Assembly (NCBI GenBank): GCA_021792365.1 | Contig: JAJYUT010000003.1 | Coordinates: 868,001 to 932,000, forward strand | Direction of reading: 5' to 3' | DNA: 64,000 nt | Source of the DNA: Pseudomonadota bacterium | Lineage (GTDB): Bacteria > Pseudomonadota > Alphaproteobacteria > Dongiales > Dongiaceae | Shown here: positions 1 to 64,000 of the stretch, in pieces | Numbering within the stretch: the first letter of the stretch is position 1 | Layout of the letters: each line of letters starts with the position of its first letter | Notes under the pieces: model-generated | Database searches by the model: none | The model's input: only the letters and a program-made list of their open reading frames with translations | Told to the model about the DNA's origin: nothing | Program-made: the position numbers and the translations under genes

Positions 1-1
1 C

Positions 2-625
2 GGCCTGGACCGCCGCAACCAGCGGATCGAGGCGGCCTTGGAGCGGCTCGGCCTGCAGCATCGGCGGAACCAGCTTGCCGGCGCTCTGTCGGGCGGCTGG
101 AAGCAGCGCCTGGCGCTGGCCGCCTGCCTCTTGCATGAGCCGCAATTGCTGCTGCTGGACGAGCCGACCGCCGGCGTCGACCCCAAGGCTCGCCGCGACT
201 TCTGGGACCAGATTCACGCCATGGCCGCGCAGGGTATCACTGTGCTGGTCTCCACTCATTACATGGACGAGGCGGAGCGTTGCCATGAGATCGTCTATAT
301 CGCCTATGGCCGCCTGCTGACCCACGGACCGATCCACCAGGTGATCGCGGAATCCGGCCTTACCACCTGGGCCGTCTCCGCCAAGGGCAATGGCGCGCGG
401 ATCGCCGCCCTATCGCAGGCGCTGAGCGGCCGGCCGGGCGTCGACGCCGTCGCGGCCTTCGGCGCGGGCCTGCATGTGGGCGGGCGCGATGCGGCGGCGT
501 TGGAGCGGGCGATCGCGTCCCATCGCGAGGACCCGCTGCTGAGTTGGCATCAGACAGAGCCCAATCTCGAGGACGTCTTCATCGATCTCGTCGCGCGGGC
601 CGAGAACGAGCAGAGAGCCGCCTAG
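2..625 (+). CDS. ABC transporter ATP-binding protein (5' end outside window)
   Basis: C-terminal part of an ABC-type ATPase that would energise the membrane protein encoded next to it. The frame is open from the first codon of the window, so the true start and the Walker A motif lie upstream. Visible motifs are the signature LSGGWKQRL, Walker B LLLLDEPTAGVD and the switch-region STHYMDEAE. The D-loop and the C-terminal domain resemble the DrrA/YbhF/NatA exporter class. The following permease starts 2 bases after the stop, so the two are co-transcribed. Substrate unknown; drug, lipid or Na+ export are all possible. Confidence 0.93.
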   Translation, partial: GLDRRNQRIEAALERLGLQHRRNQLAGALSGGWKQRLALAACLLHEPQLLLLDEPTAGVDPKARRDFWDQIHAMAAQGITVLVSTHYMDEAERCHEIVYIAYGRLLTHGPIHQVIAESGLTTWAVSAKGNGARIAALSQALSGRPGVDAVAAFGAGLHVGGRDAAALERAIASHREDPLLSWHQTEPNLEDVFIDLVARAENEQRAA

Positions 626-627
626 CC

Positions 628-1752
628 ATGTTCTGGCGCCGTTTCCTCGCCGTCTTCATCAAGGAGTTCGTGCAGATGCGGCGCGACCGCATCACCTTCG
701 CCATGATGGTGGGCGTGCCGCTGATGCAGCTCATCCTGTTCGGCTATGCCATCAACTCGGACCCGAAATCGCTGCCGACGGCGGTGGTGATCGGCGATTC
801 CTCGCCCTTCGCGCGCTCGATCGTCACGGCGCTGCAGAACTCGGATTACTTCGAAATCGTCGGCCCGCCGGTGAGCGAGCGCGAGGCTGACGAGTTGCTG
901 CGTCTCGGCAAGGTGCAGTTCGTCGTGACCATCCCGGTCGATTTCTCCCGCGACCTGGTGCGGGGCGAACGCCCAACCCTGCTGGTGGAGGCCGATGCGA
1001 CCGATCCGGCCGCGACCAGCAACGCCATCTCCGCGCTGATCAGCCTGAACGACACCGCCCTCGACCACGACCTCAAGGGCCCGCTCGCAGGCCTCAAGGA
1101 CGCGCCGCCGCCCTTCGCGCTGCAGATCCAGCGGCGCTACAACGAAGAAGGCATCACGCAATTCAACATCGTGCCGGGCTTGATGGGCGTCGTGCTTACG
1201 ATGACGATGGTGATGATGACGGGTCTCGCCATGACCCGGGAGCAGGAGCGCGGCACCATGGAGAACCTGCTCGCCATGCCGATCCGCCCGCTGGAGGTCA
1301 TGCTGGGCAAGATCGTGCCCTTCATTTTCGTGGGCTATGTGCAGGTGGCGATCATCGTGCTGGCCGCACACTACCTGTTCGACGTGCCGATCATCGGGTC
1401 GCTGTCACTGCTGTTCGGCGCGGCGGTCTTTTTCATCGCGGCCAATTTGGCGGTCGGCTTCACCTTCTCGACCCTGGCCAAAAGCCAGATGCAGGCGATG
1501 CAGCTTTCCTTCTTCTATTTCCTGCCCTCGCTGCTGCTGTCCGGCTTCATGTTCCCGTTCCGGGGCATGCCCGACTGGGCGCAGTGGATCGGCGAAGTCC
1601 TACCGCTCACCCATTTCCTCAGGATCATCCGCGGCGTGATGCTGAAGGGGAACCTGCCCTACGAGGTGTGGCCCAATCTCTGGCCGATCGCCGCTTTCAT
1701 GCTGGCGGCAATGACGCTGGCGCTGCTGCGGTACCGCCGTACCGTGGCTTAG
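628..1752 (+). CDS. ABC-2 type exporter permease
   Basis: Inner-membrane permease of an ABC-2 exporter (YhhJ/YbhR-like), 374 residues. The ATG at 628 directly follows the ATPase stop; an upstream in-frame extension overlapping the ATPase is less likely. The layout is typical of the family: one N-terminal membrane helix (about residues 22-42), a large periplasmic domain, then five helices in the C-terminal half. The conserved segment around MTREQERGTMENLLAMP, and PLTHFLRIIRG near the end, fit the ABC2_membrane family. It pairs with the upstream ATPase. The gene ends 1 base before the convergent aldehyde dehydrogenase stop. Confidence 0.93.
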   Translation: MFWRRFLAVFIKEFVQMRRDRITFAMMVGVPLMQLILFGYAINSDPKSLPTAVVIGDSSPFARSIVTALQNSDYFEIVGPPVSEREADELLRLGKVQFVVTIPVDFSRDLVRGERPTLLVEADATDPAATSNAISALISLNDTALDHDLKGPLAGLKDAPPPFALQIQRRYNEEGITQFNIVPGLMGVVLTMTMVMMTGLAMTREQERGTMENLLAMPIRPLEVMLGKIVPFIFVGYVQVAIIVLAAHYLFDVPIIGSLSLLFGAAVFFIAANLAVGFTFSTLAKSQMQAMQLSFFYFLPSLLLSGFMFPFRGMPDWAQWIGEVLPLTHFLRIIRGVMLKGNLPYEVWPNLWPIAAFMLAAMTLALLRYRRTVA

Positions 1753-1753
1753 C

Positions 1754-3265
1754 CTAGCCGAGCTTGTCCCCGCCGCGTTCCTTGAAGAAGGATTCGGAAT
1801 AGGGATACCACCAGCCCTGCAATTCCGCCTTCGGGTCGAGCATGACCATCTTCGACTGACGGAAGGCGTTGAGACCGAGGCGGCTCAGGGCGCGGCCCAT
1901 GCCGCTCGCCTTCCAGCCGCCGAAGGGCAGCGCGTCGTTGTCGCCCAGCACATTGTTCACCCAGACCATGCCGGCTTCGAGCCGCTCGGTCGCCAGCAGT
2001 GCCTCGTCCAGGCGATTGGTGTAGATCGCGGCGCCCAGTCCGTAGCGCGAGGCGTTCGCCAGCGTGATCGCCTCCTCCAGCGAGCGCACCTTGATGATCG
2101 GCGCCACCGGTCCGAATACCTCCGCGCGCACGATCGCCATGTCCGGCGTGACGTTGGTCAGCACTGTCGGCTCATAGAACCAGCCGACATTACGGCCGGC
2201 CGGCACCTTGCCGCCGCAAGCCACCTTGGCCCCCTGAGCCACCGCCTGCTCCACCAGGCGCATCACCCTGTCGCGCGCCGCTTCGCTCACCAGCGGGCCG
2301 ATCTCCACGTTGCCGAGGCCGGGGCCGACGCGCAGTTCTCCGGCGCGCGCCACCATGCGCTCGACGAAGGCATCGTGCACCGCCTCGTGCACCAGGATGC
2401 GCTCGGTCGCCGTGCAGACCTGGCCGGACAGGTGGAAGGCGGCGGTCACCGCAGCGGCCGCCGCGATATCCGGATCGGCACTGTCCATCACGATCAACGG
2501 ATCGCTGCCGCCCGCCTCGATGACGCAGGGCTTGAGCCGCTCCCCGCAGGCGGCGGCGACCTTCTGGCCCGCCTCCACGCTGCCGGTGAAGGCGACCACA
2601 TTCACGCGCTCGTCCGCGACCAAGGCCTGCGCCGTCTCCGCCCCGCCGGTGAGGCAGGAGACCAGGCCCGGCGGCAGGCTCGCGAAATGCTCCATGAACT
2701 TGAGCGTGCAGAGCGAGGTCGCCGGCGCCGGCTTGATCACCACTGCGTTCCCGGCCGCGAGCGAGGCCGCCGCGGTGAACGCCATCAGGATGATGGGGAA
2801 GTTGAACGGCAGGACATGCGCGCTGATGCCGTAGGGAAAATACTTCGCGTATTGCAGCGCGCCGGGCGAGGTCGGGCCGGCCAGGAAGCCGGCCTCGTCG
2901 CGCGCCAGTTCCGCGAAATAACGGAAGATCGAGCCGACATTCAGCAATTCACCGACCGCCTCGGTATAGGGCTTGCCCATCTCGCGCGTCATCAGTTCCG
3001 CGATCAGCCCATTCGCGTTCGCCTCCATCGCGTCGGCGCATCGGTGCAAGGCGGCCGCGCGGCTCTTGGCGTCCAGCGCTGCCCAGGCCTTCTGCGCGAT
3101 CCGGGCCGCTTCCAGCGGCGGGTCGATATGCTGCGCCGCGCAGAGCGCGATCTTGCCCACGGCGCTAAGATCCGCGGGATTGATCACGTCCTGCGTCTGC
3201 GCGCCGGGCGCGCTGCGATAGCCGCCCGCAACGAAGATCTGCGCGGCGAAGGGGTCGAAGCTCAT
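1754..3265 (-). CDS. NAD(P)-dependent aldehyde dehydrogenase
   Basis: Soluble 503-residue member of the aldehyde dehydrogenase superfamily that oxidises an aldehyde to the acid. The cofactor-binding FTGSVEAGQKV, the general-base glutamate in VIEAGGSDP and the catalytic cysteine in GQVCTATER are all present. The C-terminal NDALPFGGWKASGMGR element resembles succinate-semialdehyde dehydrogenase-like enzymes. The start ATG overlaps the upstream cupin stop (ATGA), so translation is probably coupled. It is the last gene of a minus-strand series that begins with a polyamine-type importer, which suggests an amino-aldehyde or semialdehyde substrate. The exact substrate cannot be read from sequence. 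Confidence 0.93.
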   Translation of the reverse strand: MSFDPFAAQIFVAGGYRSAPGAQTQDVINPADLSAVGKIALCAAQHIDPPLEAARIAQKAWAALDAKSRAAALHRCADAMEANANGLIAELMTREMGKPYTEAVGELLNVGSIFRYFAELARDEAGFLAGPTSPGALQYAKYFPYGISAHVLPFNFPIILMAFTAAASLAAGNAVVIKPAPATSLCTLKFMEHFASLPPGLVSCLTGGAETAQALVADERVNVVAFTGSVEAGQKVAAACGERLKPCVIEAGGSDPLIVMDSADPDIAAAAAVTAAFHLSGQVCTATERILVHEAVHDAFVERMVARAGELRVGPGLGNVEIGPLVSEAARDRVMRLVEQAVAQGAKVACGGKVPAGRNVGWFYEPTVLTNVTPDMAIVRAEVFGPVAPIIKVRSLEEAITLANASRYGLGAAIYTNRLDEALLATERLEAGMVWVNNVLGDNDALPFGGWKASGMGRALSRLGLNAFRQSKMVMLDPKAELQGWWYPYSESFFKERGGDKLG

Positions 3266-3606
3266 CGGATCATGTACACCTTGCGGATCGTCTCATGCAC
3301 CCGGCAGGTTCCCTTCCAGCCTTGCGGGAAGAAGGCGATGGTGTCCGGCTTGATCTCGATCACTTCGCCGGATTCGTGCGTGTAGGTGCAGCGACCGAGC
3401 AGGAAATGGCAGAACTCGTCGCGCGTCACCTCGCAGCGCCAATAGCCCGGCGTGCACACCCAGATGCCGCTTTCGTTCTCGCCGTTCGGCCCCTTGTGCA
3501 GCAGGACGCCAGAGGTCAGCGATTGGCCCTCGATCATGGTCGGGACCGCGCCCCAATCCTTGAGATCCGCGACGTTTTTCGGGTCATACAGAACCGGTGT
3601 GGTCAT
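3262..3606 (-). CDS. Cupin_3 (DUF861) family protein
   Basis: Small single-domain cupin of 114 residues. The core GIWVCTPGYWRCEVTRDEFCHFLLG, written here in parts as GIWVCTPG and DEFCHFLLGR, followed by IKPDTIAFFPQGWKGT is typical of Cupin_3/DUF861, which includes ureidoglycine aminohydrolase-like and amine-catabolism-associated proteins. Two adjacent ATGs exist (3609, 3606); the GGAG just upstream gives 5-base spacing to the second. It is a tandem paralogue of the cupin encoded immediately upstream. The reaction is not known. Position between a glycosyltransferase and an aldehyde dehydrogenase suggests a role in the same catabolic pathway. Confidence 0.85.
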   Translation of the reverse strand: MTTPVLYDPKNVADLKDWGAVPTMIEGQSLTSGVLLHKGPNGENESGIWVCTPGYWRCEVTRDEFCHFLLGRCTYTHESGEVIEIKPDTIAFFPQGWKGTCRVHETIRKVYMIR

Positions 3607-3616
3607 CATTGCTCCT

Positions 3617-3979
3617 TCAGCGCAGCATGTAGACGTTGCGCATGGTCTCGTGAACGGTGCAGGTGCCGGTCCAGCCGGCGGTGAAATGGACACAGGTGCC
3701 GGGCCTCACCTCGATCACCTCGCCATTGTCGCGCCTGTAGGTCGCGCGCCCCGCGATGAAATGGCAGAACTCGTCACGCGGAATCGAGAGAGGCCAGGTG
3801 CCGGGCGTGCATACCCACACGCCCGTCTCCGGCTCGTTGTTCGGCCCTTTGAACAGCAGCCGTCCGCTCGACCTCGAGGGGCCCGCCGTGCAGTTCGGCT
3901 GCTCGCCCCAATCGGCGAGATCGGATAACGACACCGCGTTGTAGATATGCGGCGCAGAGCTCTTGAGCGTGTCGGTCAC
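3617..3979 (-). CDS. Cupin_3 (DUF861) family protein, tandem paralogue
   Basis: 120-residue cupin sharing the WVCTPG-x(n)-RDEFCHF-x-GR-x-TY-x(n)-GEVIE layout with its downstream neighbour, so the pair arose by tandem duplication. Both end in nearly the same motif (VHETMRNVYMLR here, VHETIRKVYMIR in the neighbour). The start ATG overlaps the glycosyltransferase stop (ATGA). The family folds as a small beta barrel that often binds a metal; the usual metal-binding histidine pattern is only partly visible, so a catalytic role is not assured. A two-cupin arrangement may form a hetero-oligomer. Confidence 0.85.
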   Translation of the reverse strand: MTDTLKSSAPHIYNAVSLSDLADWGEQPNCTAGPSRSSGRLLFKGPNNEPETGVWVCTPGTWPLSIPRDEFCHFIAGRATYRRDNGEVIEVRPGTCVHFTAGWTGTCTVHETMRNVYMLR

Positions 3980-5268
3980 GGATTGAAGCTCCCCTTGGTC
4001 GCGACTTCGGCCAGGATCCGCGCCGCCTTCTCGGTGCCCTTCGCCGCTTGCATGTGGCGCGAAACCTCGGCGAGCCGCTTTTTCATCGGCTGGTCGGCGA
4101 TCAGGCGCGCGACGGCGTTGGCCAGCTCCTCGTCCGTCCAGGTGTAGCGCGGAAGCTGGTCGCCATAACCGGTGTCGTGGATGCGCGCGGCGTTATCCAG
4201 GCCGTCCCAGCAGAACGGCATGATGAGAGCCGGCTTGCCGAAATACAGCGCCTCGTTGAAGCTGTTGTTGCCGCCGTGGTGGATGAAGAGGTCCACATGC
4301 GGGATGACCGCCGGCTGCGGGTACCACGATTCCAGGTGCACGTTGGGTGGCACATCCTTGTATTCGCCGATATAGTCGCCGACATTCATCAGGAACCGGT
4401 ACGGCAGCTTGGCGAACACGCCGATCATGCGCTGATAGAGGTCGACATCCGCCGCACCGAGCGAGCCGTAACTGACATAGACCAGCGGCTTGTCGTTGTT
4501 GGTCTTGAATTCCGGCACCTCATAGGTGCCCTCGTCGCGCACGCAGCCCTCCAGATATTGGAACTTCTTCGGATCCAGCGGATGGCGCCGCTTGAACGCC
4601 AGCGGCTTCGGATACAGCAAGAGGTTGACGTGAGGAGAGGTCTCGAAGAACTGGCCGAGCGGATACGGCTCGTGCCCGACCTTCCTTAGGAACTCGTTGT
4701 AGCGGTCGTGAGTCGGCTTCACGAGCTTCAGGAATTCCTCTTCGAACCGCTCGAAGCCTTCCTTATCGTTCTCGTGGCAGCCGGAGAGATGCGGCGGGAT
4801 GTCCGGATCCGGCACCTCGTTCTCCGAGCAGGAGATGATGCGCACCCACGGGCAGCCGGCGCGCTTGATCGCCGGGAACAGGATGACGTTGTCGACCGCC
4901 ACCAGGTCCGGCTTGATGCGCTGGAGATGGTCGTTGAGTCCCTCTTCCGCAATGACTGCGGAATCGACGATCGCCTCCCACACCGGGATGACGTAGGTCG
5001 GCAATTGCTCGATCGGCGAGAGGCGGAAGTGCGGCTTCTTCTCCGCGATGAAGTTCGCCCAGAACTTCGCGATCTCCTCGTCCGACATGCCGCCGGACAT
5101 ATCGACCAGGTTCTCCTCGAACCCGTATTTCTCGAACACGCCCTTGAAGCCCTTGTCGCAGACGAAGACCGGATTGTGCCCGTCCTCTCTGAGTTGCTGC
5201 GCGATTCCGACGCAGTTGAGCGCCGGGCCGAAGGCGGCCTCCGGAAACAATACGATCGTCTTGCCCAT
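3976..5268 (-). CDS. GT1-family (MGT/UGT-like) glycosyltransferase
   Basis: 430-residue GT-B fold glycosyltransferase of the UDP-glucuronosyl/macrolide-transferase type. The N-terminal acceptor domain begins VLFPEAAFGPALN; the C-terminal donor domain has the SYGSLGAAD strand-loop and the donor-binding region IHHGGNNSFNEALYFGKP followed by MPFCWDGLDN, close to the family's HCG-n-E / D(N/Q) pattern. It has a clear paralogue at 10257-11573. It lies 16 bases downstream of the importer ATPase and reads on into the cupins and aldehyde dehydrogenase. A glycosyltransferase in a catabolic operon is unusual; it may modify, detoxify or tag the imported substrate, which is inference. Confidence 0.88.
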   Translation of the reverse strand: MGKTIVLFPEAAFGPALNCVGIAQQLREDGHNPVFVCDKGFKGVFEKYGFEENLVDMSGGMSDEEIAKFWANFIAEKKPHFRLSPIEQLPTYVIPVWEAIVDSAVIAEEGLNDHLQRIKPDLVAVDNVILFPAIKRAGCPWVRIISCSENEVPDPDIPPHLSGCHENDKEGFERFEEEFLKLVKPTHDRYNEFLRKVGHEPYPLGQFFETSPHVNLLLYPKPLAFKRRHPLDPKKFQYLEGCVRDEGTYEVPEFKTNNDKPLVYVSYGSLGAADVDLYQRMIGVFAKLPYRFLMNVGDYIGEYKDVPPNVHLESWYPQPAVIPHVDLFIHHGGNNSFNEALYFGKPALIMPFCWDGLDNAARIHDTGYGDQLPRYTWTDEELANAVARLIADQPMKKRLAEVSRHMQAAKGTEKAARILAEVATKGSFNP

Positions 5269-5284
5269 ATGAACTCCTCCTCGC

Positions 5285-6337
5285 TCAATCCTTCAGAATT
5301 ACGGCCTGGTCGGCCTGCCAGGTCAGCCAGACCTGCTGCCCGCGCGCCAGTTTCGCCGACAGGGGATGCCCCGCCGCCAGCCGCGCCACGATCGGCCGCG
5401 GCAGGTTGGGCACGGCGATGTGCGCGATCACGTCCTGTCCCAGGAAGGCCGCGCCCTCCACCTGGCCCTGGATCGCGCCATCGGCGGCAATGTCCATGAC
5501 GCGCACGCGCTCCGGCCGGATCGCCAAGGCGGCCGGACCATCCGCCACGCCGTTCGGGGCCGGCAGGCGGCCCAGGCCCGGCGCCTCGAACGCGCTCTGC
5601 GCGACATTGCCGTCCACGAAATTCATGAGGCCGATGAAATCCGCCGCGAACCGGTTGACAGGCCTGTCATAGAGCTCGCGCGGCGTGGCGAGCTGCACGA
5701 TCCGCCCGCGGTCCAGCAATGCGATGCGATCGGCGAGGGTCAGCGCCTCCTCCTGGTCGTGCGTCACCACCACGAAGGCGATGCCGGTATCCTGCTGCAG
5801 GCGTTTCAGCTCGATCTGCATCTGCTCGCGCAGCTTGCGATCGAGCGCGCCGAGCGGCTCGTCCAGCAGCAGCACCTTGGGCCGCTTCACCAAGGCGCGC
5901 GCCAGGGCGACGCGCTGGCGCTGGCCGCCGGAGAGCTGGTTCGGCTTGCGCGCGGCGAAGTCGGACATGCGCACCATGGCAAGCGCATGATCGACGCGCT
6001 TCTTCAGCTCCACGCCCTGCACGCCTTCCATCTCCAGCCCATAGGCGACGTTGCCGAAGGTGGTCATGTGCGGGAACAGGGCATAGGACTGGAACATCAG
6101 ATTGACCGGCCGGCGATTGGCCTTGACGTCCGTGATGTCCGCGCCAGCCAGCCGCACGCGTCCTTCGTCCTGCGCCTCGAAGCCGGCGATGACGCGCAGC
6201 AAGGTGGTCTTGCCGCAGCCCGACGGGCCGAGTATCGCGAAGAACTCGGCGTCCTTCACCTCCAGTGAGATCTGGTCGACGGCCGTGATCGGGCCGAAAC
6301 GCTTGGTCACGCCCTCGATCTGCAAGAGCGCACTCAT
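5285..6337 (-). CDS. Polyamine-type ABC importer ATPase (PotA-like)
   Basis: 350-residue ATPase of the spermidine/putrescine importer class. It has Walker A GPSGCGKTT, the Q-loop MFQSYALFPHM, signature LSGGQRQRV, Walker B VLLLDEPLGALD and H-loop VVTHDQEEA, followed by a C-terminal TOBE domain (about residues 270-345). The ATG at 6337 overlaps the permease stop (ATGA); the frame stays open much further upstream but that would run across the permease. It forms one importer with the two permeases and the binding protein up to 9100. The substrate is probably a cationic amine, although PotABCD-like systems also carry opines, glycine betaine analogues and phosphonates. Confidence 0.93.
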   Translation of the reverse strand: MSALLQIEGVTKRFGPITAVDQISLEVKDAEFFAILGPSGCGKTTLLRVIAGFEAQDEGRVRLAGADITDVKANRRPVNLMFQSYALFPHMTTFGNVAYGLEMEGVQGVELKKRVDHALAMVRMSDFAARKPNQLSGGQRQRVALARALVKRPKVLLLDEPLGALDRKLREQMQIELKRLQQDTGIAFVVVTHDQEEALTLADRIALLDRGRIVQLATPRELYDRPVNRFAADFIGLMNFVDGNVAQSAFEAPGLGRLPAPNGVADGPAALAIRPERVRVMDIAADGAIQGQVEGAAFLGQDVIAHIAVPNLPRPIVARLAAGHPLSAKLARGQQVWLTWQADQAVILKD

Positions 6338-7119
6338 GGCGCGACCTCGCCGTTGAGGCGCTGCGACAGCAACACCAGGAAGAAGCTGAACCCGATCACG
6401 ATGGTGGCGATGGCGTTGATCTCCGGCGTCACGCCGAAGCGGATCATGGCGTAGATCTGCATCGGGAAGGTGGTCGAGCCCTGCCCCGCGCCGGCGGTGA
6501 AGTAGGCGATGATGAATTCGTCGATGGACAGCGTGAAGGAGAGCAGCGCCGCCGCAATCACGCCCGGCGCAATCACCGGCAGCGTCACGCGCCGGAAGGT
6601 CGTCAACTCGCCGGCGCCGAGATCGATCGACGCCTCGACGATTGACCGGTCGAAATTCTTGAGCCGCGTGCGCACCACCATGCACACGAACGCGATGTTG
6701 AAGACGGCGTGCGATAGCACGATCGAATGCAGGCCCAGGCTCATGTTGAGCAGCGTATAGAACGAGAGCAACGCGATCGCCAGCACGATGTCCGGAATGA
6801 TCATCGGCGCCGCCACCAGCGCGTCGAGCCAGGGGGTCGGCCTGCCCTCCTCCAGCCCCATCGCGAGCAAGGCGCCGATCACGGTCGAGATGACGGTGGA
6901 GGCGACTGCGACAACCAGCGAGTTGCCCGCCGCCGACAGGATCTTCGGATTGGCAATGAGCTTGCCGTACCACTCCGTCGAGAAGCCGGTCCACGCCGTC
7001 GGCAAGCCACTCTTGTTGAACGAGAGCACGATCAGCACGAGGATCGGCACATAAAGGAAAAGATACACCAGTCCGAGATGGGCGTTGAGCCAGAGCCGGA
7101 TGGGATCGCGCGCGATCAT
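6334..7119 (-). CDS. Polyamine-type ABC importer permease (PotC-like)
   Basis: 261-residue inner-membrane permease with six predicted helices. The EAA loop is visible around EASIDLGAGELTTFRRVTLP, which contacts the ATPase. The start at 7119 overlaps the preceding permease stop by ATGA; the longer open frame upstream is a shadow of that gene. It is the second permease of the heterodimer and belongs to the BPD_transp_1 family. The order binding protein, permease, permease, ATPase with only 4-base overlaps supports a single transcription unit. Confidence 0.92.
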   Translation of the reverse strand: MIARDPIRLWLNAHLGLVYLFLYVPILVLIVLSFNKSGLPTAWTGFSTEWYGKLIANPKILSAAGNSLVVAVASTVISTVIGALLAMGLEEGRPTPWLDALVAAPMIIPDIVLAIALLSFYTLLNMSLGLHSIVLSHAVFNIAFVCMVVRTRLKNFDRSIVEASIDLGAGELTTFRRVTLPVIAPGVIAAALLSFTLSIDEFIIAYFTAGAGQGSTTFPMQIYAMIRFGVTPEINAIATIVIGFSFFLVLLSQRLNGEVAP

Positions 7120-7994
7120 GCCGCCACCCTCGCCGGCTGCGGCGCCAAGCGCGTTTCGCCCTCGCCCGACGCGCGGGCCGACAGCAGCGCCTGCGCGAAC
7201 AGGAGCGCCAGCATGATGACGACCAGAATGAAGCCGAGCGCCGAGCCCATCGGCCAATCGCGCGCCGAGAGGTACTGGCTGTAGATCAGATTTCCGAGCA
7301 TCGGACGCTGGCCACCGCCCAGCAGGTCGGGCGTCACGAAATTGCCGATCGACAGCACGAACACGAAGACCGCGCCGGCGGCGATGCCCGGAGCGGTGAG
7401 CGGCAGCGTGACGCGGCGGAACGTCGTCCAGGCGGAGCCGCCGAGGTCGAACGACGCTTCACGCAATTCCGGCCCAAGGCGCGAGATCGAGCTGTAGAGC
7501 GCGAGGATCACGAACGGCACGTAGTTGTAGACAAGGCCCAGCACGATCGCGAACTCGTTGTAGAGCAGCGGCAGCGGCTGGTCGATCACGCCGGTCGACT
7601 GGAGCGTGCGGTTGATCAAGCCCTGGTTGTTGAGCAGCACGATCCAGGCATAGGTCCGGATGAGGTAGTTGCTCCAGAACGGCAGCATCACCAGCACCAG
7701 CAGCGCCATCTGCCGGTTGCGCGGCTTCTGGGCGATGGCATAGGCGGCGGGATAGCCGATCAGCAGCGCGACCAAGGTGGCCGTCCCGGCGATCCGCACC
7801 GAATCCAGGAAGATGCGCGCGAACAGCGAAGTGGCAGAGCGCTGGTAGTTCTCCAGGGTCAGCGTGTAGTCGATGCCACCATAGGTGCCGCGCTCAAACA
7901 AGCTGTAGGCGAAGATGATAAGGCAGGGCACGACTAGGAACAGGGCAAGGTAGCCCAGTCCGGGTGCCATCAGGATCGTGCGGCGCGTCATCAT
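7116..7994 (-). CDS. Polyamine-type ABC importer permease (PotB-like)
   Basis: 292-residue permease with an N-terminal helix (APGLGYLALFLVVPCLIIFAY) and an EAA loop in EASFDLGGSAWTTFRRVTLP. Two consecutive ATGs (7994, 7991) are possible starts. It follows the binding-protein gene after a 59-base gap that contains a perfect stem-loop, and is translationally coupled to the second permease. It forms the transmembrane heterodimer with the neighbour ending at 6334. Confidence 0.92.
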   Translation of the reverse strand: MMTRRTILMAPGLGYLALFLVVPCLIIFAYSLFERGTYGGIDYTLTLENYQRSATSLFARIFLDSVRIAGTATLVALLIGYPAAYAIAQKPRNRQMALLVLVMLPFWSNYLIRTYAWIVLLNNQGLINRTLQSTGVIDQPLPLLYNEFAIVLGLVYNYVPFVILALYSSISRLGPELREASFDLGGSAWTTFRRVTLPLTAPGIAAGAVFVFVLSIGNFVTPDLLGGGQRPMLGNLIYSQYLSARDWPMGSALGFILVVIMLALLFAQALLSARASGEGETRLAPQPARVAA

Positions 7995-8010
7995 CCGAGG
8001 TTAAATGCAA

Positions 8011-8041
8011 CGCCGCCGCTCCTGCGATCGGAGCGGCGGCG
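8011..8041 (-). promoter_or_regulatory. Intercistronic stem-loop behind the binding-protein gene
   Basis: A perfect 12-bp inverted repeat (CGCCGCCGCTCC / GGAGCGGCGGCG) with a 7-base loop lies 12 bases after the binding-protein stop and before the first permease. It has no run of T, so it is unlikely to be a full terminator. In importer operons such hairpins protect the 3' end of the binding-protein message and raise its level over the permeases; that role is inferred here. Confidence 0.7.
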
Positions 8042-8053
8042 CCGGCACACAGC

Positions 8054-9100
8054 TTACTGGAAGGTGATCTCGGTCACGGTCTGGGTATAGAGCTTCTGCC
8101 CGTCACCCAGGTCGCGGAGCTGTTCTTCCCTCATCAGATCCGACGGGCTCATGCCGATGTTCGGGAACTGCTCGATCAGCGCCTTGTCGAGCGTTGCCAT
8201 CGCTTTCTGGTTCGGCACCTTGTAGAGGATGTTGTTGGCGACCCAGGCATGGACATCCGGGCGCAGCACGTAGTTGATGAAGGCCATGGCGCCGTCCTTG
8301 TTCTCAGACGCCGCCGTCACCGTCATGGTGTCGACCCACATGTCGGAACCTTCCTCCGGCACCACGAACTTGATCGCCGGGTTTTCCGCGATGCCGTAAT
8401 TGCACCAGCCGTCCCAGGCATGGACCAAGCTGGCCTCGCCCGAGACCAGCTTGGAGTAGAAGGTGGTGTCGTCATAGGCGAGCAGCGCCCCCTTGGCTTC
8501 GGTCAGCAGATCCTTCGCCTTGCCGACCTCCGCCTCGTCGGTCGAGTTGACCGAATAGCCGAGCGCCTTCAGGCCCGCCGCCATCAGCCAGCGGTCGGTC
8601 TTCAGCATGGTGATCTTGCCCTTGAGCGCGTCGGTTGGCTTCAGCATGTCCATCCAGCTGGTCGGCTCGGCAGACACCAGGTCGCTGCGATAGCAGAGCC
8701 CGGTCGTGCCCCACGCGTAGGGCACGGAGAATGTGTTGCCCGGGTCATATTCGAGCTTCTGCGCTTCCGGATAGAGATTGGCGAGGTTCGGAATTTTCGC
8801 CGGATCGAGTTCGGCGATCAGGTCCAGCTTCTTCAGCGCCTCGGCAAAGGGGCTGGAGACGAACAGCACGTCATAGCCCTTGCCGCCGCCGGCGGTCACC
8901 TTGCCCATGATCTCTTCATTGGTGGCGTGGACCGACATCTCCGCCTCGATGCCGGTTTCCTTGGTAAAGTTCTCCAGCAATTCGGGCGGCATGTAGCCGT
9001 CCCAGTTGGAGATCACGATCTTGCCCTCGGCGAAAGCAACGCCGCTCACGCCGCACATCAGCGCCGCGATCACCGCGGCCTTGGTCACTGCTCGTGTCAT
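8054..9100 (-). CDS. Periplasmic binding protein of polyamine-type importer (PotD-like)
   Basis: 348-residue extracellular solute-binding protein. A Sec signal peptide covers about residues 1-24 (hydrophobic VIAALMCGVSGVAFA, cleavage after AFA). The mature start KIVISNWDGYMPPELLENF is the classic opening of PotD/PotF-type proteins, and YDVLFVSSPFAEAL and VPYAWGTTGLCYRSD match the family's ligand-cleft regions. It captures the substrate in the periplasm for the permeases encoded downstream. It is the first gene of the operon; three palindromes lie 33-102 bases upstream of its start. Confidence 0.93.
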   Translation of the reverse strand: MTRAVTKAAVIAALMCGVSGVAFAEGKIVISNWDGYMPPELLENFTKETGIEAEMSVHATNEEIMGKVTAGGGKGYDVLFVSSPFAEALKKLDLIAELDPAKIPNLANLYPEAQKLEYDPGNTFSVPYAWGTTGLCYRSDLVSAEPTSWMDMLKPTDALKGKITMLKTDRWLMAAGLKALGYSVNSTDEAEVGKAKDLLTEAKGALLAYDDTTFYSKLVSGEASLVHAWDGWCNYGIAENPAIKFVVPEEGSDMWVDTMTVTAASENKDGAMAFINYVLRPDVHAWVANNILYKVPNQKAMATLDKALIEQFPNIGMSPSDLMREEQLRDLGDGQKLYTQTVTEITFQ

Positions 9101-9132
9101 GAAACCTCTCCCGCTCTCCCTGTGACGCCCCC

Positions 9133-9202
9133 GGCCGATGGATCGGCCTTCGAATGCCCGGCCGGTCGACCGGCCGTCGGAATTCCCGGCCGTGAACCGG
9201 CC
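9133..9202. repeat. Three tandem palindromes in the divergent promoter region
   Basis: Three related palindromes stand in a row: GGCCGAT-GG-ATCGGCC at 9133-9148, GGCCGGTCGACCGGCC at 9160-9175 and the imperfect GGCCG-TGAAC-CGGCC at 9188-9202. Start-to-start spacing is 27 and 28 bp, and short linkers (TTCGAATG, GTCGGAATT) are also similar. They occupy the leader/promoter of the importer operon. They may be a regulator array or a small dispersed repeat; the sequence alone does not separate these. Confidence 0.75.
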
Positions 9203-9215
9203 CTTGATTGGCGTG

Positions 9216-9282
9216 ATTGTATTTTTGTGCTAGAAAATACGTCAAGCGCCAAGAATGTATAATCAGGCTCATTAATACAATT
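9216..9282. promoter_or_regulatory. AT-rich candidate GntR/FCD operator and promoter
   Basis: An AT-rich block in otherwise GC-rich DNA. It contains the inverted pair GTATTTT (9219-9225) / AAAATAC (9234-9240), and a second pair TGTATAAT (9257 onward) / ATTAATACA ending near 9279. ATTGTAT and ATACAAT also bound the block. TTGTAT/ATACAA half-sites are common for FCD-type GntR regulators. A TATAAT box at 9258-9263 could serve the regulator gene, with a very short leader. Both divergent operons could be controlled from here. Confidence 0.5.
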
Positions 9283-10260
9283 ATGCCCCGCCGCAACGCC
9301 GCCCGCACCAGATCCGAACCGCCGAGCCGCCGGGCCGGCGCCGCGCGCCGGACCGCCACGCAGGCCGCCCTCGCCCAGAAGATCCTCGGCTGGTTGCAGC
9401 GGCAGGACCTCCAGCCCGGCGAGCACGTGCCGGAGCGGCTGGCGACCGAAGCGTTCCACGTCTCCCGCACGCCGGTGCGCGCAGCGCTCACGCTGCTCGC
9501 CGAGCAAGGCGCGTTGGAGCGGCGGGACCAGCGCGGCTTCTTCATCGCGGAAGGTTTCACGGCCGCGCGGGCGACGGTCGCGGCGGAAACGCCGGAAACG
9601 GATTTGCACGACGCCATCCTGCGCGACCGCTTCTCCAAGCGGCTGGACGCAGAGGTGACCGCGGCCCACCTGGCAAGGCGCTACAAGGCTTCCCGTGCCG
9701 TCGTGCTGCGCGTCCTCAACCGGCTGCAGAAGGATGGCATCGTGGAGCGGGCGCTCGGCCAGCGCTGGGTGTTCCTCCCGGCGCTGGATTCGCTGCGCTC
9801 CCAGGAGGACAGCCACCGCTTCCGCCTGATCCTGGAGCCGGCCGCCTTCCTTCAGCCCGGCTTCACGCTCGATCCCAAGCGCACGCGCGACCTCAAGGCC
9901 GCGTTGCGCGCACTCATCCAGCAGGATGCCCGCCACATCGATCTGAAGCGCGCGGTGGAGACCGACATCGCCTTTCACGAGGCCGTCGGCGATGCCTCGA
10001 ACAACCGCTTCCTGGCGGACGCGATCCGCCGGCAGAGCCGCTTGCGCCGTCTTGCCACCACCAGCATGCAGGTGCCGCCGGCGCGTCTCATCGAATCATG
10101 CCGTGAACATCTCGCGATCCTGGAAGCCGCCGAGGCCGGCGATGTGGCCCGCGCCGCCGAGCTGATGCGGGAGCATCTGGCAGCCTCGCTGCGCGCGCGG
10201 CCCGGCTTCGTCAATCGCGGCGCGCCGCCGATGGCGTGGGCGATGATGGGCGCGCGATGA
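9283..10260 (+). CDS. GntR/FCD-family regulator with two winged-helix domains
   Basis: 325-residue DNA-binding regulator. The first winged helix spans about residues 20-85 (LQPGEHVPERLATEAFHVSRTP in the recognition region), and a second winged-helix-like segment follows at about 110-170 (VTAAHLARRYKASRAVV then GIVERALGQRWVF). The FCD ligand-binding domain fills the rest (LILEPAAFLQP, DIAFHEAVGDASNNRFL, CREHLAILEAAEAGD). A duplicated HTH is unusual, since the family normally has one. The start chosen (9283) removes an upstream extension lying in the promoter region. It overlaps the glycosyltransferase start by ATGA and is divergent from the importer, which it probably controls. Confidence 0.85.
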   Translation: MPRRNAARTRSEPPSRRAGAARRTATQAALAQKILGWLQRQDLQPGEHVPERLATEAFHVSRTPVRAALTLLAEQGALERRDQRGFFIAEGFTAARATVAAETPETDLHDAILRDRFSKRLDAEVTAAHLARRYKASRAVVLRVLNRLQKDGIVERALGQRWVFLPALDSLRSQEDSHRFRLILEPAAFLQPGFTLDPKRTRDLKAALRALIQQDARHIDLKRAVETDIAFHEAVGDASNNRFLADAIRRQSRLRRLATTSMQVPPARLIESCREHLAILEAAEAGDVARAAELMREHLAASLRARPGFVNRGAPPMAWAMMGAR

Positions 10261-11573
10261 CCGGGCTTACCATCGCTTTCCTGCCCGAGGCGGCGTACGG
10301 CGCTTCACTGAACTGCGTCGCGCTGGCGCAGGAGCTGCGCGACTTGGGACACCGCCCGGTGTTCCTGTGCGACCCGGGCTTTGTCGGCATGTTCGTCAAT
10401 TACGGCTTCGAGGAAGTGCCGGTGGCGATGTCGCCGCTCAGGTCCGATGCGGAGATCGCGGATTTCTGGCAGCGCTTCATCGATCAGCACCGCCCGCATT
10501 TCCGCCTGCCGCCCATCGCGCAGATCGCGACTTATGAGGCGCCAGCCTGGAACGCGATCGTGGACAGCGCGATCCACGCCGAGCCCAGCCTGCGCGAGGC
10601 GATCGCCACTTTGCGGCCGGATGTCATCTGCCTCGACAATGTCGTGCTCTTTCCGGCCATCGCGGCCGCCGGCGTGCCATGGGTGCGCATCGTCTCCTGC
10701 GCGGAAACCGAGCTGCCCGACCCGGACGTGCCGCCCTACACCTCCGGCTGCGCCGCGGATGACGCGGCGGGATGCGAGGCCTTCCGCGAAGCCTATTTCG
10801 CCGAGCTCCAGCCGGTCCATGACCGATACAACGCCTTCCTCCAATCCGTCGACCAGCCGGCCATGCCGAAGGGGCAGTTCCTGGCGCCCTCACCTTGGCT
10901 CAACCTGCTGCTGACGCCGGAAGCCATCCGCTATCGCCGACGCCAGGCGCTGGACCCGGCGCGGTTCGCCTATATGGGCGGGGCGGTGCGGACCGAGGCG
11001 CCATACGAGCTGCCCTATTTCCCCAAGCACAACGACGCGCCGCTGATCTATATCGGCTTCGGCTCGTTGGGGGCGGCGGATACCGACCTGTTCCAGCGCC
11101 TGATCGACCTGTTCGCGGACGCGCCCTACCGCGTGCTGATGTCCGTGGGCCCTTACAAGGACAGCTACCAGACCGTTCCGGACAACATCCACCTGGAATA
11201 CTGGTACCCGCAGCCTTCGGTCATCCCGCAGGTCGACCTTTTCATCCACCATGGCGGCAACAACTCGCTCAACGAGGCCCTGACCTTCGGCAAGCCGTCT
11301 CTGGTGATGCCCTATTGCTGGGATGGCCATGACAACGCCCAGCGCGTAGAGGAGCTGAAGCTCGGCGCCCGCCTGCCGCGCTACGACTGGCGGCCGCAGG
11401 AGATGCTGGCGACCGTCCGGCGGCTGCTGTCCGACAACGCCATGAAGCGGCGGCTGCGGGAGCTCGGCACCAATATTCGCGCGGGTAACCAGCGCCGCCG
11501 GGCGGCGGAGCTGATCCTGGCCGCTGGGCGCGAAGGCGCGACTCGCCGCACGCAATCCGCACCGGTGGCTTGA
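10257..11573 (+). CDS. GT1-family glycosyltransferase, second copy
   Basis: 438-residue paralogue of the glycosyltransferase at 3976-5268. Both open with FPEAA(F/Y)GxxLNCV-like sequence and share IxHHGGNNSxNEAL, CWDG-x-DNA and the ESWYPQP/EYWYPQP region. The GT-B fold and donor-site motifs are intact, so the enzyme looks active. The ATG overlaps the GntR stop (ATGA), tying its expression to the regulator. Two diverged copies on opposite sides of one importer/regulator region suggest two acceptor specificities within one pathway. Donor sugar and acceptor are unknown. Confidence 0.88.
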   Translation: MTGLTIAFLPEAAYGASLNCVALAQELRDLGHRPVFLCDPGFVGMFVNYGFEEVPVAMSPLRSDAEIADFWQRFIDQHRPHFRLPPIAQIATYEAPAWNAIVDSAIHAEPSLREAIATLRPDVICLDNVVLFPAIAAAGVPWVRIVSCAETELPDPDVPPYTSGCAADDAAGCEAFREAYFAELQPVHDRYNAFLQSVDQPAMPKGQFLAPSPWLNLLLTPEAIRYRRRQALDPARFAYMGGAVRTEAPYELPYFPKHNDAPLIYIGFGSLGAADTDLFQRLIDLFADAPYRVLMSVGPYKDSYQTVPDNIHLEYWYPQPSVIPQVDLFIHHGGNNSLNEALTFGKPSLVMPYCWDGHDNAQRVEELKLGARLPRYDWRPQEMLATVRRLLSDNAMKRRLRELGTNIRAGNQRRRAAELILAAGREGATRRTQSAPVA

Positions 11574-11680
11574 CAAACCGCCGCGCTGACTTCTAATTGA
11601 TTTTAGGGGCATTTTACCGACGCATAAGTGCGCGCCGGCACCCGGCGCGGCCGCAAGCGATCGCAAGCATGAGGATGGAC

Positions 11681-12385
11681 ATGCTTCGGCACTGGGTTCG
11701 AGTTGCGCTGACGGGCGCGCTGGCGCTGTGCTCCGCTTCCGCCGCGGTGGCGGATGTGCCGCCCGCACGCGACCCCCTCCTGCTCTATGGCAACGAGATC
11801 CGCTTCGACGTGGAGCGCGACGGCAAGCCGATCGGCCAGCACGTCGTGACCTTCACGCGCACCGACGATGGCGTGCGCGTCGAATCCCGCGCCGACGTGC
11901 AGGTCGACCTCTTGTTCCTGACAGCCTATCGCCTGCGCTACCAGGCGCGCGAGCTGTGGCGCGATGGCGAGCTGACGTCTATGGAGGCGTCCACCAACGA
12001 TAACGGCGACTACACCTATGTCCAGGCGGTGCGTGACGCCGCCGGCCTGATCGTCTCCTCGCCTGAGGGAACGTATACGGCGCCGAAAATCCTTCCGACG
12101 AGCCACTGGAACGCAGCCGTGCTCAACGGCGGGCCGATGCTCAACACCCTGACAGGTGAGATGGACGAAATCCGGGTTTTCTACCAGGGCTTCGACATCG
12201 TGAAGACGCGCAATGGCCCCGTGCGGGCGCGCCATTATCTCTATTCCGGCGATCTCAACGGCGAGATCTGGTTCGACGACGAGGGGCGCTGGGTCCGCCT
12301 GCGCTTCCGCGCCGAGGACGATTCCATCATCGACTATGTCTGCCGGCGCTGCCAGGGGCCGACCGCCGTCACGGAAGCGGAATGA
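11681..12385 (+). CDS. Secreted DUF6134-family protein
   Basis: 234-residue exported protein of unknown function. The start at 11681 is preferred because GAGGA lies 5 bases upstream and the protein then begins with a clean signal peptide (hydrophobic VALTGALALCSASAAVA, cleavage near ADV). The mature part is predicted beta-rich (IRFDVERDGKPIGQHVVTF) and resembles DUF6134/DUF3108-like periplasmic proteins. A CRRCQ motif sits near the C-terminus. It is alone on the plus strand, converging exactly on the amine dehydrogenase stop. No pathway link is evident. Confidence 0.8.
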   Translation: MLRHWVRVALTGALALCSASAAVADVPPARDPLLLYGNEIRFDVERDGKPIGQHVVTFTRTDDGVRVESRADVQVDLLFLTAYRLRYQARELWRDGELTSMEASTNDNGDYTYVQAVRDAAGLIVSSPEGTYTAPKILPTSHWNAAVLNGGPMLNTLTGEMDEIRVFYQGFDIVKTRNGPVRARHYLYSGDLNGEIWFDDEGRWVRLRFRAEDDSIIDYVCRRCQGPTAVTEAE

Positions 12386-14464
12386 TCAAGCCCGGCGCGG
12401 CGCGAGCTGCGCCACTTCACGGCGAAAAGGCACCGCATCGCCGATCTCCGGCGCATCCAGTTCCTCGGCATAGCGATGGCCGGCATAGGTCGCCCAGGCG
12501 ATCGGCGCCGGCGCGTTGGCATCGCCGATCAGCTTGACGCTGCGGATTCCCGCATCGCGCCATTCCCCCTGCCGCGCCTTGAGATCCAGATAGAGCGCAT
12601 CGTTCGGCAGCCGCGCGGTCACCAGCACCGCGGCATCACAGGCGATGCGCGACAGGCGGCCGGAATAGGTGCAGGCGATCTCCGCATGATCGCGACCGAT
12701 CGCGACGAGGCCGCGCGTCACCTGGATGTCGATTCCGAGCTCGATCAGCCGTTTCTGGATGAAGGCCTGCTCCAGGGTGTTGTAGCTCCAGTCGGACACG
12801 CGGATCGAGGGCGTGACGAAAACGACCGTGTTGCCGTTCTTCGCCAGCAACTCGGCCAGCACACCGCCCATGTAATAGTGGTCATCGTCGTAGAGCAGCA
12901 CGGTCCCCTTGGGCAGCTTGCCGGCCATCAGGTCATCGGGCGTGAAGAGCGGCATCGCGGGATCGGTGGCAATCGGCTGGGTCTGGAACCGCGCCACGCC
13001 GTCGCGGCGCCACGCGGAACCGGTCGCGATCGCGACGTGATCAAACCCGAATTCCAGCACGTCGTCGGTGGACAGGGCCGAGTCCAGATAGACCTGCACG
13101 TTCGGCATGTTCTGGATCTGCCCGACGCGGTAGTCGCGCACGCGGCCCCAGGCGGCGAGGCCGGGCAAGCGGGATTCCTGGGCGACGCGCCCGCCCAGCC
13201 CGGTCCCGGCTTCCGCCAGCGCCACGTCGTAGCCGCGCAGGCCGAGCCCGCGCGCCGCCGACAGGCCGGCCGGCCCCGCACCGACGATCAGCACGCGCGC
13301 GTCGGATTCCCTGGCGCGCATGACTTCCGGGTGCCAGCCCTTGCGCCATTCCTCCATGAAGGTCGGGTTCTGCGTGCAGCGCGATAGCGCGCCCGTCATG
13401 TCGCCGGTCACGCAGATGTTGCAGCCGATGCATTCGCGGATGTCCTCGAGCCGCCCCTCCTCGATCTTTCGGGGCAGGAACGGATCCGCAATCGACGGTC
13501 GGGCGGCGCCGATCAGATCGAGAATGCCGGACTTCACCTGCCGCACCATGGAATCGGGCGAGGTGAAGCGGCCGACCGCGACCACCGGCTTGGTCGTCAG
13601 CGCCTTGATGCCTTTGACGTAATCCTCGAGGCAGCCTTCGCCGGCAAAGCGCGAGGTGCTGGAGCAATAGTCCCAGGAGCCGTGTGCCAGGTCCCACAGG
13701 TCGGGCAATTCCGCCAGCATGCCGATGACGTCGCGGATCTCCGCATTGGTGATCCCGCCATCGCCCATCATCTCGTCCACCAGGATGCGGACCGGGACGG
13801 CGCAGGAATCGCCGATGGCATCCTTCGTGTCCGAGATCAGCTCCTTGAGGAGCCGTGCGCGGTTCTCCAGCGAGCCGCCATATTCGTCGCCGCGCTGGTT
13901 GGTGCGGCGGGAGAGGAAGTGCTGCACGGCGCCGAAGCCATGGGCGCCGTAAACATAGACGAGGTCGAAGCCGGCCTGCTTCGCGCGCAGGGCTGCAGCG
14001 CGGTGCCAGCGCCGCAGATTGCGGATGTCCTCGCGATCCATCGCCCGCGCCTGCACCGGATCGTTGGTGAAGGTGAGGATGGGCAGGTTCATCGGCCCGA
14101 GCGGCGTCTCCCGCGAATACAAGTTCGGACCGTTCATCCCGTTGTAGCAGAGCTCGATGGCGGCCAGTGCGCCGCCATCGTGGATCGCATCGGCGATGCG
14201 CGTCAGCATCGGCATGTCCTGGTCGTCCCAGATGCGCAGCTCGATGAAGGGCGTGATCTCAGAGGAGTGATGGATCTCCGCCTGCTCGGTGCACAGGACC
14301 GCCCAGCCGCCGGTCGCCTTCACGCGCCGCATCTCGGCATTGGCGCTGGGGTCGCGATAGCCGGCCCCGTTGCAATGCGGCACCTGGTAGAACCGGTTCT
14401 TCGCGACCTTGGGGCCGATCTTCACCGGCTCGAACAGGATGTCGTAACGCGGATCGCGCGCCAT
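12386..14464 (-). CDS. TMADH/histamine-dehydrogenase-like amine dehydrogenase (FMN, 4Fe-4S, ADP-binding)
   Basis: 692-residue iron-sulfur flavoprotein of the trimethylamine/dimethylamine/histamine dehydrogenase family. Order: FMN-binding TIM barrel (about 1-340), 4Fe-4S cysteines C345-x2-C348-x2-C351 and C363, then an FAD/NAD-like domain (VLIVGAGPAGLSAARGLGL at about 390). Cys31 matches the residue that binds FMN covalently, and Tyr172/His175 in YGAH match the catalytic pair. By recalled alignment the TMADH pocket Tyr60/Trp264/Trp355 is Gln61/Trp264/Asp355 here, the combination I recall from histamine dehydrogenase. Oxidative deamination of a primary amine or diamine, not trimethylamine, is therefore likely. 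Electrons would go to an ETF-type acceptor. Confidence 0.88.
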   Translation of the reverse strand: MARDPRYDILFEPVKIGPKVAKNRFYQVPHCNGAGYRDPSANAEMRRVKATGGWAVLCTEQAEIHHSSEITPFIELRIWDDQDMPMLTRIADAIHDGGALAAIELCYNGMNGPNLYSRETPLGPMNLPILTFTNDPVQARAMDREDIRNLRRWHRAAALRAKQAGFDLVYVYGAHGFGAVQHFLSRRTNQRGDEYGGSLENRARLLKELISDTKDAIGDSCAVPVRILVDEMMGDGGITNAEIRDVIGMLAELPDLWDLAHGSWDYCSSTSRFAGEGCLEDYVKGIKALTTKPVVAVGRFTSPDSMVRQVKSGILDLIGAARPSIADPFLPRKIEEGRLEDIRECIGCNICVTGDMTGALSRCTQNPTFMEEWRKGWHPEVMRARESDARVLIVGAGPAGLSAARGLGLRGYDVALAEAGTGLGGRVAQESRLPGLAAWGRVRDYRVGQIQNMPNVQVYLDSALSTDDVLEFGFDHVAIATGSAWRRDGVARFQTQPIATDPAMPLFTPDDLMAGKLPKGTVLLYDDDHYYMGGVLAELLAKNGNTVVFVTPSIRVSDWSYNTLEQAFIQKRLIELGIDIQVTRGLVAIGRDHAEIACTYSGRLSRIACDAAVLVTARLPNDALYLDLKARQGEWRDAGIRSVKLIGDANAPAPIAWATYAGHRYAEELDAPEIGDAVPFRREVAQLAPRRA

Positions 14465-14476
14465 GACGGCACCTTC

Positions 14477-15406
14477 CTACTTGGACTGGATGACGAGGCC
14501 GGGAACGCCGCGCCGATTGATCCGCGCCCGGCAATGCTCCTCGAACTCGATGAGCGCGCGTGGGCGCCCGGACTGGCGCATGGAGGCCAAGCCCAGGCTC
14601 ATCGGACGATACGGACCCTTCAGCGGCACCACCTGCAGCGGCTTGCCGTCGAGCGCCGCATCGTTGCGCGGCCGCGCGTTGAACAGTGCATAGCCATATC
14701 CGTTCGCGACCATGGTGCGGATGACGTCCGGATGCATGGAGCGCGCGGCGATCTGCGGCGTCAGCCCTTCCTGGAAAAACAGCGACAGGAAGTATTCCCG
14801 GCTGAGCGGCAGATCAAGCAGGATCAGCGGCTCCGGCGCGAGATCGTGCAGTGACAGCGACCGGCGCTGCGCCAGCCGATGGCCGGGCCACAGCAGCGCA
14901 TACGGCGGAAGCTGAGCCAGTGCCTCGAATTGGACCTCATCCGGGACCTGCAGGTCATAGGTCAGCGAGATGTCAATCTCGCCCCGCCGCAAGCGCTCGA
15001 TCAGGTGTTCCTGGTCGCCTTCGTGGATCGACACCTGCACGGCCGGAAAGCGCTGCTGGAAGGCATGGCACAGCTCCGGGAGGACGATCGGCGCCAGGGT
15101 GACCAGGCAGCCGATGTTGAGCGGCCCGCGCGCCTGTTCCGTCAAATCGCGCGCCGCGGCATGAAGCGCATCCGCCTGCGCCAGCAGCGCTTTCGCCTCG
15201 CGCAGCATTTGCCGACCGCTCGCCGTCGTCGACAGCCCCTGCGCATGGTGCCGGATGAAGAGCTGGAGCCCGAGCTCCTTCTCCAGATGCGCGATGGCGG
15301 CGGAGATCGACGGCGGCGATACCGCGATGCGCTGCGAGGCCATCGCGATCGAGCCCGCCTCCGCCGCCGCGACGAAATACTGCAGGTGACGCAAGGTGAA
15401 GCGCAT
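14477..15406 (-). CDS. LysR-family transcriptional regulator
   Basis: 309-residue LysR regulator. The N-terminal winged HTH (residues 1-60) contains LRHLQYFVAAAEAGSIAMAS and VSPPSISAAIAHLEKELG. The effector domain (about 90-295) has the usual type-2 periplasmic-binding fold. It lies 12 bases upstream of the amine dehydrogenase on the same strand, so it is probably co-transcribed with it and controls the dehydrogenase or the whole 12.4-18.6 kb run. LysR genes placed inside their own catabolic operon are known but less common than divergent ones. Confidence 0.9.
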   Translation of the reverse strand: MRFTLRHLQYFVAAAEAGSIAMASQRIAVSPPSISAAIAHLEKELGLQLFIRHHAQGLSTTASGRQMLREAKALLAQADALHAAARDLTEQARGPLNIGCLVTLAPIVLPELCHAFQQRFPAVQVSIHEGDQEHLIERLRRGEIDISLTYDLQVPDEVQFEALAQLPPYALLWPGHRLAQRRSLSLHDLAPEPLILLDLPLSREYFLSLFFQEGLTPQIAARSMHPDVIRTMVANGYGYALFNARPRNDAALDGKPLQVVPLKGPYRPMSLGLASMRQSGRPRALIEFEEHCRARINRRGVPGLVIQSK

Positions 15407-15415
15407 CAGACAGCC

Positions 15416-15437
15416 CCCTCCCCCGCATTGGGGAGGG
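15416..15437. repeat. GC-rich palindrome upstream of LysR gene
   Basis: Perfect 8-bp inverted repeat CCCTCCCC / GGGGAGGG with a 6-base loop, between the DUF1028 stop and the LysR start. A second palindrome of the same type (CCCTCCCTC / GAGGGAGGG) sits at 44068-44090, so these may be copies of a small dispersed intergenic element. It could also attenuate read-through into the LysR gene. Confidence 0.55.
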
Positions 15438-15464
15438 CATGAACTGCGAAGGCCGGGGGCTCCA

Positions 15465-16139
15465 CTACTTGTTCCCTGGCACGCCGAAGCTTGGCGCGGC
15501 CGTGGGGTTGAGCGCGCGGGTGACGTAATCCTCGAGCTGGGGCTTGTAGAGGTCCCACAGCCGTCGGAGCTCTATGATCGGGTCGCCATCGGACCAGTCG
15601 ACGCGCAGATCGGCGATCGGCCAGGGCACATCCCGCACGATCAGCATGCCGGCGGAATGCACAGGTCCCTCTTCGCCGCCGGCCGCGAGCGCGGCCTCCA
15701 TCGCCGCGAGCAGCCGGTCGCCGAGATGGCCCTGCGTGCGCTGAAAGGCCGCCACCATCTTGGCGGGGATCTCCGCATCGCGCAGCAGGTTGCCGGCCGC
15801 CGCTACATTGTGCGCCTGCGCGGTGGCATGGGTGCCGAGCGTGTGATCGCCGGAATGGGCCGCCGTCCCGCCCTTTGCATCCACCGCGACTAATTGCCGG
15901 AACTCGACATACGGCGTGGATTGCCTCAGCGTTGCGATCGCCTGTTCCGCGCTGGCGCCTTGCGCCATCAGATCGAGGCCGGCCGGCCCGAGGCGCGGAT
16001 CGGTGATGTTCTGCGTGCCAAAGGCGCCGACGCCCGCCCGGGCGTGCGCGCAGCGCGCCGCAACGGCCGGTGAGGAGGACGAGACGGCGATCCCGAACAT
16101 CCCCGTCTCTGCGCAACGCGCCGCGATGGAGAAGGTCAT
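15465..16139 (-). CDS. DUF1028 family Ntn-hydrolase-like protein
   Basis: 224-residue DUF1028 protein. The family opening MTFSIAARCAETGMFGIAVSSS and GVGAFGTQNITDPRLGP are clear, as is HNVAAAGNLL in the middle. DUF1028 proteins are predicted N-terminal-nucleophile hydrolases, often encoded beside Rid proteins and amide or amino-acid catabolic enzymes. The start ATG overlaps the Rid gene stop (ATGA), so the two are coupled. In this run it may hydrolyse an amide or acyl intermediate; the substrate is unknown. Confidence 0.88.
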   Translation of the reverse strand: MTFSIAARCAETGMFGIAVSSSSPAVAARCAHARAGVGAFGTQNITDPRLGPAGLDLMAQGASAEQAIATLRQSTPYVEFRQLVAVDAKGGTAAHSGDHTLGTHATAQAHNVAAAGNLLRDAEIPAKMVAAFQRTQGHLGDRLLAAMEAALAAGGEEGPVHSAGMLIVRDVPWPIADLRVDWSDGDPIIELRRLWDLYKPQLEDYVTRALNPTAAPSFGVPGNK

Positions 16140-16576
16140 CTCTTGCCCTTCTTCTTCGGCTTGTAGCCCTCAGGGATCACGGCGGTCGCGTCGATCTCGA
16201 CTACCCATTCGGGGCGCGCCAGGGCCGAGACCACCAGACCGGTCGAGACCGGGAACACGCCCTTCAGCCACTTGCCCATGGCGCGATAGACCGGCTCGCG
16301 ATAGCGGATATCGGTCAGATACACCACCACCTTCACGATGTGGCCGAGCTCGCTGCCCGCCTCCTCCAGCAGCATGGCGATGTTGGACATCGCCTTGTCC
16401 GCCTGCTTGCCGGCATCGCCCATATGGAGTGATTCCCGCGTGTCCAGGTCCTGCGCAATCTGGCCGCGCAGATAGACCATGTTGCCTGCCACCACCGCCT
16501 GGCAGAGGTCATTGTCGAGCTTCTGCTCCGGATAGGTATCCTTGGTGTTGAACTTGCGGATGCGCGTATGCGCCAT
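16136..16576 (-). CDS. RidA/YjgF-family protein lacking the archetypal arginine
   Basis: 146-residue Rid-superfamily protein, made as a trimer in known members. The start at 16576 has AGGGGG upstream. The family core is visible (VYLRGQIAQDL, VVVYLTDIRYREPVYRAM, VEIDATAVIPEG). In archetypal RidA the imine-hydrolysing arginine lies in a motif like ARSCVEV; here the matching segment reads VSTGLVVSAL and has no arginine, so this belongs to a non-RidA Rid subgroup. Coupled to DUF1028 and next to a flavin monooxygenase, it may handle an unstable enamine, imine or peroxo intermediate. The C-terminus is lysine-rich (KPKKKGKR). Confidence 0.87.
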   Translation of the reverse strand: MAHTRIRKFNTKDTYPEQKLDNDLCQAVVAGNMVYLRGQIAQDLDTRESLHMGDAGKQADKAMSNIAMLLEEAGSELGHIVKVVVYLTDIRYREPVYRAMGKWLKGVFPVSTGLVVSALARPEWVVEIDATAVIPEGYKPKKKGKR

Positions 16577-16584
16577 GCTGCCCC

Positions 16585-18102
16585 CTATTCCGCCGCTTTC
16601 CTGCTTGCCCCGTCGAACCACTTGACCACCGCGCTGTCGCCCGGTTCGCGCTTCAGCTTGGTCATCACCTTTTCGCTCAGCCCGGCCGATTTGCGCACGA
16701 AATCGAGCGACCCGTCCCAATCGAAGTTGCGGTAGACCGCGGCAAGATGCGCGAAGGGCGGCGATTGCGCGAACAACTGGAAGGTCAGGCGATGCCCCGC
16801 ATAGTCCGAGTTCAGCATGTCGCGCGCGAAGGCGAGCAGCCGGCGGCGGTCCTCCGCCACCCAACCCTCGTTGATCGTATAGAACTTTTCGAGCCATTTG
16901 CCGGCTTCCGGATCGCGGAAGGCGGCATGGTCCGGCGTCACGCAAATCTGGCCGCCGCACAGTTCGCGCGCGATGTGCATCATGCGCGGCAAGTTGCTGC
17001 AGGCATGGACCCGCCCGGTATAGAGCAGCGACTGGTTCGGCATCAACAGCCCGCCTGGGCTCTTCTCCGCCAGGGTGATCGCGGCGGTCAGATGCGCGTT
17101 GATGCCTTCGCGATAGACCGCGAGCTCCGCCAGCTTCTCCTGGACAGCCTGCTGCTTGTCGAGCCCGGTCTGGCGCGCATTGAACAGCGCCGCGCCGATC
17201 ATCATGTCGGCGAATTTCAGGATCCGCTGCACGAAGGCGTAGGCGCTATAGCGATGCAGCGTCATGCGGATGAACATCGCCGCCTTGGTGTGGCGATAGA
17301 ACAGGACGTTCTCCCACGGAATCAGCACGTCGTCGAACACCACCAGCGAGTCGACCTCGTCGAACCGGTTGGCGAGCGGATAATCCTCGATCGGCGCGCG
17401 GCCGGCGAAGCCGGTGCGGCAGATCATGCGGATGCCCGGCGAACCGAGATCGACGATGAAGCCGACGGCGTAGTCGGAAAGCTGCGAATCGCCCCAGTTG
17501 GCGATGGTCGGCTTGGTGAAGGCCTGGCTGGCATAGGCGGCCGCCGTCTCGTATTTGGCGCCGCGCACCACGATGCCCTTGTCCGTCTCCTTCACCACAT
17601 GCAGCAGCATGTCCGGGTCCTGGTCCTGTGGCCGCTTGGAGCGGTCGCCCTTGGGGTCGGTATTGGCGGAGACGTGAAAGGGATCGTGCTTGATGACGCG
17701 GTCGATGTGCCGCGCGATGTTCTGGGAGAATTGCGGGTCGACCTCGTTCAAGACGTCCTGGCCGTCATAGAGCGACCACATCTCTCCCACCGTTTCGTCG
17801 CCGACCCTGGTGATGACGCCCTTCACGTCCTCGAACACCGCGTCGGTGGCGCGGCGCTTGTCCCACCAATCCTGCTGGGTGTGCGGCAGCTTGAGTCCGG
17901 TCGCGAAACGCTCGCCGCCCTCCTCGTAGCTCATGACATCGCGGGTCGCCGCTTCGTGCTGCATGTCGTAGATGCGGGCGCGGATATCGACCAGCGGCTT
18001 GAACATCGGATGGGTCGGCACATCCTTCACGCGCTCGCCATTGATGTAGACGATGCGGTCGTCGCGGATGCTCTCGATATACTGTTTGCCGGTACGGATC
18101 AT
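16585..18102 (-). CDS. HpaB-family FADH2-dependent monooxygenase
   Basis: 505-residue member of the 4-hydroxyphenylacetate 3-monooxygenase/chlorophenol monooxygenase large-component family. The protein begins MIRTGKQYIESIRDDR, as HpaB proteins do, and includes the flavin-pocket region DLGSPGIRMICRTGF, FDEVDSLVVFDDVLIPWENV and LCGGQICVTPDHAAF. It uses FADH2 supplied by a separate reductase, encoded 20 bases upstream (18123-18638), to hydroxylate its substrate. With Rid and DUF1028 partners, the substrate could be an aromatic or a nitrogen heterocycle rather than 4-hydroxyphenylacetate; no other hpa genes are present. Confidence 0.9.
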   Translation of the reverse strand: MIRTGKQYIESIRDDRIVYINGERVKDVPTHPMFKPLVDIRARIYDMQHEAATRDVMSYEEGGERFATGLKLPHTQQDWWDKRRATDAVFEDVKGVITRVGDETVGEMWSLYDGQDVLNEVDPQFSQNIARHIDRVIKHDPFHVSANTDPKGDRSKRPQDQDPDMLLHVVKETDKGIVVRGAKYETAAAYASQAFTKPTIANWGDSQLSDYAVGFIVDLGSPGIRMICRTGFAGRAPIEDYPLANRFDEVDSLVVFDDVLIPWENVLFYRHTKAAMFIRMTLHRYSAYAFVQRILKFADMMIGAALFNARQTGLDKQQAVQEKLAELAVYREGINAHLTAAITLAEKSPGGLLMPNQSLLYTGRVHACSNLPRMMHIARELCGGQICVTPDHAAFRDPEAGKWLEKFYTINEGWVAEDRRRLLAFARDMLNSDYAGHRLTFQLFAQSPPFAHLAAVYRNFDWDGSLDFVRKSAGLSEKVMTKLKREPGDSAVVKWFDGASRKAAE

Positions 18103-18122
18103 GGATGGCTCTCGCGGGTAAG

Positions 18123-18638
18123 TCAGAGGATGGGCTGCGCGACCGAGTAGGCCCGGCGGGCATAGACAAGGCTGCCCGCGCAGGCCCGCGCGGCGCGGCG
18201 GGTCTCCAGCACCCTGCCGATCAAGACCTGATGGGTGCCGGCCGCAACGTCGCGATCCAGCGCGCAGGCGAAGGACGCGACGGATTCGCGCAGGCGCCAG
18301 CCGCGCTCGGCGCGCTCCCAATCGGCGCAGCCGAAATCATACGGGGGGAAGCGTTCGGAGCGGCCGGCGAACACGTCGGCCAGGTTGCTCTGCGCCGCCG
18401 ACAGCACATTGACACAGAACCCGCCATTGCAGGCGATGGCCGCGGCCGCAGGGCTCTTCCGGTTGATGCAGGCGAGCAGCATGGGCGGATCCGCCGAGAC
18501 CGAGGCGAAGGCGCTGACCGTCACGCCGAAGCGCCCGGCCGGACCGTCCGTCGTCACCAACGTGACGCTGGTCGCCGCCTCCGCCATTCCCTGCAGGAAG
18601 CGCGCTCGATCGTCGGCCGTGGGAGTCCCGTCTTTCAT
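18123..18638 (-). CDS. Flavin reductase (HpaC-like)
   Basis: 171-residue flavin reductase-like FMN/FAD-binding protein that would supply reduced flavin to the HpaB-type monooxygenase. The flavin_reduct core is visible: VTLVTTDGPAGRFGVTVSAF, SADPPMLLACINRKS and FCVNVLSAAQSNLADVFAG. The ATG at 18638 has GGAGG right before it (2-base spacing), and the protein then has the family's normal length; an upstream extension is unlikely. It is the first gene of the minus-strand run ending at 12386. Confidence 0.88.
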   Translation of the reverse strand: MKDGTPTADDRARFLQGMAEAATSVTLVTTDGPAGRFGVTVSAFASVSADPPMLLACINRKSPAAAAIACNGGFCVNVLSAAQSNLADVFAGRSERFPPYDFGCADWERAERGWRLRESVASFACALDRDVAAGTHQVLIGRVLETRRAARACAGSLVYARRAYSVAQPIL

Positions 18639-18737
18639 CCTCCGCCTCCACGTTGGAGTCGATGCAGGCCCATGGTCGGTCGAAGTGCGGCGCAAGTAAA
18701 ATAGTTCTTTTGGAGCTTTTGGTTCGGAATTTGCGAT

Positions 18738-19277
18738 TCAGCGCAGCCGCTCGGCGAGTGCCATGAACAGGCGGGCCAGGTTCTTCGCGTCGGCGAGGGC
18801 GTCATGCGGCGGCCCTTCCCAGTCGAGGCCGAATCGCTGCAGCGCCTCGTCCAGGCCCAGGCGATAGGTGAGGCCGAGCAGGCTGCGCACCTGCGCCGAC
18901 AGATCGTGGAAGCACCCGAGAAAGGGTAGCTCCGCCCCCGCCCGCTCGCAGCTTTCGCGGATCAGTGAATCGTCCCGCCCCCAGGCGCACCAGTCGCTCT
19001 GCCCGAAAGTCTTGCGGATCGTGCGCACGACCTCCGGCAGAAGCGGCGCGGCCTCGGCCTCCTTGGGCGTGATCCCGGTCAGGGTGGTGCAGAACGGTGA
19101 GATGATTGAAACCTGCGGCCGGACGAGAAACATCTTCTCGCGCCGGACCTCCAGATCGTCGGTCTTTAGATCGACGATGCCGAAGGCGATCAGCTCCGAG
19201 ACTTCTCCCGCGGGTGGGTTGCCCTCCCAGCAGGTGAGCTCGACATCGACGAACAGCATGCGGTTGTATTTGCTCAT
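18738..19277 (-). CDS. DEDDh 3'-5' exonuclease
   Basis: 179-residue exonuclease of the DnaQ/ERI-1/KapD-like class that removes nucleotides from 3' ends. The first motif has Asp11 and Glu13 (FVDVELTCWEG), a middle region LTGITPKEAEAAPLLPEV carries the family's threonine-rich turn, and the third motif HDALADAKNLARLF provides the DEDDh histidine and aspartate. It stands alone between the flavin reductase and the divergent MBL gene. RNA or DNA substrate cannot be told from sequence. Confidence 0.87.
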   Translation of the reverse strand: MSKYNRMLFVDVELTCWEGNPPAGEVSELIAFGIVDLKTDDLEVRREKMFLVRPQVSIISPFCTTLTGITPKEAEAAPLLPEVVRTIRKTFGQSDWCAWGRDDSLIRESCERAGAELPFLGCFHDLSAQVRSLLGLTYRLGLDEALQRFGLDWEGPPHDALADAKNLARLFMALAERLR

Positions 19278-19341
19278 CGCCGCATCTGACCCGCCGTGCC
19301 CACGGTTGGCAAGCCTGGAGGCGCCGCGCTAAAATCGCCCC

Positions 19342-20100
19342 ATGCAGATCGCGACTCCCGAAAGCTGGTACACGCTCGAGCGCTTGGCGGACGGCGTGAC
19401 GCTCATCTCCGAGCAGTTCATCGAGCCCTATTACCGCTGCAATATCTGGCACGTGCGCGGGCGCGACCGAGACCTGCTGATCGATTCAGGCATGGGCGTG
19501 GTGAGCCTGCGCCGACAGGTCTCGCTGGTGGCGGAACGCGCCCTCTTGGCGGTCGCGAGTCATGGGCATTTCGATCATATCGGCAATCACCATGAATTCC
19601 CCGACCGCGCCATTCATGCGGATGAGGCCGACATCCTCGCCAATCCGACGCAGCGCGCAACCGTGGCCGATGTCTATGCGCCGAAGGAGATGTTCCTGGC
19701 CCTGCCGCCCGGCGGCTACGAGCAATCCGCCTACCGGATCGAGCCGGCGCCGGCGACACGCCTGCTGAAGGAAGGCGATGTCATCGACCTCGGCGACCGG
19801 CATTTCGAGGTGCTGCATCTGCCCGGCCATTCGCCCGGATCGATCGGCTTATGGGAGCAGGCGACCGGCATCTTCTTTTCCGGGGATGCGATCTATGACG
19901 GGCCGCTCTCCGACCAGTGCTACCACTCACACATCCCGGCCTATCTCGAGACCATGGCGCGCCTGCGCAAGCTGAAGCCGCGCGTGATCCATGGCGGCCA
20001 TTTCCCCAGCTTCGACGGGCGGCGCTACCTTGCCCTCATAGACGATTACGTCGAGGGCAAGCGGCGGATGGGCTGCCCCAGCGAAACCGCGGCGCGTTAG
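19342..20100 (+). CDS. MBL-fold metallo-hydrolase
   Basis: 252-residue metallo-beta-lactamase-fold hydrolase. The metal-binding HGHFDH motif is followed by HLPGHSPGSIGLW, the aspartate in FFSGDAIYDG and a final histidine in VIHGGHFPS, so a two-metal site is complete. Similar proteins are glyoxalase II-like or lactonase-like thioester/ester hydrolases. The stop overlaps the convergent sigma-factor stop by 3 bases. Substrate unknown. Confidence 0.9.
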   Translation: MQIATPESWYTLERLADGVTLISEQFIEPYYRCNIWHVRGRDRDLLIDSGMGVVSLRRQVSLVAERALLAVASHGHFDHIGNHHEFPDRAIHADEADILANPTQRATVADVYAPKEMFLALPPGGYEQSAYRIEPAPATRLLKEGDVIDLGDRHFEVLHLPGHSPGSIGLWEQATGIFFSGDAIYDGPLSDQCYHSHIPAYLETMARLRKLKPRVIHGGHFPSFDGRRYLALIDDYVEGKRRMGCPSETAAR

Positions 20101-21011
20101 CTGACCTGCAGGGCCCTCAGCTTGTCCGGGTTGCGCACCGCATAGATGCGGTGAATCGCGCCGTCCTGGATCTCGAAGGACAGGGTCTGGTCGATGCGCC
20201 CGTCCGGCCGCACGACCAGGAAGCCGGGCCGGCCGTTGATCGTGGTCGGGCGGAATTCCGTACCCGCCGGATAGGGCAGCTTCCGACGGACGCCAATAAA
20301 GAAGGCCGTGATCTTGTCCCGACCGAGGATCGGATTGAGCGCGGCGCGCACCTTGCCGCCGCCGTCGCTGACGAGGATCGCGTCCTCCGCCAGGCACCGC
20401 GCAAGCTGCGCGGGATCGCCCGAGCCGGCCGCCGCCAGGAACGCCGCGGCGATGCGCGCCTGGTCCTCCGCCTTGGCGTTGAAGCGCGGCCGTCCGGCCT
20501 CGATATGCTTGCGCGCACGGGTGGCAAGCTGCCGGCAGGCGGCCGGGTCGCGGCGCAGCACCTCCGCCACCTGTTGGAAGCTCATCTCGAACACGTCGTG
20601 CAGCAGGAACGCTGCGCGCTCCAGCGGCGACAGCCGCTCCAGGAGCAGCAGGAACGCGACCGACAGGTCCTGCGCCAGTTCTGCCGGATCCGCCGCCTGC
20701 GGTTCGATCGCCGGCCCAATGACGGGATCTGGCAGCCACGGCCCGACATAGGTTTCGCGCTGCGCCCGCGCCGATCTGAGCCGGTCGAGGCAGAGGCGCG
20801 TCGTCGCTTTGGCTAGCCACGCCCGCGGGTTCTCGATCGCGTTCCGCGCCTTGGTGCCGATGCGATGCCAACGGATATAGGCGTCCTGCACCGCATCCTC
20901 CGCCTCCGCCATGGAGGCGAGCATGCGATAGGCGAGGCCGCGCAGATAGGCGCGGTGCGGCTCAAAGCGCGCGGCCGGGTCGTCGCGTTCGATGAGGATC
21001 GGCTCAGGCAT
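20097..21011 (-). CDS. ECF41-group sigma factor
   Basis: 304-residue extracytoplasmic-function sigma factor with region 2 (YLRGLAYRMLASMAEAEDAVQDAYIRW) and region 4 (LSPLERAAFLLHDVFEMSFQQVAEVL), followed by a C-terminal SnoaL-like extension. Three motifs described for ECF41 are seen: WLPDP (family WLPEP) between the sigma regions, and DGGGK and NPDKL in the extension, which in this group acts as a built-in regulator instead of a separate anti-sigma factor. The start overlaps the AhpD-like gene by 8 bases. A perfect ECF41 target promoter precedes that gene, so the operon is autoregulated. Trigger unknown. Confidence 0.92.
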   Translation of the reverse strand: MPEPILIERDDPAARFEPHRAYLRGLAYRMLASMAEAEDAVQDAYIRWHRIGTKARNAIENPRAWLAKATTRLCLDRLRSARAQRETYVGPWLPDPVIGPAIEPQAADPAELAQDLSVAFLLLLERLSPLERAAFLLHDVFEMSFQQVAEVLRRDPAACRQLATRARKHIEAGRPRFNAKAEDQARIAAAFLAAAGSGDPAQLARCLAEDAILVSDGGGKVRAALNPILGRDKITAFFIGVRRKLPYPAGTEFRPTTINGRPGFLVVRPDGRIDQTLSFEIQDGAIHRIYAVRNPDKLRALQVS

Positions 21012-21552
21012 GGGCCGGCGTGCCCGGCGCGATCATGTCGCTGCCGATCTGCACCGACCGGCAGGACTGGCCATGGCCGATTCCGTATTTGAGCGCCGGG
21101 AACGTGCGGGTGGCGACGATATTGATGCAGATCGCCGCCAGCGCCCGCTCGCCCCACCGGCGCAGGATCTCCGCGCGCAGGGCGTCCAGTTCCGGGCTGC
21201 GCGCCAGCAGCGCCTTGGCGAAGCGATAGCCGAGCGACGCCTCCGCAGTCATGCGCGCGATGTCGCCGGTGACGATCGCCCGCAGGTCGGCTTCCGAGAC
21301 GCCGCCGCGTTGCGCCACGGTGACGGTGAGTTGCACGCAAGGCCCGCAATCCTCGCCCATCGCCGCGACGATCTTGGCGGCATACCAGGCCGCCGCCTGG
21401 GCATCGGCGCGATACGACGCCACTTTCGACAGCCGCGCCAGCGCAAGCCCCGCCGCCGGATCGGCATCGATCAGATCGGCGGCGTAGCGCGTGTCATAGT
21501 CGAAGGCCGCGCCGAACGCGCGCAGCTTGCGTTTCATGAGCCAATTCAACAT
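21004..21552 (-). CDS. Carboxymuconolactone decarboxylase/AhpD-like protein
   Basis: 182-residue helical protein of the CMD/AhpD superfamily. A redox-type CxxC is present in GEDCGPCVQL. The start at 21552 has AGGAG seven bases upstream; an in-frame extension would run into the promoter. ECF41 sigma genes are usually paired with a carboxymuconolactone-decarboxylase, oxidoreductase or epimerase gene, and this pair follows that rule. It is the first gene after the predicted ECF41 promoter. A thiol-dependent peroxidase or oxidative-stress role is plausible but unproven. Confidence 0.85.
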   Translation of the reverse strand: MLNWLMKRKLRAFGAAFDYDTRYAADLIDADPAAGLALARLSKVASYRADAQAAAWYAAKIVAAMGEDCGPCVQLTVTVAQRGGVSEADLRAIVTGDIARMTAEASLGYRFAKALLARSPELDALRAEILRRWGERALAAICINIVATRTFPALKYGIGHGQSCRSVQIGSDMIAPGTPAHA

Positions 21553-21617
21553 GACCCGTCTCCTGTCCGGAAATTGTACCACGCCGCGGCGCCCGCAAGC
21601 GCCGGCATCGTGCTGAT

Positions 21618-21644
21618 GACGTGCGTCGGCACCGGTGTGTGACA
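21618..21644 (-). promoter_or_regulatory. ECF41-type promoter (TGTCACA-N16-CGTC)
   Basis: On the minus strand, TGTCACA (21644-21638) is followed after exactly 16 bases by CGTC (21621-21618). This equals the published ECF41 target consensus. It faces the AhpD-like/sigma operon, leaving a leader of about 60 bases before the start at 21552, so the sigma factor would activate its own operon. Confidence 0.9.
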
Positions 21645-21762
21645 CGGAGAGTTGGGAATTCAGATCAGCCGCGTGCCGCGGCGGCGGGACGATGTGGACT
21701 GGAAGAATGGCGGCGGGAGGCTGCCATGGCGGCCGTTGGCGGCCGCTTCCTGGGGCGCGGCG

Positions 21763-21975
21763 TCAGTGCGCCGCGCTGTAATCCGCGGCCGCCCGGCGGT
21801 TGCGCCGCAGAGCCGCCCGCGCCCATGCCTTCTCATGGAAATGGTAGGCGATGGTGTTGCAAGCCGGTTCCACCAGGGCCATGGCACCGCCCACCAGGAG
21901 GCTGCCCGTCAGCAGGTAGCCGATGGTAAACGCAACCGTGAAATGGATCGCCGCAAAACTTAATGTTTTCAACAT
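21763..21975 (-). CDS. Small DUF2061 membrane protein
   Basis: 70-residue inner-membrane protein of the DUF2061 family. It has two closely spaced hydrophobic segments (LSFAAIHFTVAFTIGYLLTG and GGAMALVEPACNTIAYHF) followed by the family's HEKAW and a basic C-terminus. AAGGAGG precedes the ATG with good spacing. Function unknown; it is monocistronic, 118 bases upstream of the ECF41 promoter on the same strand. Confidence 0.82.
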   Translation of the reverse strand: MLKTLSFAAIHFTVAFTIGYLLTGSLLVGGAMALVEPACNTIAYHFHEKAWARAALRRNRRAAADYSAAH

Positions 21976-22139
21976 TTAGGCCTCCTTCAAACCGCCTAGT
22001 TGCGAGTTATTCGCACAGTGGGCCGGGACCTGAGATGAAGATGGTCCTCCCCTCGCCATTGAGCAAGTAAATTGATACGAATATATCAATCGAAATTTTC
22101 GATGATCGGCGATGCGGCCGGACCGGCTAGCGTGCCGCC

Positions 22140-22562
22140 ATGATCCGAATCACCCGATCCATCGCCCTCGACGAATCGGAGCTGGAGGAGCGCTTCGTCC
22201 GCGCCTCCGGCCCCGGCGGGCAGAACGTCAACAAGGTCTCGACCGCGGTCGAGCTGCGCTTCGACATCGCCGCGTCACCCAGCCTGCCGGCGGAGGTGAA
22301 GACGCGGCTGATCCGACTGGCCGGTCAGCGGGTCACCAACGAGGGCGTGCTGGTGATCGACGCGCAGCGCTTTCGCAGCCAGGAGCGCAACCGCGAGGAT
22401 GCCAAGGCCCGCCTGGTCGAGCTGATCCGCGCCGCCACCCATGTTCCAAAGCCGCGCCGCGCCACCAGGCCGACCAAGGCCGCCAAGGAAAAGCGTCACG
22501 ACAGCAAGCAGCGGCGCGCCAAGGTCAAGAAGCTGCGCAGCCGCCGGCCTGATTTCGAGTAG
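22140..22562 (+). CDS. arfB: Alternative ribosome-rescue hydrolase ArfB
   Basis: 140-residue class I release-factor-like peptidyl-tRNA hydrolase that frees ribosomes stalled on messages without a stop codon. The catalytic GGQ (residues 26-28, in SGPGGQNVNK) is present without the codon-reading domains of a true release factor. The C-terminal 40 residues are very basic (KEKRHDSKQRRAKVKKLRSRR), the tail that enters the empty mRNA channel. Length and architecture match ArfB/YaeJ. Monocistronic. Confidence 0.95.
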   Translation: MIRITRSIALDESELEERFVRASGPGGQNVNKVSTAVELRFDIAASPSLPAEVKTRLIRLAGQRVTNEGVLVIDAQRFRSQERNREDAKARLVELIRAATHVPKPRRATRPTKAAKEKRHDSKQRRAKVKKLRSRRPDFE

Positions 22563-22623
22563 CGGGTGAAGGCAGCGAAGAGATCGCAGCCAGGATCGCC
22601 GGCCAGCGCCTCGAGGACATCCG

Positions 22624-23238
22624 CTAGAGAGTAATGGCCTTCACCAGCGTCCGGTTCTGCCGCCGAATGCGGGCTAGCAGCTCGGCCACCGTCATGCCTT
22701 CCTGCTTCACGAAGACCGTGAACATCATGTTGGTGTTATTGAAGATCATCTCGCCGATCGCCTGTGCGTCGGCGTCGACCTGCACCAGGCCGAGGGACTG
22801 CAGCTTTTCGATGAGCTTGCAGGTCTGGCTCGTCAGCGCCTCGTCAAGCTCGCCATACGCAATTCCGAACGGACTGCCAGGCTGCTGCGTGGTGATCGCC
22901 ATGGCTTGGCGCCACATCTCCTTGCTGAGATAGACCAGCGAATGCTCGATGTAGTTGGCGATGAGCTTGGCCACGGCCTTCTCGGGATTGAGCGGCGGCC
23001 TGGCAATCACCTGCTCGCCGGCCGCAAGCACTTCGTGGACTTCCATCGAGACAATGGCCACCAGCAGGTCGCCCTTGTTCCTGTAGTAGTTGTAGATGGT
23101 GCCGATCGACACCTCGGCGGCGGCGGCGATCGCCTCCATCTTCACCGCATCGTAGCCCGAGCTACGGAACAGGTCGGCAGCGGCTTCGAGAATGCGCCGG
23201 TGCCGGTCGGCCTTGTGCTTGGCGCGCAGGCCCGCCAT
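22624..23238 (-). CDS. TetR-family regulator
   Basis: 204-residue repressor-type regulator. The N-terminal HTH (about residues 10-55) reads RILEAAADLFRSSGYDAVKMEAIAAAAEVSIGTIYNYYRNKGDLL when joined across its parts; only short pieces are diagnostic (ILEAAADLF, VSIGTIYNYYRNKGDL). The C-terminal domain is the usual ligand-binding helical bundle. The ATG at 23238 has GGGAG five bases upstream; an ATG at 23268 would add ten residues but lacks a ribosome site. It is divergent from the second polyamine-type importer, which it probably represses. Confidence 0.88.
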   Translation of the reverse strand: MAGLRAKHKADRHRRILEAAADLFRSSGYDAVKMEAIAAAAEVSIGTIYNYYRNKGDLLVAIVSMEVHEVLAAGEQVIARPPLNPEKAVAKLIANYIEHSLVYLSKEMWRQAMAITTQQPGSPFGIAYGELDEALTSQTCKLIEKLQSLGLVQVDADAQAIGEMIFNNTNMMFTVFVKQEGMTVAELLARIRRQNRTLVKAITL

Positions 23239-23328
23239 GGGATCTCCCGGAATTTGGAATTGACTCATTTTTGTAATCAGTTCATTTTCGGCACAAACAT
23301 GAACAAATGGCAAGGAGGCAATGTCACC

Positions 23329-24396
23329 ATGCTCTCGTTCCGTCTTGGCCGGCGCCTGGCCGGCGCGTCCTTCGGCATTCTCGCGCTGTATGGCGCAAGC
23401 GCGGCCAACGCCGCTGATGAGCTTAACGCGCTGGTCTGGTGCGACCATTCCGATCCCAACCTCCTGGCGCCGTTCGAGGAAGCGAACGGCGTCAAGGTGA
23501 ACGTGAAGGAGTTCGAGGGCACCGGCGCCGGCCTCGCCATTGTCGAGCAATCGCAGCCCGGTGACTGGGACGTGATGGTGATCGATTCTATCGATGTGCG
23601 CCGCGGCGTCGACCGCGGGCTGTTCGCGGAACTGCCCGAGGACAAGCTGCCCCTCGGCGACCTGTTCCCGGAGGTGCGCATGGACGACATGACCGTGATC
23701 GGCGGCAAGCGCTACGGCATCACCGAAAAGTTCGGCTACAACACCATCGGCTTCAACAAGTCCAAGGTCGATGCCGCCGACATGCAATCGCTGTCGATCC
23801 TGACCAACGACAAATACAAGGGCCGGGTCGCCATCTATGACTATTACCTCCCCGTGATCGGGCTGGCTGCCATGTCCATCGGCAAGAAGACGGCCGATTT
23901 GACCGAGGCCGATCTGCCGGCGATCAAGGAGGTGCTGCTGAAGATGAAGGCCAATGCCAAGGCGGTGACCGACGTCGTCTCCAGCCAGACCGCGCTGGCG
24001 ACCGGCGAGGCCGACATCCTGGTCGGCGGCGGCGAATGGGTGAGCGCTGTCATCGCCAAGGAGAACCCGGACCTCGATTTCTCGGTCCCGGACGAGGGCG
24101 CGGTGCTGTGGTCGCAGTCGCTCGCCATGTTCAAGGATTCGAAGAACCCGGACCTGGCGCTGAGGTTCATCCAGTACGTGCTGAGCCCCGAGGGCCAGGC
24201 GCGCCTTGCCACCTCCTCCTGTTACTGGGGCATGCCCGCCAACGCCAAGGCGGCGCTGAACGATGAGCAGAAGGCGATCCTGCGCTTTGCCGAGCAGCCG
24301 GAGTTCCTGAAACGCGCGCAGCCCTATCCCGCACCGAGCGAGGAGCTGGACAAGAAGATGCAGGACGTATGGACGGAGATGCTGCAGGCGCAATGA
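23329..24396 (+). CDS. Periplasmic binding protein of second polyamine-type importer
   Basis: 355-residue solute-binding protein. The start at 23329 follows AGGAGG (23313-23318) and gives a compact signal peptide (ASFGILALYGASAANA, cleavage near ADE); an ATG at 23299 is possible but has no ribosome site. The mature protein begins ELNALVWCDHSDPNLLAPFEE and has SQPGDWDVMVID, typical of the SBP_bac_6/8 PotD-like group. It delivers ligand to the two permeases encoded next, the first of which overlaps by ATGA. No stem-loop separates this binding protein from its permease, unlike the other two importers here. Confidence 0.92.
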   Translation: MLSFRLGRRLAGASFGILALYGASAANAADELNALVWCDHSDPNLLAPFEEANGVKVNVKEFEGTGAGLAIVEQSQPGDWDVMVIDSIDVRRGVDRGLFAELPEDKLPLGDLFPEVRMDDMTVIGGKRYGITEKFGYNTIGFNKSKVDAADMQSLSILTNDKYKGRVAIYDYYLPVIGLAAMSIGKKTADLTEADLPAIKEVLLKMKANAKAVTDVVSSQTALATGEADILVGGGEWVSAVIAKENPDLDFSVPDEGAVLWSQSLAMFKDSKNPDLALRFIQYVLSPEGQARLATSSCYWGMPANAKAALNDEQKAILRFAEQPEFLKRAQPYPAPSEELDKKMQDVWTEMLQAQ

Positions 24397-25232
24397 GCGC
24401 CGGGCGGCAATCCCTTGCCGGCTGGGCCAGCGTCTCGCCGGCTTTGCTGTGGACGCTGGTCTTTTTCGCAGCGCCTTTCGCGGCGATGGCGGCGGTGAGC
24501 CTGTTCCCCAAGGATGGGGGCGGCTTCAGCCTTGCCAACTACACGCAGTTCTTCGCCAATCCCAGCTATTGGCGGGCCCTGACCAACTCGCTGGAAGTGA
24601 CGCTGATCGTCACCGCCGTCTCCATCCTGCTCGCCTATCCCTTCGCTTGGATCCTGGCCTTCGTGGTGCCGGAGCGCTGGCAGCGCCTTGCGCTGATGCT
24701 GGCGGTGCTGCCGTTCTGGACCTCCTATGTCGTGCGGTCCTATTCCTGGCTGCTGGTGCTGGCGGAGAAGGGCGCGGTCAACAACGCGCTGATCCATCTG
24801 GGGCTCCTGGCCGAGCCGATCCAGCTTGCCAACACGCGGGCGGCGACGGTGATCGGCTTCGTGCATTTCTTCGTCATGCTGCTGACGCTGACCATCTTCG
24901 CCAACCTGAAGCAGCTCTCGCCGAACTACCGCAAGGCGGCCGCCGATCTCGGCGCCGGCCCGATCCGGTCGTTCATCCACGTCATCCTGCCGCTGACCAT
25001 GCCGGGCATCATGGTCGGCGCGTTCCTGACCTTCGTGCTGGCGATCGGCGACTACATCACGCCGCAGATCCTGGGCGGCAACAACGAGCTGCTGATGCCG
25101 CAGCTCATCATGATGCAGATCGGCCGGCGCGGCGATTTCGCCTCCGCCTCGGCCCTCTCCATCATCCTGATGGCGGTGGTGACGGTCGCGTACCTGCTCT
25201 GCGCCCGCTGGCTGAAGATCGAGCGCGCGTGA
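24393..25232 (+). CDS. Polyamine-type ABC importer permease (PotB-like)
   Basis: 279-residue inner-membrane permease with six predicted helices and an EAA loop at KAAADLGAGPIRSFIHVILPL. The ATG overlaps the binding-protein stop. It forms a heterodimer with the next permease, whose start overlaps this stop by one base (TGATG). The order binding protein, permease, permease, ATPase matches one complete importer. Confidence 0.92.
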   Translation: MSAGRQSLAGWASVSPALLWTLVFFAAPFAAMAAVSLFPKDGGGFSLANYTQFFANPSYWRALTNSLEVTLIVTAVSILLAYPFAWILAFVVPERWQRLALMLAVLPFWTSYVVRSYSWLLVLAEKGAVNNALIHLGLLAEPIQLANTRAATVIGFVHFFVMLLTLTIFANLKQLSPNYRKAAADLGAGPIRSFIHVILPLTMPGIMVGAFLTFVLAIGDYITPQILGGNNELLMPQLIMMQIGRRGDFASASALSIILMAVVTVAYLLCARWLKIERA

Positions 25233-26005
25233 TGGCGCGCATCGTCTCGACCCTCTATGCGGCGGCCGTCTACGGCTTCATCTTCCTGCCCGTCATCGTC
25301 CTGGTGCTGTTCTCGTTTCAGGCCACGTTGTTCCCGATCCCGCCCTTCACCGGGCCGTCGCTGCGCTGGTACGAGGCGGTGCTGCGCGACGCGCGGCTGA
25401 CCGACGGCCTCCTCAACTCGATGCTGGTGGCGGTGGCGACCTCGGCCTTGGCGACGCTGCTGGGTTTCCTCTCTGCCTGGGGCTTTGCGCGGTTCCATAT
25501 GCCGGCCTCTGCGCTGATGCGCGGGCTCATCACCCTGCCGCTGACGGTCAGCTATCTCATCATCGGCATGGGACTGCTGATCCTCTTCAACTGGATCGGC
25601 ATCCCCAAATCGTTGATCACCGCCGGCATCGGCCATGTGGTGATCAACCTGCCGCTCTGCTTCGCCATCATCTACAGCCAGATGGGCGATCACCAGGCGA
25701 ACGTGGAACGCGCCGCCCGCGATCTGGGGGCGAAGGAATGGCAGGTGCTGTTGCTGGTCACCGCGCCGATGCTGTGGCCGGCCTTGTTCGCGAGCTTCTT
25801 CCTGTCCATGACCTTCTCCTGGGACGAGTTCGTCATCGCTTTCCTGCTCACGCGCTTCGACACCACGCTGCCGGTCGAAATCTGGAACCTGCTGCGCGCC
25901 GGGCTCAATCCCAAGACCAACGCGGTAGGATCGCTGGTGTTCGGCGTCTCGATCGTGCTGGCGATCGTGTTCGAGCTGGTCGCCTTCCGGAAGCGCCCCG
26001 CATGA
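25232..26005 (+). CDS. Polyamine-type ABC importer permease (PotC-like)
   Basis: 257-residue permease starting at the TGATG junction. Six helices; EAA loop in RAARDLGAKEWQVLLLVTAPM. The segment SFFLSMTFSWDEFVIAFLL is close to PotC-type permeases. Coupled to the ATPase gene by ATGA. Confidence 0.92.
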   Translation: MARIVSTLYAAAVYGFIFLPVIVLVLFSFQATLFPIPPFTGPSLRWYEAVLRDARLTDGLLNSMLVAVATSALATLLGFLSAWGFARFHMPASALMRGLITLPLTVSYLIIGMGLLILFNWIGIPKSLITAGIGHVVINLPLCFAIIYSQMGDHQANVERAARDLGAKEWQVLLLVTAPMLWPALFASFFLSMTFSWDEFVIAFLLTRFDTTLPVEIWNLLRAGLNPKTNAVGSLVFGVSIVLAIVFELVAFRKRPA

Positions 26006-27045
26006 GCACCCTCGATATGAGCGCCCTCGTCTCCATCGAGCACATCTCGCAGGATTTCGGGCAGACGAAGGCGCTGGACGACGTCTCCCTCGCGATCCAG
26101 CCCGGCAGCTATACCGTGCTGCTCGGCCCTTCCGGCTCCGGCAAGACGACCCTGCTGTCCATACTGGGCGGGTTCCTGCAGCCGAGCGCGGGGCGCGTGC
26201 TGATCGGGGGCGCGGATTGCACCGGCATGGCGCCGGCCAAGCGCCCGACCGCGACGGTGTTCCAGGACTACGCCCTGTTCCCGCATATGAGCGTCGGCAG
26301 CAACGTCGCCTTCGGCCTGCGCATGCGGGGGATCGCGAAGGCCGAGCGGCTGGCCAGGGCGCTGGACATGCTGCGCCTGGTCGGCCTCGATCAGGCCTTC
26401 GACAACAAGCCGCATCAGCTCTCCGGCGGCCAGCGGCAGCGCGTGGCGCTGGCCCGCGCCCTGGTGGTCGAACCGGCGGTTCTCCTGCTCGACGAGCCCC
26501 TGGGCGCCCTCGACCTCAAGCTGCGCCGGCAGATGCAGGACGAGCTGAAGGCGATCCAGAAGCGCGTCGGGACAGCCTTCGTGCACGTGACCCACGACCA
26601 GGAAGAGGCCATGGCGCTGGCTGACCACATCGTGGTGATGAATAACGGCCGGATCGAGGATCAGGGCCTGCCGGATCGCGTCTATGGCAGGCCGGCGACC
26701 CGTTTCACCGCCACCTTCATGGGCGAGAGCACCATCCTCGCGGGCTCCGTCGAGGGAAAAGGCCGGATCAGGACCGCGCTCGGCGTCTTCGAGGTGGCCG
26801 GCGACATCGCGAGCCCCGAAATCCATGTCGCCATCAGGCCCGAGCATGTGCAATTGGGCGGTGACATCCTGGCGATCGTGACGCATGTGGTCTATCAGGG
26901 CAGCTTCAAGCGGGTGACCGCGGTACCGAACGGCGCGCCCGATATCCATCTGCTTGCGCGCCTGCCGGCCGACAGTCCTGTGAGCGTGGACATGCCGGTG
27001 TCTCTCGGCATCGATCCCGACCGGCTGATCATCCTCGCGCGTTAG
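26002..27045 (+). CDS. Polyamine-type ABC importer ATPase (PotA-like)
   Basis: 347-residue ATPase of the second importer. Motifs: Walker A GPSGSGKTT, Q-loop VFQDYALFPHMS, signature LSGGQRQRV, Walker B VLLLDEPLGALD and H-loop HVTHDQEEAM, then a TOBE domain after about residue 265. Last gene of the operon. It is followed by a 236-base gap that carries the promoter of the diol dehydratase operon. Confidence 0.93.
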   Translation: MSTLDMSALVSIEHISQDFGQTKALDDVSLAIQPGSYTVLLGPSGSGKTTLLSILGGFLQPSAGRVLIGGADCTGMAPAKRPTATVFQDYALFPHMSVGSNVAFGLRMRGIAKAERLARALDMLRLVGLDQAFDNKPHQLSGGQRQRVALARALVVEPAVLLLDEPLGALDLKLRRQMQDELKAIQKRVGTAFVHVTHDQEEAMALADHIVVMNNGRIEDQGLPDRVYGRPATRFTATFMGESTILAGSVEGKGRIRTALGVFEVAGDIASPEIHVAIRPEHVQLGGDILAIVTHVVYQGSFKRVTAVPNGAPDIHLLARLPADSPVSVDMPVSLGIDPDRLIILAR

Positions 27046-27093
27046 CCCAACCGCGTCCTCCGGCGCGGCATGGCGAAAAGGAGCCGAAACAGC

Positions 27094-27147
27094 GGTCAAA
27101 CGGCGCCGCCCAAAGGTCAAGAACCAGGATCGCAAGGACCCTATCCT
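27094..27147 (+). promoter_or_regulatory. AraC-type promoter of the diol dehydratase operon
   Basis: GGTCAAA at 27094-27100 and GGTCAAG at 27115-27121 are direct half-sites exactly 21 bp apart; a -10-like TATCCT lies at 27142-27147, 27 bp from the start of the second half-site. The same spacing is found upstream of the transporter operon (30760) and the BMC operon (38328). The second half-site overlaps where the -35 should be, as for class II activation by AraC proteins. The leader is about 130 bases. I saw no cobalamin riboswitch core in it. Confidence 0.7.
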
Positions 27148-27281
27148 GATCGACGATTCCGCTAGGCTGCCGCAATGCTGTGCGGCGCCGGGTGGGCGAA
27201 ATTGCATTCGGCCGGGGCGGGGTTTAGCCTGCGGCACGTTCGCCCGGCTTGTGGGGAAGCTGGCCGGTCAGGAGATCAGGT

Positions 27282-29576
27282 ATGCCGGATAAGCCGCAAG
27301 GCGCGCCGCAGATCAAGGTGAACCGGTGGCGGCGCTTCGCTGATTGGGACGAGCGGCCGCTGCGCCTCGACAAGTTCGCCGTGGAGGACGCGGCCGCGGG
27401 TTTCGCCGCCTTCTCCTCTCCGAACGATCCGAAGCCGGGGCTCGAGATCGAGAGCGGCAAGGTCAAGTCGATGGACGGCATCGCCGCCGCCGACTTCGAC
27501 ATGATCGACCTGTTCATCGCCACGCACCACCTGGACCTGGAGGTCGCGCCGGAGGCGATGGCGATCCCGTCCCACGAGATCGCGCGCATGCTGGTGGACA
27601 TGAATGTGCCGCGCGCGAAGCTGGTGCGCCTCGCCCATGGCATGACGCCGGCGAAGTTGGCGGAGGTGGTGGCGGAGCTGAACGCCCTCGAGATCGCCTT
27701 CGCCTACAGCAAGATGCGGGCGCGCCACACGCCGGGCAACCAGGGCCACGTGACGAATGCCAAGGACGACCCGCTGCAACTGGCGGCGGACGCGGCCACC
27801 GCCGTCGCCTTCGGGTTCGACGAGATCGAGACCACCATGCGCGTCGCGCGCAACGCCTGGTCCAACGCCGTCGCCTGCGCGGTCGGCGCCGCAATCGGGC
27901 GCTGGGGCACCCTGTTCCAGTGCTCCAGCGAGGAGGCGGAAGAGCTGCAGATCGGCATGGCGGGATTCACCTCCTATGCCGAAACGGTCTCGGTCTACGG
28001 CACGGAGCGCGCCTTCATCGACGGCGACGACACGCCCTGGTCCAAGGCGTTCCTCTCCACCGCCTATGCCTCGCGCGGCATCAAGATGCGCTGCACCTCC
28101 GGCGCGGGTTCCGAATTGCTCATGGGTTTCCACGAAAGCAAGTCGCTGCTCTATCTCGAGGCGCGCTGCCTCTGCCTGCAGCGCGGCATGGGCGTGCAGG
28201 GCACGCAGAATGGCGGCATCGACGGCGCGCCCGTCACCTGCACGATTCCCGGCGGCGTGCGGGAATTGATGGCGGAGAACCTGCTGGCGGTGTGGCTCGA
28301 CCTCGAATGCGCGTCCGGCAACGACGCGCGGCCGACAGAATCGGAGATCCGCGTCGGGGCCAAGATCCTGCCCTATCTCATCGCCGGCTCGGACCTCATC
28401 TGCTCGGGCTTCGGCTCGATCCTGAAATACGACAACTCCTTCAATCCCTCCCTGATGAACGGGGAAGAGCTCGAGGATTTCCTGGTTCTGCAGCGGGACT
28501 TTGAGGCCGATGGCGGCCTGACGCCGGTGGGCGAGACGGAGATCCTCGACCTGCGCAGCCGCGCGGTGCAGGCCATCGCCGCGGTGTTCGAGGAGCTGGG
28601 CCTCAGCCAGCCGACCGCCGACATGATGGCAAGCGTCGTCGCCGCCTCGGGGTCCGAAGAGACGCGCAGCTATGCGCCGCGCGACGTCTCGTTCATCAGC
28701 GAGGCCATCAAGCAGCGCGGCATCAACGTGATCGACGTCATCAGGGCGCTGGCCAGGCGCGGCTACCGCACCGAGGCGCAGAATCTGCTGAACGTCGTGA
28801 AGCTGCGCGTGACGGGGGACTACCTGCAGACCTCCGCGATCGTGCGCAACGGGCGCATTATCAGTGCGGTCAATGATCCCAACGAATATCTTGGCCCCGG
28901 CACCGGCTATCGCCTCAGCGGCGAACGGCGCGATCGATTGATGAACATCCGCGACGTCCTCGACCGCGACGAAGTCCTGCGCAACGAAGCCCGTCACGCC
29001 AAGACCGAGACGCGCCTCATCCAGTACCGCACCATGGGCGCTGCGGAGCCCGGCAAGGACCCCAAGGAGGTCCTGATCGGCATCTCGCCCGCCTTCGGAT
29101 TGAAGATCTTCCGGACGCTGGGCGGCCATCCGCTCTCGGCGGTGCTGGATGCGCTGATCTCCGGCATCCGCGCCAAGGGCGGCACGCCGCGCATCGTGCG
29201 CCTGCGCCACACAGCGGACACCTCGTTCCTCGGCCTCAGCGCCGCGCGCCTCGCCGGTTCCGGCATCGGCATCGGCATCCAGGCCAAGGGCACGGCGGTG
29301 ATCCACCAGCGCGATCGCCTGCCCCACCACAATCTGGAGCTGTTCTCCAACGCGCCGATCACGACGCTGGAGCACTATCGGCGCTTCGGCGAGAACGCGG
29401 CGGCCTACGCGATGGGCGAGACGCCGGAGCCGGTGGTGGTGCCGACCAAGGGCCAAGCCCTGGGCGCGCGGTTCCATGCGCAGGTTGCCCTGATCTACGC
29501 CATCGAGACCGGCCTCACCGAAGACGGCGCAGCGCCGGAGGATGTCGAGATTCGCCTCGCGGAGGCCGTGCAGTGA
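27282..29576 (+). CDS. B12-dependent diol/glycerol dehydratase, large and medium subunits fused
   Basis: 764-residue protein joining the catalytic large subunit (PduC/GldA-like, about 1-550) to the medium subunit (PduD-like, about 575-745). Large-subunit landmarks include FIATHHLDLEVAPEAM, MRARHTPGNQGHVTN, SGAGSELLMGFHESKSLLYLE in parts, and GGVRELMAENL; medium-subunit landmarks are GISPAFGLKIFRTLGGHPL, RLRHTADTSFLGL and GIGIGIQAKGTAVIHQRD. It dehydrates a 1,2-diol or glycerol to an aldehyde using adenosylcobalamin. The fusion removes the N-terminal extension that targets PduD to microcompartments, so this enzyme is probably cytosolic. The small-subunit gene overlaps its stop. No DdrA/DdrB-type reactivase gene is seen in the window. 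Confidence 0.92.
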   Translation: MPDKPQGAPQIKVNRWRRFADWDERPLRLDKFAVEDAAAGFAAFSSPNDPKPGLEIESGKVKSMDGIAAADFDMIDLFIATHHLDLEVAPEAMAIPSHEIARMLVDMNVPRAKLVRLAHGMTPAKLAEVVAELNALEIAFAYSKMRARHTPGNQGHVTNAKDDPLQLAADAATAVAFGFDEIETTMRVARNAWSNAVACAVGAAIGRWGTLFQCSSEEAEELQIGMAGFTSYAETVSVYGTERAFIDGDDTPWSKAFLSTAYASRGIKMRCTSGAGSELLMGFHESKSLLYLEARCLCLQRGMGVQGTQNGGIDGAPVTCTIPGGVRELMAENLLAVWLDLECASGNDARPTESEIRVGAKILPYLIAGSDLICSGFGSILKYDNSFNPSLMNGEELEDFLVLQRDFEADGGLTPVGETEILDLRSRAVQAIAAVFEELGLSQPTADMMASVVAASGSEETRSYAPRDVSFISEAIKQRGINVIDVIRALARRGYRTEAQNLLNVVKLRVTGDYLQTSAIVRNGRIISAVNDPNEYLGPGTGYRLSGERRDRLMNIRDVLDRDEVLRNEARHAKTETRLIQYRTMGAAEPGKDPKEVLIGISPAFGLKIFRTLGGHPLSAVLDALISGIRAKGGTPRIVRLRHTADTSFLGLSAARLAGSGIGIGIQAKGTAVIHQRDRLPHHNLELFSNAPITTLEHYRRFGENAAAYAMGETPEPVVVPTKGQALGARFHAQVALIYAIETGLTEDGAAPEDVEIRLAEAVQ

Positions 29577-29998
29577 CCGGCAAGCTCACCATCATGGATT
29601 ACCCCCTGGCGGAGAAGCGCCCCGACCTGGTGCGCACGCGCGGAGGCAAGAAGCTGGAAGACCTCACCCTCGCGGCGGTTGAGGCAGGCGAGGTCGCGCT
29701 CGAGGATCTGCGCATCACGCCGGATGCCCTGCGTCAGCAGGCGGAGATCGCGCGCGCGGCCGGTCGACCCACCCTGGCGCGTAATTTCGAGCGCGCCGCC
29801 GAGCTGGTCGATGTTCCGCAGGACGTGATCCTCCGCATCTACGAGCTGCTCCGCCCCGGCCGCGCCAAGGGCAAGGCCGACCTCCTCGAAGCCGCCCAAC
29901 TCCTGCGCGGCACCTACAAGGCCGAGGGAATGGCCCGCTTCGTCGAGGAAGCTGCGGCCGTCTATGAGCGCCGCGGCCTGTTCTCCAAGCGCTTCTGA
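29573..29998 (+). CDS. Diol dehydratase small subunit (PduE-like)
   Basis: 141-residue small subunit. Recognisable PduE features: DYPLAEKRPDLVRT near the start, EDLRITPDALRQQAEIARAAGR, LARNFERAAELVDVPQDVIL and FVEEAAAVYERRGLF near the end. The GTG start overlaps the large-subunit stop (GTGA) with GGAGG upstream. Compared with microcompartment PduE it lacks the roughly 35-residue N-terminal targeting helix and linker and begins almost at the conserved core. Forms the dehydratase with the fused subunit. Confidence 0.92.
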   Translation: MTGKLTIMDYPLAEKRPDLVRTRGGKKLEDLTLAAVEAGEVALEDLRITPDALRQQAEIARAAGRPTLARNFERAAELVDVPQDVILRIYELLRPGRAKGKADLLEAAQLLRGTYKAEGMARFVEEAAAVYERRGLFSKRF

Positions 29999-30009
29999 GC
30001 CAGTCCCGC

Positions 30010-30744
30010 ATGCGCAACTACCTGATGATCGTGCCGGAAGCGACGGCGCCCGCCGGGCTGGTGGGCGAGACGCTGATCGCGGACGGCGCCGGCTATGACA
30101 CGCTGATGCCGGTCGAGCGCTATGCCAGTCACGCGCCGTTCGACTATCCGGGCATTCCCAGGGCGCCGGGCCGCTATGCCGGCCTGGTGGTGCTTGGCGG
30201 TCCCATGAGCGCGAACGACACCGACAAGCACCCTTTCCTCGCGGACACCATGGCCCTGATCCGCGCCTTCGCGGCGGAGGACCGGCCGGTGCTCGGCATC
30301 TGCCTCGGCGCGCAGGTCATCGCCCGCGCCTTCGGCGGCGAGGTCTATCGCATGGACGCGTTGGAATCCGGCTTCCGCACCATGGCGGCGACATCGGAGG
30401 GAAGGCGCGATCCCGTCTTCTCCGCGCTCGGCGCCGAGGTCATTTCGTTTCAGAACCACTTCGAGGCGGTGCGTGGCATTCCCGAGGCCGTCCCGCTGGC
30501 GACCGGCGGCGCTTGCCCGATCCAGGCGTTCCGCGTAGGCCGCGCCACCTATGCCACGCAGTTCCACCCGGAGGTAACCCTCGACATCGTGCGCGACTGG
30601 ATCCGCACGTTCGGGACGGCCTTCACGGACCCCGAGCCACGGCTGCTGACCGAGCTCGACCGCCAGTTCCAGCAGAACTTCGCCCGCCACCGCGCTCAAT
30701 GCCAGGCGCTGGTGCGGAGCTGGATGGCTTTATCCAAGGGCTAA
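30010..30744 (+). CDS. Class I glutamine-amidotransferase-like protein
   Basis: 244-residue stand-alone GATase1-fold protein resembling the glutaminase half of GMP synthase or gamma-glutamyl hydrolases. The nucleophile cysteine lies in GICLGAQ and the His-Glu pair in QFHPEVTLD, so a catalytic triad is present. It starts 11 bases after the dehydratase small subunit and is therefore in that operon. It may hydrolyse a gamma-glutamylated amine or amino-alcohol, as PuuD does in putrescine breakdown; this is inference from context. The C-terminal 35 residues (LDRQFQQNFARHRAQCQALVRSW in parts) form a predicted helix beyond the domain. Confidence 0.87.
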   Translation: MRNYLMIVPEATAPAGLVGETLIADGAGYDTLMPVERYASHAPFDYPGIPRAPGRYAGLVVLGGPMSANDTDKHPFLADTMALIRAFAAEDRPVLGICLGAQVIARAFGGEVYRMDALESGFRTMAATSEGRRDPVFSALGAEVISFQNHFEAVRGIPEAVPLATGGACPIQAFRVGRATYATQFHPEVTLDIVRDWIRTFGTAFTDPEPRLLTELDRQFQQNFARHRAQCQALVRSWMALSKG

Positions 30745-30759
30745 ATGCCTGAAAGGGCC

Positions 30760-30813
30760 TGTCAAAATCCCGCTGGCAGATGTCAAGATCGGTTGGCCGT
30801 GCCGCTCTAGGCT
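30760..30813 (+). promoter_or_regulatory. AraC-type promoter of the transporter/SDR operon
   Basis: TGTCAAAAT at 30760-30768 and TGTCAAG at 30781-30787 are 21 bp apart, with TAGGCT at 30808-30813 exactly 27 bp from the second half-site start. The first nine bases are identical to the BMC operon site at 38328. TGTCAAGATCGG (30781-30792) recurs unbroken on the minus strand next to the AraC gene. A short palindrome GGAAC-N5-GTTCC (30824-30838) follows in the leader, which is about 140 bases long. Confidence 0.8.
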
Positions 30814-30958
30814 TTCAGTGGGTGGAACCGCTCGTTCCGCTTGCTCGCAGGCAGCCAGTGCGCTGAAATCCCCTGCGCAGGAGACAGGTGAGGCATACCG
30901 GGCGCAGAAGACCGGGAAGTCGTCCGGCGCTGTTGCCCGACCGATCGGGAGAGGGACA

Positions 30959-32122
30959 ATGTTCACATCGAAACTGTCGCGCCGGAACTTCATGCAGCAA
31001 TCGGCGCTATGGGCTTCCGCGTTCGCGGCCGGCGGCACGCTTGGCGTGCGCTCGGCCATGGCTGATCGTTCCAAGGAACTGAATATCCTGTGCTGGGAAG
31101 GATACAATTCCGCCCAGGTGCTGGATCCCTTCCGGGAATCGAGCGGCGCCACCGTGAAGGCCGAATCGCTCACCAACGACCCCACCATGATCAACCGCCT
31201 GCGCGCGGGCGAGATCAACGTGTGGGATCTGATCAACGTCAACAATCCCTGGGCGCGCGAGGTCATGTGGCCCGAGAAGCTGATCAAGCCGCTCGACCGC
31301 GCCAGGTTCGAGCCGTACTACGAGAAGATGCTGCCGGCCTTCAAGCCGCCCTACAAGTGGGCGCTGGACGGCAGCGGCCAGGAACTGATCGGCATGGCCC
31401 AGCGCTTCGGCCCGTACAGCTTCGTCGTGAACACGGACAAGATCAGCAAGGAAAGCGCAGAGGACCAGGGCTGGGACTTGTGGAACGACTCAGCCAATGC
31501 CGGGAAATACGGCATCCTGGAATCGGATGACTGGAACGTGTTCAATCTGTGCTGCATAGCCGGCTTCGATCCGTTCAAGGAGCATAGTGACGACGAAGTG
31601 GCGAAGTTCACGGACGCCGCCAAGCGCGTGTTCAAGGGCGCCAAGCTGGTCGGCGACATCGCGACCATGAACCAGGCGCTGGTCTCGGGCGAGATCGACT
31701 TCCACATGACCGGCGGCACCTATTCAGTCTCGCCGGCGCGGGCTGACGGCGCCACCAACTTGCGCGCGATCACGCCGAAGAAAGGCCCGATGGCCGGCGG
31801 CAAGGGCGGCATCGCCTGGATCGAGATCACCTCGGTGGTCAACAATCCGGACGTGTCGCCGCTGGCCGAGCAGTTCCTGGAATACGTCCAGGATCCTGAG
31901 ATGTCGCACACCGTCGCCTTCGCTGAAGGCACCTTCAATCCGGTGAGCCAGATGGGCAACCCCGATTGCTTCAAGCTCTTCACCAAGGAAGAGCTGGATG
32001 CAATTCAATGGGACACGCTGGAAGAAGAGATGGCGGCCTCGGCCGAATACGACATCGTGCCGGACTATGATAAGCTGCTGGACATCATGACCTCGGCGAA
32101 GCGCGAGGCCTCCGGCGGCTGA
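30959..32122 (+). CDS. Tat-exported periplasmic binding protein of third polyamine-type importer
   Basis: 387-residue solute-binding protein. It begins with a twin-arginine signal (SRRNFMQQSALWASAF), unlike the Sec signals of the other two binding proteins, and so is exported folded. The mature sequence ELNILCWEGYNSAQVLDPFRE places it in the PotD-like SBP family. GAGAGGG lies upstream of the ATG at 30959. First gene of the operon with the shared AraC-type promoter, followed by a strong stem-loop and then ATPase, two permeases, a short-chain dehydrogenase and an aldolase-like protein. The ligand is likely the amino-alcohol, diol or related amine fed to the pathway. Confidence 0.92.
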   Translation: MFTSKLSRRNFMQQSALWASAFAAGGTLGVRSAMADRSKELNILCWEGYNSAQVLDPFRESSGATVKAESLTNDPTMINRLRAGEINVWDLINVNNPWAREVMWPEKLIKPLDRARFEPYYEKMLPAFKPPYKWALDGSGQELIGMAQRFGPYSFVVNTDKISKESAEDQGWDLWNDSANAGKYGILESDDWNVFNLCCIAGFDPFKEHSDDEVAKFTDAAKRVFKGAKLVGDIATMNQALVSGEIDFHMTGGTYSVSPARADGATNLRAITPKKGPMAGGKGGIAWIEITSVVNNPDVSPLAEQFLEYVQDPEMSHTVAFAEGTFNPVSQMGNPDCFKLFTKEELDAIQWDTLEEEMAASAEYDIVPDYDKLLDIMTSAKREASGG

Positions 32123-32143
32123 TACCCGCGGCAACAGGCTCGA

Positions 32144-32190
32144 CGGGGCTCTTTCGTGGCAAGATAGCCGAGATCAGCGAAAGAGCCCCG
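32144..32190 (+). promoter_or_regulatory. Intercistronic stem-loop after the binding-protein gene
   Basis: A perfect 13-bp inverted repeat, CGGGGCTCTTTCG (32144-32156) with CGAAAGAGCCCCG (32178-32190), lies between the binding protein and the ATPase genes. Only CTCCTTTTGA follows, so termination would be partial. It probably stabilises the binding-protein message and reduces downstream expression, the same arrangement as at 8011-8041. Confidence 0.75.
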
Positions 32191-32239
32191 CTCCTTTTGA
32201 TTCCGGAATCCAGTTGAAGATGGCTCGGCATCGGATTGC

Positions 32240-33307
32240 ATGACTACGCGTTCACCCGTCATTGATCTTCGGCAGATCACCAAGAGGTTCGGCAATTTCA
32301 CTGCGGTGCACAGCATTGATCTGTCGATCGGCGAGGGCGAGTTCTTCACCATTGTCGGCCCGTCGGGCAGCGGCAAGACCACGGTCCTGCGCATGCTGGC
32401 AGGCCTCGAGAGTCCGACCGGCGGCGACATCCTGCTGCGCGGCCAGCGCATCAATGACGTGCCGGCGAACCGCCGGCCGACCTGCATGGTGTTCCAGTCG
32501 CTGGCCTTGTTCCCGCACCGCACGGTCGGTCAGAACATCGAGTTTCCGCTCAAGATCCGCGACGTGGCGCCCGAGGAGCGCAGGAAGCGCGCGCTGCAGC
32601 TGATGGCGCAACTGCGCCTGCCGGAGAGCTATTACGGCAAGAACGTCACCAAATGCTCCGGCGGCGAGCGCCAGCGCGTCGCGCTGGCGCGCGCCCTCGC
32701 CTACAACCCGGACATCCTGTTCTTCGACGAGCCGCTCTCCGCCATCGACTACAAGCTGCGCAAGACGCTCGAGAAGGAACTGAAGGACATCCACCGCGAG
32801 ACCGGCAAGACTTTCATTTACATCACCCATTCGCTCGAGGAAGCGATGGTGATGAGCGACCGAATCGGCGTGATGCGGCAAGGCCGCCTGGTGCAGGTGG
32901 GAACGCCCAACGAGATCTACACCGCGCCCAACAGCAAATTTGTCTCGGAATTCATCGGCGATGTGAACATCGTGCCGGTGCGGCTGGTGAACGGCAACAC
33001 GCTGCAATCTGATGAGCTGGGGGCGCAGTTCGTCGCGCCCCCCATGCCCAGTGGATTCGCGGCTGGCCACCTGGTGGTGCGGCCGGAATCCTTGCGCATC
33101 ATCGAGCGGCGCGAGGATGCGGAGAACGCCCTCCGCGGCAAGCTCTACAACGAATACGCCCTCGGCTCCCGCATCCAGTACCAGGTGCGCGTGGGCGAGC
33201 AGGTCTTCATCGTTGAGCGGCTGCGGCAGCAGGCGCTGGGCAAGCAGCGGGATAGCGATGTCCTGATCGGCTGGAACACCGCCGACAGCATCCTGGTGGG
33301 CGATTGA
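32240..33307 (+). CDS. Polyamine-type ABC importer ATPase (PotA-like)
   Basis: 355-residue ATPase of the third importer. Walker A GPSGSGKTT, Q-loop VFQSLALFPHRT, a slightly unusual signature CSGGERQRV (cysteine in place of the common leucine), Walker B ILFFDEPLSAIDYKL and H-loop YITHSLEEAM; a TOBE domain occupies the last 100 residues. It is encoded 117 bases after the binding protein, behind the stem-loop, and overlaps the next permease start by one base (TGATG). Confidence 0.92.
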   Translation: MTTRSPVIDLRQITKRFGNFTAVHSIDLSIGEGEFFTIVGPSGSGKTTVLRMLAGLESPTGGDILLRGQRINDVPANRRPTCMVFQSLALFPHRTVGQNIEFPLKIRDVAPEERRKRALQLMAQLRLPESYYGKNVTKCSGGERQRVALARALAYNPDILFFDEPLSAIDYKLRKTLEKELKDIHRETGKTFIYITHSLEEAMVMSDRIGVMRQGRLVQVGTPNEIYTAPNSKFVSEFIGDVNIVPVRLVNGNTLQSDELGAQFVAPPMPSGFAAGHLVVRPESLRIIERREDAENALRGKLYNEYALGSRIQYQVRVGEQVFIVERLRQQALGKQRDSDVLIGWNTADSILVGD

Positions 33308-34212
33308 TGGCCGAGATCAGCGCACACGAGACGGTCTCCGGCCAGTTGCCGGCCGCGAAACCGGCCGCGTGGCGGCTCGGGCCGGGCCGGGCCAATGCCG
33401 TGCCGATCATCCTCTTCCTGCTGATCGGGTTTGCGGCGCCGCTGCTCGCCGTCATCGGCTACAGCTTCATGCCGCCGCGCACCTTTGGCCTGTGGCAGAC
33501 GCCGACCCTCGAGAACTACGTCAGCGTCTTCACCGGCACCAGCTACATCTCCTTCCTTTGGTCGCTCGGCCTGGGCGCCGCGACGGTGCTGCTGCTCGCG
33601 GTGATCTGCTACCCGGTGGCATACGGGCTGGCGCGAGTGTTCGGCCGCTGGTCGACCTTGCTGACGCTGCTCTTCACGATCCCGCTGTTCGTGTCGGAGA
33701 ACGTGCGGATCTACGGCTGGATCCTGTTCTTCATCAAGAACGGCGTGCTGCTGGGGACGTTCAAGGCCTGGTTCGGCGTCGAGCCGGAGAGCTGGCTTTT
33801 CACCCAGGGCATCATCGTGCTGGGCATGGTCTACGTCTATCTGCCTTTCATGCTGTTCCCGATGACCCTCGGCGTCAGCATGGTGCCGAAGGAGACACGC
33901 GATGCCGCCTTCGATCTCGGCGCCACGCGCTGGCAGGTGTTCAAGGAGGTCGATCTGCCGCTCTCCATGCCGGGCATCGTGATCGGCTTCCTGCTGTCCT
34001 TCGTGCTGGCGGTGGGCGCCATCGCCGAAGCCAAGGTTCTGGGCGGCCAGAAGGTGATCCCGATCACTCATGACATCGAGATCGCCTTCACCTACTCGCA
34101 GAACTGGCCGCTCGGCTCGGCCCTCGCGGTCCTGCTCATGCTGGTGGTCGGCGCGCTGGTCCTGCTGGTGCTGCGGCGGTTCGACCTCGACACCATCCTG
34201 GGGCGGCGCTGA
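33307..34212 (+). CDS. Polyamine-type ABC importer permease (PotB-like)
   Basis: 301-residue permease. After a cytoplasmic N-terminus of about 30 residues come six helices, the first being IILFLLIGFAAPLLAVIGYSF. The EAA loop reads DAAFDLGATRWQVFKEVDLPL. The ATG overlaps the ATPase stop as TGATG; a TTG one codon upstream is a less likely start. Partner of the next permease. Confidence 0.92.
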   Translation: MAEISAHETVSGQLPAAKPAAWRLGPGRANAVPIILFLLIGFAAPLLAVIGYSFMPPRTFGLWQTPTLENYVSVFTGTSYISFLWSLGLGAATVLLLAVICYPVAYGLARVFGRWSTLLTLLFTIPLFVSENVRIYGWILFFIKNGVLLGTFKAWFGVEPESWLFTQGIIVLGMVYVYLPFMLFPMTLGVSMVPKETRDAAFDLGATRWQVFKEVDLPLSMPGIVIGFLLSFVLAVGAIAEAKVLGGQKVIPITHDIEIAFTYSQNWPLGSALAVLLMLVVGALVLLVLRRFDLDTILGRR

Positions 34213-35021
34213 TGAGCCCGGCGGAGCGATCCCAGCGTTGGCGCGCCAGCTTGCTCTGGGCCTGGGCGCTCTCGGTCGTGGTCTTCATGTACCTGCCGGC
34301 ATTGTGCCTGCTCCTCGCCTCCTCAACCGCGAGCCGCTATTTCATCTTTCCCATCACGCGGTGGGGCTTCGATTGGTGGGAGAAGACGTTCGATTCGATC
34401 CAGATCCGGGAGCTGTTCAAGACCTCGATCTCCATCGCCCTGATCGTCACGGTGATCGCGGTGGTGATCGGGTTCTTCGGCGCGCTCGCCTTCGCGCGCT
34501 ATGACTGGAAGGGCCGCTCGCTCTACCAGAAGCTGGTGCTGCTGCCGATCTTCTTCCCGCAATCGGTCCTGGGGCTGGCGCTGCTGCTCTGGTTCAACGC
34601 GATCGGCCTGCCCTTGTCCTGGAAGAGCGCGGTGTTCGCCCATCTGGTGTGGATCGTGCCGGTGGTGACCCTGGTCATCTCGATCCAGGTCTACAGCTTC
34701 GATCCGGCGCTGGAGGAAGCCGCCTTCGATCTCGGCGCCACGCGCTGGCAGGTGATGAAAGAGGTCACGCTGCCCGTGCTGTTTCCGGGCCTGTTCTCCG
34801 GCGCCTTGTTCGCCTTCCTGCTGTCCTGGGGAAACTTCCCCCTGTCGCTGTTCACGACCGGCGCGGACACCACCGTGCCCGAGTATCTCTATGCCAAGAT
34901 GGTCGCGGGCTATACGCCTGGCGTGCCGGTCCTCGGCACCGTTTCCACGATCACCGCTGCGGTCCTTCTGCTGGGGGGCTATGGGCTGATCACGCTCCGG
35001 CGGCGCGCGCGGCTGAAATAG
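34212..35021 (+). CDS. Polyamine-type ABC importer permease (PotC-like)
   Basis: 269-residue permease beginning at another TGATG junction. Six helices and an EAA loop EAAFDLGATRWQVMKEVTLPV, nearly the same as its partner's loop. Completes the third importer. A strong ribosome site (GAGGGAGG) and an 18-base gap separate it from the short-chain dehydrogenase. Confidence 0.92.
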   Translation: MSPAERSQRWRASLLWAWALSVVVFMYLPALCLLLASSTASRYFIFPITRWGFDWWEKTFDSIQIRELFKTSISIALIVTVIAVVIGFFGALAFARYDWKGRSLYQKLVLLPIFFPQSVLGLALLLWFNAIGLPLSWKSAVFAHLVWIVPVVTLVISIQVYSFDPALEEAAFDLGATRWQVMKEVTLPVLFPGLFSGALFAFLLSWGNFPLSLFTTGADTTVPEYLYAKMVAGYTPGVPVLGTVSTITAAVLLLGGYGLITLRRRARLK

Positions 35022-35039
35022 ATTTCGAGGGAGGAACAC

Positions 35040-35819
35040 ATGTCTGCATCGTTGAAAGGCAAGTCGGTCATCGTGACCGGCGGCAGCAAGGGCATCGGCA
35101 AGGGCATCGCGAAAGTGTTCGCAGGGCACGGCGCCAAGGTCATGATCGTGGCGCGCAACCTGAAGGATGCCGAAGCAGCGGCGCAGGCGCTGGGCAAGGA
35201 AGGCGCGACCGTCTCCGCCTTCGCCGGCGACATCACCAAGCTCTCCGACATGGAGGCGATGGCAAAGACCGCGGCCGAGCGCCATGGCGGACTGGACGTG
35301 CTGTGCGCCAATGCCGGCATCTTCCCGCAGGCGAAGATCGAGGAGATGAGTCCCGAAACGTGGGACGAGGTGGTGAACACCAACCTCAAAGGCACCTTCC
35401 TGTCGATCAAGGCCTGCGTGCCCTACCTCAAGAAGAGCGGCCAGGGCCGGATCGTCATCACCTCCTCCATCACCGGCCCGATCACGGGCTATCCCGGCTG
35501 GACCCACTACGGTGCGACCAAAGCCGGGCAGCTCGGCTTCATGCGCACGGCCTGCATCGAGCTCGCGAAATACGGCATCACGGTGAACGCGGTCATGCCT
35601 GGCAACATCATGACCGAAGGCCTGCAAGGCCTGGGCGAGGAGTATCTGAAAACGATGGCGGCTTCCATTCCGCTGAAGCGCCTGGGCGCGGTCGAGGATA
35701 TCGGCAATGCCGCGGCGTTCTTCGCCTCCAAGGAAGCGGCCTATGTCACCGGCCAGACCATCATCGTCGACGGCGGCCAGATCCTGCCGGAATCGCTGGA
35801 GGCGCTGGCATCGGCCTAG
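35040..35819 (+). CDS. Short-chain dehydrogenase (candidate amino-alcohol dehydrogenase)
   Basis: 259-residue classical SDR. Cofactor motif TGGSKGIGKG, NAG in LCANAGIF, and the catalytic Ser, Tyr and Lys in SSITGPITGYPGWTHYGATK. GAGGGAGG lies before the ATG. SDRs are a standard part of RMM-type microcompartment loci, where one is proposed to interconvert aminoacetone and 1-amino-2-propanol. Co-transcription with the third importer and shared regulation with the BMC operon support that assignment here, but FabG-like sequence alone does not fix the substrate. Confidence 0.9.
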   Translation: MSASLKGKSVIVTGGSKGIGKGIAKVFAGHGAKVMIVARNLKDAEAAAQALGKEGATVSAFAGDITKLSDMEAMAKTAAERHGGLDVLCANAGIFPQAKIEEMSPETWDEVVNTNLKGTFLSIKACVPYLKKSGQGRIVITSSITGPITGYPGWTHYGATKAGQLGFMRTACIELAKYGITVNAVMPGNIMTEGLQGLGEEYLKTMAASIPLKRLGAVEDIGNAAAFFASKEAAYVTGQTIIVDGGQILPESLEALASA

Positions 35820-35881
35820 ACCACGTTGCATTTCGAGGCGGTTGCGGCCACACTCGGCCCGGTTTCTCCAGGAGCGTAGAG

Positions 35882-36640
35882 ATGTCCGTCACCCAACTCA
35901 GAACCAGCCGCGACGCCACCGAGTGGCAGTTGCGCGTCGACCTCGCCGCCGCCTTCCGTCTGGCCGTCCAGATGAACTGGCATGAATCGGTCGGCAATCA
36001 TTTCAGCGCCGCGGTCTCAGCCGATGGCAAGAAGTTCCTGATGAACCCGAAGTGGCGGCACTTCTCCACCATCCGGGCCAGCGACCTCCAGCTGCTCGAT
36101 GCCGACGACGACAGCATCATGAACCGCCCGGAGGCGCCGGACTGCTCTGCCTGGGCGATTCATGGCGGCGTCCATGCCAGCGTCGCCCACGCCCGCTGCC
36201 TGCTGCATCTGCATCCGCCCTATGCGACGGCGCTCGCCGCGCTGGCCGACCCGGAGCTGAAGCCGATCGACCAGAACACCGCGCGGTTCTACAACCGCAT
36301 CGCAATCGACCTCGACTACGGCGGCATCGCCGAGGACAAGGCGGAAGGCCAGCGCCTCGCCCGCGTGCTCGGCAACAAGCGCACCATCATGATGGGCAAT
36401 CACGGCGTGCTTTGCGCCGCGCCCACCGTGGCCGAGGCGTTCGAGGACATGTATTTCATGGAGCGTGCCGCTCAGACCATGATCCTCGCCTACTCGACCG
36501 GGCAGAAGCTCAACATCATGCCGCCCGAGCTGGCCGAGAAGACCGCGCGCAGCTGGGAAGACTACGGCGACAGCGCCTTCGCCCATTTCGAGCAGTTGAA
36601 GCAGCAGCTCGACCGGACGGATCCGAGCTACAAGGAGTAG
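35882..36640 (+). CDS. Class II aldolase/adducin-family protein
   Basis: 252-residue protein of the zinc-dependent class II aldolase/adducin family (fuculose-phosphate aldolase, ribulose-phosphate epimerase and related decarboxylases). Likely metal histidines lie in LLHLHPPYATAL and in the GNHGVLC region. The N-terminal WHESVGNHFSAAV matches the usual G-N-x-S opening. The ATG at 35882 has GGAG-type sequence upstream. Last gene of the transporter/SDR operon. It could cleave or isomerise a keto- or hydroxy-amine intermediate; the reaction is unknown. Confidence 0.88.
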   Translation: MSVTQLRTSRDATEWQLRVDLAAAFRLAVQMNWHESVGNHFSAAVSADGKKFLMNPKWRHFSTIRASDLQLLDADDDSIMNRPEAPDCSAWAIHGGVHASVAHARCLLHLHPPYATALAALADPELKPIDQNTARFYNRIAIDLDYGGIAEDKAEGQRLARVLGNKRTIMMGNHGVLCAAPTVAEAFEDMYFMERAAQTMILAYSTGQKLNIMPPELAEKTARSWEDYGDSAFAHFEQLKQQLDRTDPSYKE

Positions 36641-36697
36641 GCCGGTCGGATCGCCTGGCCGCGCAGCCCGCCCGTCGATATCAGAGTTGCTGGGCAG

Positions 36698-37141
36698 CTA
36701 TACTGCGTAATACACGACCATCCAAGAGAACCACATCACCAGGTTCACGCTGACCGTCGCTGCCCAACCAACTCCACGTTCCAGACGGGAATCCCAACGT
36801 GCAGTCCGGAAGACGTGCCCTGTTTCGGCCGCGACGTGCCGCTTGATAAACAGCGCGTCGACGATCAGCATCGCGGCGAAGGCAACAACAAATGCGGTGA
36901 GGAACACAATATTCAATCCGAGGACGACATCTGCGTCGCCGTTTGCGTCATAGAAGACCTCACCGGAATTCTCGGCGATCCCTTGGATCAGGAACAGCAC
37001 GGCAGGGATGCCCAGCAGGTAAAGAATTGGACTGCAAGCAAAGAGCGCCAGACGTCTCTGTTGCAGCCGAAACATGAACCTGCCAATGGCCCACTTGGCC
37101 GCGATCATGAGAGCCACGAAGCCGAAGAAAAACAGAATCAT
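36698..37141 (-). CDS. Small four-helix membrane protein, unknown
   Basis: 147-residue inner-membrane protein with four predicted helices (ILFFFGFVALMIAAKWAIG; CSPILYLLGIPAVLFLI; LNIVFLTAFVVAFAAMLIV; ATVSVNLVMWFSWMVVYYAV). I do not recognise a family. Local GC looks lower than its neighbours, which may mean a later arrival. It lies between the end of the transporter operon and the AraC gene, on the AraC strand, 18 bases downstream of the AraC stop, so it may be co-transcribed with that regulator. Confidence 0.7.
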   Translation of the reverse strand: MILFFFGFVALMIAAKWAIGRFMFRLQQRRLALFACSPILYLLGIPAVLFLIQGIAENSGEVFYDANGDADVVLGLNIVFLTAFVVAFAAMLIVDALFIKRHVAAETGHVFRTARWDSRLERGVGWAATVSVNLVMWFSWMVVYYAV

Positions 37142-37159
37142 CTTCGCGTGTGACTTGGC

Positions 37160-38230
37160 CTAGTGCCCCGTCTTCACGCGCCTGTAGCGACGCGGCGAGG
37201 TGCCGGTCCAGCGCGTGAAGGCGCGCGAGAAGGCGCTCAGCTCCGAATAGCCCAGCAGCAGCGCGATCTCCGTCAGCGGCAATTGCCGTTGCTGCAGATA
37301 CATCTCCGCCAGATTGCGCCGCGTCGTCTCCACCGCGTCCTTGTAGGTGACGTTGCGGTCGGCAAGCTCGCGCTGCACCGCGCCGGGCGAGATGCGCAGA
37401 TCATGCGCGATCTGATCCAGCGTCGGATAGCCGTTGGGCAGCCGCATGCGAATGGCAGCACAGATCCGGTCATAGAGCCCGTCCGCCGCCGGCGAGCTTG
37501 GGCCCAGTTGCTCCATGCAGGTCTGCATCACGGCGAGCAGTTGCAGGTCCCGCGCCGGCATGGAGCGGCCCAGGACATCGGTGCGGAACACCAGGGCGTT
37601 GGTCGGCTGGCTGAAGTAGATCGGCGCGTCGAATGCCGATTCATGCTCCTTCCACGACTGCGGGCGCGGATGTTCGAAATGCACCTCGTCCGGTGCCCAT
37701 TTCGGTCCCATCGCCTCGCGGATGACGTTCAGGAACATGCCGAGCGACAGCTCCGCGTCCTGCCGGCGTCCGACGATATCGGGCGCGATGATCTGGTATT
37801 CGAGCCGCAGCAGGCCGTCCTTGCGCCGAACGCAACGCAGGAAGGACGACCCCTGCTGGTAGGGGAAGAGACCGACCAGCGTCTCGAGCGCGCTGCCGAG
37901 TGTCGGCGCGGAGACCGCCGCATAGCCCCACAGGCCGAGATCGCGCGGCATGAACTGGTTGCCGAACCACAGCCCGAAACTGTCCTGCTGCGTGCGGCGC
38001 GCCGCCTCCTCGAACAGCGTGATGAAGGAGGCGAGGCGAAGCTGCAGGGTCGGCTGGCCGGCCATCTCCGGCGCGATGCCGGCATTGCCGAAGATGCTGT
38101 CGATGTCGCCGTGCAGGCGCTCGATGTGGCTGACGATGCCGGTAGCGGCGGACGCGAGGATCGCCGGCTGCGCGCCTGTCGGCGCCGCTGCCGGACCGCC
38201 GTGCTCGGCAGCCTCAACAATCCTGCCCAT
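37160..38230 (-). CDS. AraC-family regulator of the microcompartment island
   Basis: 356-residue AraC regulator with an arabinose-binding-like N-terminal domain (about 35-225; the OruR/ArgR-type architecture) and a C-terminal double HTH (about 260-350: LDQIAHDLRISPGAVQREL, then LTEIALLLGYSELSAFSRAFTRWTGTSPRRYR in parts). It is divergent from the BMC operon. Direct half-sites with 21-bp spacing precede three operons of this island, and a lone inverted half-site lies 46-57 bases from its own start, so it is the best candidate for an activator of all three and for self-control. The inducer may be the imported amine, diol or an aldehyde. Confidence 0.88.
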   Translation of the reverse strand: MGRIVEAAEHGGPAAAPTGAQPAILASAATGIVSHIERLHGDIDSIFGNAGIAPEMAGQPTLQLRLASFITLFEEAARRTQQDSFGLWFGNQFMPRDLGLWGYAAVSAPTLGSALETLVGLFPYQQGSSFLRCVRRKDGLLRLEYQIIAPDIVGRRQDAELSLGMFLNVIREAMGPKWAPDEVHFEHPRPQSWKEHESAFDAPIYFSQPTNALVFRTDVLGRSMPARDLQLLAVMQTCMEQLGPSSPAADGLYDRICAAIRMRLPNGYPTLDQIAHDLRISPGAVQRELADRNVTYKDAVETTRRNLAEMYLQQRQLPLTEIALLLGYSELSAFSRAFTRWTGTSPRRYRRVKTGH

Positions 38231-38275
38231 GGCCCCAGCGCTCCCCTTCGAGGTCTCAGCCTTCCGCAGAAGATG

Positions 38276-38287
38276 CCGATCTTGACA
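38276..38287 (-). promoter_or_regulatory. Lone AraC half-site next to its own gene
   Basis: TGTCAAGATCGG read on the minus strand (38287 to 38276) is identical over 12 bases to the second half-site plus flank at 30781-30792. It lies in the AraC leader, inverted relative to the BMC operon sites and about 41 bp from the nearer of them. It may serve autoregulation or DNA looping. Confidence 0.6.
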
Positions 38288-38327
38288 CAGGCGTTACGAG
38301 CGGATCAAGGCGGCCGGCCCGGCGCTC

Positions 38328-38381
38328 TGTCAAAATTGCCCGCTCACCTGTCAAGCACAGCGCCACCCCCACATCTAGCTT
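38328..38381 (+). promoter_or_regulatory. AraC-type promoter of the BMC operon
   Basis: TGTCAAAAT at 38328-38336 and TGTCAAG at 38349-38355, 21 bp apart, followed by TAGCTT at 38376-38381, 27 bp from the second half-site start. CTA begins the -10 region in all three sites (cCTATCCT, tCTAGGCT, tCTAGCTT). The leader to the kinase start is about 60 bases. Confidence 0.8.
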
Positions 38382-38449
38382 GCCTCAATGCGCAGATGCC
38401 CCCAGCCGCTTGATCGCGACGGGCACGTCAATCATGCGCAGGGGCTGGA

Positions 38450-39460
38450 ATGAACGGATTATCGACCCATGAGCAGTTGCTGCAGGCCGTCGGCCGGGTA
38501 GCGGAGGCAGCCTTGCCCCGCTGGGGCCTCGGTGGTGCGGCGCTCAAGATGATCAATCATTCCGAAAACACCACCTATCTCGTGACGCCAAGTTCAACCG
38601 CGTCGAAAAGCGCGCGGCCCGTCATCCTGCGTGTCCATCGCGAAGGCTATCACAGCGTCAATGGCATCAAGAGCGAGCTGGCCTGGATGCACGCGCTGCA
38701 GGCGGAAGCGGACGTGCTGACGCCGCAGGCGATCCGCGGCCTCGATGGCGAGGAGATCCAGACCGTCAGCCATCCCGCTTTGCCGCATCCGCGCAACTGC
38801 GTGCTGTTCCACCTGATCGACGGAGAGGAGCCGAGCCAGGAGAACCTCATCGAGCCGTTCAAGCAGCTCGGCGAGGTGACCGCACGCACTCACATCCATT
38901 CGATGGGCTGGAAGCGTCCGCCCTATTTCGAGCGCCTGAGCTGGGATTTCGAGCATTCGCTCGGCGCTCACGCCAATTGGGGCCGATGGGAAGACGGGCC
39001 GGACATGACCGCCGGACGCCGGCCGATCCTGCAGTGCCTCGTCGACACGCTCGAGCAGCGCCTGCGGAGATTCGGCAGGGCGCCGGACCGCTTCGGCCTG
39101 ATCCACGCCGATTTCCGCCTCGCCAATCTCCTCATCCACCAGGGCAACACGCGCGTCATCGACTTCGACGATTGCGGCATCGGCTGGTTCCTCTATGACG
39201 CGGGCACGGCCGTCAGTTTCTTCGAGCACAAGCCGGAAGTGCCTGAGCTGATGGAGGCCTGGAAGGAAGGCTATCGCCGCGTCCGCCCGCTCTCCAGGGA
39301 AGAGGACGACGAGATCTGGACCTTCATCCTGCTGCGGCGGATGCTGCTGCTCGCCTGGATGGGATCGCATCACGAGACCGACCTCGCCAGACAGGAGGGG
39401 CCGGCCTATTGCGCCGATTCCTGCGAGATGGCGGAAAAATACCTGAGCAGATACGGCTGA
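38450..39460 (+). CDS. APH-fold kinase (candidate 1-amino-2-propanol kinase)
   Basis: 336-residue phosphotransferase of the aminoglycoside/choline kinase fold. The catalytic loop HADFRLANLL has the HxDxxxxN pattern, followed by the metal aspartate in VIDFDDCGIG. In RMM/AAUM microcompartment operons a homologous kinase phosphorylates (S)-1-amino-2-propanol; the same neighbours occur here (phospho-lyase-type aminotransferase, CoA-acylating aldehyde dehydrogenase, shell proteins). First gene of the BMC operon. No encapsulation helix is evident. Ethanolamine, homoserine or another amino-alcohol remain possible substrates. Confidence 0.85.
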   Translation: MNGLSTHEQLLQAVGRVAEAALPRWGLGGAALKMINHSENTTYLVTPSSTASKSARPVILRVHREGYHSVNGIKSELAWMHALQAEADVLTPQAIRGLDGEEIQTVSHPALPHPRNCVLFHLIDGEEPSQENLIEPFKQLGEVTARTHIHSMGWKRPPYFERLSWDFEHSLGAHANWGRWEDGPDMTAGRRPILQCLVDTLEQRLRRFGRAPDRFGLIHADFRLANLLIHQGNTRVIDFDDCGIGWFLYDAGTAVSFFEHKPEVPELMEAWKEGYRRVRPLSREEDDEIWTFILLRRMLLLAWMGSHHETDLARQEGPAYCADSCEMAEKYLSRYG

Positions 39461-39472
39461 GTGGAGCCATCC

Positions 39473-40768
39473 ATGGCAGACACCGAGCAGAGCCCCGCCA
39501 AGCAGGAATTCATCCGGAAATCCATCCAGTTCTGGAATCCGGGAAAGACCCAGTTCTGGCAGGATGCCGGCGTCGATCTGGTGATCGACCGGCGGCAGGA
39601 CTACTTCCTCTACGATATGGACGGGCGGCGCCTGATCGACGTCCATCTCAACGGCGGCACCTACAATATTGGCCACCGCCATCCGGAGCTGGTCGAGGTG
39701 CTGAACCGCGGCACGCAGCGCTTCGACATGGGTAATCACCATTTCCCCGCGCTCGGCCGCACGGCGCTTGCCGAGAAGCTGGCGAAGAGCTGCGGCGGCG
39801 ATTTGCACTACACGATCTATGGCTCGGGCGGCGGCGAGGCGATCGACATCGCGATCAAGACCGCGCGCCACGCCAAGCAGAAGAAAAAGATCGTTTCGAT
39901 CCTCAAGGCCTATCACGGTCACACGGGCCTAGCCGTCGCCGCCGGGGCTGATCGCTTCTCCAAGCTGTTCCTTGCGGACAAACCGGACGAGTTCATCAAC
40001 GTGCCGTTCAACGACCTCAACGCGATGGAAGACGCGCTGAAGGCCAAGGACGTCGCCGCTGTGATCATGGAGACGATCCCGGCGACCTACGGCTTCCCGA
40101 TGCCGCTGCCCGGCTACCTCACCGAAGTGAAGAAGCTCACCGAGCGCTATGACGCGCTCTATATCGCGGACGAGGTGCAGACCGGCCTGATGCGAACGGG
40201 CGAGATGTGGGGCTACCAGCGCTACGGCATCCATCCCGACATCGTGGTCATCGGCAAAGGCATCTCCGGCGGCATGTATCCCATCGCCTGCGTGGTGGTG
40301 CGCGAGCCCTATGCCGGCTGGCTAAAGCAGGACGGGTTCGGCCACATGGCGACGATGGGCGGGGCGGAGCTCGGCTGCCTGGTCGCGATGAAGACGCTTG
40401 AGATCCTGGAGCGGCCGCAGACCAGGCCGATGGTCAATTATATCTCCGAGCTGATGGCGAGCGGCCTGACCGAGATCATGAAGCTCTATTCCGACTTCTT
40501 CGTCGGTATCCGCCAATGCGGGGTGGTCATGGGCCTCGAGTTCGACTACCCCGAAGGCGCCAAGCCGGTGATGAAGCACCTCTACGAGAACGGCGTGTGG
40601 GCCATCTTCTCCACGCTCGATCCGCGCGTGCTGCAGTTCAAGCCGGGCGTGCTGATGACTGCGGCGCTCTGCGAGGAATTGCTGGAGCGCGTGGAGCGCG
40701 CCATCGGCCTCGCCCGCGCCGAGTGCAAGGGCCTCGGGAAAGCCGGCGGAAAGCGCTACGCCGCATGA
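39473..40768 (+). CDS. Class III aminotransferase-fold enzyme (candidate amino-alcohol-phosphate phospho-lyase)
   Basis: 431-residue PLP enzyme of the class III (ornithine/GABA) aminotransferase fold. Visible: cofactor region YGSGGGEAIDIAIKTAR, ADEVQTGLMRTG with the PLP aspartate, and the Schiff-base lysine in VVIGKGISGG. GGAG lies 7 bases upstream of the ATG at 39473. Sequence alone says aminotransferase; position beside a kinase and acylating aldehyde dehydrogenase suggests it works, as in mycobacterial RMM loci and human ethanolamine-phosphate phospho-lyase, by removing ammonia and phosphate from 1-amino-2-propanol phosphate to give propanal. This reaction would create the toxic aldehyde to be contained. 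Confidence 0.85.
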   Translation: MADTEQSPAKQEFIRKSIQFWNPGKTQFWQDAGVDLVIDRRQDYFLYDMDGRRLIDVHLNGGTYNIGHRHPELVEVLNRGTQRFDMGNHHFPALGRTALAEKLAKSCGGDLHYTIYGSGGGEAIDIAIKTARHAKQKKKIVSILKAYHGHTGLAVAAGADRFSKLFLADKPDEFINVPFNDLNAMEDALKAKDVAAVIMETIPATYGFPMPLPGYLTEVKKLTERYDALYIADEVQTGLMRTGEMWGYQRYGIHPDIVVIGKGISGGMYPIACVVVREPYAGWLKQDGFGHMATMGGAELGCLVAMKTLEILERPQTRPMVNYISELMASGLTEIMKLYSDFFVGIRQCGVVMGLEFDYPEGAKPVMKHLYENGVWAIFSTLDPRVLQFKPGVLMTAALCEELLERVERAIGLARAECKGLGKAGGKRYAA

Positions 40769-40778
40769 GAGAGCCACG

Positions 40779-42374
40779 ATGAACGCGATCGTCGAAGAGC
40801 TGCTGGCAGGCGAGAAACGCCAGACCGGCGCAGCCGACATGATGCTGCAGCTCGCCGAGTGGGCGGCCGCCTCCTATGCGCGTTACGACCGCGCCGCGGT
40901 CGATCGCATCACCAAAGCCGCTTCTGAAGCGGCCTATGCCTTGGCTGGCTCGCTGGCTGAAGCGGCGGTGAAGGAGACCGGCTTCGGCGTCGCCGAGCAC
41001 AAGAAGATCAAGAACGAGATCTGCTCCCGCGGCATCTACGAAGCCTACAAGAACGAGGATTTCTGCTCCAAGCGCGTGGTGGCGGAGCAGAAGATCGTGG
41101 AAGTGCCCCGTCCTGCCGGCGTCGTCTTTGCGCTGACTCCGTCCACCAATCCGGTCTGCACGGTCTATTTCAAGATCATGCTGGCCCTGATGACGCGCAA
41201 CGCCATTATCATCTCGCCGCATCCGTTCGCGAAGAAGTGCTCGGCGGAAGGCGCGCTCGCCATGGCGAAAGCGGCCGAACAAGCCGGTGCCCCCGCCGGC
41301 ATCATCCAGGTGATCACGGAGCCCACCCTGCCGCTGATCGAGCACGTCATGAAATCGCCGCGGGTGAGCGTCATCCTGGCGACCGGCGGCTCGCCCGTGG
41401 TGCGCGCGGCCTATTCCTCGGGCAATCCCGCGATCGGCGTCGGCCCCGGCAACGCGCCCGCCTTCGTGGACTCCACAGCGGACCTGAACGCGGCGGCCAA
41501 GCGCATCATCGGGTCCAAGAGCTTCGACAATTCGATCCTCTGCACCAATGAAAGCACGGTGGTCGCGGAGGAGAGCATCGCGGACAAGCTGCTCCAGGCG
41601 CTGGGCAAGGCCGGCGGCTATGTCGCCAAGCCCGACGAGGTGGACAGCATCCGCGAATACCTGTTCGGGCTCGGGTCGTTCAATGTCGAGGTGGTCGGCA
41701 AGAGCGCGGCCGAGATCGCCTCGCGGATCGGCATCAAGGTGCCGTCCTCGACCAAGGTCATCCTGACGCCGATCGACCGCGTCGGCATCGACGAGGCGCT
41801 CTCGAGAGAGAAGCTCTGCCCGGTCCTCGGATTCGTGCGGGTGCCGCATGTCCATGCCGGCATCTCGACCTCGCGCGCCTTGATCCGCATGTCGGGGGCC
41901 GGGCATTCGGCGGCGATCCACAGCAGCAATACCGCCACCATCCTGGCCTATGCCGGCGCGGTGAAGGCGTTGCGCGTGGTCGTGAACGCCCCGTGCAGTC
42001 AGGGCGCCGCGGGATTCGGCACGCATCTTGCGCCCTCCTTCACCATCGGCACCGGCTTTTTCGGCCGCTCCTCCGTCGGCGAGAATATCGGGCCCAAGCA
42101 TCTCGTGAACTGGACGCGCATCGCCTATAGCGACGAAGCCAGCGAGACGTTCGGGGATTTCTCCAGCCTCGAGGTCTGGAACAACCAGGCACCGCTCCCC
42201 GTCGGCCGCGATTCGCCCATGACCCTCGGGCGCCTGCAGGAAGGCGCCGAGCGGGCCGATGCGGCCCTGTTCGCGCAGGCCGCCGGCGGCGCCATGACCG
42301 ACGAGATCGCCGCGATGCGGGACGAGATCCGCCGCATCGTGCTCGAAGAACTGCGCGCCGCATTCAGGAAATAA
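40779..42374 (+). CDS. CoA-acylating aldehyde dehydrogenase with C-terminal encapsulation-like helix
   Basis: 531-residue PduP/EutE-class enzyme converting an aldehyde, NAD+ and CoA to acyl-CoA. Landmarks: FALTPSTNPVCTVYFK, ATGGSPVVRAAYSSG, GVGPGNAPAFVD and the catalytic cysteine in SILCTNES. PduP carries its targeting helix at the N-terminus; here the protein ends in a linker (ADAALFAQAAGG) and a charged amphipathic helix MTDEIAAMRDEIRRIVLEEL, an encapsulation-peptide shape at the C-terminus. It is followed 2 bases later by a shell gene. Propanal to propionyl-CoA is the likely reaction. Confidence 0.92.
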   Translation: MNAIVEELLAGEKRQTGAADMMLQLAEWAAASYARYDRAAVDRITKAASEAAYALAGSLAEAAVKETGFGVAEHKKIKNEICSRGIYEAYKNEDFCSKRVVAEQKIVEVPRPAGVVFALTPSTNPVCTVYFKIMLALMTRNAIIISPHPFAKKCSAEGALAMAKAAEQAGAPAGIIQVITEPTLPLIEHVMKSPRVSVILATGGSPVVRAAYSSGNPAIGVGPGNAPAFVDSTADLNAAAKRIIGSKSFDNSILCTNESTVVAEESIADKLLQALGKAGGYVAKPDEVDSIREYLFGLGSFNVEVVGKSAAEIASRIGIKVPSSTKVILTPIDRVGIDEALSREKLCPVLGFVRVPHVHAGISTSRALIRMSGAGHSAAIHSSNTATILAYAGAVKALRVVVNAPCSQGAAGFGTHLAPSFTIGTGFFGRSSVGENIGPKHLVNWTRIAYSDEASETFGDFSSLEVWNNQAPLPVGRDSPMTLGRLQEGAERADAALFAQAAGGAMTDEIAAMRDEIRRIVLEELRAAFRK

Positions 42375-42376
42375 AC

Positions 42377-42994
42377 ATGGCCGAGCTGCGCTCCTTCATC
42401 TTCATCGACCAGCTTCAGCCGCAGACGTTGTGCTACATGGCGACCTGGATGCGCGGGCGCCTGCCGCGCACCAACATGGCGGCGCAGATCATCGAGGTCG
42501 CGCCCGGCCTCGACATCGAGCCCCTGACCGACGTCGCGCTGAAATACGCCGAGGTCGGCGGCGGCATCCTGGTCGTCGAGCGGCAGTTCGGCTATCTCGA
42601 GTTCCACTCCCGCTCCACCGGCCTGGTGAAGGCGGCCGCGCAGGCGGTGCTGGAATCCCTCGAGGCCCACGAAAGCCAAGCCACCAAGCCGCAGATCCTC
42701 GCCTCCAAGATCGTTACGCGCGTTGATCCGGTTCATGCCTTCCTGATCAACCGCAACAAGATGGGCTCGATGATCCTGCCCGGCGAGTCGCTGTTCGTGC
42801 TGGAGATGCAGCCGGCAAGCTACGCGATCCTCGCCGCCAACGAGGCGGAGAAGCACGCCGACATCAAGGTCATCGACTACCGCATGATCGGCGCGACCGG
42901 CCGCGTCTATCTGTCCGGCGAGGAATCCTCCGTGCGCAGCGCCGCAGCGGCAGCTGAGGAAGCGCTGCAGAACCTGTCGAGGCTGGCGGCATGA
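42377..42994 (+). CDS. BMC-T trimeric shell protein
   Basis: 205-residue tandem-BMC-domain protein that forms a pseudo-hexagonal trimer in the shell facets. Two BMC domains are seen: AAQIIEVAPGLDIEPLTDVALKYAEV with GILVVERQFGYLEFHS in the first, and ILPGESLFVLEMQPASYAILAANEAEK with MIGATGRVYLSGEE in the second (each named here only by short pieces such as EVAPGLDIEPLTD and GATGRVYLSGEE). The sequence style matches the BMC-T of RMM-type loci. It probably provides the large central pore for cofactors or substrates. Confidence 0.93.
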   Translation: MAELRSFIFIDQLQPQTLCYMATWMRGRLPRTNMAAQIIEVAPGLDIEPLTDVALKYAEVGGGILVVERQFGYLEFHSRSTGLVKAAAQAVLESLEAHESQATKPQILASKIVTRVDPVHAFLINRNKMGSMILPGESLFVLEMQPASYAILAANEAEKHADIKVIDYRMIGATGRVYLSGEESSVRSAAAAAEEALQNLSRLAA

Positions 42995-43452
42995 TCGACA
43001 GGACTCTCCTGCGCGACCTGGTCAAGGCGGTGATTGCCGAGGAAGTGGCGGCGATCCGCAAATCCTCGCCCGCACCGATGGCATCGTTGCCGGAGGAGCG
43101 GGTCGCGATCGCCAGCGATGCCGACCTTGTCGCCTTTGCACGCCGCGTGCTGTCACTGGCGGGCGACCCGGGAAAGGCCAAGGACATCGCGGCGGGGCGC
43201 TACCCGTTCCGGCTGGCGCAAGCTGCGCCGCGCCACGTGGCCACGCCTGCCCCGCAATCAGCAGCGCCGGCGCCGGCCGCGCCCGGCGCTCAATCGCACC
43301 GCATCGACAGCGGCGTCGTCACCGAGTCGACTCTCAACAAGCTGCCACGGGGGCTCTCGCGCCTGCTGCTCGGGCCCGGCGTCACCGTCACGCCCCTGGC
43401 CAAGGATCGCGCCCGCACCCTTGGCCTCACCTTCGAAAGGATCAAGCCATGA
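42991..43452 (+). CDS. BMC operon protein with N-terminal helix, linker and C-terminal conserved motif
   Basis: 153-residue protein without a recognised enzyme fold. It has three parts: an amphipathic helix (IDRTLLRDLVKAVIAEEVAAI, about residues 2-23) resembling an encapsulation peptide, a central Pro/Ala-rich linker (about 82-105), and a C-terminal segment GVVTESTLNKLP... GVTVTPLAKDRARTLGL. VTPLA(K/R)D-type motifs occur in other microcompartment-associated proteins. It overlaps both neighbours by ATGA, so its level is tied to the shell proteins. A scaffold joining enzyme core and shell is the simplest reading; this is inference. Confidence 0.75.
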   Translation: MIDRTLLRDLVKAVIAEEVAAIRKSSPAPMASLPEERVAIASDADLVAFARRVLSLAGDPGKAKDIAAGRYPFRLAQAAPRHVATPAPQSAAPAPAAPGAQSHRIDSGVVTESTLNKLPRGLSRLLLGPGVTVTPLAKDRARTLGLTFERIKP

Positions 43453-43706
43453 TACGCGGTCATGTCATCGGCCGGTACTGGGCCACCAAGCGGATCGACC
43501 ACGTCCCATCCGGCGCCTTCCTGGAAGTGGAGACGGAGAGCGGCAGCCGCATCATCGCGATGGATGTCCTCGGCTGCGGCGAAGGCGAGGAGGTCATGGT
43601 GGTAACCGGGTCCACTGCGGCCGCCTGGCTCGGCGGCGGCAAGATCCCGATCGACGCGCTCATCATCGGCTCACTGGATCAGCCCAGCAGCGCCAAGAAG
43701 AAGTAA
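43449..43706 (+). CDS. BMC-P pentameric vertex protein (EutN/CcmL family)
   Basis: 85-residue pentamer-forming vertex protein that closes the corners of the shell. The family opening GHVIGRYWATKRIDH and GSRIIAMDVLGCGEGEEVMVVTGS in pieces, with AAAWLGGGKIPIDALIIGSLD near the end, match EutN/CcmL. Only one BMC-P gene is in the window. ATG overlaps the upstream stop (ATGA). Confidence 0.94.
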   Translation: MIRGHVIGRYWATKRIDHVPSGAFLEVETESGSRIIAMDVLGCGEGEEVMVVTGSTAAAWLGGGKIPIDALIIGSLDQPSSAKKK

Positions 43707-43751
43707 CGCAACTTCAATCCCAATCGGCTCAACCTGAAAACGGAGAATCCC

Positions 43752-44033
43752 ATGTCCAACGCAATCGGCATGATCGAGACCAAGGGTTTCGTAGCGGCGC
43801 TGGCGGCCGCCGACGCCATGGTCAAGGCGGCCAACGTCACCATCGTCGGCCGCGAGCAGGTCGGCGACGGCCTGGTCGCGGTCATCATCAACGGCGATGT
43901 CGGCGCGGTAAAGGCCGCGACCGAGGCCGGCTCCGAAGCGGCGAACAGCGTCGGCACGCTGGTGTCGGTGCATGTCATTCCGCGTCCGCATGCCGATCTG
44001 GCCAAGCACTTCACCACGGTTCCGGGAAAGTAA
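43752..44033 (+). CDS. BMC-H hexameric shell protein
   Basis: 93-residue single-BMC-domain protein, the main facet tile. The canonical core [20 protein letters not shown] is present, followed by [34 protein letters not shown] in parts and [16 protein letters not shown]-type ribosome site upstream. It is the only BMC-H in the window, and is flanked on both sides by short gaps, the second holding a stem-loop that could raise its mRNA level relative to neighbours. Confidence 0.96.
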
Positions 44034-44067
44034 GGCCCGTCTGTGCAGACCGCAGATTTATTGATCG

Positions 44068-44090
44068 CCCTCCCTCCTCATGAGGGAGGG
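44068..44090 (+). promoter_or_regulatory. Stem-loop between BMC-H and the second BMC-T
   Basis: A perfect 9-bp stem, CCCTCCCTC (44068-44076) with GAGGGAGGG (44082-44090), and 5-base loop. It ends 11 bases before the next ATG and its 3' arm is the only purine-rich stretch there besides GGGAAAGG, so it may both protect the abundant BMC-H message and limit translation of the second BMC-T. Similar palindrome at 15416-15437. Confidence 0.65.
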
Positions 44091-44101
44091 AAAGGCAGCG
44101 C

Positions 44102-44737
44102 ATGACAGAGCTTCGCGTCTATCTGCCGATCGAATCGCTGGCGCGGCAGTTCGCCGCCTATATGGCGACGCCGATGCGCGCGCGCGGCTATCCGCCGATG
44201 GAGGGCGAGCACAGCCTGATCATCGAGGTGGCGCCGGCGCTCGCGATCCATCGCATCTGCGACCTCGCCCTGAAGAGCGCGCCCGACATGGAGCCGGGTC
44301 TGCTCTATGTCGAGCGGCAATATGGGCTGCTGGAACTGCATCACGCCGACCGCGGCGCACTGCACGAAGCGGGCCAGGCCATCCTGCGGGGCATCGGCCG
44401 CAAGGCAAGCGACCAGTTGAAGCCGCGCACCCTGTTCGCCGACATCATCGAGAACGTGGCGGACCAGCACGCCATCATCCTCAACCGCACGCGCGAAGCC
44501 TCGATGCTACTGCCGGGCAGGTCGCTGCTGGTCTACGAGCTGGAGCCGGCCTTGTTCGCGACCGTCGCGGCGAACGAAGCCGAGAAGGCAGCACCGGGAA
44601 TCACCCTGGTGGATCTGCAGATGATCGGCGCCTCCGGCCGCCTTTTCATCGCCGGCAACACGCGCGATTGCGAGCTGGCGCGCGACCGTATTGATGAAGT
44701 GTTGGGTGCCATCGAAGGACGCCAGTCCGGACGCTGA
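44102..44737 (+). CDS. Second BMC-T trimeric shell protein
   Basis: 211-residue tandem BMC-domain protein, a diverged paralogue of the one at 42377. Shared pieces: LIIEVAPALAIHRICDLAL, GLLYVERQYGLLELHH, SLLVYELEPALFATVAANEAEK and MIGASGRLFIAG. The pore-region residues differ between the two copies, so they may pass different molecules or stack as double discs. Last gene of the BMC operon; a candidate terminator follows. Confidence 0.92.
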   Translation: MTELRVYLPIESLARQFAAYMATPMRARGYPPMEGEHSLIIEVAPALAIHRICDLALKSAPDMEPGLLYVERQYGLLELHHADRGALHEAGQAILRGIGRKASDQLKPRTLFADIIENVADQHAIILNRTREASMLLPGRSLLVYELEPALFATVAANEAEKAAPGITLVDLQMIGASGRLFIAGNTRDCELARDRIDEVLGAIEGRQSGR

Positions 44738-44842
44738 AACAAGCGCGCGGCATTCGTGACGTAACTGTGATTTTGCCCTGATTCCACACGGTTGGACGGG
44801 TCGTCTTTCGGCGACCCGCTATCACATTCTTTTGCATCAAGA

Positions 44843-44882
44843 CGCTGGGGGGAACCGCCCGAACAGCGCTCGTGTTTTTTTT
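44843..44882 (+). terminator. Candidate terminator after the BMC operon
   Basis: CGCTG (44843-44847) pairs with CAGCG (44864-44868), with further GGG/CCC pairing inside, followed after CTCGTG by eight T residues (44875-44882). A separate stem CGGGTCG/CGACCCG at 44797-44818 precedes it. Together they plausibly end the BMC transcript before the PRC-barrel gene. Confidence 0.6.
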
Positions 44883-44933
44883 GGGTGATCGCCGGGCGAG
44901 TCTCGGCGAAACGCAAACGTGAAGGAGCGTCAG

Positions 44934-45605
44934 ATGTTGAAGAAACTTTTCTTGCTCTCGACGGCCATGTCGCTTGCCGCCTTTCCAGCTCTGGCGCAAG
45001 AGGCGAATGAGCCCACGACCATCACGCCGCCTGCCGAGCAGACCGCTCCGGCGCAGCCGAGTGACCAGGCGCCGGCGCCTGATATGACGCAGCAGGATCC
45101 GGCGGCGCAGCCGGCCGATCCCAATGCGGCCGATCCGAACGCACCGGCAACAGACATGACCCAGCAGCCGGCCACGGATCCGGCTGCGCCCGCGACAGCG
45201 GAAGGCGAGCAGCCGGCAGCGCCGCCGCCCTCCGAAGCGGTGATCCCGGCCCAGGCCGCCGACCAGGTGCGGGCCGAGAAGCTGATCGGCATGGACGTCT
45301 ATGACACCAGCGGCGAGAAGGTCGGCACGGTGAAGGACATCCTGTTCGGCCCGGACGGCAAGGCAACCGGCATGGTGCTGTCTGTGGGCGGCGTGCTGGG
45401 AGTCGGCGCCAAGCAGGTCGGCCTGCAATGGAGCGAAATCGACATCCAGCTGGACGCCGAAGTCGCGAAGGTCCAGTACAACAAGAGCCAGCTTGAGGCG
45501 GCCCCTGATTTCAAGACGCAGGAGGCGCAGCAGGCCGAGGCCGACGCGGCCCAGATGCAGACGCAGCAGGAGAGCGCACCGGCTGCTCCGGCTGCCACGC
45601 AGTAG
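44934..45605 (+). CDS. Secreted PRC-barrel domain protein
   Basis: 223-residue exported protein. Signal peptide at about 1-21 (LFLLSTAMSLAAFPALA, cleavage before QEA), then a long low-complexity Pro/Ala/Asp/Gln region with repeated DMTQQ and ADPNA elements (about 22-110), then a PRC-barrel (KLIGMDVYDTSGEKVGTVKDILF, about 118-185), and an Ala/Gln-rich tail. AAGGAG lies 7 bases before the ATG at 44934. PRC-barrel proteins of this kind are common, poorly characterised envelope proteins. Monocistronic, ending in a strong terminator. Confidence 0.9.
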   Translation: MLKKLFLLSTAMSLAAFPALAQEANEPTTITPPAEQTAPAQPSDQAPAPDMTQQDPAAQPADPNAADPNAPATDMTQQPATDPAAPATAEGEQPAAPPPSEAVIPAQAADQVRAEKLIGMDVYDTSGEKVGTVKDILFGPDGKATGMVLSVGGVLGVGAKQVGLQWSEIDIQLDAEVAKVQYNKSQLEAAPDFKTQEAQQAEADAAQMQTQQESAPAAPAATQ

Positions 45606-45630
45606 CCCCGGCAAAAGCAGATCATGTCTG

Positions 45631-45664
45631 ACGCCCGGCGGACAGAGCCCGCCGGGCGTTTTTC
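45631..45664 (+). terminator. Rho-independent terminator of the PRC-barrel gene
   Basis: A perfect 11-bp GC-rich stem, ACGCCCGGCGG (45631-45641) with CCGCCGGGCGT (45649-45659), loop of 7, followed directly by a run of T. It lies 26 bases after the stop codon. Confidence 0.93.
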
Positions 45665-46032
45665 TGCAATCTCATCGCGCTGAAAGCAACGGCCCGGCAG
45701 TGCCTGAAGACACCACCGGGCCGCCTCTTCGGAGTGCTGGCGGTACTCCGAAGATCGAGGAATCTTTGGCCGGCGGCTCGCGCCGCCGGCCGCAACACGT
45801 CAAGCGGGCCCACCCAGGAGATCAGGAGCCTTGGCCAACCCACCTGCCGGTGTTTCGAGATCCCAGCCTCCCTTTGACTTTGAACCTCGAGTTCAGGACT
45901 CAATTAGCAGGAAGCGTACCAGTGGAGCACCGCCTGGAATCCAGCGGATTTTCGCGCTCCGTCCCATCTCGCATGGGCGTGCTGCACAGGCTTTGAGCAG
46001 CAGCCTGCTTACGGAAACGGCGTCGCGATGCG
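45665..46032. other. Intergenic stretch without a supported gene
   Basis: About 370 bases between the terminator and the convergent choline sulfatase. Short open frames here lack coding character. One inverted repeat, CGGCCCGG (45690-45697) with CCGGGCCG (45716-45723), is present. No RNA gene recognised. Confidence 0.6.
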
Positions 46033-47556
46033 CTACGGACGAGGCCGCCGCAGCTTCCGGTCGGGATCGGGCCGTGCCGGATCGTAGTTGCGGTGATAGG
46101 CGGTCGCCGCGTCCAGTGCCGGGACGTAGTCCCAGGCGGCGATGCGCCCGGTCGTCAACGCCGCGTGGATCAAGCGCCGTTGGCGCTGACTGGCGATGAC
46201 GGCGTTGCGCAGCCGCGTGAAGTCCCAGCGCCGGGCGGCCGCACGCAGCAGTTCATCCACAATGCCCTGGTGAGCCGGCTCGGCTGCCAGGTTCCGCAGC
46301 TCGTTGGGATCAGCGGCAAGGTCGTAGAGTTCGGACCCGTCCGCCACCGAATGCACGAACTTGAGAGCGCCCCGCCGGATCATCACCACCGGCGCATCAT
46401 ACCCTTCGGCCAGATACTCGCCGCAGACTTCCGCCTCCCTGACCGCATCGCCCTTCAGTACGAGCGAAAGGTCGCGGCCATCCATCTGTGCGCCATCCAC
46501 CCCGACGCCAACCAGCGCGGCCAGCGTGGGCAGGAGATCGAGATGGGAGACCGCATCCCTGACGCGCCGCCGGCGCGTGACGCCCGGCCCGGCGACCAGC
46601 AGCGGCACCCGCACGGCGCGCTCATAGAACGCCATCTTGTACCACAGCCCGCGCTCGCCAAGCATGTCGCCGTGGTCGGAGGTGACGATGACGATCGTGT
46701 TGCCGGCGATGCCGCTCGTTTCCAGCGCCCGCATCAGGCGGCCGAGCACATCGTCGCAATAGCTGATCATGGCGTAGTAGGCGCGCCGCGCGCGGCGGAT
46801 CCGCGTGGCGGAGATCGGGATCTCGTCGCGGTCATAGAGGGCATGCATGCGCCGCTCCACCGCATTCCGGTCCCTCGCCGCGCGCCTGGGCAGCAACGGC
46901 ATGTCGATCTCGGCATCGCGGTACAGATCCCAGAATCGGCGCGGCCCCTGGTATGGATCGTGCGGATGCATGATCGAGAGCGTCAGCAGAAACGGCCTGC
47001 CGTCCGGCCGGTCGGCCGCCCCGTGCAGCCAGTGGATCGCCTGCTGGCAGGCCTCCGCGTCATATTGCAGCGACAGCGAATGGTCGCATGGCCCCGCTTC
47101 GGCCACGGATTGCAGCGTGTGGAACCAGGGCTGCACCTGCTCCGGATGCTCCCAATCCGGAACCCAGCCGAAATCCGACGGCGATAGATCGGTGGTGAGG
47201 CGCTCTTCGTAGCCGTGCAACTGATCGGCGCCGGTGAAATCCATCTTGCCGGACAGGCAGGTGCGGTAGCCCGCCTTGCGCAGGTGATGCAGCACGGTCG
47301 GCACGCCGGCCGGAAGCTCCGCGGCGTTGTCATAGGCGCCGAACCGGCTGGGCAACCGGCCGGTCAGCACGGCGAAGCGCGCCGGCGAGCACAGCGGCGA
47401 CACGCAATAGGCGCTCTCGAACACGGTGCCGCGCGCAGCCAGACGCGTCAGGTTGGGCGCTTGCACGACGGGATGTCCATAGACGGGCAGCGACAAGGCG
47501 GCCATCTGGTCGAACATCACGAGAAGAATGTTGGGACGCGCGTCGGAGGGGGGCAT
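46033..47556 (-). CDS. betC: Choline sulfatase-like type I sulfatase
   Basis: 507-residue sulfatase that would release choline from choline-O-sulfate. The formylglycine motif is C56-S-P-A-R in SPLCSPARFAVLTG; metal residues lie in ILLVMFDQM and VTSDHGDMLGERG. The C-terminal region DFTRLRNAVIASQRQRRLIHAAL and WDYVP is the choline-sulfatase C-terminal element, which separates it from aryl sulfatases. No signal peptide, so cytoplasmic as in Sinorhizobium BetC. The usual betAB/betI partners are not in the window. The gene is alone between an intergenic gap and the azoreductase gene. Confidence 0.87.
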   Translation of the reverse strand: MPPSDARPNILLVMFDQMAALSLPVYGHPVVQAPNLTRLAARGTVFESAYCVSPLCSPARFAVLTGRLPSRFGAYDNAAELPAGVPTVLHHLRKAGYRTCLSGKMDFTGADQLHGYEERLTTDLSPSDFGWVPDWEHPEQVQPWFHTLQSVAEAGPCDHSLSLQYDAEACQQAIHWLHGAADRPDGRPFLLTLSIMHPHDPYQGPRRFWDLYRDAEIDMPLLPRRAARDRNAVERRMHALYDRDEIPISATRIRRARRAYYAMISYCDDVLGRLMRALETSGIAGNTIVIVTSDHGDMLGERGLWYKMAFYERAVRVPLLVAGPGVTRRRRVRDAVSHLDLLPTLAALVGVGVDGAQMDGRDLSLVLKGDAVREAEVCGEYLAEGYDAPVVMIRRGALKFVHSVADGSELYDLAADPNELRNLAAEPAHQGIVDELLRAAARRWDFTRLRNAVIASQRQRRLIHAALTTGRIAAWDYVPALDAATAYHRNYDPARPDPDRKLRRPRP

Positions 47557-47617
47557 TGCGGGCTCGAAAGGGAGGCGCGCCGATCATCGGTTGCGGGCGC
47601 ACCTCCGTCAATCGAGA

Positions 47618-48307
47618 TCACGCGGCGGCCCGCGCCGCGGCGTCTTTCAGGAGCCGGCCGGCCAGATCGTCCACCGCCGCCTCGGCCGCCGCGATGGAGG
47701 CATTCAGCCTCTCGTCCGCGAATTCGTCATATTCGATGGCGACGCTATCGAAGTCCGTGACGCCGAGATACCCGAACACGTCGCGCACGGCGCTCTCGAC
47801 ATGGTTCGCATGGGCCTGCCGCCCGCCTGGATCGTAGCCGTGATCGCCGCGCGCGCTCAGCACCACCAGGCGCTTGCCCATGCCGGCCAGCATCGGCCAG
47901 TAGGGATCGCCCGGCCGCGCGCGGTCGAAGCCGAAGGTGCGCCCGACCCGCACGACGTTGTCGATATACGCCTTGAACTGGGCCGGCATGCCGAAATTGT
48001 ACATCGGCACGCCCGCGACGATCAGGTCCGCAGCCAGCAATTCGTCGACCAGCGCGTCGCTCTCGGCCAGCACCGCGTGCATCCAGGCCTCGCGCTGCTG
48101 CGGCTTCGTGAAGGCGGCATGGATCCACCTCGCCGTGACCGGATTGGGCGGCGACTGCCCGACATCGCGATAGGTGATGCGGTCTTCCGGCCGGATCGCG
48201 CGCCAGCGTTGCACGAAGCGGTCGCTGAGGCGCCGGCTGTGCGAGCCGTAGCGGCTGCGATCCGAGCGGTCCGGCCGCGCGCTGGAATCGATGTGCAGCA
48301 AGTGCAT
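47618..48307 (-). CDS. FMN-dependent NADH azoreductase-like flavoprotein
   Basis: 229-residue flavodoxin-like fold quinone/azo reductase. It opens LLHIDSSARPDRSDRSR (FMN phosphate loop) and has VPMYNFGMPAQFKAYIDNVVRVGRTF in parts, a hallmark of AzoR. The family reduces quinones and azo compounds with NADH for protection from electrophiles. Divergent from a LysR gene 76 bases away, which probably regulates it. Confidence 0.88.
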   Translation of the reverse strand: MHLLHIDSSARPDRSDRSRYGSHSRRLSDRFVQRWRAIRPEDRITYRDVGQSPPNPVTARWIHAAFTKPQQREAWMHAVLAESDALVDELLAADLIVAGVPMYNFGMPAQFKAYIDNVVRVGRTFGFDRARPGDPYWPMLAGMGKRLVVLSARGDHGYDPGGRQAHANHVESAVRDVFGYLGVTDFDSVAIEYDEFADERLNASIAAAEAAVDDLAGRLLKDAAARAAA

Positions 48308-48359
48308 GGCAGAACTCCTCTCATCTGTCTGGTCTGGAGATGGAGGCTATTCTCCGCAT

Positions 48360-48379
48360 TGACAAAATCATGTTGGTCA
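48360..48379. promoter_or_regulatory. Weak LysR-type inverted repeat
   Basis: TGAC-N12-GTCA lies directly upstream of the LysR start in the 76-base divergent region with the azoreductase. Spacing fits a LysR box loosely. Support is only positional and the repeat is short. Confidence 0.35.
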
Positions 48380-48383
48380 GGGA

Positions 48384-49319
48384 ATGGATGAGCTGAACTC
48401 ATCCGTAAAGGCCAAGCACATGCGCCGCCTGCCATCCCTCGCCGCCCTGCGCGCCTTCGAGGCGGCGGCCCGGCATTCGAGCTTCAAGCGCGCCGCGGAG
48501 GAGCTGCATGTCACGCCGACCGCGATCAGCCACCAGATCCGGCAACTGGAGCAGGCGATCGGCACACCGCTGTTCGAGCGGCGCACGCGCCAGGTCGTGC
48601 CGAATGCCGAAGGACACGTGCTGCTGCCGGTCCTGACCGAGGGGTTCGATTCGTTCGCGCGCGCCATCGACGGGCTGACGCGCAGAAGCCGGCGCAGCAC
48701 CGTCACGCTGTCGGCGACGCCCGGCTTCACGGCCAAGTGGCTGGTGCCACGACTGGCCGCATTCCGCAAGGCACGGCCGGACATCGACCTCACCCTGCTG
48801 GCGACGCTGGACGTGGTTGATGTGAAAGGCGGCGCCGCGGACTTGGCGTTGCGCTATGGCGCTGGCCCTTATCCCGACTTGATCGCGGAGCCACTCGCCA
48901 TCGACCGCTTTGCGCCGGTGGCGAGCCCGCGCCTCGGCCTCGGCAAGCCGGGCGACTTGCGCTCCGCCACCTTGATCCATTCGTACTGGCGGCGCAGCGA
49001 TCCTCGCAATCCCACTTGGCGGCATTGGCTGAAACGCGCCGGTCTCGATGATATCGACCCGCGCGCGGGCCTGCGCTTCAGCGACGAGACGCACGCTATC
49101 CAGGCGGCCGTTGCCGGCAACGGCGTCGCGCTTCACAGCCTGCTGCTGGTGGAGGAGGAACTTGCGACCGGAACCCTTGTCGTGCCGTTCGGGCCGGAGC
49201 TCGAGGGCTTTCCCCTGCATCTGGTGCGCGGCCCGGACCGACCGCTGACGGAGCCGATCAAGGCGGTGCAGGCCTGGCTGCGCGCCGCGTTCGCCCGCGG
49301 CGCGCCACGCCACGCGTGA
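48384..49319 (+). CDS. LysR-family regulator (GcvA-like)
   Basis: 311-residue LysR regulator; HTH in LRAFEAAARHSSFKRAAEELHVTPTAISHQIRQLE, seen in short pieces (SLAALRAFEAAARH, VTPTAISHQI). The effector domain resembles the GcvA/DsdC group, with TPGFTAKWLVPRL and DLALRYGAGPYPDL. Starts at 48384 or 48420 are possible; the first follows a GGGA stretch, the second begins at the usual RRLPSLAALRAF. Divergent from the azoreductase gene. Confidence 0.88.
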   Translation: MDELNSSVKAKHMRRLPSLAALRAFEAAARHSSFKRAAEELHVTPTAISHQIRQLEQAIGTPLFERRTRQVVPNAEGHVLLPVLTEGFDSFARAIDGLTRRSRRSTVTLSATPGFTAKWLVPRLAAFRKARPDIDLTLLATLDVVDVKGGAADLALRYGAGPYPDLIAEPLAIDRFAPVASPRLGLGKPGDLRSATLIHSYWRRSDPRNPTWRHWLKRAGLDDIDPRAGLRFSDETHAIQAAVAGNGVALHSLLLVEEELATGTLVVPFGPELEGFPLHLVRGPDRPLTEPIKAVQAWLRAAFARGAPRHA

Positions 49320-49326
49320 TGTCAGA

Positions 49327-50028
49327 CTACCCGACCGTCACCTTCAGTTCGCCCACGCCGTCGACACCGCCATGGAGCACGTCGCCGCGCTTCACCGGGC
49401 CAACGCCCGCCGGCGTGCCGGAGAAGATGAGGTCGCCGGCGCGCAGCTCGAACAGGCCGGAGAGATAGGAGATCATCTCCGGCACCTTCCAGATCAGCTG
49501 GTTGAGGTCGCCCTTCTGGCGCAGTTCGCCATTGATCTTCAGCCACACCGCGCCTTGCGCCGGATGGCCGATCGTAGAAGCCGGCACGATCTCGGAGCAG
49601 GGCGCGGAAGATTCGAACGCCTTGCCGACCTCCCAGGGCCGGCCGAGCTTCTTCGCCTCGCCCTGCAGGTCCCGCCGAGTCATGTCGAGGCCGACCGCGT
49701 AGCCGAAGACGTGGCCCATGGCCTGGTCCAGCGCGATGTCCTTGCCGCCGGATTTCAGCGCGACCACCATCTCCAGCTCGTGATGCACGTCCTTGGACGC
49801 GTCCGGATAGGGAAAGGTGCCGCCGCTCGCCACCAGCGTGTCGGGATTCTTCTGGAAGAAGAACGGCGCTTCGCGGTTGGGATCGTGGCCCATCTCGATG
49901 GCATGCTCGGCGTAGTTCCGCCCGACGCAATAGATGCGATGCACCGGAAACAGCTTGTCCGAACCCCGGACAGGCAAAGCCGGCAGCGGGTGCGGCGCAA
50001 AGACGTACCGGCTGTTCTCCATGTTCAT
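49327..50028 (-). CDS. Fumarylacetoacetate hydrolase-family protein
   Basis: 233-residue FAH-fold enzyme. Metal site residues appear in PFFFQKNPDTLVASG, HHELEMVVAL and GYAVGLDMTRRDLQ, with a C-terminal GDLIFSGTPAGVGPV. This size and pattern fit fumarylpyruvate/acylpyruvate hydrolases, which cleave C-C bonds of beta-diketo acids. The ATG overlaps the permease stop (ATGA), so it is the last gene of the NitT/TauT-type importer operon. That suggests the imported compound yields an acylpyruvate-like intermediate, possibly from an aromatic acid. Confidence 0.9.
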   Translation of the reverse strand: MNMENSRYVFAPHPLPALPVRGSDKLFPVHRIYCVGRNYAEHAIEMGHDPNREAPFFFQKNPDTLVASGGTFPYPDASKDVHHELEMVVALKSGGKDIALDQAMGHVFGYAVGLDMTRRDLQGEAKKLGRPWEVGKAFESSAPCSEIVPASTIGHPAQGAVWLKINGELRQKGDLNQLIWKVPEMISYLSGLFELRAGDLIFSGTPAGVGPVKRGDVLHGGVDGVGELKVTVG

Positions 50029-50780
50029 TGTCTCACTCCTGCATAATATTCGACGCGTTTCTCAAGCAGGCCAACGAGGTGGGCCACCAGCAGCGCAAAG
50101 GCGAACAGCACGATCGTGAGCGCCCAGAACTCTTCCATCAGGAAGGTTCGCGAATAAAGCTCGAACAGCTCGCCATAACCGATGATCGAGACCAGCAACT
50201 GCCCGATCACGACGCCCTTGACGCCGCGGATGAAGCCGAGGCGGATGCCGGCCAGGATCTCCGGCAGCGCCGCCCACAGGATGATCTTGGCATAGATGTC
50301 GAAGCGCCTGGCGCCGAAGCTGCGCGCCATCTCGATGAGCGAGGGCGTGATGTGCTTGACGCCGGCCTGCGTGTCGAGCGCGATGATCCACACCGCGAAC
50401 AGGAACACGCTGACGATGATGGTCTTCTCGCCCATCCCGAACAGGATCATGAGCACGGGCACCAGCGCGGAAAGCGGCGCGCTGGCGAACACGTTGACCC
50501 ACATGCCGAGCAGGTTCTCCGCCGCCCGCACGCGCCCCATCAGAACGCCAAGCGCGACGCCACAGGCGATCGCCAGCGCCATGCCGATGCAGAAGGTGGT
50601 GATGGTGGTCCAGGTGGCGGCCAGGAACTTGGGGCTTTGCACCAGTTCGACGAGCGCGGCCAGCACGCCGCTGAAGGGCGGAAACAGCAGGACCAGCTCC
50701 AGGCGCCCGACGATCTCCCAGATCAGGCACCACACGACGAGCGAGCTCATCATCGGCAGGCGGTAACCGAATAGGGTCAT
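50025..50780 (-). CDS. NitT/TauT-type ABC importer permease
   Basis: 251-residue permease of the SsuC/TauC class with six predicted helices. EAA loop: EMARSFGARRFDIYAKIILW. The start at 50780 lies 4 bases after the ATPase stop; the frame is open further upstream across the ATPase gene, but that is a shadow. It pairs with the other permease at 51604-52422. Confidence 0.9.
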   Translation of the reverse strand: MTLFGYRLPMMSSLVVWCLIWEIVGRLELVLLFPPFSGVLAALVELVQSPKFLAATWTTITTFCIGMALAIACGVALGVLMGRVRAAENLLGMWVNVFASAPLSALVPVLMILFGMGEKTIIVSVFLFAVWIIALDTQAGVKHITPSLIEMARSFGARRFDIYAKIILWAALPEILAGIRLGFIRGVKGVVIGQLLVSIIGYGELFELYSRTFLMEEFWALTIVLFAFALLVAHLVGLLEKRVEYYAGVRQ

Positions 50781-50784
50781 GGCT

Positions 50785-51552
50785 TCAATCCACGAACTGC
50801 CGCAAGCCCTGCCAGATCTCCTCGACCGTATCGAGATAGGCGCGGTCGCGGCGGATCTCCTCGGGCGAGCCGGAACGGTCGATCTGCGGGGTGATGACCT
50901 GCGACACGCGGCCTGGCCGGCGCGACAGCAGGACGATGCGGTCGGAGAGATAGACGGCTTCCTCGATGCTGTGCGTGACGAAGATGAAGGTCTTGCGCTC
51001 GATCTCGCGCAGGCGCAGCAGGTCCTCCTGGAACTTGCGCCGATTCTGCTCGTCCACCGCCGAGAACGGCTCGTCGAGCAGCAGCACGTCGGCGTCCACC
51101 GCCAAGGCGCGCGCCAGGCCCACGCGCTGGCGCATACCGCCGGAAAGCTCGTGCGGGTACTTGTCCTCGAAGCCGGAGAGGCCGACCTGGTCGATGTAGC
51201 GCCGCGCGATCTCGTTGCGCTTGGTCTCGGCCATGCCGCGCAACTCCAGGCCGAAGCCGACATTGCGCAGCACGGTCGCCCAGGGCAGCAGCGCGAAATC
51301 CTGGAACACGAAGGCGCGCTCCGGACCTGGCGCCGTCACCTTGCGCCCCTTGACCAGCACGTCGCCGGTGTTCGGCTCCAGCAATCCCGCGATGATCTTG
51401 AGCAGCGTGGTCTTGCCGCAGCCGCTCGGGCCGAGCAGCGTGGTGAGCGCGCCGGCGGGGAAATCGAGATCGACATCCTTCAGGGCATGGACCTGACCGG
51501 GATAGACCTTGTTGATGCCGCGGACGGAGATGATGCTCTCAAGGCTGGCCAT
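50785..51552 (-). CDS. NitT/TauT-type ABC importer ATPase
   Basis: 255-residue ATPase of the SsuB/TauB class. Walker A GPSGCGKTT, Q-loop VFQDFALLPWATV, signature LSGGMRQRV (methionine variant typical of the class), Walker B VLLLDEPFSAVD and H-loop FVTHSIEEAV. The ATG at 51552 has GGAGAG upstream. It sits between the two permease genes. Confidence 0.93.
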   Translation of the reverse strand: MASLESIISVRGINKVYPGQVHALKDVDLDFPAGALTTLLGPSGCGKTTLLKIIAGLLEPNTGDVLVKGRKVTAPGPERAFVFQDFALLPWATVLRNVGFGLELRGMAETKRNEIARRYIDQVGLSGFEDKYPHELSGGMRQRVGLARALAVDADVLLLDEPFSAVDEQNRRKFQEDLLRLREIERKTFIFVTHSIEEAVYLSDRIVLLSRRPGRVSQVITPQIDRSGSPEEIRRDRAYLDTVEEIWQGLRQFVD

Positions 51553-51603
51553 GTGCTCTCCATGCCGGTCTGCGGCGCGTAACTTGGTGACGGCAACCAT
51601 ACG

Positions 51604-52422
51604 TCAGGACCCTCTCTTTTCCGGCCTTACCCAGTTCTCCTCCACCCATTGCAGGCCGCTTAGAGTGAGCGCCGAGAATGCGATGATGGAGGCGATGGCG
51701 GCATACATGTGCGCGTAATTGGCGACCGCGCGGTGATACGTGATGAGATCACCGATCCCGGTCGGCGTGATGAGCAGTTCCGCCAGGATGATGCCGACGA
51801 AGCCCGCGCCGATGCCGAGCCGGAGGCCGGCGAAGATCACGGGGCTCGCGTCCGGCAGGATGATCTTCACGATCTGCTGCCAGGGCGAGCCGAGGAAGGA
51901 GCGGCACATCGCAACAAGCGATGGATTGACGTTGGCGACCGCCTTGTAGCTGTTGAGCACGATGACCGGCAGCGCCAGCAGGCAGACGGAGATGACCTTG
52001 GCGGTCAATCCGATGCCGTAGACGAAGGTCACCATCGGAATGACCGCGGCGACCGGCGCGGCCTGCAGCACGATGAAGACCGGCGCAACCATCCATTCGA
52101 CGCTCTTGCGCAAGCCCATGGCGACGCCGGTCGAGACGCCGATCACGGCAGACAACACGATACCCACGATGAGCGGCTGCAGCGTCAGGCCATAGGCCTT
52201 CAGCATCGTGCCGTCGCCGACCATCTCGAAGAACGCCGCGACGGTGGCGGAGAAGGTGGGGAATGCGAGATTGATGGGCACGCGCCCCGCAATCTCCCAC
52301 GCCCCGAAGAACAGGGCGATGGATGCCAGCCGCCACCATAGATTCTGGCGGCGACTGTGGGCCGCCTCGCCCGGTTGGGCGGCCATCTGCGCCGCAACGG
52401 GGTCCTCGAGCCTGGCATCCAT
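51604..52422 (-). CDS. NitT/TauT-type ABC importer permease
   Basis: 272-residue permease. After a cytoplasmic N-terminus of about 30 residues there are six helices. EAA loop CRSFLGSPWQQIVKIILPDASP. It lies 35 bases downstream of the binding-protein gene. Substrates of this class include sulfonates, nitrate, pyrimidine precursors and aromatic acids. Confidence 0.9.
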   Translation of the reverse strand: MDARLEDPVAAQMAAQPGEAAHSRRQNLWWRLASIALFFGAWEIAGRVPINLAFPTFSATVAAFFEMVGDGTMLKAYGLTLQPLIVGIVLSAVIGVSTGVAMGLRKSVEWMVAPVFIVLQAAPVAAVIPMVTFVYGIGLTAKVISVCLLALPVIVLNSYKAVANVNPSLVAMCRSFLGSPWQQIVKIILPDASPVIFAGLRLGIGAGFVGIILAELLITPTGIGDLITYHRAVANYAHMYAAIASIIAFSALTLSGLQWVEENWVRPEKRGS

Positions 52423-52457
52423 CTTCGACTAATCCACGCCTTGCTGTAGCTCTGTGC

Positions 52458-53459
52458 TTACTGCGTGCCGACCTTCGCGAGCGCCTTGTTCAGCGGCTCG
52501 AAGGTCCAGAAATCCTCGACCTTGAGGGTGGCCGGATCGCCTTCGATCTGCCCCGCCAGGGCATAGAACGCGAAGTCGTCCTTGGCCGCCTGCTCGCTGC
52601 CGCCGTTGTTCGGGAACATGCCGGTCGGCACGGATTCCTCGAAATACGGGACCACCTCGCCTTCGAGCTCCGCCGGCAGATCGGGCAGCAGGTTGTACTT
52701 CTTGCGCAGATCGGCCACGACCTTGGGATCGGCGTTTATCTCCCGCCAGGTCTTCAGCAACTCCTCCACCAGGATCTGCACCGCCTCGGCGTTCTCGGTC
52801 AGGAACTCGGTGTTGGCGTAGAGCGCCTCGTCGCTGGCGTTGACGCCTTCAACCGGCAGGACCTTGAACTTGCCCGGGGCCTTCTGCTCCAGCAGGTTCT
52901 TGTTGGTGGAGTCGACGATCGAGGCCTTGACGTTGCCCTGCAGCAGCGCGCCGGCACGCACTTCGGCGCCGGGCACGTAGCTGATATTGCTGAAGGTAAT
53001 GCCGTTCTTCTGCGCCATCAGCTTCATTATGGCCTCGGTGCCGGAGCCGCGCGCATGGACCGCGACCTCCTGCCCGTCGAGATCCTTCCAGTCCTGATAG
53101 AACTCGGTGTTCACGATCGGGAAAAAGCGCAGCGCGCTCATCTGGTAGAACAACCGGATCGGCGCGTTCACCTTCTGGATCAGCGCGTAGGGCGTGCCCA
53201 CGCCGACATCCGCGTCGCCGCCGACCACCGCCTGCGAGGCCACGTCCTCCGACTTGAAGAAGGTCACTTTCACGTCGACACCGCGTTCCTTGGCGCGCTC
53301 AAGCGCGATCAGGAAGTTGAGCGATTCGACCGTCGCGATGTCGCCGAAGGCGACATGCACCTGAGAGGCCGCCGAAGCGACGCCGGACCATCCGAGCGAC
53401 GCCAGCGCAACGACACCCGCCGTCAATGGGCCGCGCAGGCCCTTCATCCACATCTTCAT
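52458..53459 (-). CDS. NitT/TauT-type periplasmic binding protein (NMT1/SsuA-like)
   Basis: 333-residue solute-binding protein. Signal peptide about 1-31 (LTAGVVALASLGWSGVASA, cleavage before ASQ). The start at 53459 follows GGAGG with 5-base spacing. The mature protein begins VHVAFGDIATVESLNFLIALERAKERG in parts and has GGDADVGVGTPYALI, as in SsuA/TauA-type proteins. First gene of the operon; a divergent GntR regulator and CCAAT-type palindromes precede it. Confidence 0.9.
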   Translation of the reverse strand: MKMWMKGLRGPLTAGVVALASLGWSGVASAASQVHVAFGDIATVESLNFLIALERAKERGVDVKVTFFKSEDVASQAVVGGDADVGVGTPYALIQKVNAPIRLFYQMSALRFFPIVNTEFYQDWKDLDGQEVAVHARGSGTEAIMKLMAQKNGITFSNISYVPGAEVRAGALLQGNVKASIVDSTNKNLLEQKAPGKFKVLPVEGVNASDEALYANTEFLTENAEAVQILVEELLKTWREINADPKVVADLRKKYNLLPDLPAELEGEVVPYFEESVPTGMFPNNGGSEQAAKDDFAFYALAGQIEGDPATLKVEDFWTFEPLNKALAKVGTQ

Positions 53460-53518
53460 CTGTTCCTCCCGTTTCGCCATTGGATATCGAGCCCGTTTGG
53501 ACTCTGGCTTTGTTCTAG

Positions 53519-53633
53519 ACCAATCTTACAATGGTTAAACTTGGTTGCAAGACTTGATCTCATATCTTTCATATTGTCTAATGTTCAAGCGGATGTCGCG
53601 TCGACCAATTCCGCGATTGGCCTGAAGATTGGT
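53519..53633. promoter_or_regulatory. Repeated CCAAT/ATTGG operator candidates
   Basis: The divergent region holds ACCAATCTT (53519-53527), its exact inverted copy AAGATTGGT (53625-53633), and between them a palindrome CCAAT-N6-ATTGG (53605-53620). The last copy ends 6 bases before the GntR start. They form a coherent set and are good candidates for binding by the GntR regulator on both promoters. Confidence 0.6.
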
Positions 53634-53639
53634 TAGCCC

Positions 53640-54377
53640 ATGACTGACGACATCGCCAACGGGACCGCCCTTGCCAAGCTGCGCGCCTATCTCGCGCAGA
53701 TCGAGATGCCGCTCGACAGCCGTTTGCCGCCAGAGCGCGAGCTGGCGGAGACGCTTGGCGTCACCCGCGCCAGCCTGCGCAAGGCGCTGGCGGTGCTCGA
53801 AGCGGAGAATCAGATCTGGCGTCATGTCGGCAAAGGCACCTTCATCGGCAGCCGTCCGATCGAGACCATTGCCGACGTGGCGGCCATGACGCGCCGCACC
53901 AACCCCACCGAGGTGATGCGCACGCGCTTGTTGCTCGAGCCGGAGGTGGCGCGGATGGCCGCGCTCAATGCTACCTCTGCCCATATTGCGGAGATGCACC
54001 TCTGCATGCAGCGCACCCGCGCGGCGCAGACCTGGCGGCAATACGAAGCGTGGGACAACCGCCTGCATCGCGTGATCGCGGAATCGACGCAGAACGCGCT
54101 GTTGCTGGCGCTGCTCGATACGCTGAACGCGGTGCGCCGTGCCGTCGTCTGGGGTCGGCTGCGCGTGGAGAAGGTGAAGCCGTCGCCCAACCATCATTCC
54201 TTCGAGGACCACGAGGCAATCGTCGCCGCCATCGAGGATCGCGACCTCGACCGCGCTGCCGGCGCGATGCGTACGCACCTGGAGAATGTGGAGCGGAATC
54301 TACTGCGGCAGCGCCCGCCCGCCGAGGTGACGGTGAGGGAGATGCGCGAGACGGCCTCTTCGGCCGTACGCGTCTAG
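53640..54377 (+). CDS. GntR/FadR-type (FCD) regulator
   Basis: 245-residue regulator with one winged HTH (about 10-75: LPPERELAETLGVTRASLRKAL, then WRHVGKGTFIGS) and an FCD ligand-binding domain (about 88-230: RTRLLLEPEVARMAA, NRLHRVIAESTQN, FEDHEAIVAAIEDRD). Unlike the regulator at 9283 it has a single HTH. Divergent from the NitT/TauT-type importer operon, which it probably represses. Confidence 0.9.
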   Translation: MTDDIANGTALAKLRAYLAQIEMPLDSRLPPERELAETLGVTRASLRKALAVLEAENQIWRHVGKGTFIGSRPIETIADVAAMTRRTNPTEVMRTRLLLEPEVARMAALNATSAHIAEMHLCMQRTRAAQTWRQYEAWDNRLHRVIAESTQNALLLALLDTLNAVRRAVVWGRLRVEKVKPSPNHHSFEDHEAIVAAIEDRDLDRAAGAMRTHLENVERNLLRQRPPAEVTVREMRETASSAVRV

Positions 54378-54446
54378 GCCGAAGGCATCCGGAACCGATC
54401 CGCGCCGCGCCTGTTTCCGGAGCAGCCCACCCAGCCGGAGCCGGCG

Positions 54447-55079
54447 ATGACCGCCCGTCGCTTCCCGACCGCCCGCCGCTCGCTGAACGCCGTCGCCCAG
54501 GAGGCGAAAGGATGTCAGCGCTGCCCGCTCTATCGCTTCGCGACCCAGACCGTGTTCGGCGAAGGCCCCGCGCACGCACCGGTGATGCTGGTGGGCGAGG
54601 TGCCGGGCGACCAGGAGGACCTGCAGGGCCGCCCCTTCGTCGGGCCGGCCGGGAGGATTCTGGATCGCGCCCTGGCCGATGCCGGCATCAACCGGGAGCG
54701 GGTCTATGTCACCAACGCCGTCAAGCACTTCAAGTTCGAGCCGCGCGGCAAGCGGCGGCTGCACAAGAAGCCCAATGCGGGCGAGATCGCGGCCTGCAAA
54801 TGGTGGCTCGACCAGGAGCTGGATCTCGTCAAACCGGCCCTGACCGTTGCGCTCGGCGCGACCGCCGCGCGCGCCCTGGCCGGCCGGGCGCTTCCCATCG
54901 GCGCCTCGCGCGGCCATCTTCTCGAACTGCGCGACGGACTGCCCGGCCTCGTCACCATTCACCCGTCCTTCCTGCTGCGCATGCCGGACCCGCAGGTGAA
55001 GGAGCAGGAATATCGCCGCTTTGTCGCGGACCTGCGCCTCATCGCCCGGCACGTGCCCGCGGCCAAGCGCGCGGCCTGA
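54447..55079 (+). CDS. UdgX-type uracil-DNA glycosylase
   Basis: 210-residue member of the UdgX branch of uracil-DNA glycosylases. The diagnostic loop is FEPRGKRRLHKKP, with His106 matching the histidine that in mycobacterial UdgX bonds covalently to the abasic DNA. Iron-sulfur ligands are likely C23-x2-C26, His94 and C117. Motif A is GEVPG rather than the usual GEQPG, and the last motif is HPS. It would bind or trap uracil in DNA rather than simply turn over. A second copy with KRRIH is at the right end of the window. Monocistronic. Confidence 0.88.
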   Translation: MTARRFPTARRSLNAVAQEAKGCQRCPLYRFATQTVFGEGPAHAPVMLVGEVPGDQEDLQGRPFVGPAGRILDRALADAGINRERVYVTNAVKHFKFEPRGKRRLHKKPNAGEIAACKWWLDQELDLVKPALTVALGATAARALAGRALPIGASRGHLLELRDGLPGLVTIHPSFLLRMPDPQVKEQEYRRFVADLRLIARHVPAAKRAA

Positions 55080-55091
55080 CCACGCCCGTGA

Positions 55092-58000
55092 CTACGCCGG
55101 CCGCGTCTTCAGGACGGCGTCGATGTCCGGCTCGTCGATCTGCGCGGCATCGAGGAAACGCTCCGCATACTTCTTCCAGATTCCGGTCGTGAGGAACAGG
55201 TCGAGCAGCTCCGGGTCGAGGTGGTGGTCGCGCTTCATGTTCGCCATGATGCGAATAGCTTCGCTCAGCGGCTTTGCCTTCTTGTAGGGCCGGTCGGCCG
55301 CGGTCAGCGCCTCGAACACGTCGGCGATCGCCATCATGCGCGCGACCGGCGACATCTGATCGCGCGTGAGGCGTTTTGGGTAGCCTTTGCCGTTCATCTT
55401 CTCGTGATGCCCGCCCGCGATCTCCGGCACGTTGCGCAGATGGCGCGGCAGCGGCAGGCTCTCCAGCATCATGATGGTCTGCGTCATGTGGTCGTTGATG
55501 ATGTAGCGCTCCTCCGCCGTGAGAGTCCCGCGGCCGATCGCGAGGTTGTAGATCTCGCCGCGGTTGAGCTTGTGCGGCGGCGTCTCGACGCGGATGCCCC
55601 AGGGGTTCTCCTTGTCGAGGATCTCATGCGGTGCGCGATGGGTGATGTGGTCCTCGCGATCCGCCAGGAGCGGCTCCTCCACGGGCAGGTTTGGCGCCGG
55701 CGAGCGGTTCTTGCGCGCCTTCTCCTCGTAGGAGCAGCCGAGCCGGTCGTCCAGCGTGCGCCGCCAGGTGCGCGTGGCGATCGCCTTGAGGCGTGCGAGC
55801 CGCGCCGGGTCCATGAACTCGCCACCCTCGTTGCATTCCGCCACGAACGCGAAATCCTCGTCCAGCGATCTGAGATCGCGGGCCATTCTTGCGCGCAAGC
55901 CCTCCGAATCGCCCTCTCGCGCGACGGCCTGCCAGTAGCCGATCTCGACGTCGCGCTTCAGCACCTCGAAACGCATGCGGATCTCGTGGATCCGGTCATA
56001 GATCGTCTCGAGCTTGGTCGCCTTGTCGACGACGTATTCCGGCGTCGTGACCTTGCCGCAATCGTGCAGCCAGGAGGCGATGTCCACCGCCTCCCATTCA
56101 TCCTCCGACAGGTGGAAATCCTTGAACGGCCCGTCCTGCTGCGCGCAGGCGGCCTCCGCCAGCATGCGCGTCAGGACCGGCACGCGCTGGCAGTGTCCGC
56201 CGGTATAGGCCGACTTCGCGTCGATCGCGCCGGCGGTCAGCTTGATGAGCCCGTTCATCAAATCCTTCTGGGCCTGCAGCAACTGCCGGTTCTCGATCGC
56301 GATGCCGGCGCTGCCGCTGACGGCGCGGATCAGCTCGCGCAGGGCCTGACTCACCTGCCACGTGCCGTGCGGGGGTTGCAGCGCTTTGACCACCAGCATG
56401 ACCCCCAGCTTCTCCCGCTTGCGGTTGAACAGGGGCACCGTGATGAGGCCAACCCGCTCCGCCTGCAGGATGTCCAGGCCCGCGCCGGGGCCGAGGGCAG
56501 CGATCTCCACCTCCTCGAGCTGGCGCTCGGCAACCACGACCTCTTCTCGCTCCAATGCGCTGATTGCCTCCGCCAGCACCCCATTCCCCTGGAGGGAGAG
56601 GGACGACATCGCGCGTTGCTCGTCGAAAACGGGCTGGTCGTACCAGCGCGCGATCTCCGGCGTCAGGCGCCTGCCATCCTTGTCGACCAGATAGAGGACG
56701 CCGCCATCGCCGCCGGCCAGTTGCACCAGCTCGCGCAGCACGCGCTCCAGCAGCGTGCCGAGATCGCGCTCCGCCGCCAGGGCATTGCCGATGTCGAGGA
56801 ACTTGCGGATCGTTCCCTTCATCGTGTCCAGCGCCTGCGCTAGGTTGTCGACCTCCGTCAGAACCGTCTGCACCTTGATGTCTCCGCTGAAATCGAAGGA
56901 GCGGATGGCCTTGGTCTCCCTGACCAGTTGCTTCAGGGATCGCGTGAGGCGTCGGGAGCCCCACCAGCCGACGGCGACCGCCGACAGCATCAGTATCACT
57001 CCGATGATGGACTGATGCTCCACGATCCGCCGCGCGGCCATGAACAGCTCGTCATCGGGGATGGCGATCAGCAGCGTGAAGACTTTCGCGCCGTGAGCCG
57101 GAATGGCGGCGCGCAGCAACTGCCAGCCGCGACCGTCGATCTCCAGCGCCGCGCTCTGTTCGCGCCCGCTGAAAGCCGAGGCGGCCTGCGTCAGCACCGG
57201 CACGCCCAGTTCCTCGATGCTCGCGAGACGCAGGCCGCCATCCGCGTTGGCCACGATCATCCTGTCCGCATCCGAATAGCCGACGACATGCTGCCGCTCG
57301 TCGATGATCGCGAGCTGGGCCGATGGCGTGATGCTGAGGCCGTCAAGTGCGCCCGCCAGCGATTGCAGCGTAATGTCCAGGCCCACGACCGCCTTGCCAT
57401 CGGGGGAGCGGCGCGCCAGGGTCGCGCCCACTTCCTCCGTCGTGAAGAAGGGATAAGGGTCGGTCAGGATGGCGTCGCCATCGGTGACGTTCTTGTACCA
57501 GGGCCTGGTCCTGGGATCGAAGCGGTAGTCGTTCCTGAAGAACGAGTCGAGCAGCCGGCCATCGGCATCGAAGAACTGGTAGACACCCAGCATGACGCCC
57601 TCGGAATCGCGGGAGACCGACTGCACCAGCAGCGCGCTCTCCGGCGGCCCCTTGAAGGCGTTCCGGTCCGCATCGTTGCGCAGCGGGCGGAACAGGACGA
57701 ACTCGCCGTTCGGATAGCCGACGAAGCTCGCGTCGATCAGCGTGTTGCGCTTGAGTGCGTCCAGGATGAGCGGAAGCTCCGACAGGCGGCCGGCCAAGGT
57801 CGCGGCCTGGGGCAGATCGCTGTACGTCAGCAGCGCAAGCTGGGTTTCCGCTGGCTCGACGATGCCTTGGACCTTCTCGCTGAGCGCGTCGCGGATGAGG
57901 CTGGTCTGCTCCACGGCGACCGTGCCGATGAGTGCCTGCACGCCGCGATTGGTGAAGGTGGCGATCGCGCCGACTGCCACCACCAGCAGGGTGGCGATGA

Positions 58001-58133
58001 AACAGGCGGCCAACACATGCAAGGACACGCGCCGGCGGGCGGCGCGGGGCGCCGTCGCCGCTGCGATGACGCGGCCGCCTCCGTCGCGTGCTGGTTGAGA
58101 TGGAACGCTTGCGGCGACCGCGCTCTGCGACAT
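55092..58133 (-). CDS. Membrane receptor with Cache, HAMP, GAF and HD-GYP domains
   Basis: 1013-residue probable cyclic-di-GMP phosphodiesterase receptor. Order: membrane helix (about 36-60), periplasmic dCache sensor (about 65-360; FDPRTRPWYKNV and GLDITLQSLAG are typical), second helix (about 365-385), HAMP, a GAF domain (about 450-620) and the HD-GYP domain. The HD motif is WLHDCGKVTTPEYVVDKATKLE (HDCGK at 690-694) and the GYP motif is HHEKMNGKGYP (909-919). About 150 residues are inserted between the two halves of the HD-GYP domain, compared with the usual compact form. The ligand of the sensor is unknown. Confidence 0.9.
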   Translation of the reverse strand: MSQSAVAASVPSQPARDGGGRVIAAATAPRAARRRVSLHVLAACFIATLLVVAVGAIATFTNRGVQALIGTVAVEQTSLIRDALSEKVQGIVEPAETQLALLTYSDLPQAATLAGRLSELPLILDALKRNTLIDASFVGYPNGEFVLFRPLRNDADRNAFKGPPESALLVQSVSRDSEGVMLGVYQFFDADGRLLDSFFRNDYRFDPRTRPWYKNVTDGDAILTDPYPFFTTEEVGATLARRSPDGKAVVGLDITLQSLAGALDGLSITPSAQLAIIDERQHVVGYSDADRMIVANADGGLRLASIEELGVPVLTQAASAFSGREQSAALEIDGRGWQLLRAAIPAHGAKVFTLLIAIPDDELFMAARRIVEHQSIIGVILMLSAVAVGWWGSRRLTRSLKQLVRETKAIRSFDFSGDIKVQTVLTEVDNLAQALDTMKGTIRKFLDIGNALAAERDLGTLLERVLRELVQLAGGDGGVLYLVDKDGRRLTPEIARWYDQPVFDEQRAMSSLSLQGNGVLAEAISALEREEVVVAERQLEEVEIAALGPGAGLDILQAERVGLITVPLFNRKREKLGVMLVVKALQPPHGTWQVSQALRELIRAVSGSAGIAIENRQLLQAQKDLMNGLIKLTAGAIDAKSAYTGGHCQRVPVLTRMLAEAACAQQDGPFKDFHLSEDEWEAVDIASWLHDCGKVTTPEYVVDKATKLETIYDRIHEIRMRFEVLKRDVEIGYWQAVAREGDSEGLRARMARDLRSLDEDFAFVAECNEGGEFMDPARLARLKAIATRTWRRTLDDRLGCSYEEKARKNRSPAPNLPVEEPLLADREDHITHRAPHEILDKENPWGIRVETPPHKLNRGEIYNLAIGRGTLTAEERYIINDHMTQTIMMLESLPLPRHLRNVPEIAGGHHEKMNGKGYPKRLTRDQMSPVARMMAIADVFEALTAADRPYKKAKPLSEAIRIMANMKRDHHLDPELLDLFLTTGIWKKYAERFLDAAQIDEPDIDAVLKTRPA

Positions 58134-58279
58134 TGGCTCGCTCCGTCGGGAAGGCCCCGGACGAAGGTTATTGCCACCTTTGCGTTAGGTCCATTCAATA
58201 ACCGGGCGCTTGGCGCGTCGCCGTGCCAATCTTCACAAGCGGGTGTATCGAACGGGAGACTGGAAGAGGGCTTAGCCGA

Positions 58280-59044
58280 TCAGTCGAGCCAGTTCCCGCA
58301 ACCCTGATAGTTCTTGTCGTTCACCAGGAGTTGCACGGTCGTTGGATGCGCCTCGCCGCTCATGCTGTCGACGCAGATCTTGTCCCTGATGCTGAGCTGG
58401 AGCCGGTCGGTATCGGTGTTGGCGTCGTAGGTCACCGTGCCGTCCGCCGCGGTCTCGGCGGAGGGCGTCGGCAGCATCAGGGAGGTCGCGCCGTAATCCA
58501 GCAATGCCGTGATCTGGTCGCCTTCCTTCAGCTCCACCACCCAGCCCGGCTCCTGACCGATGGCCCGGAAATGGACGCCGCGGGCGCGGGCATCCCGCAG
58601 GCTGGAGGATTCCTCGCGGCGAAGCAGGATCTGCGCCCCCGCATCGGTCGAGAGCATCAGCGTGCCATCAGGACGCCGCTCGACGCGGGTCGCGGCGTCG
58701 AGCGTGGTGAGATAGCTCTGCTCCAGGTCCATCAACTCCGGCGCGCAGGCCATTTTGGTGCTGATGATGGGCCCGAAATCAACGCTAACGCCGCTACGCG
58801 TGTATCGGGTCGTGTAGTTGTTGCAGGCCGCGCGGCCGACGGCACGGCCGTCCGCATAGATGGCCAGGGTCACCTGGGCATCGCCCGAAACCGGCGTGCC
58901 CGCCACGTCCTGGACTGCCCAGAGGCCGAGGATCGAAGGCTGCCGCTCCGGGTTGTTGCCTGCGCAACCGGCGAGGAGAAGTGCCACCAGGAGGGCGCCG
59001 CCGTGCCAAGCCGAGATGCGCCACACCTCACGGTTCCATCGCAT
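58280..59044 (-). CDS. Lipoprotein with META and COG3650-like domains
   Basis: 254-residue lipoprotein. The lipobox LLAGC follows a short hydrophobic segment (GGALLVALLL), so the protein is anchored in a membrane. A META/HslJ-like domain (about 38-140: ILGLWAVQDVAGTPV, GRAACNNYTTRY, ISTKMACAPELMDLEQSYL) is followed by a COG3650-like domain (about 145-250: GVHFRAIGQEPGWVVEL, and QLLVNDKNYQGCGNWLD at the end). Start chosen at 59044. Function unknown; HslJ is linked to heat and novobiocin stress in E. coli. Confidence 0.85.
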   Translation of the reverse strand: MRWNREVWRISAWHGGALLVALLLAGCAGNNPERQPSILGLWAVQDVAGTPVSGDAQVTLAIYADGRAVGRAACNNYTTRYTRSGVSVDFGPIISTKMACAPELMDLEQSYLTTLDAATRVERRPDGTLMLSTDAGAQILLRREESSSLRDARARGVHFRAIGQEPGWVVELKEGDQITALLDYGATSLMLPTPSAETAADGTVTYDANTDTDRLQLSIRDKICVDSMSGEAHPTTVQLLVNDKNYQGCGNWLD

Positions 59045-59142
59045 GACCACCCCCAACTCGCCTGCCTCAGATAGCGCACGGCATATCACGGCCCTGCTCG
59101 ATCCGGCAATCCGGCCAGCATGGGTTGTCGCGCCTTGAGGAT

Positions 59143-59436
59143 TCAGGTGTGGGGGCTGTGCAAGCCACGCAGTGGCACCATCGTCACCACTGCCTTGGTC
59201 CAGTCGACCGCGTGGGATGACGCCCATTGATCGTCGGCCTTGATGTCGATCAGCTCCCGCGGCAGTGGCGGACCATCACCATAGCGGTTCTGGACATACT
59301 CCGTCAGCGCGCCGGCGGCGCGCAACATGGTGGCATCGAGGCTGTCGCCCTCGACCTCGCAATCCGGGATGTCCGGGAACAGGGCGCGCCAGCCACCCGA
59401 ATTTCGCGGCATCAACACACTGATATAGTGGGCCAC
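59143..59436 (-). CDS. HicB-like protein, no HicA partner seen
   Basis: 97-residue protein with the HicB fold: HYISVLMPRNSGGWRALFPDIPDCEVEGDSL in parts, where the FPDIPDC turn is typical. GTG start with GGGAGG upstream; an ATG eight codons later would remove the first strand. HicB normally neutralises a HicA mRNA interferase encoded next to it. No HicA-size frame is seen on either side, so this is an orphan or belongs to the stand-alone HicB-like group. It lacks an obvious C-terminal DNA-binding domain. Confidence 0.8.
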   Translation of the reverse strand: MAHYISVLMPRNSGGWRALFPDIPDCEVEGDSLDATMLRAAGALTEYVQNRYGDGPPLPRELIDIKADDQWASSHAVDWTKAVVTMVPLRGLHSPHT

Positions 59437-59921
59437 CGCACGTGCCTCCCCTCAAAGGAACGCGGATACGTTGCGCCTTGCACCGCAAAGCGCCGCGACC
59501 CCTAGCTAATCCCTGATCTGTTGCCCGAAGCCGGCGGGCGAAGCTGCCGAGCCGGCAACGGCCTCAACAGCATGACTTACAAGCTTCAACGTTATGACTC
59601 TGCCTCATGCTTAGCAATCGAAAATGCATCGCCTTCCGCGCCTGCGCGTTGGGAAGCGTCACGCGGTCAGGAACGCAAGGCGATAGCCAGCGCCGGGCAA
59701 TATGCCGGGGGCGCTCGACCGGGCATCGCGCGCACCGCCCGGCGCAAGGCTATGCACAGCTTGAGATGCTTCGCCCACGATGCTCCCGAAAATTTGCGGC
59801 CGGCCGGAACCCGATGCGGCAAACCTGGGTTGTGGTGCTCGGATTGGCCGCTTGCCCTCAGCGGCCCGGCGGCGAAGCAGTCCCTTCCCCCTCAGTCTTC
59901 GCCGCCGCCTTCCTTTTTCGC
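59437..59921. other. Intergenic stretch without a supported gene
   Basis: About 485 bases between the HicB-like gene and the stop of the luciferase-like gene, both on the minus strand. Open frames here have no recognisable protein character. No tRNA, small RNA or repeat was recognised. It may hold the promoter of the HicB-like gene and decayed sequence. Confidence 0.55.
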
Positions 59922-60974
59922 TCATTCTGCACCGCCTGGAGTTTGACCGGATGTGATCCTGCGGCCCTCGCTCTCCGCCGTGCGCGCCAGCGCCTCGCGC
60001 ATCTCGGCCGCTATGACAAAGGAGCGCAGACGCGCCGCGTGATCGAAGATGTGACCGCTGACGATCAACTCGTCCGCTTGGGTGTGCGCGATGAAAGCGG
60101 CAAGCCCGTCCTTTACCTTGTCCGGCCCGCCCACGAACGAGCAAGCGAGCGCCTGTTCGAGCTGCGCCTGTTCCGCCGGCAAAGCGAAGCTGCCGATGTC
60201 CTCAACCGGCGGCGGCAATCGGCCCGGCTGTCCGCGCCGTAAATTCACGAAGCTCTGCTGCAGCGAGGTGAAAAGGCGCGCCGCCTCGCGGTCGCTGTCG
60301 GCCGCGATCACGTTGACGCCGACCATCGCATAGGGCCGTTGCAGCGCCTCGGAGGGCTGGAACCGACTGCGGTAAAGCGCGAGCGCCTGCATCAATGCGG
60401 CCGGCGCGAAATGCGAAGCGAAGGCGAAGGGCATGCCGAGCATCGCCGCAAGCTGCGCGCTGTAGAGGCTGGAGCCCAGCAGCCAGATCGGCACCTTGGT
60501 TCCCTCGCCGGGGATCGCGCGAATCCGCTGCCCCGGCACGGCTGGCGACAGATACGCGCGCAGTTCGGCCACGTCCTCGGGGAAGCGATCGGCGCTGTCC
60601 GCAAGGTCGCGGCGCAAGGCGCGGGCCGTCACCATGTCGGTCCCCGGGGCGCGCCCGAGGCCGAGGTCAATGCGGCCAGGGAACAGCGAATCCAGCGTGC
60701 CGAATTGCTCCGCGATCACCAGCGGCGCGTGGTTCGGCAGCATGATCCCGCCCGACCCAACGCGAATTCTGGTGGTTCCGGCGGCGACGTGGCCGATCAC
60801 CACCGCCGTCGCCGAGCTTGCAATGCCCGGCATGTTGTGATGCTCCGCCAGCCAGTATCGCCGGTAGCCGAGCGTCTCGACATGGCGCGCCAGATCCAGC
60901 GTATTGCGCAGCGCATCGCCGGCCGTGCCGCCCTCCGTAATCGGCGCGAGGTCGAGAACTGAAAAAGGAACCAT
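59922..60974 (-). CDS. LLM-class flavin-dependent oxidoreductase
   Basis: 350-residue luciferase-like monooxygenase (TIM barrel). It begins [15 protein letters not shown], the opening of the MsnO8/YhbW group, with [37 protein letters not shown] and DLGLGRAPG. It needs reduced FMN from a separate reductase. Substrate unknown. Monocistronic as far as seen. Confidence 0.9.
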
Positions 60975-61120
60975 CCAAAAGCCTGCGGTCAGTGGGGCTA
61001 TATTCGATCCGAATCGAACATAACGCTAGATGGGCCGTTGCCGGCCTCGGCGCAAGCGGCGATCGGGAACGATGCGCGGCCGGTCCATGCCGGCGGGATC
61101 CCGACAAGGGCGATGCCGAT

Positions 61121-61396
61121 TCAGTCGAGCGTCGGCAGGCCCAGCGCGTCGTCGGGGAATTCCGGCAGGGTCGCACCCGCCTGGCCGACATAGACCGTTT
61201 CGGTCGAGCCGTCGGCTCCGGAGCAGACAATGCGAGAGGTCTGCGGCATCTGGCGCAGGTCGACCTGGGCACGCGCCAAGCCGGAGAGGATCGCGCCCTG
61301 CTGGAGGCAGCGCTCCGCCGAGGAGTAGTCGATGCCGGGCTCGCTGGCGTAGCACAGGATGCCTGCGAAGCACGTGGTGAGTACCAGGTGGAACAT
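61121..61396 (-). CDS. Small possible secreted protein, unknown
   Basis: 91-residue predicted protein with a hydrophobic N-terminus (MFHLVLTTCFAGILCYAS) that could be a signal peptide and two cysteines in the remaining chain (AERCLQQGAI, RIVCSGADG). GAGGTG lies 8 bases upstream of the ATG at 61396. No family recognised; coding status is moderately supported by the ribosome site and regular codon use. Confidence 0.5.
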   Translation of the reverse strand: MFHLVLTTCFAGILCYASEPGIDYSSAERCLQQGAILSGLARAQVDLRQMPQTSRIVCSGADGSTETVYVGQAGATLPEFPDDALGLPTLD

Positions 61397-61545
61397 GTGC
61401 GCTACACCTCGGGCTCTGAGCTCTCGACCAGCGTGCAACTCACTCATTAAGAATTTGTTGCACCGTCAAGGAAGTGTAATGCGAAGCTCCGAGTCGCGCA
61501 TATTGCTTTGGACCCGTTTGGAAAACACCGGCCAGGAGGGCGCCG

Positions 61546-62124
61546 TCAGCCGCGCTGCTCGCCGCCCAGTACCTCGACGGAGCTTGCCTGCGGCCCCATG
61601 GGACCCTCGCCGGTTGCGAGCGTCACCTGCACCATGGTGCCGACCTTCAGCGCGTCGAAACCGCTGTCGAGCATCGCGTTGCGCGTGAAATAGAGCTCGG
61701 GCCCGCCGGCGACCTCGATGAAGCCGTAGCCCTGCTCGGGAAACAGCCGCACCACGCTGCCGGTCTGCCTGGCGTTCTCATGCGACTTCACCTCACCGCG
61801 CTGCTTGTCGCTTTGGTCCTCGAGCTGCCGCTCGATGGCTTCGAAGGCGCGATTGATCGCGGTCAGGTGATCGCCCTTCATCGAGCGTTGCGCCTCCACC
61901 TCCTTGGCGACGATGCGGGGACGGTTGGCGACATCCACTTCCACCGAAACGCCCAGCGGCGGATTGTGTCCTGCCGCGCTGCGATGAGGCGCCTCGATCA
62001 CGACCCTGCAGCCGATGATGTGGTGGTGGAAGCGCTCCAGCCGCTCGACCCGCTCCTCGACCAGGTTCCTGATGAAGTCGGACGAGTCCAGGTGCTTGAA
62101 GGCGATCTCCAGCGGTCTTTGCAT
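61546..62124 (-). CDS. HPF/RaiA-like ribosome-associated domain fused to a cold-shock domain
   Basis: 192-residue protein. The N-terminal part (about 1-110; IAFKHLDSSDFIRNLVEERVERLERF in pieces, CRVVIEAPHR, LTAINRAFEAIERQL) resembles the S30AE hibernation-factor domain that binds the ribosome. The C-terminal part (about 118-185; GSVVRLFPEQGYGFIEV, ELYFTRNAM) is a cold-shock domain in which RNP1 is GYGFIEV. Long HPF proteins instead carry a dimerisation domain. A role linking RNA binding with ribosome protection under stress is likely. Confidence 0.87.
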   Translation of the reverse strand: MQRPLEIAFKHLDSSDFIRNLVEERVERLERFHHHIIGCRVVIEAPHRSAAGHNPPLGVSVEVDVANRPRIVAKEVEAQRSMKGDHLTAINRAFEAIERQLEDQSDKQRGEVKSHENARQTGSVVRLFPEQGYGFIEVAGGPELYFTRNAMLDSGFDALKVGTMVQVTLATGEGPMGPQASSVEVLGGEQRG

Positions 62125-62386
62125 GGGACCTCACCATGAGCGGGGATTTCTCTTCAGAGAACACGCGCCCCGGCGGCCAGTTCCCGTGCCTGCCGGAGCA
62201 AGGGCGGAAGTCGGCCCCGCCGCAGCGAGGGCGCCGCCGGCACGGGTCCGCCCCGCTGAGGGAATGCGAGCGCGGCGGGTCATTGACAGCAGCATCAATT
62301 CGCCGCTTGATCGATGGCGCCTCGCGCGTCATTCGTTTCCGGTATTTTCATCGCCCCGCGTCGCATCTCCGCGGCGATCGCCCAGC

Positions 62387-63559
62387 ATGACAGGATCCGC
62401 CTTGCCCACCCGCCACTTCTATCGCGCGGTTCATCGCTTCTGGTACCCGACAGCGACCAATTTTTTCGTCAACGGCGTCGTATTCGGCGGATGGGCGGCC
62501 CTCGTCCCGCGCGCGATCGGGCGGTTAGACGCGGATGCAGGCACGTTCGGGCTAATGCTGCTCGGCATGGGCATCGGAGCGGTGCTGGCCATGGCGTTCA
62601 GCAGCCGATTGATCACCCGATTCGGTGCCGGCCCGCTCATCCGCGTCAGCCTCGCCATCTTTCTCGCGAGCTACATTGCCGTCTCGATCTCACCGACTTG
62701 GGCGCTGTTCGTCGCGGCACTCCTGTTGTTCGGCGCCGCCGGGGGAATGATGGACGTTGCAATGAACGCCTATGCGGCCGATATCGAAACGCACATGAAC
62801 TGGCGCGTCATGGCGTCGTTCCACGGCATGTGGAGCATCGGCGGGCTGTTCGGCGCGGCGGGGGTCGGCGCCATGCTGGCGGTCGCGGGCGACCTCGCCC
62901 AGGCATTGATCCTCTCCGCTTCAATGCTGGCGCTGTTCCTGACGTGCCAGCACCACCTGGTCCCGCTTCACCACCGCGCCGAGGGCAAGGTGGGATCGAC
63001 GTTCAGGATCGATCGCGTCGCACTGCTGCTCGGCATTCTCGCGGCGGTCTGCTTTTCCGCCGAGGGCGCGGTGCGCGACTGGAGTTCGCTGTTCCTGGCC
63101 AATGAAGTCCGGGCCGGCATCGAGCGCACGGGCTGGGGCTTCGCGGCCTTCTCCGCGACCATGGCGCTGGGCCGCTTCACCGGCGACTGGCTGCGCCTGC
63201 GATTCGGCGAGCAGCCGGTCATCATGACCAGTTGCGTCCTTGCAATCCTGGGATTCCTGATGGCGGTGCTGCTCGACCGCGAGTTGCTGACGATCGCGGG
63301 GTTCGCCCTCGTGGGCATCGGCCTTTCGAACATCGTCCCGATCCTGGTCAGCGCGGCGGGACGCAGCGCCACACCCGGTTCCTCGATCGCCTTCGTGGTT
63401 TCGATCGGCTATGCCGGCTATCTCGCCAGCCCGCCGCTGCTGGGCTTCATCGCGGCGCGAAGCTCGCTCGGAACCATGTTCCTTGTCGTCGCGGCGAGCT
63501 GCGCGGCCATGGCGGCCGGATGGATCCTGGCCGAAAGAGAATCCTCCGCAGGAAACTAG
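62387..63559 (+). CDS. MFS transporter (YbjJ-like)
   Basis: 390-residue major facilitator with about 12 membrane helices. It begins FYRAVHRFWYPTATNFFVNGVVFGGWAALVP in parts, has GMMDVAMNAYAADIE and SFHGMWSIGGLFGA, typical of the YbjJ/fucose-permease-like branch. The ATG at 62387 is preferred; the frame is open far upstream through intergenic sequence holding an inverted repeat CCCGTGCC/GGCACGGG (62183-62246). Converges on the second UdgX gene with 3 bases between stops. Substrate unknown. Confidence 0.88.
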   Translation: MTGSALPTRHFYRAVHRFWYPTATNFFVNGVVFGGWAALVPRAIGRLDADAGTFGLMLLGMGIGAVLAMAFSSRLITRFGAGPLIRVSLAIFLASYIAVSISPTWALFVAALLLFGAAGGMMDVAMNAYAADIETHMNWRVMASFHGMWSIGGLFGAAGVGAMLAVAGDLAQALILSASMLALFLTCQHHLVPLHHRAEGKVGSTFRIDRVALLLGILAAVCFSAEGAVRDWSSLFLANEVRAGIERTGWGFAAFSATMALGRFTGDWLRLRFGEQPVIMTSCVLAILGFLMAVLLDRELLTIAGFALVGIGLSNIVPILVSAAGRSATPGSSIAFVVSIGYAGYLASPPLLGFIAARSSLGTMFLVVAASCAAMAAGWILAERESSAGN

Positions 63560-63562
63560 CGC

Positions 63563-64000
63563 CTATTTGGCGCCTTCGCACCAGAGCTTTGCGCGCTGAA
63601 GGTCGGCAACGAACCGATCGTATTCCGCTGCGGCAACGTCGGGATCGGGCAGGCGCAAGAGATATGATGGATGGATGGTGACCAGGACCATCCGGCCTCC
63701 CCAGGTTTGAATGGACCCTCGCTCCTTGGTCACCGGCACAGCCCGGCCGGCCAGGCTGAGAGCCGCGGTTGCGCCTAGACTGACGATGAGCTTGGGCTTG
63801 ATCACGTCCAGTTCGCCCTGCAGCCACTGGCGGCAGGCCGTCACTTCAACCGTGCCCGGCTTCTGATGGATGCGGCGCTTTCCGCGCGGTTCAAATTTGA
63901 AATGCTTGACCGCATTCGTTACGTAGGCAGTGCCGCGGTCGATGCCTGCCTGGGCGAGGGCGCGGTCAAATACCTGTCCGGCGGGCCCGACGAACGGCCG
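63563..64000 (-). CDS. Second UdgX-type uracil-DNA glycosylase (5' end outside window)
   Basis: C-terminal 145 codons of a UdgX protein; the gene continues beyond the right edge, where the first visible residues are RPFVGPAGQVFDRAL. The diagnostic loop KHFKFEPRGKRRIHQKP has the classical KRRIH with the DNA-trapping histidine, and the final motif is TIHPSYLLRLPDPD. It is clearly related to, but diverged from, the copy at 54447-55079 (KRRLH). Motif A and the first iron-sulfur cysteines lie outside the window. Confidence 0.88.
   Translation of the reverse strand, partial: RPFVGPAGQVFDRALAQAGIDRGTAYVTNAVKHFKFEPRGKRRIHQKPGTVEVTACRQWLQGELDVIKPKLIVSLGATAALSLAGRAVPVTKERGSIQTWGGRMVLVTIHPSYLLRLPDPDVAAAEYDRFVADLQRAKLWCEGAK

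Follow-up and report, generated by a model that had tools for sequence, protein, structure and literature searches.

Characterised diol dehydratases are known to depend on a reactivase that resembles a chaperone, and those of Pdu organelles are enclosed by a shell. What, then, is the role of a B12-dependent dehydratase that has neither a detected reactivase nor a recognisable targeting extension, but shares its control element with a microcompartment operon? This question is raised by a 64,000-nucleotide stretch of DNA from an alphaproteobacterium of the family Dongiaceae, called here the window. In our preferred reading, which has about an even chance of being correct, the gene pair encodes the cytosolic B12-dependent dehydratase of an RMM/AAUM-type amino-alcohol catabolic pathway and acts on an amine-bearing 1,2-diol. 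The link between the dehydratase and the pathway is well supported, while the amine-bearing 1,2-diol is a candidate substrate suggested by the active site.

The dehydratase operon

The large and medium subunits form one polypeptide, as proposed in an earlier note on this DNA. The gene at 27282-29576 (plus strand) encodes a single chain of 764 amino acids, in which Pfam recognises Dehydratase_LU (PF02286; residues 15-562, 716 bits) and Dehydratase_MU (PF02288; residues 603-715, 81 bits), and which can be aligned to the solved glycerol dehydratase 9vi2. The gene of the small subunit (29573-29998, plus strand; PF02287, 163 bits) overlaps the large gene by 4 bp, and its product aligns to 1dio_G and 1iwp_G. 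Thus, the three subunit domains of the B12-dependent diol/glycerol dehydratase family are all present. The third gene of the operon, on which the earlier note is silent even though it lies within the span 27282-30744, encodes a class I glutamine-amidotransferase-like hydrolase (GATase; 30010-30744, plus strand; PF00117). Among 67 relative loci, 9 have a gene of this GATase cluster, and all but one of the 9 carry it downstream of the dehydratase genes.

No encapsulation extension was found on the small or medium subunit, either by alignment to 1dio_G and 1iwp_G or at the termini of relatives, which agrees with what had been claimed. The small subunit has only 8 residues ahead of its DYPLA core. 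Its residue 6 aligns with residue 39 of 1dio_G, from the K. oxytoca diol dehydratase, the longer start of which we take to be the encapsulation extension. In 1iwp_G, a glycerol dehydratase chain, residue 6 is the counterpart of its residue 5. Among 76 relatives, the nearest ATG or GTG is 2-15 residues ahead of the core; no further in-frame ATG or GTG lies upstream of these residues in 66 of the 76, and in 10 the frame is open farther upstream (24-566 residues). The medium domain, being internal to the fused chain, has no N-terminus of its own. The N-terminal extension by which a PDU-type encapsulated dehydratase is recognised was thus found on neither of these subunits.

The companion reactivase DdrA/DdrB, customary but not defining for the family, was not found either. 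The lack of a reactivase gene, previously noted for the window, extends to the whole 5.43-Mb genome, where PF08841 has no match and the sole match to PF02288 is the fused enzyme itself. By comparison, a reactivase is annotated next to the enzyme in all three unfused comparison loci. EutA was considered as a substitute and not accepted, its only trace being a single below-cut-off match across 55 positions. A search for cobalamin genes, which had also been proposed, found CobN and a Cob_adeno_trans match in the genome.

One control element ahead of three operons

The dehydratase, the importer/SDR operon and the operon for kinase, phospho-lyase, aldehyde dehydrogenase and shell have one common control element. 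This is a direct repeat, found as GGTCAAA-N14-GGTCAAG at 27094-27121, 160 bp ahead of the dehydratase start, as TGTCAAA-N14-TGTCAAG at 30760-30787, ahead of the importer/SDR operon, and as a third copy at 38328-38355, ahead of the kinase/shell operon, always on the plus strand. The 5.43-Mb genome contains the pattern KGTCAAA-N14-KGTCAAG at exactly these 3 sites, and the reversed pattern, used as a control, nowhere, which bears out the claim that the promoter of the dehydratase matches that of the BMC operon. If one mismatch is tolerated, the count in the window is still 3, against 0.01 expected from shuffles. Across 80 relative loci, GTCAA-N16-GTCAA occurs at 86 sites, compared with at most 7 for the other spacings from 8 to 27, with 24 sites ahead of the importer, 14 ahead of the kinase, 9 ahead of the dehydratase and 6 ahead of the phospho-lyase. 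Nevertheless, only 14 of the 77 loci with enough upstream sequence have a repeat within 500 nt upstream of the dehydratase, so the shared control observed in the window is not general. An AraC-type regulator (37160-38230, minus strand; PF12625, HTH_18), divergent from the shell operon, probably binds the repeat. As for riboswitch control, the window has no Rfam match at the gathering threshold.

The operons under this element, all on the plus strand, encode the parts of a recognisable pathway. The ABC importer (30959-35021) consists of a binding protein, an ATPase and two permeases (SBP_bac_8, ABC_tran, two BPD_transp_1), the binding protein being weakly PotD-like (27.7 bits with the PotD model, far below the cut-off). 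It is followed by an SDR dehydrogenase (35040-35819; adh_short families), whose best solved relatives are 6ci8 and 6ci9 (312 bits). The second operon starts with an APH-family kinase (38450-39460; PF01636), for which the best solved relative is 6ef6 (284 bits). We take 6ef6 to be the 1-amino-2-propanol kinase of M. smegmatis, and 6ci8 and 6ci9 to be the dehydrogenase of the same pathway. Both M. smegmatis enzyme papers are in the reference list of MCPdb, and the codes 6ef6, 6ci8 and 6ci9 are absent from its text.

The next gene encodes a class III PLP enzyme (39461-40768; PF00202), which from its context is probably an amino-alcohol-phosphate phospho-lyase. The acylating-type aldehyde dehydrogenase after it (40779-42374; PF00171) has acylating acetaldehyde dehydrogenases as its best NCBIfam matches, below their cut-offs, and ends in a C-terminal amphipathic helix (DEIRRIVLEELRAAFRK; helical moment 0.67) that resembles an encapsulation peptide. 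The shell block (42377-44737) comprises a BMC-T (42377-42994; PF00936), a 153-aa protein with an EP-like N-terminus (42991-43452; no Pfam match), a BMC-P (43449-43706; PF03319), a BMC-H (43752-44033; PF00936) and a probable second BMC-T (44102-44737), which has no Pfam match, but resembles the first one and keeps its place in relatives. Shell genes together with a kinase, an SDR, a class III PLP enzyme and an acylating-type aldehyde dehydrogenase are the gene set of an RMM/AAUM (aminoacetone utilisation) locus, which by homology would act on aminoacetone and 1-amino-2-propanol. An isochorismatase-like gene, which 46 of 67 relative loci have close to the dehydratase, is absent from the window, and matches elsewhere in the genome have at most 36% identity.

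The dehydratase follows the kinase more tightly than the shell

Among the relatives examined, the dehydratase follows the kinase more tightly than it follows the shell. The enzyme was traced in 51 genome handles, of which 43 are long loci picked from the 80 relative loci and 8 are further genomes. The kinase is present in 49 of the 51, a shell domain in 35 and PF08841 in none; as two pairs have identical coordinates (G165 and G395, G037 and G403), the distinct handles number 49 (kinase 47, shell 33, PF08841 0). Two of the 8 further genomes have a weaker claim to the enzyme, with a match of only 45% and Ser at position 314 in G148, and a match confined to residues 13-265 in G163. A BMC match is lacking in 15 clade genomes, 14 of which keep the kinase. 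For instance, in Azospirillum halopraeferens the kinase, SDR, dehydratase and small subunit are consecutive on the same strand, and no BMC match was found genome-wide. In Roseovarius spongiae the enzyme is present and the kinase is unmatched. On the dehydratase tree, the shell label requires at least 7 changes, at least 5 of them on well-supported branches. The shell thus behaves like an optional addition to a set of enzymes that is otherwise stable.

The association is also visible in a class sample of 385 genomes, where 27 have the kinase, 8 the dehydratase and 7 both (Fisher p 2.9e-8, uncorrected for kinship). As 20 of the 27 kinase genomes lack the dehydratase, the latter is at most an entry step. 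The SDR is found in 47 of 55 long loci, all three pathway enzymes are missing nearby in 4 of the 55, and in one locus (L074) the dehydratase is flanked by the kinase and the phospho-lyase, 21 bases past the isochorismatase-like gene. Of 55 long loci, 30 have an importer of ABC type with a conserved binding protein close to the dehydratase, and an amino-acid permease is found there in 19 of 67 loci (one member scanned). On Agrobacterium and Shinella plasmids, the adjoining SDR and PLP enzyme reach only 25-30% identity with their counterparts in the window, and no match was obtained for the phosphotransferase; consequently, these are like domains and not orthologues. Second kinase copies in two relatives (L094, L095) gave no substrate name.

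The earlier note set an aldehyde made outside the shell against a phospho-lyase route inside it. This framing is unsupported, as the enzymes that usually accompany the dehydratase, namely SDR, kinase and phospho-lyase, are those of the phospho-lyase route itself. Together with the kinase retained in shell-less genomes, they indicate that enzyme and route are probably two parts of one pathway.

The substrate pocket and its candidate substrate

The substrate pocket of the clade is fixed and altered, and the catalytic residues checked are kept. Gln141, His143, Glu170, Glu221, Gln296, Asp335, Ser362 and Phe374 (K. oxytoca numbering), which we take to be metal, substrate and catalytic residues, are conserved in 82 of 82 clade sequences; this and the other active-site counts leave out L048, whose recovered frame has only 77 aa, and four of the 82 sequences are shorter than 750 aa (709-740 aa). 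Likewise, all 80 sequences for which letters are available, that of the window counted, have kept the catalytic residues. By contrast, the Ser301/Gln336/Met373 pocket, customary but not defining for characterised members, is replaced in the window, where Asp314 occupies the position of Ser301 and Ala and Ser those of Gln336 and Met373. Asp314, Gly315 and Ser386 are found in 82 of 82 clade sequences, against Ser, Cys and Met in 3 of 3 unfused enzymes, and the Gln336 position is Ala, Ser or Thr within the clade. As the 80 relative loci were the best out of 169 relatives, the Asp count applies to near relatives; the mycobacterial fused enzymes lie outside these 80 and are also not among the plasmid matches listed. 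A distant fused enzyme (L091), in a genome with neither a kinase nor a shell match, retains Ser at position 314, albeit on a long branch; the idea that fusion brought about the Asp signature was therefore rejected.

This unusual acidic active site suggests an amine-bearing substrate that has gone unrecognised. The Asp at the Ser301 position would hold the ammonium group of an amine-bearing 1,2-diol, for which 3-amino-1,2-propanediol is the simplest candidate. Such a substrate could be taken up by the ABC importer or the amino-acid permease, and SDR, kinase and phospho-lyase would convert the product of the dehydratase into an aldehyde, which would be both formed and oxidised within the shell where one exists. 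If the product were a ketone (aminoacetone), the step would not need enclosing, and the missing targeting helix would be accounted for. However, if the amine sat in the C3 pocket of a diol dehydratase with the usual geometry, the product would be 3-aminopropanal instead of aminoacetone, and 3-aminopropanal is no obvious feed for the SDR/kinase route, which argues against the proposed pathway. Fusion and the loss of Ser301, a residue tied to suicide inactivation, might also make the reactivase dispensable. The full version of this mechanism, in which Asp binds the ammonium group, 3-amino-1,2-propanediol or a relative yields aminoacetone, and fusion plus Ser301 loss frees the enzyme from its reactivase, is in our judgement unlikely. 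If it were true, a new substrate would give entry to the aminoacetone/1-amino-2-propanol pathway. The clade, with no detected reactivase (51 genome handles) or targeting tag, and with its fixed change on the residue tied to suicide inactivation, is a direct natural test of what makes a reactivase necessary. The pathway link also offers the so far unexplained dehydratase of RMM2 a plausible metabolic role.

The main rival is possible, although its chances are modest. Here, the substrate of the dehydratase would be 1,2-propanediol or a similar neutral diol, whereas kinase and phospho-lyase would use 1-amino-2-propanol, so that two entries give the same aldehyde for one aldehyde dehydrogenase. 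The intact catalytic residues and the many class-sample genomes with the kinase route alone fit this arrangement. It also has a precedent in the accessible part of PMC4207490, where Axen et al. name a shell with two functions as another possibility for RMM2. On the other hand, a C3-facing pocket changed to Asp, Ala and Ser would be odd if it bound a methyl group, an aldehyde made in the cytosol would undo the purpose of the shell, and the kinase persists in clade genomes that have no shell. According to the same part of that paper, RMM2 loci hold genes for shell, phosphotransferase, aminotransferase, short-chain dehydrogenase and aldehyde dehydrogenase, the set also found in the window, plus dehydratase genes that were judged unused by the shell. 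In contrast, the dehydratase of the window is in the same regulon as the shell and tracks the kinase; the locus further differs from RMM2/AAUM in being alphaproteobacterial and having an AraC-type regulator and an ABC importer.

It is doubtful that the enzyme is shell cargo that enters with a partner protein or by means of an amphipathic helix of the large-medium linker. The search for an encapsulation helix proposed earlier found none at the termini. Structure prediction, also proposed earlier, placed a helix in the linker (residues 562-579, then a strand at 580-587), where segment 565-580 has a high helical moment (0.64). The model is poor (35 sequences, mean pLDDT 57, pTM 0.49), with the linker helix and medium domain usable. 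Gene order is also suggestive, as in L049, L070, L073 and L080 the dehydratase gene comes after the last shell gene and is read in the same direction, with the isochorismatase-like gene in between in L049, L070 and L080. Nevertheless, in this model the linker helix enters the medium-domain fold without a flexible tether, unlike the C-terminal helix of the aldehyde dehydrogenase, no terminal helix common to relatives was seen among the dehydratase termini inspected, and 15 clade genomes lack a BMC match.

An ordinary glycerol dehydratase yielding 3-hydroxypropanal, co-regulated yet metabolically separate, would match the database naming (propanediol/glycerol family dehydratase) and the dha regulon paper PMC4777399, as far as its accessible text goes, but is very unlikely given the kinase, SDR and phospho-lyase partners and an Asp in place of Ser301, which contacts the C3-OH of the substrate, including that of glycerol (PMC7674605, accessible part).

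The accessible text of PMC4777399, citing Liu et al. 2010, describes a fused dhaB1-dhaB2 glycerol dehydratase without reactivation-factor genes in Mesorhizobium, Hyphomicrobium and Mycobacterium, which, as in the window, has large and medium subunits in one chain, a separate small subunit and no reactivase genes. Mesorhizobium enzymes are within the best 80 of 169 relatives, with 79-80% identity. An altered active site is mentioned there in general terms, and the enzyme is treated as part of the dha regulon, with no kinase/phospho-lyase partnership drawn in that text and no occurrence of 'microcompartment' in the main text. In the open-licence literature searched, as far as its accessible text goes, neither a link between the fused dehydratase and the kinase route nor the Asp signature was found. 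The fusion and the missing reactivase are thus already in print, and the kinase partnership, the variable shell and the Asp/Ser pocket are added here. The Klebsiella diol/glycerol dehydratases (1dio, 1iwp, 9vi2) share family, subunits and catalytic residues with the enzyme of the window, which differs in being naturally fused, in its unmatched reactivase and in the changes of Ser301 to Asp, Gln336 to Ala and Met373 to Ser. From its length and sequence, 9vi2 appears to be an engineered fusion of Klebsiella chains.

Gene organization and control of the fused dehydratase

The dehydratase is an untagged, probable member of an amino-alcohol pathway, has a distinct pocket and is without a reactivase match. 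The earlier note's observation of a fused, untagged enzyme, controlled together with the shell and with no reactivase gene in the window, is confirmed; its interpretation, of an aldehyde made outside the shell or of a different aldehyde, is partly borne out. The large and medium domains lie in one frame of 764 residues (27282-29576), as had been claimed, in a 5.43 Mb genome with a completeness score of 100%. The small-subunit gene (29573-29998) overlaps this frame by 4 bp. A GATase gene (30010-30744), which the span of the note took in and its text omitted, begins 11 bases further on. The NCBIfam label for the parts is propanediol/glycerol dehydratase subunits, the large domain scoring above the cut-off and the medium and small ones below it. 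The closest named relative is the Dongia deserti enzyme (94% identity).

The promoter shared with the BMC operon also holds. The repeat KGTCAAA-N14-KGTCAAG occurs at three sites genome-wide, at 27094 before the dehydratase, 30760 before the importer/SDR operon and 38328 before the kinase/shell operon, whereas the reversed pattern, used as a control, has none in the genome. With one mismatch permitted, the window still holds three sites, against 0.01 expected. Across 80 relative loci, half-sites are spaced by 16 in 86 cases, and no other spacing from 8 to 27 is seen more than 7 times. These sites precede the importer (24), the kinase (14), an AraC gene on the opposite strand (10), the dehydratase (9), the phospho-lyase (6), the second BMC-T (4), the aldehyde dehydrogenase (2) and, on the opposite strand, the kinase (1), with 16 lacking an assigned gene. 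The repeat stands ahead of the dehydratase itself in 14 of the 77 loci with sufficient upstream sequence; thus, other relatives control it by other means. The likely reader of the repeat is the AraC-type protein at 37160-38230.

Another ABC importer set, with matches for a binding protein, a permease and an ATPase, lies immediately upstream of the dehydratase, at about 22906-27045, and the genome pattern search found no repeat before it. In Dongia-like genomes, the dehydratase operon has the GATase-like hydrolase (class I) as its third gene. Of 67 relative loci, 46 have an isochorismatase-like amidohydrolase close to the dehydratase. Either could free an amine from an amide.

Pathway partners, reactivase and shell

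Among 55 relative loci that span 17 kb or more, the sequence compared contains the SDR, kinase or phospho-lyase of the pathway in 51 (47, 40 and 28, respectively) and none of the three in L026, L036, L043 and L075; 18 have a shell gene. Counted by genome (51 handles, of which 49 are distinct), the kinase is matched in 49, the exceptions being the genome of locus L046 and genome G148, a BMC domain in 35 and the reactivase family PF08841 in none. In a class sample of 385 genomes, 27 have the kinase, 8 the dehydratase and 7 both (Fisher p 2.9e-8, limited by five of the seven belonging to one family). The dehydratase is probably tied to the amino-alcohol pathway of these enzymes.

In this pathway, the shell is optional. 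BMC matches are absent from the genomes of Mesorhizobium strains, Azospirillum halopraeferens, Roseovarius spongiae and Pseudogemmobacter bohemicus, while absence in MAGs could stem from assembly gaps. In A. halopraeferens, the kinase, SDR, dehydratase and small subunit are consecutive on the same strand. On a 50-row tree, the shell label requires seven changes, at least five of them on well-supported branches.

Fusion and a missing reactivase are already reported for Mesorhizobium, Hyphomicrobium and Mycobacterium in PMC4777399, where reactivation is considered perhaps non-existent or achieved by another route, and Liu et al. 2010 is cited for a slightly different active site. For RMM2 shells, PMC4207490 reports adjacent dehydratase genes that the shell was judged not to use, and raises a bifunctional shell as the alternative; in the window, by contrast, the dehydratase is under control common to the shell operon. 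A gut survey predicts a shell pathway for 1-amino-2-propanol/1-amino-2-propanone (PMC6620236). In the open-licence papers searched, neither a link between the fused dehydratase and the kinase route nor the Asp signature described below was found.

On plasmids of Agrobacterium cucumeris (L084:11823-22843) and Shinella zoogloeoides (L085:11864-22916), the fused dehydratase stands in a single row with a sugar-type ABC importer, an SDR, a phosphotransferase and a class III PLP enzyme. These partners are only distant relatives of those in the window, and no shell gene is annotated in either stretch.

Shell targeting

The dehydratase is most likely cytosolic, judging from its sequence. As had been noted, the small subunit lacks an encapsulation extension: nearly its whole N-terminus can be aligned to the Klebsiella glycerol dehydratase chain, whereas in the longer diol dehydratase chain the match starts at residue 39. 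The ATG/GTG closest to the conserved core lies 2-15 residues ahead of it in 76 relatives, and in 10 of these the reading frame remains open beyond that codon. In the fused chain, no common terminal helix is seen among the 21 rows compared; its N-termini differ in length and sequence, and its C-termini stop soon after a conserved stretch. The large-medium linker is a predicted helix, running on into the medium domain, with a high helical moment (0.64), yet it is highly charged.

By contrast, the aldehyde dehydrogenase of the shell operon (40779-42374) ends in DEIRRIVLEELRAAFRK (helical moment 0.67), an amphipathic helix preceded by a flexible-looking stretch and likely to be an encapsulation peptide. 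Among the shell genes, a 153-residue protein (42991-43452) without a Pfam match has an EP-like N-terminus, MIDRTLLRDLVKAVIAEEVAA; it is matched in 14 of 80 loci, and a BMC-H gene is in the stretch of 16.

Active site, substrate and product

Residues were mapped by alignment to a solved glycerol dehydratase. Asp314, Ala349 and Ser386 of the window chain correspond to Ser301, Gln336 and Met373 of diol dehydratase. In 82 near relatives (the window, 79 loci from the best 80 of 169 relatives, and two plasmids), Asp314 and Ser386 are invariant, and position 349 is Ala in 79, Thr in 2 and Ser in 1; three unfused enzymes have Ser, Gln and Met at 314, 349 and 386. According to PMC7674605, Ser301 contacts the glycerol C3-OH in the pose leading to inactivation, and an alpha-beta fusion is inactivated more slowly in lysate.

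From family knowledge, the kinase (38450-39460), SDR (35040-35819) and phospho-lyase (39461-40768) would work on 1-amino-2-propanol/aminoacetone, following the pattern of the RMM/AAUM system. The nearest solved relatives of the kinase and SDR are 6ef6, 6ci8 and 6ci9, which we take to be characterised M. smegmatis enzymes; papers on the M. smegmatis enzymes appear in the MCPdb reference list. Asp314 may pair with an ammonium group, so that the dehydratase substrate would be an amine-bearing diol, a reading about evenly balanced. The importers near the dehydratase agree with such a substrate, being either an amino-acid permease or an ABC system whose binding protein weakly resembles PotD, whereas the sugar-type importer of the two plasmids disagrees. 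The product is the weakest element of this mechanism. Standard dehydratase geometry would give 3-aminopropanal; aminoacetone would suit the SDR but require the opposite regiochemistry, and is an unlikely product.

A distant fused large and medium dehydratase in locus L091 (L091:8719-11142; 44-45% identity) has Ser at 314, in a genome without a kinase, shell or PF08841 match. It is a natural contrast to the Asp clade, in a single case, and possibly an independent fusion.
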